A model generated the notes under the pieces. The model did not search any database. It was not told the DNA's origin and worked only from the letters and a program-made list of their open reading frames with translations. Of a stretch of 33,598 nucleotides of DNA, positions 1 through 33,598 are shown one piece after another. Origin of the DNA: a virus; the IMG/VR virus record IMGVR_UViG_3300009506_000126, positions 1 through 33,598 of that record; one strand, given 5' to 3'. Position numbers and translations under genes: made by a program. How positions within the stretch are numbered: the first letter of the stretch is position 1; the number at the start of each line of letters is the position of its first letter.

Positions 1-2367
1 GAGGTTCCAGGTATCCGTTGGCGCATCGTAGTACCAGACCGTTCGACTGGCGTACTCCTCGCTTGGACCACCACCGGGAATAGGTGTCGAACCGCATTGG
101 AGGGTCGGTTGTGTGCAGTCGAATTGAATCGCAGCGGGCTTGTTCACGCCGCCATTGGCACCGGGCTCGGAGAGCGACTGGACGATGATGAGTTGACGGT
201 CGCTTCCACCATCGAAATCTGTGATGACCGTAACTCCTGCCGCCGTAGTGCCAGAAGCAAGCAGCGTCGTTCCGTCGGCGTCACAGTAGCCATCGGCTGT
301 GCCGACAGGCGTGGTTCCGTCGTCGTCGCAGTTGGTATCTGGACACGTCTGCTGCGTGGAGTCGGCACAATAGTATTGCGTCGTCGCAGCGGGCGAATCG
401 TAGATGTCGTCGCAGTCGACGCGCTGTGGTGCGGCGTTGCTCGCCGTGACGCCGTCCGAGTCGCAGAAGTTGTCAGGACTACCAGAACATTGAACATCCG
501 AGTCGCCGCACGGCCATCCGTTGCGGCTGCTGTAGTTGTCCGCACAGTGCTTGACGTAAGTATCTGCGCACTGCCAGGAGAACCAGACCGTTGACCCGGT
601 CACGTCTGGCGTGGTATCTCCGTCGGCGAAGTATTTGGCGCGGGAGATCCAAAGCTCCTTGTTCAGCTCCACGTCTCCCAGGTGCGTAGTTCCGAGCGTG
701 CGAGGGCCTTCTTCTGGCAGGAAAGGGCCCTGCTGCGGTTCCGACTGGTCCGTGTACGAGAGCAGATTCCACCAGATTTCCGAGCCCGATCCGGTACGCC
801 ATTCCGAGCGCCAGATGGTCGTGTCCCCCCTGACCGTCTTTAGGTTGGTCGGGCCGCATTTGAGATAGCTGGTCTGGACCAGGTCGAAGCACATGAACGT
901 CGTCGCAGCAAGCGAGCGGACCATGATCGTCTGGCCAGCCGACGTTGGCTCTCCGGTGCCCCAATCGAAGTCAAAAATCTGGGTTCCATCGTAGTCGGAG
1001 GTCTCGAAGAAATTGTTACCGCGTACGTCGGGGGTCGCGTCTCCAACAGCAAAGCGCGGAGTGGCCGTGTAGGTCGCCGTACAGCCCCCAGAGCAGTCGT
1101 CCCCGTCCCAGGTATGAACGATGTCGAAGGTCGTCGACCCGAAGTTATGCGCCGCAAATTCGCCGTCGTAATGGGTGCTGCCACGGATGACGAGCGGGAC
1201 GCCGAGCGTCCACGTCGCGGGCGTCTCGTCGCTCGTCCAGGTCTCGGTAATTCCAAACGCACTTTCAGATCGAAAGACGCCGCATGAACCACCGGGGCAG
1301 GATTCGGCGACGTAGGATGAGGTGTCGATCTTGAAGGTGGCGCCTGCCGCAGCAGAGGTGGTGTAGGTGCCGTCGTTGCTCTCGGTTCCCGTAACGACGA
1401 CGGTCTCGCCATTCTGGACGACGTAGTTGCTGATCGTATAGGTGATCGTGGTGAGACCACCACCGCCATCAGCCCAGCCAATGATGGCACCGCCAGCCCA
1501 GATCGCGTTGTTCTCGCCATCGTAGTTGGTGGTCCCCTCGATCACGATCCATTGGCCGGGATCAGGAACCTGGCTTCCACGAGCGATTACGATTCCATCG
1601 GAAACGACGCCGTCCTCAAAGGAATCAATGGTGACGGGTGTGTCGGAAAGGCCGTGCGTTTCCAAAACCGTGACCTGGACGACTCCGTCTCCCACGGTCC
1701 CCTCGGAAAAGGCCGTGATGTCAGCGGGCTCTTTTTCGAGGATGAATTCGTCTTCCAGGATGAGCTGATCGGCGTGGCGGATCGGGCCGGTAATCGTAAC
1801 GTCGCCTGCGATCGGGACGTAGTCTGCGACGGCAGCCGCCAGCTCCGTTGGGTCTACGATACCGCCGACGAAACCCTCCAGCTCTCCGACGGAGTCGATC
1901 GTGCAGTCGATCAGCGATCCGTTGGCGTAGCAGAGATTCTGCGTCGTGACGGTATTGAACTCATAGAGTCCGGTTCCAGAAAGCGTGAGTACGGCGTTGA
2001 TGTCGCTAACATCGGCAAGATTGCAGACCACCTGAGAGCCGTCGCCTCGACAGATGTTGTTGAGCGTGACGAGGCCGACTTGGTCGGGAGTATGAGGTCC
2101 ATCGTCGAGGTTCCAGCTCCCGGCAGCATTCAACTCGATTAGTGTGTCGATGCACGTGCCATCGCCTCCCTGGAGCGCCTTGCTCGGACCGCAGTCCGGG
2201 ATTGGACCCGTGTCGATGAGGCCTCCCAAAGCGGCAGCAAGCAGCACGTCTTCGTTAAAAGCGGTGTGGTTCCAGCCCTGGATATAGCGGTGCCAGGTGT
2301 GCTGTGCCGAAGCAGGCAACGCGAGCAGGCATCCCAGGAGGAGGAGGTAGCGGGCAAATCGGCCCAT
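1..2367 (-). CDS. Signal-peptide-bearing, Cys-rich phage tail-associated protein (truncated at window edge)
   Basis: I read an uninterrupted minus-strand frame of 789 codons from ATG at 2367 to the left edge, so the C-terminus is missing. GGAGGAG sits 5 nt upstream of the ATG, and the gene follows the tail-fibre gene by 11 nt. Residues 1-21 look like a Sec signal peptide: a basic start, a Leu-rich core, then ALPASA before Gln22. Three related beta motifs containing G-T-x-x-Y/N-D-G occur near residues 277, 326 and 396. Around 445-490 and 583-600 lie TPDV-type motifs, and near 715 an ITDFDGG stretch, all resembling beta modules of phage tail proteins. Residues 600-700 are rich in Cys and Asp (CDSDG, CDDDG, CDADG), suggesting disulfides and possibly calcium binding. 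Position suggests a virion or surface-exposed tail accessory. A signal peptide is unusual for such a gene. Function unknown. Confidence 0.8.
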   Translation of the reverse strand, partial: MGRFARYLLLLGCLLALPASAQHTWHRYIQGWNHTAFNEDVLLAAALGGLIDTGPIPDCGPSKALQGGDGTCIDTLIELNAAGSWNLDDGPHTPDQVGLVTLNNICRGDGSQVVCNLADVSDINAVLTLSGTGLYEFNTVTTQNLCYANGSLIDCTIDSVGELEGFVGGIVDPTELAAAVADYVPIAGDVTITGPIRHADQLILEDEFILEKEPADITAFSEGTVGDGVVQVTVLETHGLSDTPVTIDSFEDGVVSDGIVIARGSQVPDPGQWIVIEGTTNYDGENNAIWAGGAIIGWADGGGGLTTITYTISNYVVQNGETVVVTGTESNDGTYTTSAAAGATFKIDTSSYVAESCPGGSCGVFRSESAFGITETWTSDETPATWTLGVPLVIRGSTHYDGEFAAHNFGSTTFDIVHTWDGDDCSGGCTATYTATPRFAVGDATPDVRGNNFFETSDYDGTQIFDFDWGTGEPTSAGQTIMVRSLAATTFMCFDLVQTSYLKCGPTNLKTVRGDTTIWRSEWRTGSGSEIWWNLLSYTDQSEPQQGPFLPEEGPRTLGTTHLGDVELNKELWISRAKYFADGDTTPDVTGSTVWFSWQCADTYVKHCADNYSSRNGWPCGDSDVQCSGSPDNFCDSDGVTASNAAPQRVDCDDIYDSPAATTQYYCADSTQQTCPDTNCDDDGTTPVGTADGYCDADGTTLLASGTTAAGVTVITDFDGGSDRQLIIVQSLSEPGANGGVNKPAAIQFDCTQPTLQCGSTPIPGGGPSEEYASRTVWYYDAPTDTWNL

Positions 2368-2378
2368 GTCTCCTCCGA

Positions 2379-4151
2379 TTATGCGGTGATCTCCGCAAGC
2401 GCTGTGTAGTGGAGTGCGAAGGAGTCCTCTTCCTGAGCAGACGACGTGTTGACCGCATGGGTCACAAAGAAGCCAGAATCGCAGTTGTAGACCGTGGTCA
2501 CAGCGCCCTCGGTCGTGTCATGGACGATCTCGTGCCATTCCGCGTTCGCGGCGCTGGGATTGTAGAAGACCAGCGAGGGCGTTTTATGCATCGGAATTGC
2601 GAATCGCTCATACACGCCAGTAGAGGTCTTGACGGCGCGCTCATGAACGTCGCCCGAGAGCGCCCCGGCGACACCCTGGTTTTGTGCAGGTTGCGTCGTA
2701 TAGGGAAAAGACTTGCGGAAGAAGCGCGTGCATGCAGCCATTTCCTGCTCGAAGCTCGGAGGCTGATAAGGAGCAAGCGCATCGCCTTCGTTGAGATGCA
2801 CCTCCGCGATGTAGAACTTGTCGGTCGACACCGAGAGGTCGAGGTCGTCTACCCAGATCGCGATTGCGATGTTCGTGGCTCCGACCGTGTCGATCGGGAT
2901 GTTGGTGATCTCCTTGGTTGCCCACGTCGTGTCGGTCGAGAACGCTGCTCCGGCTCCTGTCGCGCCATTTTCCCAGGTCCAGCCAGACTGAGCTGTCGGG
3001 CGGGTTCCTTCAATGCCCCAGGCCGTCCCCGAGAAGGGATCCGTAATTGCGTCCGCTGTTCCATTCCAGGCGAGAACACCCGCTTGGAGGTTTCGGACGC
3101 CGCTCGTGGCCTTGTGCTTGAAGCGAATCGAGCAGACCTTGCTTTGGTCATCCGAGAGAAGTGGTGCTGCCCGAACGTTGTCGATCGGGAAGAGAAGACC
3201 GTATTTCTTGGAGCCAGTCGCGGTCACCAGCTCGAAGCAGTGGCTTGCGCCGTTGGGTCGATCCGCCGTGTTCTGGATGACGGTTGCGACGTTGGAAGCG
3301 CCATCGGAAACCAGCATCACGTGGTCGAGACAGAACGCGAAATCGTCGTTTTTAAAGGTCGAGGTCAGGTTGCAAGCCACGCGCTGGTTGATCTTGGCGC
3401 TTCCGTTGATGACAAGGTTTGGTTTGACTGTCGTCTCTTGGGCAGCACTCATGAGCGACCAAACCCCTGCGGAGACGCAGAAATAGACCTCCAGCGAGTC
3501 GGTCGTGAAGTAGATGTCTCCTACCGCCGGAGAACCGGCCTTCCCGGCGTTGAGTCCGTAGCCGATCGCGAGGGCTCCACGTGCTGCGAGCGCAGACGAG
3601 AGCACCAGGAAGGTATCCTTCATAAACGTACTGACGGTGACTTCGGACGGCAGAACGGATCCAGGATCGATCGCGCTGATTTCTCCGTCCGAGGCCCACT
3701 GGAGGATCTTGCTCGCACGGGTCGCCAGATCCGGCATCGTGAGTCCGGTTGGGTTGATCTCGCCAGGGTCGGCCTTGACCGAGCGATTCGAGCCGTCGAT
3801 TGCGTCGAGCAGCATCAGTGCGAGCCGATCGAGCCCCTCTTCGACCGCGCTGGGCAGCATCGTATCCTGGTTCTCCAGGTCTACGACTTGCTGTACGGGC
3901 ATCGCGCGGTAGACGACCCAGTTGGAATCCGCGGTCGTCTCGGCGAGGTTCGTGAGCGTGCCGCCCGAACCGCTACCTCCAACCAAAGTGTAATCGACGC
4001 CCAGCTCCATTGTCGTCGTGACGCCGTTTAGCTCTTCTTCGACGATGATGTCGCTCGTGTTGTAGAACGGAATGACGATGGTCATTTCCGTGAGCGCTGC
4101 AATCGGACCCGGTCCGAAGACCTGGCGAACGGTCTGTTCTGTGACGGTCAT
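2379..4151 (-). CDS. Tail fibre / tail spike-like protein
   Basis: 590 aa. The N-terminal ~120 residues resemble the virion-anchoring domain of T7 gp17-type fibres: residues 79-117 read YRAMP-VQQVVDLENQD-...-AVEEGLDRLALM, matching the common 'R.tp..Q.tdl.nq....e.iE.alDrl' pattern. A middle linker leads to a C-terminal part starting near residue 245 (NLVINGSAKINQR), which resembles the 'NLLINGdf..wQRG' beta-sandwich carbohydrate-binding-like region of phage tail proteins. Near residues 475-490, EMAACTRFFRKSF matches a motif seen late in such fibres. The start ATG at 4151 overlaps the stop of the upstream ejection-protein gene by 4 nt (ATGA), so translation is probably coupled. The likely role is host-surface recognition. 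The receptor cannot be inferred. Confidence 0.85.
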   Translation of the reverse strand: MTVTEQTVRQVFGPGPIAALTEMTIVIPFYNTSDIIVEEELNGVTTTMELGVDYTLVGGSGSGGTLTNLAETTADSNWVVYRAMPVQQVVDLENQDTMLPSAVEEGLDRLALMLLDAIDGSNRSVKADPGEINPTGLTMPDLATRASKILQWASDGEISAIDPGSVLPSEVTVSTFMKDTFLVLSSALAARGALAIGYGLNAGKAGSPAVGDIYFTTDSLEVYFCVSAGVWSLMSAAQETTVKPNLVINGSAKINQRVACNLTSTFKNDDFAFCLDHVMLVSDGASNVATVIQNTADRPNGASHCFELVTATGSKKYGLLFPIDNVRAAPLLSDDQSKVCSIRFKHKATSGVRNLQAGVLAWNGTADAITDPFSGTAWGIEGTRPTAQSGWTWENGATGAGAAFSTDTTWATKEITNIPIDTVGATNIAIAIWVDDLDLSVSTDKFYIAEVHLNEGDALAPYQPPSFEQEMAACTRFFRKSFPYTTQPAQNQGVAGALSGDVHERAVKTSTGVYERFAIPMHKTPSLVFYNPSAANAEWHEIVHDTTEGAVTTVYNCDSGFFVTHAVNTSSAQEEDSFALHYTALAEITA

Positions 4152-7100
4152 CCTGTCACCCCCGCGATGGACTTGAGATAGCGTACCATGCCAGCGATTC
4201 CATCCTCGTCGTTCGCGGCCTTCAGGCCCGCGATGTTCTTCTCCGTGAAGCGCTCGCGAAGAAGCGATTGTTCGAGTGTGGTCAGCGGCTTGGTATCATG
4301 GTGGAAGTCGTGGCGTTCGTTGGCGGTCTCGACGAGCTGGTCGACGCCGCCGTCCTCGAAGGCCATTTCGAGGTAGGTGAACTCGCCAGTCCTCAGCAGG
4401 GCCTCGTTCTCGCCTGCGGAGGGCTCCATTGCCTGGCGCGCACGGCGTCGCGCACGCACGCCAGGAGCGGCCATCTGCTTGATCCCGATTTCGTAGAGTC
4501 GGGTGAGGTAGAAGAGCGAGTAGAGGCTCGTGAGACGCGCGGCTGCGCGAATCTCCCGCTCCCTTACCTGGTCCCAGTTTCCACCGGCTACCTTGGCGAG
4601 TCCTTCGCCAGCGGTTGCGAGGTTGCGGATCGTGCCCATCGAAGGGCCGAGCAGCACGTCCTTCCAGTCGCGGTTGGACCAGATGTACCGATTGTGGCCT
4701 CCGAAGACGAACTGGCCAGGAGAGAGGTCGCCGTTGCTGATGTAACCCAGCGAGGCGTTGATGTCGGGCAGGATGCCGAGCACGCCAGAGCGGTCGACTG
4801 CGGAGAGCAGCAGCTCCTTGGAGCTGCGGATCGTGTAGCCGTACTGGCGGGCCTTCGCCTGAGCGACCATCGCGCCCATCGCGATACCCAGCAGGGTGCC
4901 GTTGAGCGCCTTGGCATCTTTCCACTGAAGCCCGGAGAAAGCCATCGTCTTCGTGGCCGCGTAGGCGAAGCGCTTGAATTGGAAGATCGTGCGCCCGACC
5001 TCGGTGTTGAGAAAGAGTGGCACGTCGCCCGCGTTGGGCGTGATGATCGTGCGGTCGATCTCGCTTCCCAGCGCCATGCGGAAGGCATCTTTGGCCGCGG
5101 CGTTGTTCCAGTTGGGGGTATCGAGGTGCCAGATTCCGTTTGGGAGCTTCTTGCCGTCGATCTGGTGCCAGATTTTCTGGATCACGTCGTGGTTAAATCC
5201 CCAGTAGGCAAGCCGCTCCATCTGGTCCTTGGTCGCGGCCTTGGCGACGTAGGCCTCGATGTCGTTGGCCATGAGCTGGCCGGTGTAGAGCCCCGCCCAG
5301 CGCTTCATCATGTCGTTCCACGGCGAGAGCAGCGAGAGCGCCGCGAAGCGGTCGGCAGCGGCGCGCAGGCCGAGCTGCACGCGGCTCATGCGTGAGTAGT
5401 CGTCCGAGAGGTCGAAGACGTTGGCAGCGCGCTGGTTGAGCAGGGTCTCCCAGGCCGTGCCCGAGAGCCGAGCCTCGGCGAGCAGGCCCTTGCGGACGTT
5501 GGCTGGCGTGGACAGGATGTTGAGCGCGGTGTTGAAGGTGTGCCCGAGCCCGTTGACGGTGACGAGACGGGCCACGTCCGGCACCGAGGAAAGCATGAAG
5601 CCGCCGCCCATCGTGAGGTAGTTAACCATGCGGAAAGATTGGAGGAACTGGTAGGCGCCATGCTCCGGGTTGGCAGGGACAGCGTACTGTCCCCGGAGCA
5701 GATCGCGCAGGTTGGCCAGATCCTCCATATCCTTGTTCGCGCGCTTCTCGAACGCAGAGACGGTGTGGGCGGGATCTCCGCGCGCTTTGCGCTCCTTGAC
5801 CTGCCGGGCAATCTCACGCCGAACGTGGTCGAGCGTGAAGCGCATGTTCGGGTCGCCTTTCCAGCGGCCCGTCTCGGGGTCGACGTTTCCGAAGACCCGT
5901 CCGATCTCGATGTCGGGGACCATCGTGCGAAACAGGAAGCGGGTGACAAGCTGCACGTCGTCTTCCAGCCAGCGCTCGATCTCGAAGTCGTGGAGGTCGA
6001 GCGAGCGCGGGCGGGTGGAGCTGGGCTGGCGGAACTTCATGTACTCGGGCTTCTTGAAGACTTCTGAGAGGCCCGCGATGTCGCGCTCGGGCGTTCGCGC
6101 CGAGGCCGTGCCCATGATCTGGTCGTAGACGCGCTCCGCAGCCTCATAGGCCTCCTTGGGCTGCATGTCGTACTTCTCCTGCCAGCGGTCTGCGACCGTG
6201 CGAATGAAGGCGACGCGCTCCTCGGGCTTAGCGAGCAGGCGTTTCTTGAAGACCCGGCGGAAGTAGCTCTCGCCCGTGGCTTCGCCGCGCTCGTTGAAGA
6301 CCCGCGTGGTGGGATTTCCCTCCGCGTCCACGCGCACGATCGGATCCATGAGGCCGACGTCCTCGGCAGCGGAGAAGAGCGCGTCGTAGCGCTTGCGCGT
6401 CTCGCGCGCGACGCGCTCGACGTGGGGATTCGTGGAGCCCGCCTCGCCGTCGAGCTGGCGGCGCATCGCGCGGCCCACCTCCTCGAAGAACTGGTGCTTG
6501 GTCATGACGCCCTCGGGAGCGCCTCTGAGGCGATCCAAGGCGTCGTACTTGAGCACCTGCGCGTTCAGTCCCTGGTCGGGCTTGAACTTCTTGCCCGCCA
6601 GTTCCATGCGGTACTCGACCCAGCCGCGGTCCTGGATCTCGACGAGCTGTCCGAGCACGCGATTCCACATCTTCATGCCCAGCTCCGCGGAACGGCTCTT
6701 CGCGGTGCCCTCGGCGAATTGGCCCATGCGGAGCTGCATGTCGAGCAGCTTGGGCGCAACCTGGCGGATCAGGCGGACGTGGCTGGTGGCCAGCCGCAGC
6801 GATGGAAACATGAAGCGGACGAGCTTCTCGACGCCCATCGCCGAGACGATCTCGGCCTCGGTGGCCGACACGTCGGGGTTGTAGGCCCCCGTGGTGTCGA
6901 TCTCCTCGGCCTCGCGTGAGACGCCGATGGTGCCGTCGTCCTGGTAGCCACCTGGCACGACATGGCCCTCGTCAAGCAGGTCTTGTTGGGATTTCGTGGA
7001 GCACGGAGACGCGCAGGTGATCGAGCGCTCCAGCCGGAAGCGCACGGGCTCCTTGGCGCGATCGTGTGCGTGCAGCCAGCCCCACGAGACTGCGTCTGGC

Positions 7101-8692
7101 GTCTTTCCCTTTGGGAAGCGCTTGACGCTCGCCTCGATTGGGTCAAATTGCCCCGCTTCGAGCATCTTCGCGAGTTTCTTGGTGTTCTTGAGTACCACGA
7201 TCTCGACCGGGATTACCGGATCGAGGTCATCGGGAAGGGCTCTCAGATGGCCCAGAGAGCCACTGTCCTGAAACGCCACAACCTTCATCTCTGAGGCGAC
7301 GTGTTGCGTGGGCCTATTGGGATTCCTCTCGATCACGTAAAGGCGGATCCTACGGAGTTTCAGGATGCCCTCTTCCGCTGGCGCAAGACGTTGCGCTGTG
7401 CCCTCGGGAAGCATTCCGCGCAGCCGATTCCAGGGAACGAAGGTGGTCGTGTGAGCTGATTCGCCCACCACCTCGCGCTGGTTCTCGATCCAATGCCAGT
7501 TTGGCTGGCTGGAGACGGCCTGCTCGGCCTCGGAGAGCCCGATGATCGGGCGCTTGGGGTCGACGATGGTTCCGTGGCGCGCGGCATCGATGTCGGCGAT
7601 CGTGAGCGGCGCATCAGGATCGTCAGAGGCCCTAAATTCAACCTTGCGCGGTGAAACCGAGTGCTTGAGCTGCGTCGAGTGAAGGCCCATCGGAGAGGGC
7701 TCGATCCCATGGAGCTTTCGCGCGGCTTCTTGCACCTCCTGGATACCAGAAATAAATCGACCTCTTCCACCCTCCTCAAAGATCCAGAAGCCGTCTTGTA
7801 GCTGTAGTGACTCATCTTCTGGATCGAAGAAACGCTCAAAGACGTCGCCGTGAGTTTGCCCACCCGCAAAAACTTCACCCGTTTGTGCATTACGAACAGC
7901 GGGGACCATGGTTCCCGGTTCAGGTTCATCCGCTCTTGCGCGGAGATCCTCGCGGACGTGGAACTGTGGCGTACCGCTCGCGGGCCTTCCGCGTCCGACG
8001 GACTCGCCGTAATACGCCCATGTCTCGGCCTTGAGACGACGCGCGATCGCGAGCGGAACCATCACGCCGCCCACCATCGCGCCAAACAGCGCGCCCGAGA
8101 CGACGTTGGCGCCAGTTTGGATCGGCGTGCGGAGATTCTGGCTCTTCTGCAGGACGGCCTCGGCGGCGAGGTTGCCCACGAAGCCCGCCTGTGCGCCTCG
8201 GCTGAACGTGCGCCAGGCGAGCCGGTTTGCACTGACGTCGAGCAGCGCGCGGGCCGTCTTCGGCGCGGCGGCGCCGACCGGGATCAGGTTCACGGGGTCG
8301 ATCAAGCCCGCGAGCAGGAAGGCCCCCAGCGCATGGGGCGAGCGGTTGACGGTTTGGAGATCCTCCATCTCGCGCTCGACCCGGAGCTTCTTGACCTTCC
8401 AATCCTCGAGATTTGTGACATCGGCGAGAAGCTCGGGGTAGTCCTCGAAGACGGTGCCGCGATTTAGCTCGGGATCGAAGGCGTCGAACTTCGGGTCCGG
8501 GGCATGGCCGGAGAGTGGGAAGCGCATGCGCTCGCGCAGCGCGCCCACGGTGTTCTCCAGCGTGAAGGCCGCTGGAATCACCTCGCCCCAGAAGTCCGGC
8601 TGGTTTTGCCAGAGCCGCCGCTGCACGTCGAGACTGACCTCGCTCTCCGCGAAGCTGTAGATCGAGCGATGGACGGGCTTGACGAAGGGCAT
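4148..8692 (-). CDS. Large internal virion / DNA-ejection protein (T7 gp16-like position)
   Basis: 1514 aa. This is the largest gene of the operon, in the position of T7 internal virion protein D. An early hydrophobic stretch (residues ~108-122, FLLAGLIDPVNLIPVGAA) is characteristic of large podophage ejection proteins. The C-terminal third has the usual helical pattern with TIFQFKRFAYAATKTM and a LGILPDI loop. Such proteins sit in the capsid core and are injected to form a channel across the cell envelope. The start ATG at 8692 overlaps the preceding stop by one base (TGATG). Residues ~264-577 (about 7903-6962) use visibly more A/T-rich codons than either side, which suggests an inserted domain. 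I see no lysozyme or transglycosylase catalytic motif I would trust. Sequence similarity to T7 gp16 itself is not obvious, and the assignment rests on size, order and motifs. Confidence 0.8.
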   Translation of the reverse strand: MPFVKPVHRSIYSFAESEVSLDVQRRLWQNQPDFWGEVIPAAFTLENTVGALRERMRFPLSGHAPDPKFDAFDPELNRGTVFEDYPELLADVTNLEDWKVKKLRVEREMEDLQTVNRSPHALGAFLLAGLIDPVNLIPVGAAAPKTARALLDVSANRLAWRTFSRGAQAGFVGNLAAEAVLQKSQNLRTPIQTGANVVSGALFGAMVGGVMVPLAIARRLKAETWAYYGESVGRGRPASGTPQFHVREDLRARADEPEPGTMVPAVRNAQTGEVFAGGQTHGDVFERFFDPEDESLQLQDGFWIFEEGGRGRFISGIQEVQEAARKLHGIEPSPMGLHSTQLKHSVSPRKVEFRASDDPDAPLTIADIDAARHGTIVDPKRPIIGLSEAEQAVSSQPNWHWIENQREVVGESAHTTTFVPWNRLRGMLPEGTAQRLAPAEEGILKLRRIRLYVIERNPNRPTQHVASEMKVVAFQDSGSLGHLRALPDDLDPVIPVEIVVLKNTKKLAKMLEAGQFDPIEASVKRFPKGKTPDAVSWGWLHAHDRAKEPVRFRLERSITCASPCSTKSQQDLLDEGHVVPGGYQDDGTIGVSREAEEIDTTGAYNPDVSATEAEIVSAMGVEKLVRFMFPSLRLATSHVRLIRQVAPKLLDMQLRMGQFAEGTAKSRSAELGMKMWNRVLGQLVEIQDRGWVEYRMELAGKKFKPDQGLNAQVLKYDALDRLRGAPEGVMTKHQFFEEVGRAMRRQLDGEAGSTNPHVERVARETRKRYDALFSAAEDVGLMDPIVRVDAEGNPTTRVFNERGEATGESYFRRVFKKRLLAKPEERVAFIRTVADRWQEKYDMQPKEAYEAAERVYDQIMGTASARTPERDIAGLSEVFKKPEYMKFRQPSSTRPRSLDLHDFEIERWLEDDVQLVTRFLFRTMVPDIEIGRVFGNVDPETGRWKGDPNMRFTLDHVRREIARQVKERKARGDPAHTVSAFEKRANKDMEDLANLRDLLRGQYAVPANPEHGAYQFLQSFRMVNYLTMGGGFMLSSVPDVARLVTVNGLGHTFNTALNILSTPANVRKGLLAEARLSGTAWETLLNQRAANVFDLSDDYSRMSRVQLGLRAAADRFAALSLLSPWNDMMKRWAGLYTGQLMANDIEAYVAKAATKDQMERLAYWGFNHDVIQKIWHQIDGKKLPNGIWHLDTPNWNNAAAKDAFRMALGSEIDRTIITPNAGDVPLFLNTEVGRTIFQFKRFAYAATKTMAFSGLQWKDAKALNGTLLGIAMGAMVAQAKARQYGYTIRSSKELLLSAVDRSGVLGILPDINASLGYISNGDLSPGQFVFGGHNRYIWSNRDWKDVLLGPSMGTIRNLATAGEGLAKVAGGNWDQVREREIRAAARLTSLYSLFYLTRLYEIGIKQMAAPGVRARRRARQAMEPSAGENEALLRTGEFTYLEMAFEDGGVDQLVETANERHDFHHDTKPLTTLEQSLLRERFTEKNIAGLKAANDEDGIAGMVRYLKSIAGVTG

Positions 8693-11499
8693 CAGTCCGA
8701 TCGCGCTCCAAAGCGCTCGCGGCGGATCTGGCGCTTGCGGGTCTCGTAGTCAAAGGGCGGGGCACTCGGGACGAAGTCCGCGCCCGTTGCGAGGCCCTGG
8801 CCGAGACCGCCGGGCTGGCGCTCCTCGAACAGCCCGATTGTGGGATCGTGCAGCCGGAAGCGCTCGAAGAGCTGGATGTCGCCGAGTCCCTGGAGACGGA
8901 CCGGGTCATCCTGCTCGGCGAGCTTGAGCCGCTGCTCGGTCTGTTCCCGGGAGAGCCCGAGGCGCGCATGGTTGAGCACGACCGCGCGCGCGTAGCTGAG
9001 CAGATCCTTGCGGTGCTGCTCCTGCCACTCCTTGGATTGCCGCACGTCGTACTGGAACTCGTAGGCCTCGGGATTGCCAAAGAGCAGGTCCGAGAGGTTG
9101 TGGAAGCCTCCATCCTTGCCGCGGTATTGGAGGTAGCGCCCTGGCGCGGGCCGACCCGTCTCGGGATCGCGACGTCGCTCGCTTTCGGAAGTCACCCAGG
9201 AGCGGATCTCTGGGGTGCCGATTCCGAAGTCGCCGAAGAGCCCGAAGGGATTGGCGAAGAACTTGTCGAGCGTACCGCCGAACTCGGCCAGCTCCAGCAT
9301 CTTCCAGTTGGCTTCGTCCCAGGCGAAGCGTGGGATTTCGCCGGGCTCGATCGAGGCCTTCGGATCGCGCTCCGAAGCCCAGGCCATGAACTGCCAGACG
9401 TCTCGTTCCCACTGTTCGTAGGTGATCGTGTCGGTGAACTCCGGGATGTCGTCAAGCCAGCTCGTGCTGCCACCCGCGGCCTTGTAGGCGTGGATCGTGT
9501 CCATCAGCTCGGTTCGCATCGCTTCCTTGAGCTGCTCGCGTGTCCAGTCCCAGCTTCCGTTGACGGGCGGGTAATACTCCTCGATCGTGCCACGTGCCCA
9601 GCGCGGCGGTCCTTCGTACTGCGTCGGATGCCAGACGTTGAGGATTTGGCCCATCGCCCATTTCTCGGCGGCTTCCTTCTGCGCGCCGTTAGCGAGGTAC
9701 TCCATCCGAACCAGCTCCTCGTACTGGTCGACCATTTCGTGAGGGACGATGATCGAGGTCATGTCGCCCTGGAAGATGTGCTTGAACTTGTTGAGCAGGC
9801 CGATCGTGGGACGGCTGTAGATCAGCTCTCCCTCGATTTCCGCGAAACCCTCTGGGAGCGCATCGGCCTGGACGGCGGTCATCAGCGCCGTAATCGGAGC
9901 GATCTGGCCGTGCTCTTGGAGATAGGTCAGCTCGGATTCCGATTCCGCAAAGCCTGTCGGCTGGCCGATGCCGAAGTAGCCCTGGCGCATGCCGATCTTC
10001 TGGACGTAGTCCTGGATCGTCACGCCGTTTTGCAGGGTGAAATCGAGCTCCGCGAGCTGTTTTCCGAGGCTCTCCCGTGCGTAGTTCTCCTTGGCCGAGA
10101 GGATCGACCACTTCGTCGAGGATTCGTTTACATCGGCGCTTTCGGCCTGACGCTCCGAGGTCTGGACGAGGTTTACGATCTCGTCGTGTCCGAATCCCTT
10201 GGCCTTGAGGTCCGCAATCATCTGGGCGCGTTGGCCCGCATGCTTGAAATCACCCGAGAGCCCCTCGTAGAAGCCGGGTTTTCGCTTCGCGGCTACGTCG
10301 AGAAGCATCGCTGCCGCAACCACGTTATCGGCGCTCTGGGTTTCGAGGCTCATGATCCGCTGGATGGCGCGGGACTCCCACGACTTGGGAATCTGCCCAT
10401 CGAGCAGGTCGACGTAATGGGCCTGGCTCTCCATCGTGTTGACGTCGGTCCAGTCGTAGCCCTGCTCGCGCATCTTGACCGAGTCCGCAGCGATCAGCTT
10501 GTCGAGTACCTCGATGGTGAAGTCTTCGAGCGCCTTCGGATCGTCCGGGTTCATGGATCCGGGCTCGCGGTTGAGATAGCGCGCATAGGCGTCGAACTTC
10601 GCCATCTTGTCGACCTTCTCGTCGACGATCTTGGCGTTCATCGCGATCAGATCGCGCGCCTGCTTGTGCGAGAGATCCTCGGTCGCGTCCATCTGGCGAA
10701 TCTGGGCTTCGAGCGCATGCGAAGCCCCGCCGTCGCGGATCTGATACCAGAGATCCTGGAAGTTATCCCGCTGCATGTCCGCGCGGATTGCACCGATGAC
10801 CTCGGGGATCTTCGTTGGATCGAACGATCGGAAGTCGCCACGTTGGAGGCGGTCGATCGCCTCCTTGTGACGGTTGGCCTTGACGAGCGCACTGACCGCG
10901 AGCTTCTCGATGTCCGAGAGGATGGTCTGGTGCGCGATCTTGCCCTGGTAGGGGGTCAGCGCACCAGTTTCAATCGCGTGGTCCGTCATGTCCTTGGCGA
11001 GATCACGCGCGCGCGTAAGGTTCTCGTTCGAGGTGTCCTGTGCGACCGAGCGGGTGAGCGAGCGCGCGGCGTCCTCGAACTGGGCGCGGCTTTCCTGGCG
11101 TTCGAGCGAGAGCTGGTCCGCGAGCACCTTGCCGCGGGCTACGTGAAGGGTGCTGTTGATCCGCAGATCGAAGTCCGAGCGGACGGACGGGACGGTGATC
11201 CGCTCGCGGATCGCGGAGAGGTCGCGCTCGATGTCGGAATTGAAGGTCCGGAGCATCGTCCGCGGATCGTTGCTGGCCATCGCCTCGGACTGGCGCAGGT
11301 TGATCGCATCCTGGGCGGCGATCAGGGACTCGTTGAAATCCCGCCGTGTGCGGTCCTTGAAGAGCGCCCGTTCGAGGGCCTGCGTGGCCTCCAGGGCGCT
11401 CGCGCCGAGATTGGCGATCATCGCCGCCTCGGGAATCGGGCGCGGGAAGTTGATCGAAAGCTCAGGCCCTCGCGGGGCGGATAGCGGAATCTTCGGCAT
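8692..11499 (-). CDS. Internal virion protein (T7 gp15-like position)
   Basis: 935 aa from the ATG at 11499. A TTG codon directly before it at 11502 is also possible, but the ATG gives the same 1-nt TGATG overlap used at neighbouring junctions. The protein is long and mostly alpha-helical, without membrane segments. Its N-terminal half is rich in charged helices (ALERALFKDRTRRDFNE; DLSAIRERITVPSVRSDFD), and its C-terminus is rich in Tyr, Trp and Arg. Size, helical character and location between the gp14-like and gp16-like genes fit the second ejection protein of podoviruses, which assembles as a tube in the capsid core and enters the periplasm at infection. The call is by synteny and composition. 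No catalytic motif is seen. Confidence 0.75.
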   Translation of the reverse strand: MPKIPLSAPRGPELSINFPRPIPEAAMIANLGASALEATQALERALFKDRTRRDFNESLIAAQDAINLRQSEAMASNDPRTMLRTFNSDIERDLSAIRERITVPSVRSDFDLRINSTLHVARGKVLADQLSLERQESRAQFEDAARSLTRSVAQDTSNENLTRARDLAKDMTDHAIETGALTPYQGKIAHQTILSDIEKLAVSALVKANRHKEAIDRLQRGDFRSFDPTKIPEVIGAIRADMQRDNFQDLWYQIRDGGASHALEAQIRQMDATEDLSHKQARDLIAMNAKIVDEKVDKMAKFDAYARYLNREPGSMNPDDPKALEDFTIEVLDKLIAADSVKMREQGYDWTDVNTMESQAHYVDLLDGQIPKSWESRAIQRIMSLETQSADNVVAAAMLLDVAAKRKPGFYEGLSGDFKHAGQRAQMIADLKAKGFGHDEIVNLVQTSERQAESADVNESSTKWSILSAKENYARESLGKQLAELDFTLQNGVTIQDYVQKIGMRQGYFGIGQPTGFAESESELTYLQEHGQIAPITALMTAVQADALPEGFAEIEGELIYSRPTIGLLNKFKHIFQGDMTSIIVPHEMVDQYEELVRMEYLANGAQKEAAEKWAMGQILNVWHPTQYEGPPRWARGTIEEYYPPVNGSWDWTREQLKEAMRTELMDTIHAYKAAGGSTSWLDDIPEFTDTITYEQWERDVWQFMAWASERDPKASIEPGEIPRFAWDEANWKMLELAEFGGTLDKFFANPFGLFGDFGIGTPEIRSWVTSESERRRDPETGRPAPGRYLQYRGKDGGFHNLSDLLFGNPEAYEFQYDVRQSKEWQEQHRKDLLSYARAVVLNHARLGLSREQTEQRLKLAEQDDPVRLQGLGDIQLFERFRLHDPTIGLFEERQPGGLGQGLATGADFVPSAPPFDYETRKRQIRRERFGARSD

Positions 11500-12002
11500 C
11501 AAACACTCGGCGGGGTCGTGATGGCTTTGAAGCTCCCGCTGGGTGCCCCGACGCTACCCGGCGGTGCCGTGGAGACGGTTGTTGCGGGCGAGAACAGACC
11601 GCGACCCAGCGACTCGCCGATCCCTTCGGCCAGGTCGAAGAAGGTCTCCCCCGCGGCCTTGTAGAGCGACTGCTGTCCCGCGTTGCGCCACTGGGCGGCG
11701 GTGATCTGTCCCGCCGACTTGATCCGCGCGATCTGGCGCTCGCCATCGAGTGCGATCTGCATGATGAGGTCGAGATTGGGCGTCGCAGCATTACCCGCTG
11801 CGGAAGCCGCGATCGCCTGGCCCTGCGCGATGCGGTTCTTGATGCGCTGGTCCGCTGCCGCGAGGCGGCTGTAGGAGAGCACCGAATCGGCGATCAGCGA
11901 GTCGCCGCGCTCTTGCATGAAGCCTGCGGTGAGCTTGACCGCGAGCTTCCCGGCAGAGAGGAAGAGCGGCGTGAGGTTTTCCCAGCTCGGTGTGAAGGCC
12001 AT
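11499..12002 (-). CDS. Internal virion protein (T7 gp14-like position)
   Basis: 167 aa from the ATG at 12002. An in-frame upstream extension exists, but it is antisense-like low-complexity sequence lying inside the preceding gene, and the ATG gives a TGATG overlap with that gene's stop. The protein is Ala/Gln-rich and helical, with a central NRIAQGQAIAASAAGNAA segment and a weakly hydrophobic helix near residues 10-30, then a Pro/Gly/Thr-rich tail. The smallest T7 ejection protein, gp14, has the same size and position and ends up in the outer membrane. The assignment is based on gene order (gp13-like, this gene, gp15-like, gp16-like) and composition. Confidence 0.7.
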   Translation of the reverse strand: MAFTPSWENLTPLFLSAGKLAVKLTAGFMQERGDSLIADSVLSYSRLAAADQRIKNRIAQGQAIAASAAGNAATPNLDLIMQIALDGERQIARIKSAGQITAAQWRNAGQQSLYKAAGETFFDLAEGIGESLGRGLFSPATTVSTAPPGSVGAPSGSFKAITTPPSV

Positions 12003-12442
12003 CAGGAGATCCTCGACATCATCACGTGGTCTGCGGCGTCCGGGCCGTAGCGCGGCAGGAAGCCGTCGACCGCAAACCCCAGGTGGGAGAGAAAGGCGAT
12101 CCCGCGGTTGAAGGTCGCCGGAACCGTGGCCTGGAGCCGCCAGAACTCGAAATTCCTGCACGCCAGTTGCAAGAGCTGCATCGCCCCTGCGGTCAGCGTG
12201 ATGGGGTAGCGTGGCGCGCGCTCGTCCACGTAGCCGAAGAGATGGCCAACACCCTTCCAGAGCGGCAACACGCCGAACACCGCGAGTGGCGTGCCGCGAT
12301 GGAGGATTGTTCGGGCATGCACTCCCAGCCATTCCCCGCGTGGGAGTTGCGTTTCTGGATCGGTGCTGGCCATCCACTCCGGTAGACGGATCGCAGAGAG
12401 GTCTTCGAAGCTGGCCTCGCGAATGCTTACCTTGTGCTCCAT
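12002..12442 (-). CDS. GNAT-like phage protein, T7 gp13 / DUF2833-type
   Basis: 146 aa. It has the compact layout of an acyltransferase-like (GNAT) fold: an N-terminal strand with charged residues, then LAVFGVLPLWKGVGHLFGYVD, then LQLACRNFEFWRLQATVP, and an end FNRGIAFLSHLGFAVDGFLPRYGPDAADHVMMSRIS. In GNATs the last part is the 'A....LGF...g....~g....~~~~r' region. Phage gp13-type (DUF2833) proteins have this fold and stand immediately before the internal virion genes, exactly as here. In T7, gp13 is needed for virion morphogenesis. Whether this one acetylates anything is unknown. Its start (12442) overlaps the end of the tail tubular B gene by 16 nt. Confidence 0.75.
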   Translation of the reverse strand: MEHKVSIREASFEDLSAIRLPEWMASTDPETQLPRGEWLGVHARTILHRGTPLAVFGVLPLWKGVGHLFGYVDERAPRYPITLTAGAMQLLQLACRNFEFWRLQATVPATFNRGIAFLSHLGFAVDGFLPRYGPDAADHVMMSRIS

Positions 12443-15063
12443 TCCACCCTCGCCACCAGGCCGATCACATCGAGTGGGACTGGCTTGTCAGAGGCCACGT
12501 AGTAGCTCTGATCCGTGTCGATTCCGAGGTCCGCATGAACGTCCACGTCGAGCGTTCGGAGCGGAACCGGAAGCTCGGCGAGATCGGAGATCCTGCGGAG
12601 GTTAATCGTCTTGAGCGTTTCGAGCGATTTGCCGATCTGCACGTAGTTCGTGCGGTGGAGTCGTAGGTGGTTCTCGACGATCCGCTTGGTGCGTCCAATG
12701 AGTGTACCACCCGGCGCTCCCGTCTCCTCGATCGGAAGGGTGTGGATGTAGGCGATGAAATTCAGGCCTACCCGGACCTTGCTCGCCGCGTAGGGAAGCG
12801 TCACCGAGCCGCCCGAGACCGTGAGCGGGCCGATCCAGGAGCCATCGGCAATCGCATAGACGGCCTCGTTTTCCAGGTGATCGAGGCCCGAGAAGTTGGT
12901 CTCGGGAATCCCGTCATAGATGACTGGCGAGGCATCGAGGAAGGCCGCGTCTTCGAGTGCAGCGTCGGTGTAGAAGGGTTCTTCGAGAAACTCGACGTAG
13001 CGCCGGAGCTGGCCGTTTACGGTCCGCTCGACTACCAGCCAGAGCTGGTCGTAGGCGCGGCTGTCGTCCTTGACCACGGCTGCGGAGCGGACCTTGGCGC
13101 CGGTTCCACCCATCGTATGGGCGTGCCAACCGAGCACGCGCTGGGTGCGCTCGTAGGTGATTCCAACGAGCAGGCCGTCGTTGCGGACGCCCCAGATGAT
13201 CGAGTTGGGCTCCTCCGCGTAGGCGAGCTGCACGAAAGGCTTTTCGGTCAGATGGGAGGCGAGGATCGAGAGGTCTTGGGGCACGAAAGCGTCGCGCTCG
13301 AAGTCGAAGCCGATCGCGAGCAGCTTGTGGCCGCTCGCGCTGGAGTAGACGATCTCGTCCGAGACCCGGACGGGCTTGACGAGCGCGGAGCCGAGCACCG
13401 CGGAGGGTCGCGAGTTGATGTTCTCGGGAGAGATCGCTTCGAGCAGCGAGGTGGCCTGGATCGGCCAGATGGCGCCGGTCGTGCCGACAATGAGCTGTCT
13501 AACGGCAGCGATCCACGCCATCCGGTCGATCTGGCCCGAGCCGAGCGTATAGTCGATCGCCGCGGCCTGCGTGACCACGCGCGAGTTGTCGGTAGCCTCA
13601 TCGACGCCGACATCGGGACCAAAATCCGTGAACAGGCCGATCTGGGAGCCCCAGATCGTGTTGGGAAGCGCGGGCGTCGAGGCGAGCCAGAGCCGTTGCT
13701 CGTGGATCGCGCAGTAGCGGGGATAGTTCCCCGTGTAGAAGGCGCCCCAGCGAAAGACCCATTGTTTCGCGTCGCCGATCCATCCGCGATGGACCTGGAC
13801 GTTGGCGGTATTGGCATCGGCGATGTTGTCGAGGATGCCCCAGGCCCAGATCGGGCTCCCGTTGGCGTCGAGGCCATCTCGATAGCGGAAGCGCCGCAGC
13901 GTGTCGCGGTCGCTATCGAAGAAGGCGCCGTCCATCGCGATCTGGTCATCCGAGTAGCCGACGATCGAGTGGACGCCCGTGCCGCGGTCCGTGAAGTTGA
14001 TCGGAATGCCGTCGTTCGCGGTGGCGTTGAGATGGAACTGGTGGTCGTTGATCCGCTGAATGAAATAGAAGGTCGAGAGAGAGATTCCGGTTGGCTGCGT
14101 GCCAGTGGTCTGGACCTCGATCGGGCCCTCGCCATCCTCGTAGCCGTGGTTGGGAATCGTGATCGAATCCGCAGGGCCCTCCGTCTCCGACGTCTTTGCC
14201 ACATCGCCAGGGTAGAAGTCGCGTGGCGCGCTCTCCGTGACAGCGGGGTCGTTGGTCGGGTCCATGAGCTGGGAGACCTTGGTGTTGATCTCCTCCCAGG
14301 GACCGTCCTTGAAGAACACGGGGATGATGCGGAAGCTGTCCGCAGCCCAGCGTTCGAGCTGCATGGGCGGGTGGTTCTCATGGGTGATGTAGAGAACGTC
14401 CCCCGATTGGCAGAAATCCAGCTCCCAGACCTCGTCGATCGTGTACGGCGCATCGACGGCCTGGATCACGGAGGCGTCCGGGGCGATGTGGTGGTACTCG
14501 CCTGCCGCGAGCGTGCCACCATCGGAAATCGACACCACAGCGCCGCCAGGCGTCGTCGAGAGCCCAAAGCTCGCGGGCCCGGCGCTGGCTGCGGCGAGCA
14601 CGATGTAGTAGTCCGTCGTGTCGTCCCAGCCCGTGGGCAGCGTGCCGTCCGACCACACGCGGTAGGGACCGGAGCCGTCCCGGTAGTAGTGGGGTCCGGT
14701 CAAGCCCACGGTCTCGTTGGTCGTGTCGACCCGTGAGTCGTCGAAGTCGTTTGAGGGCGGAATGACCCAGCCGCCCGACGCAGAGGGCGTGAAGAATCGG
14801 ATGATTCCCTCTCCAAACTCGAAGACGTAGGACTGTAGATTCGAGAAGATGAAGGGGATCAGGCGGCTGTTGTGCGACTCGTCTGCAACGGTGGTGATGT
14901 AGCGGCTACCCGCGCGCTTGACGACCGGACCGACGGTCGTTGGGACCATGTTTCGGCAGGAAAGCAGCGCGTGGCGGTAGGGAGTGGTATCCGAGCGCCC
15001 TGCGGCAAGCGGGCTGATCTCCCCGCTGTTGAAGGAGTTTTGAATCAGGTGCGCTTGCGGCAT
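12427..15063 (-). CDS. Tail tubular protein B (nozzle), T7 gp12-like
   Basis: 878 aa. The N-terminus is diagnostic: residues 9-52 contain NSFNSGEISPLAAGRSD, the YRHALLSCRNMVPTTVGPV stretch and the KRAGSRYI motif, matching the podophage nozzle pattern 'nFn.GElSP.l..R.D...Y..g...c.N......G...rR.Gt'. It forms the tail tube end through which DNA leaves. Two copies of a small beta module are inserted near residues 111-193 and 296-368; both have 'GP..V.(S/T)(D/T)GT.PTG.....T.YYI/FYFI' features. The start ATG at 15063 overlaps the TTPA stop by one base. Length is somewhat above T7 gp12 (about 790 aa), consistent with the inserted modules. Confidence 0.92.
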   Translation of the reverse strand: MPQAHLIQNSFNSGEISPLAAGRSDTTPYRHALLSCRNMVPTTVGPVVKRAGSRYITTVADESHNSRLIPFIFSNLQSYVFEFGEGIIRFFTPSASGGWVIPPSNDFDDSRVDTTNETVGLTGPHYYRDGSGPYRVWSDGTLPTGWDDTTDYYIVLAAASAGPASFGLSTTPGGAVVSISDGGTLAAGEYHHIAPDASVIQAVDAPYTIDEVWELDFCQSGDVLYITHENHPPMQLERWAADSFRIIPVFFKDGPWEEINTKVSQLMDPTNDPAVTESAPRDFYPGDVAKTSETEGPADSITIPNHGYEDGEGPIEVQTTGTQPTGISLSTFYFIQRINDHQFHLNATANDGIPINFTDRGTGVHSIVGYSDDQIAMDGAFFDSDRDTLRRFRYRDGLDANGSPIWAWGILDNIADANTANVQVHRGWIGDAKQWVFRWGAFYTGNYPRYCAIHEQRLWLASTPALPNTIWGSQIGLFTDFGPDVGVDEATDNSRVVTQAAAIDYTLGSGQIDRMAWIAAVRQLIVGTTGAIWPIQATSLLEAISPENINSRPSAVLGSALVKPVRVSDEIVYSSASGHKLLAIGFDFERDAFVPQDLSILASHLTEKPFVQLAYAEEPNSIIWGVRNDGLLVGITYERTQRVLGWHAHTMGGTGAKVRSAAVVKDDSRAYDQLWLVVERTVNGQLRRYVEFLEEPFYTDAALEDAAFLDASPVIYDGIPETNFSGLDHLENEAVYAIADGSWIGPLTVSGGSVTLPYAASKVRVGLNFIAYIHTLPIEETGAPGGTLIGRTKRIVENHLRLHRTNYVQIGKSLETLKTINLRRISDLAELPVPLRTLDVDVHADLGIDTDQSYYVASDKPVPLDVIGLVARVEWSTR
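13960..14733 (-). repeat. Duplicated beta module inside tail tubular protein B
   Basis: Two protein-level repeats separated by about 100 residues. Copy 1 (residues ~111-193) contains GPYRVWSDGTLPTGWDDTTDYYIV, written here in parts: GPYRVWSDGTLPTG then TTDYYIV. Copy 2 (residues ~296-368) contains GPIEVQTTGTQPTG then STFYFIQ. Each is preceded by a 'tGPHYY / PNHGYEDGEG' loop. Similar modules are common in phage tail proteins as decorative beta domains. Confidence 0.6.
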
Positions 15064-15650
15064 CAGCGAACATTAATCCACGAGGAGCTTTGGATTCGCT
15101 TGGGACTGCCTTCCTGTCCGTCCGAACCGCGCGCGCTCGTGATCGCTTCACGGTAGAGGTCGAACATGGCTTGCTTGAGATTTGCTGCCTTGACGAGCGG
15201 TTCGGTCCAGGCCAGGGCGAGCCGCAGGGCGAGCGCGTTGACCAGCTCCGCGTCGTAGCGGCTGACCGTGACGTTTCGGAAGATGTACCGGATCTCCAGC
15301 GGCGAGGAGAGATCGGTGACGATCGTGTTCTCCTCGACCTGCCAGAGCCAGCCCTCGCCACCTCCAACGCCCGCCTGCTCGCCGTTGACTTCGAGCACCC
15401 GCAGGCAGTCGTTTGGAATCTGGTAGGCGAAGTCGAAGCCCCACTCGGGAGCCGTCGCATTGGCGGGAATCGAGGCGCGCCGTGTCGCACAATTCCAGGG
15501 ATGGGCGCGAAGAACCTCATCGCGAATCTCGTTGTAGCTCGTCCGAGCGAGTAGACCCTCGCGGGTGTCCTCGTCGAAGCTTGAAATCGAGTTCGCGCCG
15601 AGATGAGTCGTGAGCGCGATATTGCAGATGTCGACGGCTGTATTCGCCAT
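15063..15650 (-). CDS. Tail tubular protein A (gatekeeper/adaptor), T7 gp11-like
   Basis: 195 aa. The opening MANTAVDICNIALTTHLGA, followed by ISSFDEDTREGLLARTSYNEIRDEVLRAHPWN, is the classic tail tubular A / head-completion adaptor signature ('d..N.AL..lG...I.sf.e.~~~a~~~~~~y~~~rd~~L~~~pWnfA~rra'). Further on, FDFAYQIPNDCLRVLEV and the late ALRLALAWTEPLVKAANLKQAMFDLYREA helix also fit. The protein forms a ring below the portal and joins the tail nozzle. Its TGA overlaps the TTPB start. The upstream 78-nt gap contains a hairpin, and the Shine-Dalgarno is weak. Confidence 0.9.
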   Translation of the reverse strand: MANTAVDICNIALTTHLGANSISSFDEDTREGLLARTSYNEIRDEVLRAHPWNCATRRASIPANATAPEWGFDFAYQIPNDCLRVLEVNGEQAGVGGGEGWLWQVEENTIVTDLSSPLEIRYIFRNVTVSRYDAELVNALALRLALAWTEPLVKAANLKQAMFDLYREAITSARGSDGQEGSPKRIQSSSWINVR

Positions 15651-15666
15651 TTAGCGTCTGGAAGAA

Positions 15667-15706
15667 CACCCGGCCCCACACCCTCCAGGCGTTTTGGAGC
15701 CGGGTG
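15667..15706 (-). other. Intergenic hairpin between decoration-like gene and TTPA gene
   Basis: CACCCGGC (15667-15674) pairs with GCCGGGTG (15699-15706), with an inner TCCA/TGGA stem. There is no T-tract, so it could be a transcript-processing or stability element rather than a terminator. Confidence 0.5.
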
Positions 15707-15728
15707 CCTCCTCCCTCCTGAGAGACCG

Positions 15729-16289
15729 TTAGGTTCCAGGCATGATTACGTCGAAAGCGAGCGCGAAGTCGACAAAGGCCGATGGCGTTCCAAGCCAGCT
15801 CCAGACGATGTCGAGATCGATTCGCGGATCTTCTGTAAACGTGCCGGTTGAAAAGGACGCCATCCACCACAGGGGTTTGCCGATGTCTGCCAGGCTGATG
15901 CTCGACGAGCCCACGCCGTTGCTGAGAATTTCCGCAGCTCGGTTGAACGAGGTTACCCCGATGTTATCGGCCAGGCAGTTGTCATCGATCGCAGCGCCGT
16001 CGTGGTTGAGCCCCGCGTAGAAGACACCGCAGTCGCCCAACCCACCCGTCCCAGCAGCAGAGTTGTACTTCAGGATTCCCGTGATCCTGGCACTGGACGG
16101 AAGTGTCAGCAGACGGACGGTATCTCCAGCGGTAGGCGTGGTGTGTTCGAGCGAAACGATATAGCGGTGCAAACTTCCCCATCGCGTCCACACCGTGTTC
16201 GACGGCTTTTTCCGGGGCTTGGCCAATGCAGTCTGAAGCAGTCCATTGGAGTCCGGATCTGCGAACCAGGTGGAAAAGTAGTTGGCCAT
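15729..16289 (-). CDS. Putative structural beta protein, paralogue of the 180-aa protein next to the capsid gene
   Basis: 186 aa. Family not recognised by name, but the centre clearly resembles the product of 16826-17368. Here it reads DTVRLLTLPSSARITGI, then GDCGVFYAGLNHDGAAIDD; there it reads DEVARLLTLKSSDRIFSI, then VDLGIYATGDNNDGAVLD. Both end in hydrophobic beta-rich segments and have no signal peptide. The location between capsid and tail genes suggests a virion decoration or head-surface protein. The start ATG at 16289 has GGAG 5 nt upstream. A T/S/G-rich, beta-type composition fits the role. Confidence 0.7.
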   Translation of the reverse strand: MANYFSTWFADPDSNGLLQTALAKPRKKPSNTVWTRWGSLHRYIVSLEHTTPTAGDTVRLLTLPSSARITGILKYNSAAGTGGLGDCGVFYAGLNHDGAAIDDNCLADNIGVTSFNRAAEILSNGVGSSSISLADIGKPLWWMASFSTGTFTEDPRIDLDIVWSWLGTPSAFVDFALAFDVIMPGT

Positions 16290-16300
16290 AATGGCTCCTT

Positions 16301-16744
16301 CTACTCGATCAGAAAAAGATCGGCTGTGATGTCGAAGCTCGTGCTTGCTCCGGTGATGGTGAAGTTCACAGAGAAACTCTGCGGCAGCGGAAACTCACAA
16401 ACGACGTCGATCTGCTCTGATGCGCTCGCACCAGGCAAACCGAAGACCAGGATCGAGGTCGTCTCGGTCGTGATCCCTGGAAGCAGACAGAGGCGCTCTT
16501 CCTCTGCTCCATCCATGAGATTGACCGAGACGCCGAGACTCGAAACGCCAACCTCATTGGCGGTTGTGACGACCAGGTAGCCGCGCGTGTAGCGATCGTT
16601 TCCGATCGCTCCACTCTGGTTTGCCGCAGCGTCGGTAACGGTCGTATCGGTGAGAAGGTTGATCTTCTTCCAGTCCGCATGAGCGGAAGTCGGAAAGAGG
16701 AACGCGGCCAGGAGCAGCCACGATGCCAAGGTGGATTTTCGCAT
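16301..16744 (-). CDS. Small signal-peptide-bearing protein within the virion gene block
   Basis: 147 aa. Residues 1-23 look like a Sec signal peptide: MRKS, a hydrophobic WLLLAAFLF core and a TSAHA cleavage site before Asp24. The mature part is beta-type, rich in Thr, Val and Ser (LLTDTTVTDAAANQSGA; RGYLVVTTANEVGV), with two cysteines (CLLPG, VVCEF) that could form a disulfide after export. It is embedded between the two paralogous decoration-like genes and has GAGG 6 nt before the ATG. No family recognised. Possible roles are a periplasmic or outer-membrane protein made late in infection (for example exclusion of further phage) or an unusual exported virion component. Both are inference. 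Confidence 0.75.
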   Translation of the reverse strand: MRKSTLASWLLLAAFLFPTSAHADWKKINLLTDTTVTDAAANQSGAIGNDRYTRGYLVVTTANEVGVSSLGVSVNLMDGAEEERLCLLPGITTETTSILVFGLPGASASEQIDVVCEFPLPQSFSVNFTITGASTSFDITADLFLIE

Positions 16745-16760
16745 GATGACCTCAGAGTGT

Positions 16761-16792
16761 GGGGAGGCGGGCGACGAGCAACCCGCCTCCCC
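16761..16792 (-). other. Perfect 11-bp intergenic hairpin
   Basis: GGGGAGGCGGG (16761-16771) pairs perfectly with CCCGCCTCCCC (16782-16792) around a 10-nt loop. A second, weaker CCTGAT/ATCAGG hairpin lies at about 16798-16822. There is no T-run, so it is not a standard terminator. It separates two late genes. Confidence 0.55.
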
Positions 16793-16825
16793 GATGGCCT
16801 GATCCCCCCCCGGAATCAGGGCCGG

Positions 16826-17368
16826 TTACGCGCCGCTCGTGTATTCCACGATGACGGTATGCCGTGCTCCGACCGTCACACCGTTGAGGTAGGTGTAACA
16901 GAGGTCCATGTTGATTACCGGGTCGGCACTATAGGTCGTCACCGCTCCGAGGTTGACGAGTTCCCAGAGTGTGAGTCCGACGTCCTCGTCGTTCACGTTG
17001 GCATCTGTGAGCACGCGCTCGGTGAGTGCGTAACCCGCTGCCGCGTCGAGCCCGGAACCGAACAGTGTCCGGTCGAGGACCGCGCCATCGTTGTTGTCCC
17101 CGGTGGCGTAGATCCCCAGATCGACGGTCGTCAGCGCGGTTGCGGATCCGTCGCAACAATCGCGGATCGAAAAGATCCGGTCGCTGCTCTTGAGCGTGAG
17201 TAGACGCGCGACTTCGTCGTCTGCCACGGTTGACGCGCCCATGTCGATCTCGGCGCGCGAAATTCGCTTCCGCGAGTGCTTCTTTCCAGACGATGTCGCA
17301 GTTCTGGGATCGACGATCGCCTGGATGTCTACCCCGGTTCCGAAATGGTCGCTGTAGTGGACGGCCAT
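16826..17368 (-). CDS. Putative head decoration-like protein (paralogue of the 186-aa protein)
   Basis: 180 aa, the first gene downstream of the capsid gene. The N-terminal ~35 residues are basic and polar (SSGKKHSRKRISRAEID). The core DEVARLLTLKSSDRIFSI and GIYATGDNNDGAVLD match the protein encoded at 15729-16289. The C-terminus is YLNGVTVGARHTVIVEYTSGA. Position and abundance-type Shine-Dalgarno (GAGG, with ACGAGGAAAAC before the ATG) suggest a capsid-associated protein made in quantity. Decoration is an inference, and a tail-completion role is not excluded. Together with 15729-16289 it flanks the signal-peptide gene. Confidence 0.7.
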   Translation of the reverse strand: MAVHYSDHFGTGVDIQAIVDPRTATSSGKKHSRKRISRAEIDMGASTVADDEVARLLTLKSSDRIFSIRDCCDGSATALTTVDLGIYATGDNNDGAVLDRTLFGSGLDAAAGYALTERVLTDANVNDEDVGLTLWELVNLGAVTTYSADPVINMDLCYTYLNGVTVGARHTVIVEYTSGA

Positions 17369-17391
17369 GTTTTCCTCGTTTTGCCTTCAGC

Positions 17392-17435
17392 GAGGGATGG
17401 GAACCCACGCGACCCCGCGAGGGTTCCGCTCCCTC
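17392..17435 (-). terminator. Long hairpin directly downstream of the capsid gene
   Basis: Nested stem: GAGGGA (17392-17397) with TCCCTC (17430-17435), GGAACCC (17400-17406) with GGGTTCC (17421-17427), and CGCG (17408-17411) with CGCG (17416-17419), loop ACCC. That gives 17 base pairs in 44 nt, 6 nt after the capsid stop codon on the minus strand. No U-tract follows, so it is more likely a partial terminator, RNase site or 3'-end stabiliser for capsid mRNA. Confidence 0.5.
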
Positions 17436-17441
17436 AGTGTC

Positions 17442-18311
17442 TTACGTCTCGTCGTGCTTGACGCGCACCACGCCGTAGGGGTCCATGCGAGTTGCGCCAA
17501 TTCGCATCTCGTAGAACACCTGCGTCGAGTAGCGCTTCGTCGGCAGGCGGTCGATCTCGCCACGGGGGTTGATCCCAATGGCGAGCTTCATCGAGTCGCG
17601 TTGCCACGCGAAGCTGTCTCGCACGTCGTTGCCGTCGATCGCGCCACGCTCGCCACGAATGAACGTGAAGCCCAGCAGGGTGTTGACTTGACCAGCGACG
17701 AGCGCCCGGACGCTGTTGTAGTCGATGCTCTTCACCTCGTTTTGGTTGAGCAGGGACTCGATCCCGCTCGCGGAGGTGTAGAAGAACCGGTCGTCCTCCG
17801 GCACTTCCGCCTGGTCGAGTCGGCGCTTGGCCTCGATGACCTGCTCGATCTGGAGATTGAGCGGACCCGCGACCACCGCGACCTCCCGGTCTGCCGGGAA
17901 GGGCTCGGTGCCGGTGCCAGTCTGGCCCGTTGCCGCCGTGGCTGCGAAGGCTTCGAGGATGACATCGTCCATCGTACGCCCTGCGGCCATTGCGAACGCC
18001 TGCGTGTAGGCGTTGGTCGGGTCGTTGAGCACCTGGACCTTGTCGTCCGAATCGACGAGGTCGGCTACGTCCCATGACTCCAGCGTCACCATGCGCCGCG
18101 TGTGCGGCGTGTCGGTGTACTCGGTGTCGCCGTGGCGACTCGTGCGCTTGCTCATCGTGGTCGCGTTGAGCTGGTCGTAGTAGGCCCGGTCGCCGACGAC
18201 GCTTGGATCTACGCTGACCGCTCCCCGCAGCCGCGACATCTTCTGTTGTGCGAGATGCGTGATTCCGTCCGTGAATTGCTGGACGAAATGCTGGTCTACT
18301 GTTGCGGACAT
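17442..18311 (-). CDS. Major capsid protein
   Basis: 289 aa. It matches the pattern of the podophage-type capsid family (Phage_capsid_2-like, HK97 fold expected). It begins MSATVDQHFVQQFTDGITHLAQ then QKMSRLRGAVSVDPSVVGDRAYYDQL, followed by a TPHTRRMVTLESWDVADLVDSDDK segment and FAMAAGRTMDDVILEAFAATAATG ('a..R..Dd.ii.a..g.a.tG'). The C-terminal part has FYTSASGIESLLN and the final DPYGVVRVKHDET. It is preceded by scaffold and 125-aa genes and followed by the hairpin at 17392. The Shine-Dalgarno GGAGGGG is 8 nt before the ATG and is partly inside a hairpin (18319-18353). Confidence 0.92.
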   Translation of the reverse strand: MSATVDQHFVQQFTDGITHLAQQKMSRLRGAVSVDPSVVGDRAYYDQLNATTMSKRTSRHGDTEYTDTPHTRRMVTLESWDVADLVDSDDKVQVLNDPTNAYTQAFAMAAGRTMDDVILEAFAATAATGQTGTGTEPFPADREVAVVAGPLNLQIEQVIEAKRRLDQAEVPEDDRFFYTSASGIESLLNQNEVKSIDYNSVRALVAGQVNTLLGFTFIRGERGAIDGNDVRDSFAWQRDSMKLAIGINPRGEIDRLPTKRYSTQVFYEMRIGATRMDPYGVVRVKHDET

Positions 18312-18318
18312 CGAAATG

Positions 18319-18353
18319 CCCCTCCATTCATTGGCTTCAATGAGTCGAAGGGG
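18319..18353 (-). promoter_or_regulatory. Hairpin overlapping the capsid-gene ribosome binding site
   Basis: On the minus strand the outer stem CCCCT/AGGGG (18349-18353 with 18319-18323) includes most of the capsid Shine-Dalgarno, and an inner TCATTG/CAATGA stem has a 4-nt loop. It could modulate capsid translation or protect the mRNA 5' end. The stems are short, so this is tentative. Confidence 0.35.
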
Positions 18354-18418
18354 TTGCCCGCGAACGGACCCTTTCTTGCCTGACCGTCAGACCGCCGACC
18401 CTACTTTCGGGCGAGCAG

Positions 18419-18444
18419 CCGGACTCCGTGTGGGAGTTACCCGG
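18419..18444 (-). other. Hairpin over the stop codon of the 125-aa gene
   Basis: CCGG-ACTCC (18419-18427) pairs with GGAGT and CCGG (18433-18444, two unpaired bases), so the stop codon at 18437-18439 lies in the structure. Together with the three other gap hairpins it isolates the capsid cistron. Confidence 0.4.
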
Positions 18445-18814
18445 CGGTTTTCTTTCGTCGACCTCCCTTCTTGCGGAGAATTGTCGAGGAACTGGTCTCG
18501 GAGGGAGCCCGATCGGGCACCGCGGTAGGCGCCTCGACGGCAGGCGGTGGCACTGGGTTGCGGATTTCGACGACGGCTTTCGCCATCTCGATGATCTGCG
18601 GGAGTCGTGTCTCCGGGCGTGAGGCCGAGAGGGACTCGATGAGTGCGATGCGGAAGTCCGCGTCGCTCTCCATGATGAACTCGACAGCCGGGGGAATTCC
18701 CAGCTTGAGGATCTGGATGTCGTTTACGGAGCCCGCACGTCGTGTGAGCGCGAGGCGCGCAGCCACCGCGTACGCGCGATCCTCTGGGTCGAGTAGGACT
18801 TTCTCGCCGATCAT
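18437..18814 (-). CDS. Small protein of unknown function between scaffold and capsid genes
   Basis: 125 aa. The N-terminal ~85 residues are predicted helical (YAVAARLALTRRAGSVNDIQ; FIMESDADFRIALIES), followed by a Pro/Ala/Val linker (NPVPPPAVEAPTAVP) and a strongly basic end (RKKGGRRKKTAG). The start ATG overlaps the scaffold stop by 4 nt (ATGA). The basic tail could contact DNA or the acidic inner capsid surface. It may be a head accessory or minor scaffold partner. Family not recognised. Confidence 0.7.
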   Translation of the reverse strand: MIGEKVLLDPEDRAYAVAARLALTRRAGSVNDIQILKLGIPPAVEFIMESDADFRIALIESLSASRPETRLPQIIEMAKAVVEIRNPVPPPAVEAPTAVPDRAPSETSSSTILRKKGGRRKKTAG

Positions 18815-19695
18815 CCCCCACCCCCTGCTGCCTTCATAGCGTACAGATCATTTCGCCTTTGTACAGCCCTCGCGTGTCCGGGATCGTCCACGTTGTAGAG
18901 GGCCTGCTGGAACTCGCTGTCTCCTTCGAGCTTGGCGAGCTCCTGCGCGGCCTCCTGCGGTGTCATCGTCATCCGCTTGCGGTCGCCGACACCGTGGATG
19001 TTGTGCTCCTCGTAATCCTCTCCCACCTTGGCCATCGCGCGTACGAAGGCGGGATGGACGCCGAGCATGGTGCCATCGGCCAGTCGGGTCGTGGCGATCA
19101 TCGTCTTGTTCTCGCCGAAGAGCACGTCGAGGGCCACGTTGGCGCCGCGGATCTTGGCGTCGTAGGCGCTGCCCCACTCGCGCTTGAGGATCTTCTGGGC
19201 TTCGGCTTTGGCGTTCTGGGCGTTGGACAGCTCGCTCTGGAAGCGCTCGCCCTGGTGGCTTACGAAGGCCTGGCCGACCTTTGCGACCTGCTCGGGGGTG
19301 AGTCCGGCCTCATGCATCACGCCGAGCATCTGGCTCTCGAATTCAGCGTCCCGCTCGAAGCCTTCCGGCACCTCGACGGCTGTGTCGAAGTTGTAGCCAT
19401 CGGGCTTCTCGGGCACGCCGATCGCCTTGCGATAGCGCGCCCACTCCTCGGCGCTCGCGTCCTTGCCGGGTACGCGGGTGCCCTGGCGAGACATCGCGGC
19501 CTCCAGCTCCAGGTAGCCGCGACCCAGCGAGGTCGGGTCGGCGAACTTCGACAGGCCCGGATGGCCACGCACGTCGCCGTCGAGCTGATCGGTCCAGTGT
19601 CCCTTGGGCTCGGGCGGCGGCGGCGGCTCGGGCGGTGCGGGCGGATCAGCGGGCGGATCGGCAGGCGGGTTGGGAGGCTGCGGCGGTTCGGACAT
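18811..19695 (-). CDS. Scaffolding protein
   Basis: 294 aa. The N-terminal 33 residues are a Pro-rich low-complexity tail (PPADPPADPPAPPEPP). Then come KGHWTDQL, a helix-rich acidic body with PEKPDGYNFD and EGFERDAEFESQMLGVMHEAGLT-type segments, and a C-terminal charged helix ending RRNDLYAMKAAGGGG. The 'lp..pe.Y.f' plus 'f...ah..glt..Q......~~' layout is typical of podophage scaffolds, and it sits between portal and capsid genes. It guides procapsid assembly and is lost on maturation. GAGGAG lies 9 nt before the ATG. An upstream Bbp19-like gene ends 6 nt before the start. Confidence 0.85.
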   Translation of the reverse strand: MSEPPQPPNPPADPPADPPAPPEPPPPPEPKGHWTDQLDGDVRGHPGLSKFADPTSLGRGYLELEAAMSRQGTRVPGKDASAEEWARYRKAIGVPEKPDGYNFDTAVEVPEGFERDAEFESQMLGVMHEAGLTPEQVAKVGQAFVSHQGERFQSELSNAQNAKAEAQKILKREWGSAYDAKIRGANVALDVLFGENKTMIATTRLADGTMLGVHPAFVRAMAKVGEDYEEHNIHGVGDRKRMTMTPQEAAQELAKLEGDSEFQQALYNVDDPGHARAVQRRNDLYAMKAAGGGG

Positions 19696-19701
19696 GGGGG
19701 G

Positions 19702-19986
19702 TTACTCCTCAAGTTGTCTGCGGTGCTGGTCCATGACGCGGTCGAGGTCTTGGTTGGTGATCTTGAGAATCTGGTGGATGTGGAGCACGACCCAGCGCCG
19801 TCCACAGAGATTGGCGGTGGTCAGCGGATCCTCATGGAAGAGGTCCTTGTTCCAGCCGCACTGGTCCATGAGATCGGCGAGTACGGCCTCGCCCTCTGGC
19901 GTCGTGAAGACGCGGCGGTAGGCATCCCGCCTCCGCAGACCAAAGTCGAACAGCTTTTTCGCGTTGAGCTTTGCCGTGGCACCCAC
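19702..19986 (-). CDS. Bbp19-like small phage protein
   Basis: 94 aa from GTG at 19986. It contains FDFGLRRRDAYRRVFTTPEGEAVLADLMDQCGWNKDLFHEDP in pieces: the YRRVFTTPEGEAVLADL stretch is the hallmark of small Bbp19-type proteins found between portal and scaffold genes in podophages. The end is helical and charged (LDRVMDQHRRQLEE). Function is unknown, probably head assembly. The start lies 3 nt after the portal stop. An ATG at 19990 is out of frame and reads a short unlikely peptide, so I kept the GTG. Confidence 0.8.
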   Translation of the reverse strand: MGATAKLNAKKLFDFGLRRRDAYRRVFTTPEGEAVLADLMDQCGWNKDLFHEDPLTTANLCGRRWVVLHIHQILKITNQDLDRVMDQHRRQLEE

Positions 19987-19989
19987 CCA

Positions 19990-21627
19990 TCAGGCTGCTT
20001 GCGACATAAGTTGTGCCACGTTCACGCCGACATCGCCAGCGGCCTTGGCCATTTGCGCGGCTTCGTCCATCTGTTGCGCGGCTGCGGCCTGCTGCGCGCG
20101 TGCGCTGCGAAGCGCGTCACGGTCGCGGTCCGAGCGCAGAATCCCGATCGGAGCGCCGCGGGCCTCGTGGATGATCTTGAGACTGGCGTCGGGATCGAGT
20201 CCGTCGATGATCTGCGGGACGCCCATCTCGGCAATCGCCGCTGCGCTCTGCCAGACCTCCATCGTGGCGCGTGCCTCGGGGAGCCGTTGGCTGCGGAGCA
20301 CTGGGCTGTTGTACTGGATCTCGAAGTCGCGGCCCTGCAGGATGCGCGGTACGGGCGGGAGCTTGCGCTGGCGCAGCATGATGTAGAACTGGCGCTGGAC
20401 CATCGGATCGAGCAGCTCGACCTTGAGCCGCGAAAGCATCGGTGCCATCATGCGCTGCGCTTCCGCTGACAATTCAAGCACTTGCGTCGCCGTCATGCGC
20501 GGGTCGCGGAAGAGCTGCATGAGGGTGGCAAAGAAGGTCTCGCGCACGCTCTGACGCACGTCGTTGATGATCTCTTGCGTGATCGGGAAGATCGTGCCGG
20601 TCGGAAGCGTCCCGATTGGGTTGCCGCGCGAGCGGATCATCAGGTCCTCACGGACGATATTGACCGATCCCGGCGAGGTCACGATCTGGGTCAGCACGCC
20701 ATCGTCGGGCGAGGTGAGCGGCGGGTCCGCGGCCTTCTGGCCCATCGCGAGTACCGTCCGCATCATCTCGTTGAGCATCATGCCATCCGAGAGCGCGGTC
20801 ATGCCGGGGCCGCGCCCGTAGGTCTCTCCGGCCTCTCGGCTCCAGCGCGCGACGTGGATCGGCAGCTCGAAGTAGCCGCCTTCCGAGAGGATCTCGTTGT
20901 CTTCGAGCATCACGTAGACGCTGCGCCAGGGCTTCCGGGAAGAAGGGAGAAGGCCCGGCTGGGTGCTCGGATCGTCGACGCGGTGGACGAGGTGGACGAA
21001 GTTGAACTTCTCTCCCGGCGATCTGGCGACCGCCTCGTTGAGCTTGCGGCTCCTGGTGACGTGGTTCGACCCCTCGCCCCAGGCGAGCGCGGCCTGGCGC
21101 GCGGAGAACTCGAACGAGCGCGCGACCACGTCGACCACGCCCAGGTGGTTCTCCTCGAAGTAGATCTCCTGAAGCGGACGCGCCGAGAAGTGGGTGTAGT
21201 CGCCCATGTCGACGGTCATCATCGCGGAGGTGCCGAAACCCCCGATGTCGTAGAAGATTTCGGCCATGTTGACCGAGAAGCTCGCCTTGGGGAGCGCGAA
21301 GGCCCGGCGCATGCGCTTGGTGACTTCCTCGAACCACTCGATCGAGTCGCGGTCCTCGCGCAGCTCGTCGTCGGCGGGAACCACCGAGAACCACGGGGTC
21401 GAGGGGTCGGCGAGGAGGCCCTGGAGTCCGCCCGCGAGCTGGACGTTGGCCTGCTTCGCGGTCGTATCGAGGATGTCGACCGTGCGCCGCCGCGGTGACG
21501 ACCGGGTCGTGAAGTCCCGGCGTCCGAAGAGGTTGTCCGCGCAGGCCTGCCACTCGCTCTCGAACCAGGAGCGGTCGCCGGTCATCGAGTCGAATCGGTC
21601 GAGCACGTCCTTGGCGGTTTCGAGCAT
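19990..21627 (-). CDS. Portal (head-to-tail connector) protein
   Basis: 545 aa. This is the podophage connector family (T7 gp8-type, Head-tail_con). The N-terminus has RSWFESEWQACADNLFGRRDF and DTTAKQANVQLAGGLQGLLADPSTPWF, matching 'l.R..w..~w.ei...~~P.r.....~~~~ds~g~~a~~~LaagL.~~L~~P~~~WF'. Mid-protein motifs include SFSVNMAEIFYDIGGFGTSAM and the GRGPGMTALSDGMMLNEMMRT stretch ('yGrgpg..al.d...LN.~'). The C-terminus is Ala/Gln-rich helical (QQAAAAQQMDEAAQMAK). It forms the dodecameric packaging and ejection ring. The start ATG at 21627 follows the previous stop by 1 nt. Confidence 0.93.
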   Translation of the reverse strand: MLETAKDVLDRFDSMTGDRSWFESEWQACADNLFGRRDFTTRSSPRRRTVDILDTTAKQANVQLAGGLQGLLADPSTPWFSVVPADDELREDRDSIEWFEEVTKRMRRAFALPKASFSVNMAEIFYDIGGFGTSAMMTVDMGDYTHFSARPLQEIYFEENHLGVVDVVARSFEFSARQAALAWGEGSNHVTRSRKLNEAVARSPGEKFNFVHLVHRVDDPSTQPGLLPSSRKPWRSVYVMLEDNEILSEGGYFELPIHVARWSREAGETYGRGPGMTALSDGMMLNEMMRTVLAMGQKAADPPLTSPDDGVLTQIVTSPGSVNIVREDLMIRSRGNPIGTLPTGTIFPITQEIINDVRQSVRETFFATLMQLFRDPRMTATQVLELSAEAQRMMAPMLSRLKVELLDPMVQRQFYIMLRQRKLPPVPRILQGRDFEIQYNSPVLRSQRLPEARATMEVWQSAAAIAEMGVPQIIDGLDPDASLKIIHEARGAPIGILRSDRDRDALRSARAQQAAAAQQMDEAAQMAKAAGDVGVNVAQLMSQAA

Positions 21628-21628
21628 C

Positions 21629-21904
21629 CTACTCGCCCACCAGGGTCATCTGCTTGGCCTCGCCGCCGAGCGTCATCGACGCTCCGACCTTGCTCTGGTC
21701 GAGCGTCTCACCCTCTCCCGAGATCAGGGTGAAGAAGCCGCGGCGGCGGGCGGCATCGAGCACCGCCTGGTCGGCCTTGTCGACGTTGGTCTTGGGCATC
21801 GGGAAGTCCTGCGCCTCGGGCTTGTTGAGCACGGAGGCCGTGATCGTCGCTGCGGTCCCAATGAAACCGAGAATCGCAGGCAGAGCGGGAACCACGGGGG
21901 CCAT
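21629..21904 (-). CDS. Small hydrophobic phage protein upstream of portal
   Basis: 91 aa. A hydrophobic N-terminal segment (residues ~3-25, VVPALPAILGFIGTAATITASVL) is followed by Pro-rich linker and an A-A-R-R-R-GFFTLISGEGET segment, like the 'RrG...Tiltg' motif of small proteins that recur between terminase and portal genes in podophages. Function unknown. A structural or packaging-accessory role is inferred from location. It lies between the 59-aa ORF and portal with spacings of 1 nt on each side. Confidence 0.7.
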   Translation of the reverse strand: MAPVVPALPAILGFIGTAATITASVLNKPEAQDFPMPKTNVDKADQAVLDAARRRGFFTLISGEGETLDQSKVGASMTLGGEAKQMTLVGE

Positions 21905-21905
21905 C

Positions 21906-22085
21906 TTAGGATCCTCCGATCAGGAGCGTGGTCCCGACGAGTCCCGTGTCGTCGATCCGCGGCTGACTGCCACGCGCGCGGATCTTTCCCGTAGCGGCGC
22001 GTTCGAGCGCGAGCGCTTCGAGCAGGATGGATGGCTTGGGACGGGTGTCCGCGATGGGCCTCGGCACTTTCGGGGCGCTGTTCAT
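21906..22085 (-). CDS. 59-aa small protein between terminase and portal genes
   Basis: Read by hand. ATG at 22085 has GAGG 6 nt upstream, and the stop TAA is at 21906-21908. The protein begins MNSAPKVPRPIADTRPK, has a helical middle (LLEALALERAAT) and ends LVGTTLLIGGS. The ending resembles the 'ttLlG' ends of tiny proteins at this location in related phages. Coding evidence is the tight packing (8 nt after the TerL stop, 1 nt before the next ATG), a good ribosome site and G/C-ending codons. Function unknown. Confidence 0.7.
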   Translation of the reverse strand: MNSAPKVPRPIADTRPKPSILLEALALERAATGKIRARGSQPRIDDTGLVGTTLLIGGS

Positions 22086-22093
22086 GTTCCTCG

Positions 22094-23527
22094 TTAGTGC
22101 CTGGAGGAGAGCCCGTAGGGGTCGAGCACATTGTAGGAGACGGCGCGGCCCTGTTGCAATCGCGTCGGTTCGGTGCGGAATCCCCGGACCATCATGGCGC
22201 CGATCCGAGTCGCATCCAGCAGGTCGTCGAACTTGGGGACGATCAAACCTTCCTTGCGATGGTAGGTCCGATACTCCTCGAACCAGGCGTGACAGTGGGC
22301 GAAGACGCGAAAGCGGCCCGATCCCATTCGCTCGTCGAGCATGATGATGCCCGGCTCCACGTTGTAGCCGCCATCCGGGAAGGTCGCGTGCTCGGTGTAC
22401 ATTCGCACGCCCTTCTGGCGATAGAGGTCCGCGTAGCTCTCTCCTGAGCCATCCCGCTTGTAGGCGTCGTGGGGATAGAAGCAGGGAATCCAGTCGGGCC
22501 GCATTCGGATCGCGTCCGCGTGGATCGCGACGCGCACGTCGTCGTTCTTGTAGGTGTCGGTCAGGTAGAGGACGTCGCTGTCGCGGTCGTGGGCCAGGAA
22601 GGCGACTGCCGTGGGATGATCGCCGTAGCCGAGGTCCATGCCATTTCCACGCGCGAAGTGGGCGGGGATCTCGAAGGGCTCGCAGGCCAGCTCCGATTCG
22701 AGGTGCGTAAAGACGCGCCCCGAGCCGAGCATCGGCACGCCTTTGGTGCGCGCTTCCCGCTCGTGGGGCGGGTAGTTCTGGATGATCTCAGCGCGGCGCG
22801 ACTCCGGGATGTGGTGGGCCTCGTCAATCGACATCATCACCCACCAGCGCTGCTCGCTCGTGGGCTCCGGGTAGAAGAGCCGGACGACCTCGCTCATGCC
22901 TTCGAGTGGTGTGAAGGTGATGATGATGTGGCCCGCGGTGTTGGTGACACGCGCCAGGCACGCGGTGTGGATCTTGGCGGGCGGCTCCTCATCGAGCCAG
23001 ATGAAGTCGATCTCGTCGGACTCGAAGGTGCCGAGCTTCATTTCGTAGCTCTTGAAGACGAGCCGGGAGATGTCGCCGCTGACGTGCTTGATGAGCACGT
23101 AGTCGACCAGGCCAGAGATGGCACGGTTCATGACGGGCCTCTCGGCGATCGCGTCCTTCGGGATCATGCCGGTTCCCCAGTTGGGCTCCTCGCCGAGCAG
23201 CATCACCTGGACGCGCTCGCGGGTGGCCTTGTTGGAGACGCCCGAGGCCCAACAGCGGATACCCGTCTCGTAGCGGTGGCCCTCCCACCAGGGCGGGTAG
23301 CGCCCGGTCAGGTGGCACTGGGTCTCGAAGCCGCCCGCGTAGGTCTTGCCGAGCTGGTTTCCGGCCATGAAGAGCCGGAAGCGCTTGTGGGCCCCCATCT
23401 GGTGGAAGAGGAGTTGCTTTTCGTGGGGGTTATAGGTCTTCGCTTTCTGGAACTGGAGATCCCGAATCGAGCGCGCGGCTTCGCGGAGCGCGTCGATCCC
23501 CCGATGCGGGTCCAGGTTCAATCCCAC
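22094..23527 (-). CDS. Terminase large subunit
   Basis: 477 aa from GTG at 23527 (GAGGGG 13 nt upstream). The open frame extends further upstream, but that part reads as antisense-like Ser/Arg sequence inside terS. ATPase motifs: Walker A AGNQLGKT (residues 55-62), Walker B FIWLDEE (175-181) and the coupling ITFTPLEG (about 203-210). Nuclease acidic residues are visible: Asp298 in GMDLGYGDHPTA, Asp354 in YPHDAY, and Asp434/435/438 in KFDDLLDATRIG. The PY.pheKQ..FH opening is of T7/Terminase_6 style. It cuts concatemers and pumps DNA into procapsids through the portal. It overlaps terS by 98 nt, unusually long. A TTG two codons later is an alternative start. Confidence 0.93.
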   Translation of the reverse strand: MGLNLDPHRGIDALREAARSIRDLQFQKAKTYNPHEKQLLFHQMGAHKRFRLFMAGNQLGKTYAGGFETQCHLTGRYPPWWEGHRYETGIRCWASGVSNKATRERVQVMLLGEEPNWGTGMIPKDAIAERPVMNRAISGLVDYVLIKHVSGDISRLVFKSYEMKLGTFESDEIDFIWLDEEPPAKIHTACLARVTNTAGHIIITFTPLEGMSEVVRLFYPEPTSEQRWWVMMSIDEAHHIPESRRAEIIQNYPPHEREARTKGVPMLGSGRVFTHLESELACEPFEIPAHFARGNGMDLGYGDHPTAVAFLAHDRDSDVLYLTDTYKNDDVRVAIHADAIRMRPDWIPCFYPHDAYKRDGSGESYADLYRQKGVRMYTEHATFPDGGYNVEPGIIMLDERMGSGRFRVFAHCHAWFEEYRTYHRKEGLIVPKFDDLLDATRIGAMMVRGFRTEPTRLQQGRAVSYNVLDPYGLSSRH

Positions 23528-24077
23528 AGGCGCGCGCAAGCCCCTCGATGTCGATTTCGAGGCCTGGGATCTTCTTGACCGCCCTTTCGATGTAGGCAAG
23601 TACCTGCTCCGGTCCCATGTCGTCCAGCTCGTCGATCTTGCGGCTGCGGCTTTCCCGCTTCTGGACGAACATATCATGCTCTTCGGAGCCAATCAGCTCC
23701 AGCGCGCGGTTGCTCGCTGTGAGCCCGCCCTTGAGCGTCCGGCCCAGATGCATGTTGGTCTTCAGCTCTTCCAGAATCTCGCGTTTGCCCATCACGTTGT
23801 CGTCGAGCATGCGATTGGCGCGTTCGAGCTTGAGCCAGGCGATCCGGGCCTTGACCTCGGGCTTGGCGGCGTACTTCTGACCCTGGCCCTTGGCGTTGGT
23901 GGAATTGGTCTTTCCTCCCGAGAGGATGTAGGCGTCCGTGACCGAGGCGCCCGCCAGCGCACGGTACTGAGCGAACAGCTCGCTTCGCGCGTTCGCGAGC
24001 GGCTCCGAGCCGTCTTCGGCGGCCCGATTTCGCGCGGCCTTGGGAGTGCGCGCGGCTGGTTGTGCGGTGCGTGCCAC
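23430..24077 (-). CDS. Terminase small subunit
   Basis: 215 aa from GTG at 24077, immediately upstream of terL and first gene of the minus-strand operon. The N-terminus is Ala/Arg-rich. Residues ~36-66 (FAQYRALAGASVTDAYILSGGKTNSTNAKGQGQKYAAKPEV, in parts) resemble the helix-turn-helix of small terminases, which ends 'a..Ay~~aG~~~~~a~~~a~~ll~~p~V~~RI'. KARIAWLKLERANRMLDDNVMGKREILEEL fits the central oligomerisation helices. It recognises packaging sites. No leader is visible: a TATAAT lies only 7 nt upstream. The C-terminal 30 residues lie in the overlap with terL. Confidence 0.85.
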   Translation of the reverse strand: MARTAQPAARTPKAARNRAAEDGSEPLANARSELFAQYRALAGASVTDAYILSGGKTNSTNAKGQGQKYAAKPEVKARIAWLKLERANRMLDDNVMGKREILEELKTNMHLGRTLKGGLTASNRALELIGSEEHDMFVQKRESRSRKIDELDDMGPEQVLAYIERAVKKIPGLEIDIEGLARACGIEPGPASGDRRAPRSRALDSGSPVPESEDL

Positions 24078-24083
24078 GCCCGG

Positions 24084-24089
24084 TATTAT
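24084..24089 (-). promoter_or_regulatory. TATAAT box upstream of terS
   Basis: On the minus strand TATAAT ends 6 nt before the terS GTG, inside the short divergent region. I see no good -35 element at the expected spacing. If it is a true -10, the terS mRNA would be nearly leaderless. Single-motif evidence, so weak. Confidence 0.3.
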
Positions 24090-24117
24090 AACGGCACGCC
24101 CTCCGCGTGAGACGACC

Positions 24118-24756
24118 TTGCCGCGAGAGCCGATTCCCGAAGATTCTGTCAGCTACCAGCTCCATCCCGACAGCTACGAGCCCGTCGAGACGGGTGGCCG
24201 CTGGTTCAACATGCCGGGTCGCCATCCCGTGACGGGCCAGGTCTTCAACGAGGACCAGGCAGTCGATTTCGCGCTCGAAAACGGGCTGCTTGGAATCGGC
24301 TACGACTCCGTCGACCAGGCCGTGCAGGCCGCGGTCACGCGCGCCGAGCTGGGCGACGAGAATCCACTCGTCGCGAATCGACGCGAGCTGCCCTTCAATC
24401 CCGGTGGACGCGCACTCGACGGGTTCCTGTATCCCGAGCTGGACACCCCGCTGATGGAGACCGCGATCGTAAGATCGGGCCGAGATCGCGAGATGCAGTC
24501 GAACTTCGAGAAAGGCGTGATCCAGCGCGCGATCGCGCGACCGCCCGAAGAGGTGCAGACGATCCTTGGCGAGCACTGGCTCGACGTGGCGAACGACGCG
24601 ATGAAGACGCTGATCGGGGAGGCTCCGCTCTATCCCGCGCGCGCTCCAGGAAGCGAGCAGAGCTACACGTTCGAGCGCTTCGACGCGAGCGGACGCCGCC
24701 TGCTGCGCTACTCGGACCGGCCCGAGCCGCAGCCCGGCGAGCAGAGGATTCCCTGA
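24118..24756 (+). CDS. Unknown protein with virion-type 'GRHPVTGQ' segment, divergent to terminase
   Basis: 212 aa if started at TTG 24118 (a GAG lies 7 nt upstream). The frame is open from 24040, but that would overlap terS, and ATG 24208 would remove the best motif. Residues ~31-75 include GGRWFNMPGRHPVTGQVFNEDQA then YDSVDQAVQAAVTRAEL, resembling segments found in phage internal virion proteins ('gWyNiP...gGk..t.eeA......g..f.sfdSv.eA...A..rs'). The rest is charged and has no recognised catalytic motif. It is co-transcribed with the next gene (TGATG). The likely role is a virion or ejection accessory, inferred only from that segment. Confidence 0.65.
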   Translation: MPREPIPEDSVSYQLHPDSYEPVETGGRWFNMPGRHPVTGQVFNEDQAVDFALENGLLGIGYDSVDQAVQAAVTRAELGDENPLVANRRELPFNPGGRALDGFLYPELDTPLMETAIVRSGRDREMQSNFEKGVIQRAIARPPEEVQTILGEHWLDVANDAMKTLIGEAPLYPARAPGSEQSYTFERFDASGRRLLRYSDRPEPQPGEQRIP

Positions 24757-25838
24757 TGGCGCGCGTAAAGCTCGGCATCGAGCGCGAGCCGACCAACGTG
24801 TTGATCGGCGAGCCGAAGGAAGAAGAGGCGCTGCGGCTCTCTCGGCTGCTGCTTCCGGGGCCCGGCTCGCGGGAGGCGCTCAATATCGCTTCAGAGAGCG
24901 ACGTGCGAAAGCGCCAGGGCGTCGGGCTCGTCGGACCCGAGAAGGCCGAGGCCGCGTTGCGGCTATCGAAGCTCCAGAATCCGGTCGAGCAGCTCATCCT
25001 GACGCCTGCCCAGAAGGCGAGCCCGGAGCGCGAAGAGGCGGTCCTTTCTCGCCGCGCGAGCACCGAGGCGCTACTGGGACTTACGCAGGGCTCCATCTCG
25101 AAAGTCGGTGGCGAGTTCGGGCCCGTGACCGAGGCCTTCGCATCGGGCAGTGGGACCGGGCCGATCGGCAAGGCGCTGCGCGCCGAGGGCGCTTTCGACG
25201 ATGTCCAGATCTTCCAGTCGATCGAGGATTTCGAGCTGTCGCCCAGCCAGCGCAAGCGCTACGACGAGCTGGTCGCAAAGGGCGAGATCGATCCCAACCG
25301 GGTCTTTGCGGCTTCGCGTCGCCAGTCCACCGAGGACGGGCTCGCGAACCTCCAGCGCTTCTTGGAGCCGATCGCGTTTTCCAGGGGTGGACTCTTCTCG
25401 GGGCTTTCGGGCTCGGGAATCACGGTGGACCAGGCCATCGAGATCGTGGTGGGAAACGATCGCGAGGGAGTCTCGCGCTTCAATCCGGTCACGGGCTTCA
25501 CATGGACCGCGGACGAGATTCGCGCGGCCAACGAGTACGCGCGTCTTTATCAGCAGTACCAGGGGTTTGCGTCGACTGGCTTCAACAGGCTGCGACCCAC
25601 GTCGCAAGGCTCCCAGCTCGAAGACCTGCTTTCGTTCCAGAAGGTGCCCGAGGGCGAGTTCGGGACCAACCGTTTTGGCGCGCGCAAGGAGCGGCGCCGC
25701 GAGGACGAGCTTCTCAATGCGCTCACGCTCGAAGAGCTGATCCAGGTCCAGGAGCTTGTTACGGGTCGCTCGCGGCGGGTGGGCAACACCCGGCGTTCCG
25801 CGCAGCCACAGCCCACGCTCTCCCAAACGTTGCTATAG
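24756..25838 (+). CDS. Unknown 360-aa protein coupled to the preceding gene
   Basis: It begins at an ATG overlapping the previous stop by one base. Two related charged helices occur near the N-terminus (EEEALRLSRLLLPGPG and KAEAALRLSKLQNPVEQ). The middle has a Gly/Ser-rich segment (EAFASGSGTGPIGKALR). The segment RAANEYARLYQQYQGFASTG (about residues 256-275) is encoded by a 59-bp stretch that recurs 590 bp downstream in different coding context. No membrane segments, no recognised domain. The C-terminal 20 residues are Arg/Gln/Thr-rich. Codon third positions are strongly G/C like the structural genes. Confidence 0.7.
   Translation: MARVKLGIEREPTNVLIGEPKEEEALRLSRLLLPGPGSREALNIASESDVRKRQGVGLVGPEKAEAALRLSKLQNPVEQLILTPAQKASPEREEAVLSRRASTEALLGLTQGSISKVGGEFGPVTEAFASGSGTGPIGKALRAEGAFDDVQIFQSIEDFELSPSQRKRYDELVAKGEIDPNRVFAASRRQSTEDGLANLQRFLEPIAFSRGGLFSGLSGSGITVDQAIEIVVGNDREGVSRFNPVTGFTWTADEIRAANEYARLYQQYQGFASTGFNRLRPTSQGSQLEDLLSFQKVPEGEFGTNRFGARKERRREDELLNALTLEELIQVQELVTGRSRRVGNTRRSAQPQPTLSQTLL
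25521..25579 (+). repeat. 59-bp imperfect direct repeat, copy 1
   Basis: 56 of 59 bases match 26111-26169 (differences: one a/t, one g/a, one t/g). Copy 1 lies inside the 360-aa gene and encodes RAANEYARLYQQYQGFASTG there. Confidence 0.9.
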
Positions 25839-25938
25839 TCCTGGTGTTGGCGGGGGCCGGGCACGTCGCTTGTCAGGCCCCCCAGACGGCCATGCGATTA
25901 CTGGTCCCCGCCTGAATCTTCCTCCTGGAGATTCCCAA

Positions 25939-26217
25939 GTGGCCGAGTTCTTCTTTGGCCTGCTCGTTGGAGCGGGCGCGCTCTGGTGGTTCGTGCTGGT
26001 CGGGCGCAACCACCCGGATTATCGAGCTTTTGCGTTTCGCTTTGGTGCGCTCTGGCATCGTAACTGCACCAACTGCGGACACGGCTTCGTGGAGCATTTC
26101 GCGAGGCCACCGCGCGGCCAACGAGTACGCGCGTCTTTTTCAACAGTACCAGGGGTGTGCGTCGACTGGACGCCGGGCTGCTCGCACCAGGATTGTAAAT
26201 GCCCGCGTTTTCAGTAG
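25939..26217 (+). CDS. Small membrane protein with Cys-rich (zinc-like) end
   Basis: 92 aa from GTG at 25939, with GGAG 9 nt upstream. Residues ~4-22 (FFFGLLVGAGALWWFVLVG) form one membrane segment. Then come CTNCGHGFVEH and a C-terminal CVDWTPGCSHQDCKCPRF, a layout resembling small Cys4/Cys-His zinc-binding proteins that have 'C..CGH...H.........C.C..F'. The part between (RGQRVRASFSTVPGVCVDW) is encoded by copy 2 of the 59-bp repeat, read in a different frame from copy 1. Frame ends 100 nt before the holin-like gene. Reality of the C-terminal half is uncertain because the repeat could be a recent insertion. Confidence 0.55.
   Translation: MAEFFFGLLVGAGALWWFVLVGRNHPDYRAFAFRFGALWHRNCTNCGHGFVEHFARPPRGQRVRASFSTVPGVCVDWTPGCSHQDCKCPRFQ
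26111..26169 (+). repeat. 59-bp imperfect direct repeat, copy 2
   Basis: It matches 25521-25579 at 56 of 59 bases with 590 bp between copies (not a multiple of three). In the 92-aa gene it is read in the +2 frame relative to copy 1. Confidence 0.9.
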
Positions 26218-26317
26218 GCTTTTGGCGCATGCAGGAGTTGGCGGGCGGTGTCGGATTCCTTCGCTCTTCCAGGGCCGAGCAGGACTCATCCCCCACGACA
26301 CCGCTCGCCCCCCCCAT

Positions 26318-26632
26318 ATGAAGCTGCGCGAGTGCGCCAACGCCGCGTTCCACACCGCCGGTGGGTGTGCGCTGGCGTCCACCGTCGTGTGGTCCTCCTG
26401 GTTCGCAGTCCTGGTCGTGTTCGTCTTCGCCGCGCTGCGCGAGCAGGCGCAGCATCGATTGAGGTTGGAAGAGCACCACTATCTTTCGCGCGAAGCCGGG
26501 CATCCGGTATACATCGTCGAGAAGCGCGGCTTCTTCGATTGGAGCTGGTTTCGGTGGAAGCACGCTTTCGAGATCGCCGAGTGGACGCTGGGCGCCGCGG
26601 GCGGCGTCGGCCTTGCGAAGCTGCTTTGGTAG
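26318..26632 (+). CDS. Holin-like small membrane protein
   Basis: 104 aa from ATG at 26318. Two membrane segments: residues ~20-42 (STVVWSSWFAVLVVFVFAAL) and ~85-104 (AEWTLGAAGGVGLAKLLW), with a charged middle containing REQAQHR and FDWSWFRWKHAFEIAEW. The 'RE.aQhr ... w.r..e...w..ga..g' pattern is seen in small phage membrane proteins of lysis regions. No endolysin is visible in this window, so a holin role is tentative. The Shine-Dalgarno is poor (C-rich leader). The same frame is open upstream to 25955 but reads through the repeat, so I do not extend it. Confidence 0.6.
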   Translation: MKLRECANAAFHTAGGCALASTVVWSSWFAVLVVFVFAALREQAQHRLRLEEHHYLSREAGHPVYIVEKRGFFDWSWFRWKHAFEIAEWTLGAAGGVGLAKLLW

Positions 26633-26850
26633 CGGGGGGCGGGGAGGATCCCGAATCGTCGCGGGGGGGAGACTCGTGATGACTGGTGGGATTTCCCCCG
26701 CCTCCCCAGGCTGCACCCTTTTCTCCTTTTTCTGACGCACCTCCACCCTCGCTGCATCTTTTGGCTGCGGGGGGTTTCACCACGCCACATTCGGTTGCGT
26801 TGACGCGCGCGCGGTCTTGAGGCAGGTTCGCCGCAGGTTCGGGGGAACCG

Positions 26851-27173
26851 TGGTCCTGTTTTGCGATCCGATCAAGGTCAAGATCCGCTTGCGCACGGGA
26901 GAGGTGGGCGTCGTCCACCTGGTCCCCCCGTATACGAGCTGCTGGCCAATGGCCGCATTCTCGGGAGGATCTCGTCGGAGGTGAGGCTGGCGCGGCAGGG
27001 GTCGCCAGCGCACGCAACGTGACCCGCGCACCGGAAGGAGCTGGTCGAGCAGCACGAGGGCAGCTTCCCGGTATCGAGATAAGTTGAAGCGCGGCAAACG
27101 ACGGCCAAGGAAACGAGCGGGCGACCCTCTCGAATCTGGAAACAAGCCGTCGCCACTTCCGATGAGCGCATAG
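26851..27173 (+). pseudogene. Small gene with a -1 frameshift at a C6 run and an in-frame TGA
   Basis: From GTG 26851 (GGGGGA upstream) the frame reads VVLFCDPIKVKIRLRTGEVG then VVHLVPP with almost all third positions G or C. At the run of six C (26925-26930) the coding signal moves to the -1 frame: VYELLANGRILGRISSEVRL then ARQGSPAHAT, TGA at 27021-27023, and after it PAHRKELVEQHEAASRYRDK then LKRGKRRPRKRAGDPLESGN, ending at TAG 27171-27173. Together this is about 107 residues with a basic C-terminus. Family not recognised. Either a decayed gene or one using recoding; two disruptions favour decay or sequence errors. Staying in the first frame would give only a 44-aa product ending at 26985. 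Confidence 0.45.
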
Positions 27174-27740
27174 CGACTGCCGCCGCCAGGCTTTTTGAAA
27201 GCCATCCCACCTACGTTAAAGGCCCGCGTTGCGTTCGCTGAGCGGGTCTTATCTCTTCTCTGTTAAACAGCTTAGTGTCAAGCGTTTCGATCTCTGCGGT
27301 ACTCCCAGAGAGCTACTCAGACGCTTTGCAGAAAGAGACGGCGGGGGTATCCCCCCCGTCGACTCTATAGCGAGCGCGCGGCGCTCGGACGGCAGCTTCG
27401 CTGCACGTCTTCGCTTCGCACCGACGGGAGTAACGCTCGCGAGTGTGCTACGCACACACTCGCTCGCGCCTGCAAAGCTATGCATGATACGCGCATCTGT
27501 GTGACTACACGATGCACGTGCGCTCTGTCGCTACGCCGTATAACCCACGCAGCGCAGCTTTCAGCCCGCTAAGCGGACCCGCTGAAAACCCGTCGCATAC
27601 CCGCCACGGCCCGAAGTGTGCCTCGCGCTCTGCGCTCGGCGACAGCTCGCGCGCCAAGGCGCGCTCGAAAGACCACCGATCCCTGCGGGGCGAGGCAGCC
27701 GCGCTTCGCTTGGCTGCCTTCTAAACGCGAGGGAGACGAA
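27174..27740. other. Non-coding stretch with several hairpins
   Basis: No ORF here shows convincing coding bias or a ribosome site. Visible structures: GCGAGTGTG/CACACTCGC (27440-27448 with 27456-27464, 7-nt loop); TTTCAGC-CCGC-TAA-GCGG-ACCC-GCTGAAA (27559-27... i.e. 27559-27587); AGGCAGCC/GGCTGCCT (27693-27700 with 27712-27719) directly ahead of the next gene. Several short CTTCGC repeats are scattered. I see no tRNA. Confidence 0.6.
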
Positions 27741-27911
27741 ATGAAACGGAACCTCTGGTTCGTCCCATTCCTCGAAGACAGGCAGCTCCGACCGTGGCAG
27801 GTGATGGTCCTCCTGGTCATCACCTTCTTCGGGATCCCGCTGCTCCTCTTCGTCGCGCTCTACGAGACGCCCCTGGGCTTGCCCAAGGGGCTTGGGAGGA
27901 GATCACAGTGA
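27741..27911 (+). CDS. 56-aa single-pass membrane protein
   Basis: ATG at 27741 with GAGGGAG 6 nt upstream. The protein has a charged start (MKRNLWFVPFLEDRQLRPW), one membrane segment (VMVLLVITFFGIPLLLFVALY, residues ~21-41) and a short basic tail. First of three tiny genes joined by 4-nt overlaps (GTGA, ATGA). Function unknown; small membrane proteins in such a cluster could act in lysis or exclusion. No homologue recognised. Confidence 0.6.
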   Translation: MKRNLWFVPFLEDRQLRPWQVMVLLVITFFGIPLLLFVALYETPLGLPKGLGRRSQ

Positions 27912-28129
27912 AATTGTCGAGCATCCAGAACAGCCTGATGTGGCGGCGCCTGTCGCAGCTCGTCCGCAAGCGGACGTCGCTGCGCCAGCGCGCACGCGAC
28001 GAGAAGATCGAGAACGACGCGCTCGAAGACGCACGCCGGGCCTCTCGAAAGGCCTGGAAGGTCGCGCGCCCGAAAGGCGTGCGGGAGTCCTGGCACGTGG
28101 CGACCCACGGCCAGAGGCGGCCGAGATGA
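27908..28129 (+). CDS. 73-aa basic helical protein
   Basis: GTG at 27908 with GGAGG 8 nt upstream; it overlaps the previous stop by 4 nt. Very basic and helical: MWRRLSQLVRKRTSLRQRA, then an acidic break (DEKIENDALEDA), then RRASRKAWKVARPKG. No membrane segment. It might bind nucleic acid or form a coiled coil; no family recognised. Codon third positions are G/C-rich as in neighbours, and translation is probably coupled with both flanking genes. Confidence 0.55.
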   Translation: MKLSSIQNSLMWRRLSQLVRKRTSLRQRARDEKIENDALEDARRASRKAWKVARPKGVRESWHVATHGQRRPR

Positions 28130-28209
28130 GCGCCTTCCTGCGCGGAGTCGCACTCGGCTGGGGAGTCGTCTGGTTCCTCTACGCCGCCTACCTGTGGCTC
28201 ACTCGCTGA
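28126..28209 (+). CDS. 27-aa membrane peptide
   Basis: ATG at 28126 overlaps the previous stop (ATGA). The product is nearly all one membrane segment: MSAFLRGVALGWGVVW then FLYAAYLWLTR. It is short but its coupled position and aromatic-flanked hydrophobic core argue for translation. Function unknown. Confidence 0.45.
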   Translation: MSAFLRGVALGWGVVWFLYAAYLWLTR

Positions 28210-28223
28210 CGCTCGCTCGCCAT

Positions 28224-28247
28224 GCGAAGCGCCTGTGGGCGCTTCGC
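28224..28247. other. Perfect 10-bp hairpin
   Basis: GCGAAGCGCC (28224-28233) pairs with GGCGCTTCGC (28238-28247) around loop TGTG, 15 nt after the 27-aa gene. No T-tract follows. Confidence 0.7.
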
Positions 28248-28270
28248 GAACACCCAGTGCGCCCAGCGGA

Positions 28271-28306
28271 CCGCAGGAGCGTATCCTCGACGGATACGCT
28301 CCAACC
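28271..28306. repeat. 36-bp perfect direct repeat containing an 11-bp hairpin, copy 1
   Basis: Identical to 28488-28523. The core is GGAGCGTATCC (28276-28286), loop TCGAC, GGATACGCTCC (28292-28302): a perfect stem. Copies are 217 bp apart and in the same orientation. Confidence 0.95.
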
Positions 28307-28487
28307 CTGCGGCCCCCTGGACGCCGTGCTTCGCGGCCATTCACTGGATGGCCGCTCAGCGCGCCCGCCTTCCCCCAAGGCGGCGGGCGCCCGCTGGCGA
28401 CTCGCTTCGCTCGTCTGGCGGGGTCGCTTCCGCTCGCTGTCCGCGCCGCCTCGCCTGGCGGCTCGGCAGCGCTGCGCTCGCTCCGCT

Positions 28488-28523
28488 CCGCAGGAGCGTA
28501 TCCTCGACGGATACGCTCCAACC
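28488..28523. repeat. 36-bp perfect direct repeat containing an 11-bp hairpin, copy 2
   Basis: Second copy of 28271-28306. Stem arms 28493-28503 and 28509-28519. Sequence between the copies is also hairpin-rich and GC-rich. Confidence 0.95.
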
Positions 28524-28590
28524 TCAAAACCTCAAAAGCACACACACACGGAAAGCTGTGCTTGGTTGAGTCCTCACTCATGAGCATCCC

Positions 28591-28626
28591 TGATTTCCTC
28601 CCCACTTTTCGTGAGGGAGGAAATCA
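28591..28626 (+). promoter_or_regulatory. Hairpin sequestering a strong Shine-Dalgarno and start codon
   Basis: TGATTTCCTCCC (28591-28602) pairs perfectly with GGGAGGAAATCA (28615-28626). The pairing extends by CAC/GTG past one bulged A, loop TTTTC. The 3' arm contains GGGAGG and the A of an ATG at 28626. The ORF from this ATG runs out of frame through the 123-aa gene and into the frame of the 89-aa gene. Confidence 0.6.
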
Positions 28627-28725
28627 TGGCTGCTCATTCGCTTGCGGGCTCAACACCGTGCCGGACAGCCCGGTGCGGCTGCGCCGCAGCAGCAGCCAGA
28701 TGCACCTCCGAAGGAGAAGTCGAAA

Positions 28726-29097
28726 ATGGCAGAAAATACGACCAGCGACAATCGCAAGTATCCCCCGATCATGGTGGAGTTCTACCTCGATGGTGGGAAG
28801 ACCGACACGATCGGGCTCTACAGCGCGCAGGCGAAGTTCCTCTATCGCTTCGCGCTGTCCTGCATGAAGGTCACGAAGACCGGCGGCTGCTTCCTGATCG
28901 GATGCGCCGCGGTGATCGACGGGCTGAAGTGGATCGCGCGCGACAGCACGCGGGACATCTGCGCGGCGATCCGCGGACAGCAGGAGCGGCAGCGCAGCAG
29001 CTCGGACGCGAAGCCGGACACGGGCCTGCAGGACGCTCTGGACGCCGAGACGATCTCGGTCGACGAGCTGGCCGAAGAGGAAGAGGCCGCAGCGTGA
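28726..29097 (+). CDS. 123-aa protein of unknown function
   Basis: ATG at 28726 with AAGGAG 9 nt upstream. The same frame is open back to 28615 and contains a plausible Pro/Gln-rich extension (GAAAPQQQPDAPPKEKSK) but no ATG, so I use this start. The body has IMVEFYLDGGKTDTIGLYSA, a Cys-containing helical region (FLIGCAAVIDGLKWIARDS) and an acidic end (VDELAEEEEAAA). It ends with TGA overlapping the next ATG. No family recognised. Likely an early phage accessory. Confidence 0.6.
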   Translation: MAENTTSDNRKYPPIMVEFYLDGGKTDTIGLYSAQAKFLYRFALSCMKVTKTGGCFLIGCAAVIDGLKWIARDSTRDICAAIRGQQERQRSSSDAKPDTGLQDALDAETISVDELAEEEEAAA

Positions 29098-29366
29098 TGC
29101 GCGACGAGCACTATCACGCGCTCCAGCGCCTCGTCGATCTGCTCGAAGACGAGCGCGAGCAGGTGCGCCCGAGCCGCGACCACGCGGAGTGGGAGCACGT
29201 GCTCGATCACGAGGCGACCATCCTGGAGAAGCTCGAAGACGCCTGCGATACGCTCCGGCGCATCGTGGACGAGGAGAAGAAGGAGCGGTCGCCGCACCGA
29301 AAGGTGCGGCGATCGCCGCTCTTCGATCCGATCGACGAGCTGATCGAGTCGCTCCGAAGTCGCTGA
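29097..29366 (+). CDS. 89-aa charged helical protein
   Basis: ATG overlaps the previous stop by one base (TGATG). The product is almost fully helical and charged: HALQRLVDLLEDEREQ, LDHEATILEKLEDACDTLRR, then a basic RKVRR and PIDELIESLRSR. It is probably a coiled-coil protein; function unknown. The stop codon lies in a hairpin loop and is followed by a strong terminator, so this gene ends its transcription unit. Confidence 0.6.
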   Translation: MRDEHYHALQRLVDLLEDEREQVRPSRDHAEWEHVLDHEATILEKLEDACDTLRRIVDEEKKERSPHRKVRRSPLFDPIDELIESLRSR

Positions 29367-29415
29367 CTTCGGGGCGGCGGCGCCCGCGGGCTTCGCCCGC
29401 GGGCGCCTTTTTTTT
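29354..29415 (+). terminator. Tandem hairpin and rho-independent terminator
   Basis: First hairpin: CCGAAGTC (29354-29361) with GACTTCGG (29365-29372). Second: GGCGCCCGCGGGC (29379-29391) with GCCCGCGGGCGCC (29395-29407), a perfect 13-bp stem with a 3-nt loop, followed by eight T (29408-29415). Classic intrinsic terminator for the plus strand. Confidence 0.92.
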
Positions 29416-29686
29416 GTGCGGGTGCCAAGCGCGGCGCGCTCGCTCACCGCTCGCGCGCACGTCGCGCGCCTGTACGCTCGCTTCGCTCGCTGGCGCGCGC
29501 CCGCTCCGCTCGCTTCGCTCGCTACGCCGGGCCGCGAGCTTCGCTCGCGGCCCGAAGCACCTGGACGCAAGGCCTACGATCGAAGCGCCTGGACCTCGGC
29601 TCCGACGAGGGCCCTTGCAACGACAAGCAGGATTTGAAGGCGGGTGCCTGACGGATCACTTGTTGCAATACGGAGGCAACGGAAAA
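29416..29686. other. Non-coding leader region with hairpins
   Basis: Between the terminator and the next gene. It includes GGGCCGCGAGC (29529-29539) paired perfectly with GCTCGCGGCCC (29543-29553) around TTC, and several copies of the CGCTTCGCTCGC word. A promoter for the downstream orphan genes is expected here, but I cannot point to a convincing one. Confidence 0.5.
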
Positions 29687-29968
29687 ATGGTTGTAAATCT
29701 TGCAGTTACCAGACGCCCTTCCGACGAGGAGTGGCCTGTCCTCAACGAAGCGATCGACAATGGCCTGTCCTTTCTGGCATTGAAGATGCAAGGCAAGCGC
29801 CTGCCGATCGTCGTCTGCCTGGATCGTGGAGGCTTCTTCCTCGGCGCTTCCTACGAAGACGATTTCGGTGAGCGCATTTTCTTCAGAGACTCTGACTACT
29901 TCGACAGCTTCGAAGAGGCCGACCGAAATCTCAAAGCGCATTCGTGGCGACAGCGCATGGATCCGTGA
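29687..29968 (+). CDS. 93-aa protein of unknown function
   Basis: ATG at 29687 with GGAGG 11 nt upstream. Mixed alpha/beta pattern: NLAVTRRPSDEEWPVLNEA, LPIVVCLDRGGFFLGASYED, then acidic and aromatic IFFRDSDYFDSFEEADRNL. No membrane segment and no recognised domain. It is the first of a run of separately ribosome-bound orphan genes after the terminator, with codon use less G/C-rich than the structural genes, which could reflect recent acquisition. Confidence 0.6.
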   Translation: MVVNLAVTRRPSDEEWPVLNEAIDNGLSFLALKMQGKRLPIVVCLDRGGFFLGASYEDDFGERIFFRDSDYFDSFEEADRNLKAHSWRQRMDP

Positions 29969-30012
29969 GGGATTCGGGCCGGGTGGATGATGGTTTTGAG
30001 AAAGGAGAAGCG

Positions 30013-30303
30013 ATGAGCGAGCCCAGATACATCGCCATCAATGGCACGCCGCTGTGCGAAAGCAGCGAATGGACAGACGCCATCAAGGCATTTTCGGAGA
30101 CGATGGCCTATGCGCCCGAGCGGCTCGACCCCTTCGAGCGCATGGCCGTCTCCGTCGCCTGCTGCGCCCGGTCCGAGCCCGAAATATCGATGGCAACCAG
30201 GATCGTCCGTTTCGTGATGCCAAAGGCCACAGTCGAAGTCTGGACTGGTAACCAGCACGCGCGCTGGTTCAATGACGTCGAGCGGGGAATCATCGAACCG
30301 TAG
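30013..30303 (+). CDS. 96-aa protein of unknown function
   Basis: ATG at 30013, preceded by AAAGGAG. The sequence runs YIAINGTPLCESSEWTDAI, then a helical stretch with RLDPFERMAVSVACCARSEP, then IVRFVMPKATVEVWTGNQHA. It has three Cys (two adjacent). No known family. A terminator-like hairpin follows it immediately. Confidence 0.6.
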   Translation: MSEPRYIAINGTPLCESSEWTDAIKAFSETMAYAPERLDPFERMAVSVACCARSEPEISMATRIVRFVMPKATVEVWTGNQHARWFNDVERGIIEP

Positions 30304-30327
30304 CCAAAAGCCCCGCCGCTTTTGGCT
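30302..30327 (+). other. Perfect 10-bp hairpin between two small genes
   Basis: AGCCAAAAGC (30302-30311) pairs with GCTTTTGGCT (30318-30327) around CCCGCC, beginning inside the stop codon of the preceding gene. Lacks a following T-tract. Confidence 0.65.
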
Positions 30328-30344
30328 GCATTGTGGAGACGCAA

Positions 30345-30617
30345 ATGCACGTTAAATTTTCAGAGAAGTTCCAACACGAAGATAAAGACTATCGGGAACT
30401 GACCGTGCAGCTCTTCAACGACTTCCAGGGCCGAAAGGTCGTCAAGGTGGACGCTGTCCACTTTTACGAGTTTACCGAGGAAGGCGTGAAGGACGAGTGT
30501 CGCAACGTCCAACAGTTCGGAATGTCCGTCGACGAAGCGACGGCTCTACGCGACTTCCTGACATGGGCCATCTATCTCTCCGATCGACTGGACCGATTCG
30601 GTTCGGGTGTTAGTTGA
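30345..30617 (+). CDS. 90-aa protein of unknown function
   Basis: ATG at 30345 with GGAG 7 nt upstream; a GTG 4 codons earlier is less likely. Beta-type N-terminal half (YRELTVQLFNDFQGRKVVKV, VDAVHFYEFTEEG) followed by a helix (SVDEATALRDFLTWAIYLSD). No family recognised. The layout resembles small phage early proteins of the 'ssDNA or enzyme inhibitor' size class, but I have no evidence for any activity. Confidence 0.6.
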   Translation: MHVKFSEKFQHEDKDYRELTVQLFNDFQGRKVVKVDAVHFYEFTEEGVKDECRNVQQFGMSVDEATALRDFLTWAIYLSDRLDRFGSGVS

Positions 30618-30642
30618 GTGTTTCCAACAAGGAGGAAAAGCC

Positions 30643-31407
30643 ATGACACTCATGCTGCACTGTGGCGGGAAGATCGTCACAGAACACGAACTCGGGAGCA
30701 TCGAATTGCCGCCCGAGACCGAGACCTACATGCCGGTAGCACATACCGACCTGAAGCGTCTCGCAGAAGAGCGCGTCCGCCGCGAGCTGAATTACGATGG
30801 CGAGATGGACTGGACGCATGCCGTCAACAAGCAAGGGAGGCAGTATTTCGGTGTCTGCAAGATGCCTGGCATCGAGGTCACCGAGAGACAGTGCCTCCAG
30901 ATGGGCCTCCGAAACAGCCTCGACAAGAGCATGGCAGGCGCCGTGGCGTTCGGGGCGCTCATGTTCATCTGCGACAATCTGATGTTCTCCGGGAACCTCG
31001 TCACGATGTTCCGTAAGCACACGAAGAACATCATGAACGACCTGCGCGCGCTGCTGCTCAACGCCCTGGACGACGTCGTCGAGAACGTCGCGATCCAGGC
31101 GCGCAGGGTCGAAGGCTGGGAGCGCGTCGACTGCTCGCAGGACGAGGGTTACAAGTACCTCGGCCTGGCGCGGGGACGCGGACTTCTGCCGCCGACGATC
31201 GCGAACATCGCGTTCCGCGAATGGCAGCAGAAGAAGCAATCGACGTTCGCAGGACGCAACGCCTTCTCGTTGTACAACGCCGTGACCGAAGCGATGAAGG
31301 TCGTCGCTCCGAGCAGGGCACTGAAGACCTACACCGGAATCCACAAATTCTTTGGGGATGAGGTGGTGGTTGGCCTCGACAGGAACGACCTGTTCGAGAC
31401 CCTCTAA
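30643..31407 (+). CDS. DUF932-like protein
   Basis: 254 aa from ATG at 30643 (GGAGG 8 nt upstream). Motifs fit the DUF932-type phage/plasmid family: MGLRNSLDKSMAGAVAFGAL (residues 87-106), FICDNLMFSG (108-117), RKHTKNI (124-130) and a C-terminal NAFSLYNAVTEAMK (206-219). In that family the equivalents are 'l.lrNShDgs...~~~G..~fVC~N~~~~~~~~~~~kHt' and 't.w.l.Na.Te'. Members are common in phages and mobile elements; biochemical function is unsettled, and they often stand near recombination genes, as here. No membrane segment. Confidence 0.6.
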   Translation: MTLMLHCGGKIVTEHELGSIELPPETETYMPVAHTDLKRLAEERVRRELNYDGEMDWTHAVNKQGRQYFGVCKMPGIEVTERQCLQMGLRNSLDKSMAGAVAFGALMFICDNLMFSGNLVTMFRKHTKNIMNDLRALLLNALDDVVENVAIQARRVEGWERVDCSQDEGYKYLGLARGRGLLPPTIANIAFREWQQKKQSTFAGRNAFSLYNAVTEAMKVVAPSRALKTYTGIHKFFGDEVVVGLDRNDLFETL

Positions 31408-31432
31408 CGCCAACAAAGGAGCAGGAGGAGCG

Positions 31433-31846
31433 ATGCAGAAGAGACTTGACATGCTGATCGCGTGGGCAAGCCAAGCAGGGGTCGATCTCGACCACACTTC
31501 GATCCGGCTGCGGTCGTATCTCTACGGAGACGATCGAGACGCGATCAAGTCGAAGTTCGGATGCGAGCTGGACTGGGGGAATACCGGAGTCCGGGTCGCA
31601 TTCCAGCACACCGACGAGACGGCGATCAACTTCCGGTTTCTCAAGCGAGCAACCGGACCGCTGAAGCCGATCGGCGGGAAGGGCAGCACGCTCCAGTCCG
31701 ATTTCATTGAGATCGGGCCGGAGACCTTCGTCGTGTTCGAGTGGCACGGCGCATACGTGTGCGAGGTGAAGGTGAAGAAGGAAGAGGAATACGAATGCAC
31801 TCCGGTTCCCTTCCCGAACACCGAAACCACCGTCGAGACCCAGTAG
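31433..31846 (+). CDS. 137-aa protein of unknown function
   Basis: ATG at 31433, preceded by GGAGGAG. N-terminal helix (RLDMLIAWASQAGVDLDHTS) then beta-rich middle (TGVRVAFQHTDETAINFRFL) and FIEIGPETFVVFEWHGAYVCEV before an acidic, Lys-rich end. No recognised domain or catalytic motif. It ends 81 nt before the next small gene. Confidence 0.6.
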   Translation: MQKRLDMLIAWASQAGVDLDHTSIRLRSYLYGDDRDAIKSKFGCELDWGNTGVRVAFQHTDETAINFRFLKRATGPLKPIGGKGSTLQSDFIEIGPETFVVFEWHGAYVCEVKVKKEEEYECTPVPFPNTETTVETQ

Positions 31847-31927
31847 CAAGGGGTGGAGGCCCCGCGACGGGCGGCAGCGTTCTTAGTCTCCTTCGGACGC
31901 TGCCGTCCGTTGCAAACCGAGGAGAGC

Positions 31928-32212
31928 ATGGAACACCGACTTTGCCGCGAGTGCGAACGCCCAGCGCACGAACATTATGAAGGCGATGTATCTGGGATCT
32001 TGTGGTGTTCTGAGGATGTTCACGATACAAGGAGCTATCTACCATGTCTGGAAGTCGTCCGAGAGATAGAGACGAGCGATCCAACGGCAGCGCTTTTTGC
32101 CCGCACCGAGAAGGGTGCCGGGGTGAGTTACGAAAGGTCATCGTGGAATTGGAGACGTACCTCTGCGCTCGCCACTATGTGGAGTTGGCTCAAGCGCCGG
32201 GCGCGGAGCTGA
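31928..32212 (+). CDS. 94-aa Cys-rich (zinc-like) protein overlapping the next gene
   Basis: ATG at 31928, preceded by GAGGAG. The first 40 residues carry CRECERPAHEHY, then WCSED and LPCLEV, arranged like a small zinc-binding unit. From about residue 45 onward the sequence (TSDPTAALFARTEKGAG then SWNWRRTSALATMWSW) is less protein-like and lies in the 169-nt overlap with the next ORF. The true product may end differently, for example by a frameshift into that ORF. Function unknown. Confidence 0.5.
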   Translation: MEHRLCRECERPAHEHYEGDVSGILWCSEDVHDTRSYLPCLEVVREIETSDPTAALFARTEKGAGVSYERSSWNWRRTSALATMWSWLKRRARS

Positions 32213-32319
32213 CCTGGCCTTCCCTTTCCGAAGAAGATCACGAGCGGCTCGCCGAGGAGCGCGAGCTGCGTGACCACCTCTCAGATGCACCGTTCTGGGA
32301 GAAACCGACAAGGAGGTAG
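32044..32319 (+). CDS. 91-aa Cys/His-containing protein
   Basis: ATG at 32044 with AAGGAG 10 nt upstream. After a polar start it has FCPHREGCRGELRKVIVELE then TYLCARHYVELAQAP, suggesting a zinc-binding C..H...C....C..H cluster, and an acidic helical tail (LSEEDHERLAEERELRDHLS). Coding bias is strongest in the second half. It ends 4 nt before the ERF gene start. The long overlap with the previous ORF suggests either nested genes or a frameshifted single gene. Confidence 0.6.
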   Translation: MSGSRPRDRDERSNGSAFCPHREGCRGELRKVIVELETYLCARHYVELAQAPGAELTWPSLSEEDHERLAEERELRDHLSDAPFWEKPTRR

Positions 32320-32323
32320 ACGA

Positions 32324-33064
32324 GTGGAATATCCGAAGAAGATCATCGAGGCGATCGCGCAGGTGCGCGACAGCGTCGAGACCGTCCAGAAGGACGGCGT
32401 CAACGCGCACTTCGGCTATCGGTATGTGACCGAGCGCGGCATCCAGGCCGCGCTGCGCCCGCTGCTCAAGGAAGCGGGATTGGTCATCATTCCGAGCGCT
32501 GTCGACCAGGTGCTCTCCGTCGATTCTGACGGGAACTTCTGTTACATGGCGAGCTTCACGCTCTGCCATGTCGACGGCGACGTGTGGCCCGAGAAGGTGC
32601 TGGTTCCCGCGCAGGACAAGGGAGACAAGGCGCCCTGGAAGGCCAATACGGGAGCCATGAAGTACCTGCTCAATCGGCTGTTCATGCTCGACACGGGAGA
32701 CGATCCCGAGGGCGAGCATGACAGCGCGAAGCAGGAGCCACGCCGCAGACCGGCGCCCCAGCGACAGGAAAATCCCAACATCCAGCGCTCGCCACAGAGC
32801 GGGGGAGGGCGTTTCCTGACGCGGTCAAACCCGCTGATTGACAAGAAGTTCTGGGGCAAGGCCTTCGGTGTGTCCGAGGCCGTTCACGGCAAGGACAAGG
32901 CGATGCGCTTCACGGCGCTCGACCGCTGTGTCCAGGAGATGGGCTACAAGCGCCTGGACAACGTGCCGGAAGACCAGTTCGACGAGCTGTGCAGCATGCT
33001 GGACAGCTATCAGACCTGGTGGAACGACCCGCACGCGGGAGACGACGACGCACCGCCGTTTTGA
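32324..33064 (+). CDS. ERF-family single-strand annealing protein
   Basis: 246 aa from GTG at 32324 (GGAGG 8 nt upstream). The ERF signature is clear: KDGVNAHFGYRYVTERGIQA (residues ~24-43), LLKEAGLVIIPSA, then GAMKYLLNRLFMLDTGDDPE (~108-127), matching 'K...n..f.Y.Yv....i...i.p.l...gl' and 'ayKyal.~~f~i.tgDD.e'. The middle is disordered and basic (EPRRRPAPQRQENP) and the C-terminus resembles a helical substrate-binding tail ending DDDAPPF, similar to an SSB-type acidic end. ERF proteins pair complementary single strands in phage recombination. The next gene is the expected exonuclease partner. Confidence 0.9.
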   Translation: MEYPKKIIEAIAQVRDSVETVQKDGVNAHFGYRYVTERGIQAALRPLLKEAGLVIIPSAVDQVLSVDSDGNFCYMASFTLCHVDGDVWPEKVLVPAQDKGDKAPWKANTGAMKYLLNRLFMLDTGDDPEGEHDSAKQEPRRRPAPQRQENPNIQRSPQSGGGRFLTRSNPLIDKKFWGKAFGVSEAVHGKDKAMRFTALDRCVQEMGYKRLDNVPEDQFDELCSMLDSYQTWWNDPHAGDDDAPPF

Positions 33065-33067
33065 TGG

Positions 33068-33085
33068 CTCATCCCGGCGGATGAG
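33068..33085 (+). other. Small hairpin after the ERF gene
   Basis: CTCATCC (33068-33074), loop CGGC, GGATGAG (33079-33085), directly after the stop codon. Confidence 0.55.
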
Positions 33086-33091
33086 TGATCC

Positions 33092-33161
33092 GGGGTGGTC
33101 GGTGGCGGGTCCAGTGCTCAATAGGGAGCACGACCGGCGATAGGCGCCTACCGGCCACCCC
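33092..33161 (+). ncRNA. Strongly structured 70-nt element between ERF and exonuclease genes
   Basis: Closing stem GGGGTGGTCGGT (33092-33103) with ACCGGCCACCCC (33150-33161), 12 bp with one G-T. Inside: GGTC (33108-33111) with GACC (33132-33135), GTGCTC (33114-33119) with GAGCAC (33126-33131) and loop AATAGG. GGCG at 33104 or at 33136 can pair with CGCC 33145-33148, so a three-way junction or a 16-bp rod can form. It ends 20 nt before the next ATG, so it may be a 5'UTR regulator or a small RNA. Covariation not testable here. Confidence 0.5.
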
Positions 33162-33181
33162 ACAGCTTTCGAGGAGATGAG

Positions 33182-33598
33182 ATGTCGAAGCAGCACGCCT
33201 CCGGTTGGCTCACCGACCGGCGATTTTTTCCAGAAGACCGGGTGAGCTACAGCATTCTCAAAGAGATGCGTGTCTCGCCTGCGGCTGCGCTCTACAAGAA
33301 GCGCAATCCCGCGCCGCCAACGCCTGCGATGGAGTTTGGAAAAGCCGTGTTTGGAAAAGCCGTGGACGCGATCCTCTTCAATCATAAGGAGATGGTCGCG
33401 TGCCACCCGACGCTGGCCTCGACGCGCACCAAGGAGTTCGCGAAGGCCAAGGAAGACTACAAGCGCGAGGTGCCCGACGGTGTGTACCTCGATGCGGCGA
33501 CCTGGGAGGAAGCCGTGGCGTGCGTCGCGGCGATTCGCTCCACGCCCTTCTGGCATCAGCACTTCGTCGATGCCGACTATTCGACACCGGGCGTGTTC
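33182..33598 (+). CDS. RecE/PD-(D/E)XK-type exonuclease, N-terminal part (cut by window edge)
   Basis: 139 codons visible, from ATG at 33182 with GAGGAG upstream. The start FFPEDRVSYSILKEMRVSPAA then AMEFGKAVFGKAV and DAILF fits the 'ysls.lk.~~~sP~~~~~~~~~~~t~a~~~G~a.H.l~l' start of the DUF3799/exonuclease VIII-like family. The expected 'G.a.H' region is unusual: it has a tandem 15-bp duplication and Asp where His is common. The catalytic Asp/Glu-x-Lys residues are beyond the edge. Expected role: 5'-3' resection supplying single strands to the ERF protein encoded upstream. Confidence 0.8.
   Translation, partial: MSKQHASGWLTDRRFFPEDRVSYSILKEMRVSPAAALYKKRNPAPPTPAMEFGKAVFGKAVDAILFNHKEMVACHPTLASTRTKEFAKAKEDYKREVPDGVYLDAATWEEAVACVAAIRSTPFWHQHFVDADYSTPGVF
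33335..33364 (+). repeat. Tandem 15-bp duplication within the exonuclease gene
   Basis: TTTGGAAAAGCCGTG occurs twice in direct succession, in frame, giving FGKAV-FGKAV. Perfect copies suggest a recent slippage event. Confidence 0.95.

Follow-up and report, generated by a model that had tools for sequence, protein, structure and literature searches.

It is, to our knowledge, generally taken that tailed phages assemble wholly in the cytoplasm. The locus described here therefore raises a simple question: is the product of a gene that directly follows a tail fibre gene, and that opens with an apparent Sec signal peptide, exported from the cell, and if so, what becomes of it? The window, by which we mean the whole stretch of DNA analysed, is a 33,598-bp podovirus record from IMG/VR in which the packaging, capsid, and tail genes all lie on the minus strand (Table 1), and the relatives of its nozzle protein include those of Pelagibacter phages, BcepC6B, BPP-1, and spring-water phages. 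Our main reading, to which we assign a probability of roughly 0.6, is that the protein in question, P0001, is an accessory fibre or receptor-binding-type protein of this podovirus, putatively exported by Sec and stabilised by disulfides.

P0001 carries a predicted signal peptide and paired cysteines

The P0001 reading frame extends on the minus strand through 789 codons without a stop, and because it runs off the record, which comprises the window only, the C-terminus of the protein is not recoverable. Translation would begin at an ATG (positions 2367-2365) with a strong Shine-Dalgarno sequence upstream, and only 11 nt separate this start from the stop of the anchored tail fibre gene, so the place in the operon that had been assigned to P0001 from the sequence alone, directly after the fibre, is correct.

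Table 1. Features of P0001 and of the structural and packaging genes in the window
Feature	Position	Strand	Remarks
Cys-rich fibre-slot protein with predicted Sec signal peptide (P0001)	1..2367	-	at least 789 aa; truncated at the 3' end
Densest Cys region of P0001, residues 600-695	283..570	-	CDxDG at 635, 680, 695
Signal peptide codons of P0001, residues 1-21	2305..2367	-	predicted SPase I cleavage between ALPASA and Q
Shine-Dalgarno GGAGGA	2371..2376	-	3 nt ahead of ATG
Tail fibre (P0002)	2379..4151	-	anchor-type N-terminus phrog_1640, fibre C-terminus phrog_4492
Internal virion protein	4148..8692	-	phrog_342
Tail nozzle/tubular B type protein	12427..15063	-	phrog_376
Tail tubular A type protein	15063..15650	-	phrog_394
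Small signal-peptide protein P0014, 147 aa, 2 Cys	16301..16744	-	MRKSTLASWLLLAAFLFPTSAHA, then DWK
Major capsid protein	17442..18311	-	phrog_3437
Portal / head-tail adaptor	19990..21627	-	phrog_332
Terminase large subunit	22094..23692	-	

The N-terminus of P0001, MGRFARYLLLLGCLLALPASA followed by QHTW, contains two arginines, an uncharged hydrophobic core, and the residues A-S-A ahead of the glutamine, and thus unites the features of a Sec/SPase I substrate: a positive n-region, a hydrophobic core, an A-X-A site, and a real start codon. Signal peptides were called with a custom rule-based caller, not SignalP; it scores this N-terminus as a signal peptide, and it also called 55 of 20,000 shuffles of the same N-terminus, 3 of 5,154 internal pseudo-N-termini from seven proteins of the window, and 57 of 1885 real first-start genes versus 2 of 1885 shuffled ones. 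Besides the signal-peptide core, there is no second membrane-like 19-mer in the whole translated part. In a lipobox-like stretch, LLGC, the cysteine is residue 13, which lies within the core and has only about six hydrophobic residues ahead of it, and the predicted site after ALPASA appears to fit SPase I better than an SPase II lipobox. The clean signal peptide noted in the sequence-only reading therefore holds as a textbook pattern. Hydrophobic N-termini are not unheard of in virion proteins, and as P0001 lies inside a structural operon, its own could instead be a fibre-assembly or membrane-insertion element that is kept in the virion and is no export signal; the succession of n-, h-, and c-regions ending in an A-X-A site argues against this, as do two further observations given below.

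The cysteine content of P0001 (25 residues, 3.2%) exceeds that of eight other structural and packaging proteins of the window (0-1.5%), and the 24 cysteines of the mature part can be grouped into 12 close successive pairs (p=2e-5 versus uniform placement, p=5e-4 with the gaps permuted). The disulfide-style region proposed earlier is thus borne out, and the CDxDG-type acidic motifs that accompanied the proposal lie inside it. Cysteine pairs alone are no proof of export, because disulfides are reported from the virion of Agrobacterium phage Milano.

Searches with P0001 found no homologue in PHROGs, Pfam, NCBIfam, PDB sequences, phage records, or viral contigs; tblastn against phage genomes gave no match, and no Pfam family, thus no Ail_Lom, was hit up to an E value of 0.1. 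An AlphaFold model of P0001 alone was uninformative (mean pLDDT 33.5), and neither the searches nor the model lend support to the tail-type beta modules that had been suggested. P0003 and P0006, each used alone as a query, gave no matches in viral contigs.

P0001 is one of two signal-peptide proteins in the structural operon, the other being P0014, whose gene lies before tail tubular A, between it and the capsid gene. GC3 is 0.715 for P0001, 0.729 for the tail fibre, and 0.696 for P0014, versus 0.82-0.88 in the six other genes measured, as if these three had been exchanged or were evolving apart. A slot comparable to that of P0014 holds signal-bearing fibre-type genes in L283 and L307, where they precede tail tubular/nozzle-type genes. 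Elsewhere in the window, the place of an internal virion protein at 8692-11502 (minus strand) is taken by a 936-aa protein with no PHROG or Pfam match and no cysteine.

The absence of homologues and the low GC3 of P0001 would both be accounted for if it were a surface protein of host or moron origin that was acquired behind the tail genes and has no fibre-like role, and its CDxDG motifs are similar to those that bind metal in secreted proteins of bacteria. However, the adjoining tail fibre has an equally low GC3, the 11-nt gap places both genes in one operon, and the same slot holds signal-bearing fibre-type proteins in other phages, and we consider such a capture unlikely.

The slot after the tail fibre in other phages

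Six related records include two in which a signal-peptide gene directly follows the fibre, BcepC6B (gp19, L002) and MW202898 (L005, 917 aa), and a third, MW202510 (L003), in which the signal is on the last gene of the tail module. The gene after the fibre has none in five more nozzle and internal virion protein (IVP) relatives (L223-L227), and across the nozzle, IVP, and fibre relatives in annotated records, a signal-peptide gene is present in the slot in 3 of 11 and absent in 8 of 11. L222, reached by another route, also has no such gene in the slot. In PBR31, orf35 directly follows a spike gene, and its signal was read by eye. Among 80 marine-type nozzle loci, many of which end before the fibre, the caller flagged none of the genes downstream of the nozzle; 14 marine relatives could be read past the fibre, and the following gene, present in 13, had a signal peptide in none under strict and in one (L181) under relaxed calling. 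A signal on the gene behind the fibre is accordingly rejected as a general rule, since it is lacking in 8 of 11 annotated relatives and in at least 12 of the 13 marine relatives with a following gene.

Farther downstream, L181 and L184 encode signal-peptide proteins of 420 and 404 aa. In the tail regions of these two marine podovirus loci lies a look-alike gene pair whose products, of about 200 and 410 aa, have signal-like N-termini (L181, 2963-4839, reverse complement; L184, 5712-7446).

Signal peptides recur on fibre-type proteins of unrelated phages

The new part of this work is comparative, namely that predicted signal peptides recur on tail-fibre-type proteins of unrelated phages. Both gp19 and orf35 carry no anchor and match phrog_11393, 'tail fiber protein', in its C-terminal part, while the anchored fibre of Klebsiella phage KpV74 has its best match to phrog_11393 in addition to the T7 anchor PF03906, and similar C-termini are found in Pectobacterium, Klebsiella, and Dickeya fibres. 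These matches show that fibre tip domains occur behind a virion anchor or, in other phages, behind a predicted signal peptide. The exchange of anchor for signal in turn suggests a loss of direct virion attachment. Another case is provided by L015, which has a signal peptide, and L082, an 832-aa spike without one: their last 173 aa are 90% identical, and a tip therefore appears to have moved between two kinds of head.

A scan of viral contigs with gp19 and orf35, from which 80 loci were kept, yielded 77 loci with a tip gene, 31 with a strictly called signal peptide, 44 with none, and 2 open (40 with a signal if later starts are allowed, 41 with L015), proportions that favour signal-bearing members because one of the two search patterns lies in the signal peptide itself. 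An unbiased test used the motif P[IVP][QG]LLNP[ATV]G, positioned behind the signal. It is present in 31 distinct viral genes, 30 of them called as signal-bearing and the last, L311, judged so by eye; in the 30 called genes, the signal stands at a constant offset, 21-26 residues before the mature motif, which is hard to reconcile with an N-terminus kept in the virion. The number of cysteines after the motif is even in 28 of the 31 genes, two of these having zero. A longer form of the motif retrieved 13 genes from prokaryote genomes (Paraburkholderia, Caballeronia, Cupriavidus, and Burkholderia), 11 called and 2 judged by eye to have a signal. Two homologues without a signal, L065 and L070, start close to the mature N-terminus with in-frame stops upstream, have 1 and 0 cysteines, respectively, and occupy the slot after a fibre or spike gene. 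The fibre-repeat family to which the MW202898 protein belongs is poorer in signals; among its 77 loci, 76 of which have a match, 5 carry a signal peptide, 69 do not, and 2 are open at the 5' end.

Four tail clusters contain two signal-bearing fibre- or spike-type genes each (L015, 4523-6906; L016, 3446-6401; L056, 2528-5480; L306, 2467-9137), and several of these pairs adjoin small proteins of 74-102 aa, some with WVNAAGV-like ends.

P0001 itself has no mature-part or tip homology to the gp19/orf35 family and no PHROG match, and its available part, which lacks the C-terminus, has no match to a recognisable fibre or tip domain. Because of this absence of sequence similarity and the missing C-terminus, P0001 belongs with these proteins by architecture and position only, and would be a member, in architecture but not in sequence, of a recurrent class that is apparently undescribed, no description of signal-bearing fibre-type proteins as a class having been found in searches of an open-access library.

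Cysteines accompany the signal in two families

Signal-bearing members carry more, and mostly paired, cysteines than their signal-less relatives in two families. In the tip family, 37 signal-bearing proteins have a mean of 3.0 cysteines (0.82%) versus 0.96 (0.23%) in 27 without, a set that includes L015, which really has a signal; two or more cysteines are found in the shared tip of 19 of 39 signal-bearing but only 2 of 28 signal-less members (Fisher p=3.7e-4). The medians in the fibre-repeat family are 0.68% for 7 signal-bearing proteins, L242 being counted among them by eye, versus 0.18% for 58 others (p=6.5e-5). These comparisons are not corrected for kinship, and a corrected test on independent pairs had 4 supported pairs only, too few to be informative. 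On the best tree, the signal label is only weakly clustered, as it requires 18 changes versus a mean of 21.6 for shuffled labels; well-supported branches force 4 changes. The enrichment of cysteines in signal-bearing members is, together with the constant offset, a further point against a hydrophobic N-terminus retained in the virion, which we regard as quite improbable.

The pairing is also apparent in the alignment, where columns 159 and 244 (6 rows), 145 and 258 (3 rows), and 111 and 123 (3 rows) hold cysteines together, in signal-bearing proteins throughout. A model of L076, built with 43 rows, shows the tip as a confident beta domain of nine strands (pLDDT 86-98 from residue 191), and its strand order fits a jelly roll. 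Foldseek matched it to cyanophage tail and short-tail-fibre domains, BxpB/ExsFA, BC2L-C, and C1q-domain viral proteins (C1q/TNF-like), with modest TM-scores, the highest among the 50 PDB matches listed being 0.57 (normalised by target). Judged from strand order, not coordinates, the columns 159/244 and 145/258 would lie on neighbouring strands.

The fate of the exported protein

We consider that P0001 is probably exported, because of the signal itself, the paired cysteines, and the recurrence of signals on fibre-type proteins of other phages, and the export proposed in the sequence-only reading is backed by the same three grounds. More broadly, the data suggest that fibre-like proteins of the receptor-binding type are exported from the cell by some phages, which would then not rely on internal assembly only. 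Nascent P0001 would be taken by Sec and cut after ALPASA, and the mature protein would fold in the periplasm with disulfides. Once lysis has opened the inner membrane, it could come into contact with virions and provide them with an additional distal binding element.

A different end for the same export would be that of an envelope-resident exclusion factor or decoy, in which a fibre-type protein blocks receptors on the infected cell or on its debris but is never part of a virion. The replacement of the virion anchor by a signal peptide with the tip domain kept fits such a role, and a precedent exists in lambda, where lom, located between the spike gene J and the side fibres, encodes an exported outer-membrane protein expressed in lysogens, as described in PMC12309495. 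G017 has a 582-aa spike-like gene without a signal besides its signal-bearing fibre, as probably does G023 with a 295-aa fibre-like gene (both read from N-termini), and the signal-bearing protein is therefore not needed as the only binding protein. An earlier idea, that signal-bearing fibres are the sole binding proteins of their phage, was dropped on these two cases. Against a decoy, the targets of fibre tips lie on the outside of the cell, and the signal-less homologues L065 and L070 in the same slot are not explained by an envelope role.

On balance, we lean slightly, and tentatively, towards the virion at lysis as the destination, over a decoy or exclusion role in the envelope or lysate, which we take to be a real possibility. 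Among the roles offered in the sequence-only reading, namely a surface shield or superinfection exclusion, receptor modification, and a tail accessory with an unusual export route, the last would be at least as likely as exclusion. The wider proposal that some tailed phages make a part of the virion outside the cytoplasm, as a Sec-exported receptor-binding tip that folds with disulfides in the periplasm and is added to the particle when lysis mixes the compartments, with tips moving between virion-anchored and signal-bearing heads, is speculative, and we regard it as rather doubtful at present. If true, a recurrent class of fibre-type proteins with cleavable export signals and paired cysteines would imply that assembly has a second compartment or else that phages widely make a surface decoy, and both readings are directly testable in the cultured phages BcepC6B and PBR31.

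Comparison with known systems

Lambda Lom resembles P0001 in being an exported phage protein that has a signal peptide and whose gene lies among those for tail spike and fibres; Lom is an outer-membrane beta-barrel, and P0001 has no Pfam match. Bordetella phage BPP-1, a nozzle relative of the window, holds Mtd, annotated as a receptor-binding protein, in the corresponding slot after the tail fibre gene bbp9; Mtd differs in having no signal peptide, and it is part of a diversity-generating system. The 'caprin-2 domain protein' of MW202898 (P0011, 917 aa), from another nozzle relative, is comparable in that it is large, has a signal peptide, which starts at residue 12 of the annotated ORF, and directly follows a short anchor-type tail fibre gene, whereas its fibre repeats, BclA_C/C1q-like end, and 5 mature cysteines set it apart from P0001, to which no sequence similarity was found. 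Gp19 of Burkholderia phage BcepC6B and orf35 of Xanthomonas phage PBR31, now annotated simply as tail fibre or structural protein, share with P0001 the position after a fibre or spike, a Sec-type signal, and the lack of a virion-anchor domain, but they are smaller (357 and 269 aa), have few cysteines, and have in common a mature N-terminus, LNPAGSTSGQAI, and a fibre tip that distinguish them from P0001.

Follow-up and report, generated by a model that had tools for sequence, protein, structure and literature searches.

Probable out-of-frame copying of a 59-bp fragment of one phage gene into a small downstream reading frame

We found that a 59-bp piece from the interior of the phage gene p360 has very probably been copied once about 0.53 kb downstream into the frame of the small predicted gene p92, leaving the donor unchanged. 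Most likely this was a templated insertion, that is, an ordinary copying accident and not a new genetic element or a DNA signal. Both copies lie in a window of 33,598 nt (the whole stretch of DNA that was analysed), which is a single linear contig of an uncultivated virus. It is a clean case, in which the direction can be regarded as established, of a phage gaining a potential new peptide when a gene fragment is pasted elsewhere and read in a different frame.

On the - strand, the window has a block of head and tail genes of podovirus type (portal phrog_332, E = 3e-116; terminase; tail protein phrog_376), and among described phages its portal is nearest to those of HTVC010P-type Pelagibacter phages (32-36% identity). 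Both copies of the repeat are located in + strand genes immediately beyond the point from which the terminase operon starts divergently, where the gene order is p238, p360, p92 and p105 (Table 1). The first two genes constitute a conserved pair common to the clade, divergent from the small terminase gene and present also in the related contigs L076 (5311-6661) and L080 (2217-3974). Neither p238 nor p360 has a significant match in Pfam or PHROGs, and the AlphaFold model of p360 (pLDDT 35) is too low in confidence for use. Genes for an Erf-like annealing protein and an exonuclease-VIII-like protein are both found at the right end of the window. Elsewhere, an uncertain tRNA (anticodon gcct) was reported by ARAGORN at 17347-17443, immediately 3' of gene 17442-18311 on the minus strand, and is probably spurious.

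Table 1. Positions of the repeat copies, their junctions and the genes discussed in the text.
Feature	Position	Strand	Description
p238	24112-24756	+	Uncharacterised, conserved; homologues in L076 and L080
Donor gene p360	24756-25838	+	360 aa, uncharacterised; coding score +121 bits; adjoins the divergent terminase genes
Left junction, donor side	25518-25530	+	ATTCGCGCGGCCA; 11/13 match to 26097-26109
Copy 1 (donor)	25521-25579	+	Codons 256-274 of p360 plus two bases; assigned from the 56/59 match, codon score and L080 homology
Recipient frame p92	25939-26217	+	92 aa, predicted; GTG start, TGGAG upstream
Left junction, recipient side	26097-26109	+	TTTCGCGAGGCCA, directly before copy 2; candidate microhomology
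Copy 2 (probable pasted copy)	26111-26169	+	Read in another frame in p92; residues 59-77, RGQRVRASFSTVPGVCVDW
p105 (next gene)	26318-26632	+	104-aa protein with a hydrophobic stretch; codon score +27 bits
Erf-like annealing protein gene	32270-33064		phrog_155, E = 4.6e-29

Self-comparison of the window bears out the two copies noticed in a preliminary description of this DNA, as they are identical at 56 of 59 positions without gaps (E = 9.5e-20 in a self-BLAST of the 33,598-nt window) and their starts are 590 bp apart, a spacing not divisible by three. The peptides given there were also correct, with copy 1 encoding RAANEYARLYQQYQG in the p360 frame and copy 2 encoding RVRASFSTVPGVCVDW in the different frame of the next gene, p92. 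The longest exact run in the repeat is 28 nt, compared with 14-17 nt when the window was simulated 40 times with a first-order Markov model, and self-comparison revealed no third copy anywhere in the window. The three differing bases, which are substitutions only, comprise one synonymous and two non-synonymous changes in either frame. That the contig is a single one from an uncultivated virus would leave room for an assembly artefact in the metagenome, but a false join at an identical word does not fit with copies that differ at three sites and match exactly over no more than 28 nt, and we consider an artefact extremely unlikely.

The likeness of the copies ends abruptly on both sides of the 59 bp, and alignments anchored on the repeat gave the flanks no more similarity than random pairs have (upstream P = 0.22, downstream P = 0.60). 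These flanks bear on the idea of a remnant of a larger tandem duplication that has diverged except for the 59 bp, perhaps kept alike there by gene conversion. The same strand, the short distance and a weak upstream likeness seen by eye (ACGGGCTTC / ACGGCTTC) would agree with such a remnant, but besides the chance-level flanks, a duplicate in decay should not drop so sharply from 95% to background, which makes this origin of the repeat highly improbable.

The proposal that copy 1 is the source, as native p360 coding sequence, and copy 2 the pasted copy, read in another frame, is well supported, because the codons of copy 1 look native in the p360 frame, a relative has an ungapped p360 homologue, and the codons of copy 2 look like those of a wrong frame. 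Codons were scored against eleven confident genes of the same phage, and the wrong frames of these genes served as control. In the p360 frame, copy 1 scored +8.5 bits over 19 codons, which is the 34th percentile of true-frame windows and exceeds virtually all open wrong-frame windows; copy 2 in the p92 frame scored -11.7 bits, lower than almost every true-frame window and typical of wrong frames. When only synonymous choice was scored, which is stricter, the order was the same but with less force. With this score, copy 1 was at the 8th percentile of true-frame windows, a less sharp separation, and the p92 codons before the copy, copy 2 itself and the p92 codons after it were at the 99th, 65th and 90th percentiles of wrong-frame windows, respectively, so that the p92 codons around the copy resemble coding sequence more than the copy does.

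The relevant relatives, L076 and L080, are viral contigs reached through terminase and p238 alignments. L076 has p238 and p360 homologues, the latter aligning at 42% up to residue 239, where the contig breaks off 17 codons before copy 1. L080 (terminase 68%) has homologues of p238 and p360, the latter of 355 aa (34% over 321 aa), and with it p360 aligns ungapped from GSGIT (residue 219) through copy 1, with 26/57 residues identical. Over the copy-1 segment itself, 5 of 19 residues are identical, and the BLOSUM62 score is equalled by 0.3% of shuffles. Since this alignment passes through the segment ungapped, copy 1 is part of p360 itself and not an insert in it. The earlier suggestion that a gene fragment was copied is thus retained, and the codon statistics and the gapless L080 homologue add a direction, from p360 to the downstream gene.

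The L080 homologue also informs on the differing bases. The codon for F271 is TTT in copy 1 and in L080 and TGT in copy 2, and by this comparison the base difference is polarised, with the change on the copy 2 side. Y265 is a second of the three differing sites, and here L080 shares F with copy 2, a weak hint of a subsequent change in copy 1. This agreement at Y265, together with the Cys that copy 2 gives within the Cys/His-rich segment of p92, would be in line with the reverse direction, in which copy 2 was the original and was put in frame into p360, but that direction is largely refuted by L080, where the p360 homologue has the segment at the same place, and the codon usage of the segment fits the p360 frame only; we therefore regard it as very unlikely.

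L080 has no p92 homologue, and other genes follow its p360 homologue. Among the contigs searched for p92 homologues, an empty p92 site was not found in relatives, and the insertion was not directly seen. As single queries, p360, p92 and Erf retrieved no relatives from the viral contigs, and the p360 alignment had no match in the sampled bacterial and archaeal genomes. An upstream protein of another contig, L005, was considered as a distant p360 relative and rejected, as the similarity was not significant.

The recipient frame p92 has nine Cys/His residues, arranged as C43-x2-C46-G-H48...H53...C74...C81-x-H83-x2-C86-x-C88-x2-F, after a predicted N-terminal helix (residues 2-24, pLDDT about 80; the remainder of the predicted structure is low). 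We take this pattern to be reminiscent of small zinc-binding proteins, and p92 may putatively bind metal. Copy 2 supplies about 19 residues between H53 and C81, C74 included, and after it the frame goes on for 15 residues, TPGCSHQDCKCPRFQ, three Cys among them. In this predicted frame copy 2 is an internal insert and not a new C-terminus; the part of the preliminary description in which the fragment was overprinted into a new C-terminus is hence not quite accurate, nor is use in both frames demonstrated for any one stretch.

Because the remaining Cys/His residues still form two clusters without copy 2, the copy may just lengthen a loop of predicted p92. We find it unlikely that the out-of-frame copy is now useful to putative p92 by supplying C74 to the predicted metal-binding Cys/His cluster; if it were, a phage protein would have gained a working segment by new-frame reading of a pasted fragment of a neighbouring gene. 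Searches with p92 gave no match in Pfam and PHROGs, and p92 without the copy gave nothing significant in Pfam, PHROGs, phages and plasmids, the weak matches being unconvincing as relatives by eye. The Cys/His pattern, searched as a regular expression, was absent from 1.13 million six-frame residues of related loci.

Copy 2 is open in two frames, as the frame of the donor (RAANEYARLFQQYQGCASTG) is likewise uninterrupted there, inside a 225-aa ORF (25955-26632) in which the p105 frame runs open upstream through copy 2. Codon usage disfavours this ORF at copy 2, and its codons beside the copy, before p105, scored -30 and -21 bits, which speaks against the ORF upstream of 26318. No p105 homologue was found in near relatives. 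Downstream of these genes, positions 26640-27700 form about 1 kb without any frame of sustained phage-like codon usage.

The 59 bp could also have been kept in two copies as an element acting at the DNA or RNA level (an att core, a packaging or replication signal, or a regulatory site), and a recombination, att-type or packaging site had indeed been offered in the preliminary description. Near-identity, a shared strand, and a 6-bp CGCGCG stem and ACGCGCGT palindrome in each copy would agree with such an element, but the fold z-scores of the copies are only -0.28 and -0.10, no better than shuffles, copy 1 is an ordinary coding stretch, and L080 has no DNA match to the repeat, including at copy 1. 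The exact repeat sequence was absent from the viral contigs and from the sampled bacterial and archaeal genomes, and a loose search of phage and plasmid records gave only chance matches of 20-30 bp. Multiple dispersed copies were likewise not found, with only two in the window and none in the viral, bacterial/archaeal, phage and plasmid collections searched. Folds compared with shuffles revealed no terminal inverted repeats or strong stem-loop of a palindromic or MITE-like type, and Rfam and tRNA scans gave nothing relevant. We judge an element of this sort very improbable; the repeat can be explained without a function at the DNA level, for which we see no support, and a signal private to this phage would be compatible with the searches.

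For the templated insertion that we favour, the features seen are a near-identical copy with the donor in its native place and unrelated flanks. The insertion would have occurred within the small Cys/His-rich frame p92, or created part of it, in a different frame. Copying may have proceeded by one template switch or strand annealing at the short match TTCGCG(A/C)GGCCA, possibly with the aid of the Erf-like annealing protein that the phage encodes. The 11/13 match at the left junction is equalled by 0.27% of random recipient sites, a value that is suggestive only, as the site was chosen after looking, and the 7/8 match at the right junction, which 16% of random sites attain, is not unusual. For copied segments, a model in which strands anneal at microhomology and the template is switched is well established (PMC2621351), and diverged substrates are tolerated by Erf and other phage recombinases of the Rad52-like type (PMC3945230). 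Copy 2 would then have persisted because it lies in a tolerant loop between the two Cys/His clusters and the frame is still open.

Such events look uncommon, because in 1.07 Mb of related contigs we recognised no similar case of two genes sharing a dispersed copy out of frame. The direct repeats in these loci are mostly longer repeat arrays, and the two shortest that were read proved to be a degenerate repeat run in which most frames have stops and a proline-rich repeat that is in frame. A terminase-related contig (L010, 5239-5373) has a 41-bp exact repeat, 94 bp apart, in a longer degenerate-repeat run. The window itself holds, in a poorly coding stretch, a perfect 36-bp direct repeat (28271-28306 and 28488-28523), each copy of which is a hairpin whose 11-bp stem is perfect (GGAGCGTATCC-TCGAC-GGATACGCTCC; DNA fold z -6.4 and -4.6); it was absent from related loci and had no credible plasmid match. 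The same stretch includes a 90-bp imperfect palindrome (28565-28654) and, at 29379-29407, an all-GC stem of 13 pairs and, after it, TTTTTTTT, which together resemble a strong terminator on the + strand.

Templated insertion of a gene fragment is an event type already known, and no new mechanism is needed. As in overprinting and overlapping genes (PMC4683798, PMC8227390), peptides in two frames can come from one nucleotide sequence; overprinting concerns one locus, whereas here the frames are split over two copies and the use of the second frame is putative. The Rickettsia palindromic elements and small mobile repeats in reading frames (PMC2229807) resemble our case in that a short DNA becomes a peptide insert, but they are multi-copy, palindromic and 105-146 bp long, while in the repeat described here one copy is part of a native gene, and there are no terminal inverted repeats and no family. 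Closer are template switching and microhomology-mediated break-induced replication, and the templated insertions described with them (PMC2621351; PMC8421209). Those insertions come from human and yeast cells, while in this phage the mechanism is inferred; in both, a short stretch from close by is pasted elsewhere in near-identical form, the donor is kept, and the flanks are unrelated with a possible short match at the junction.
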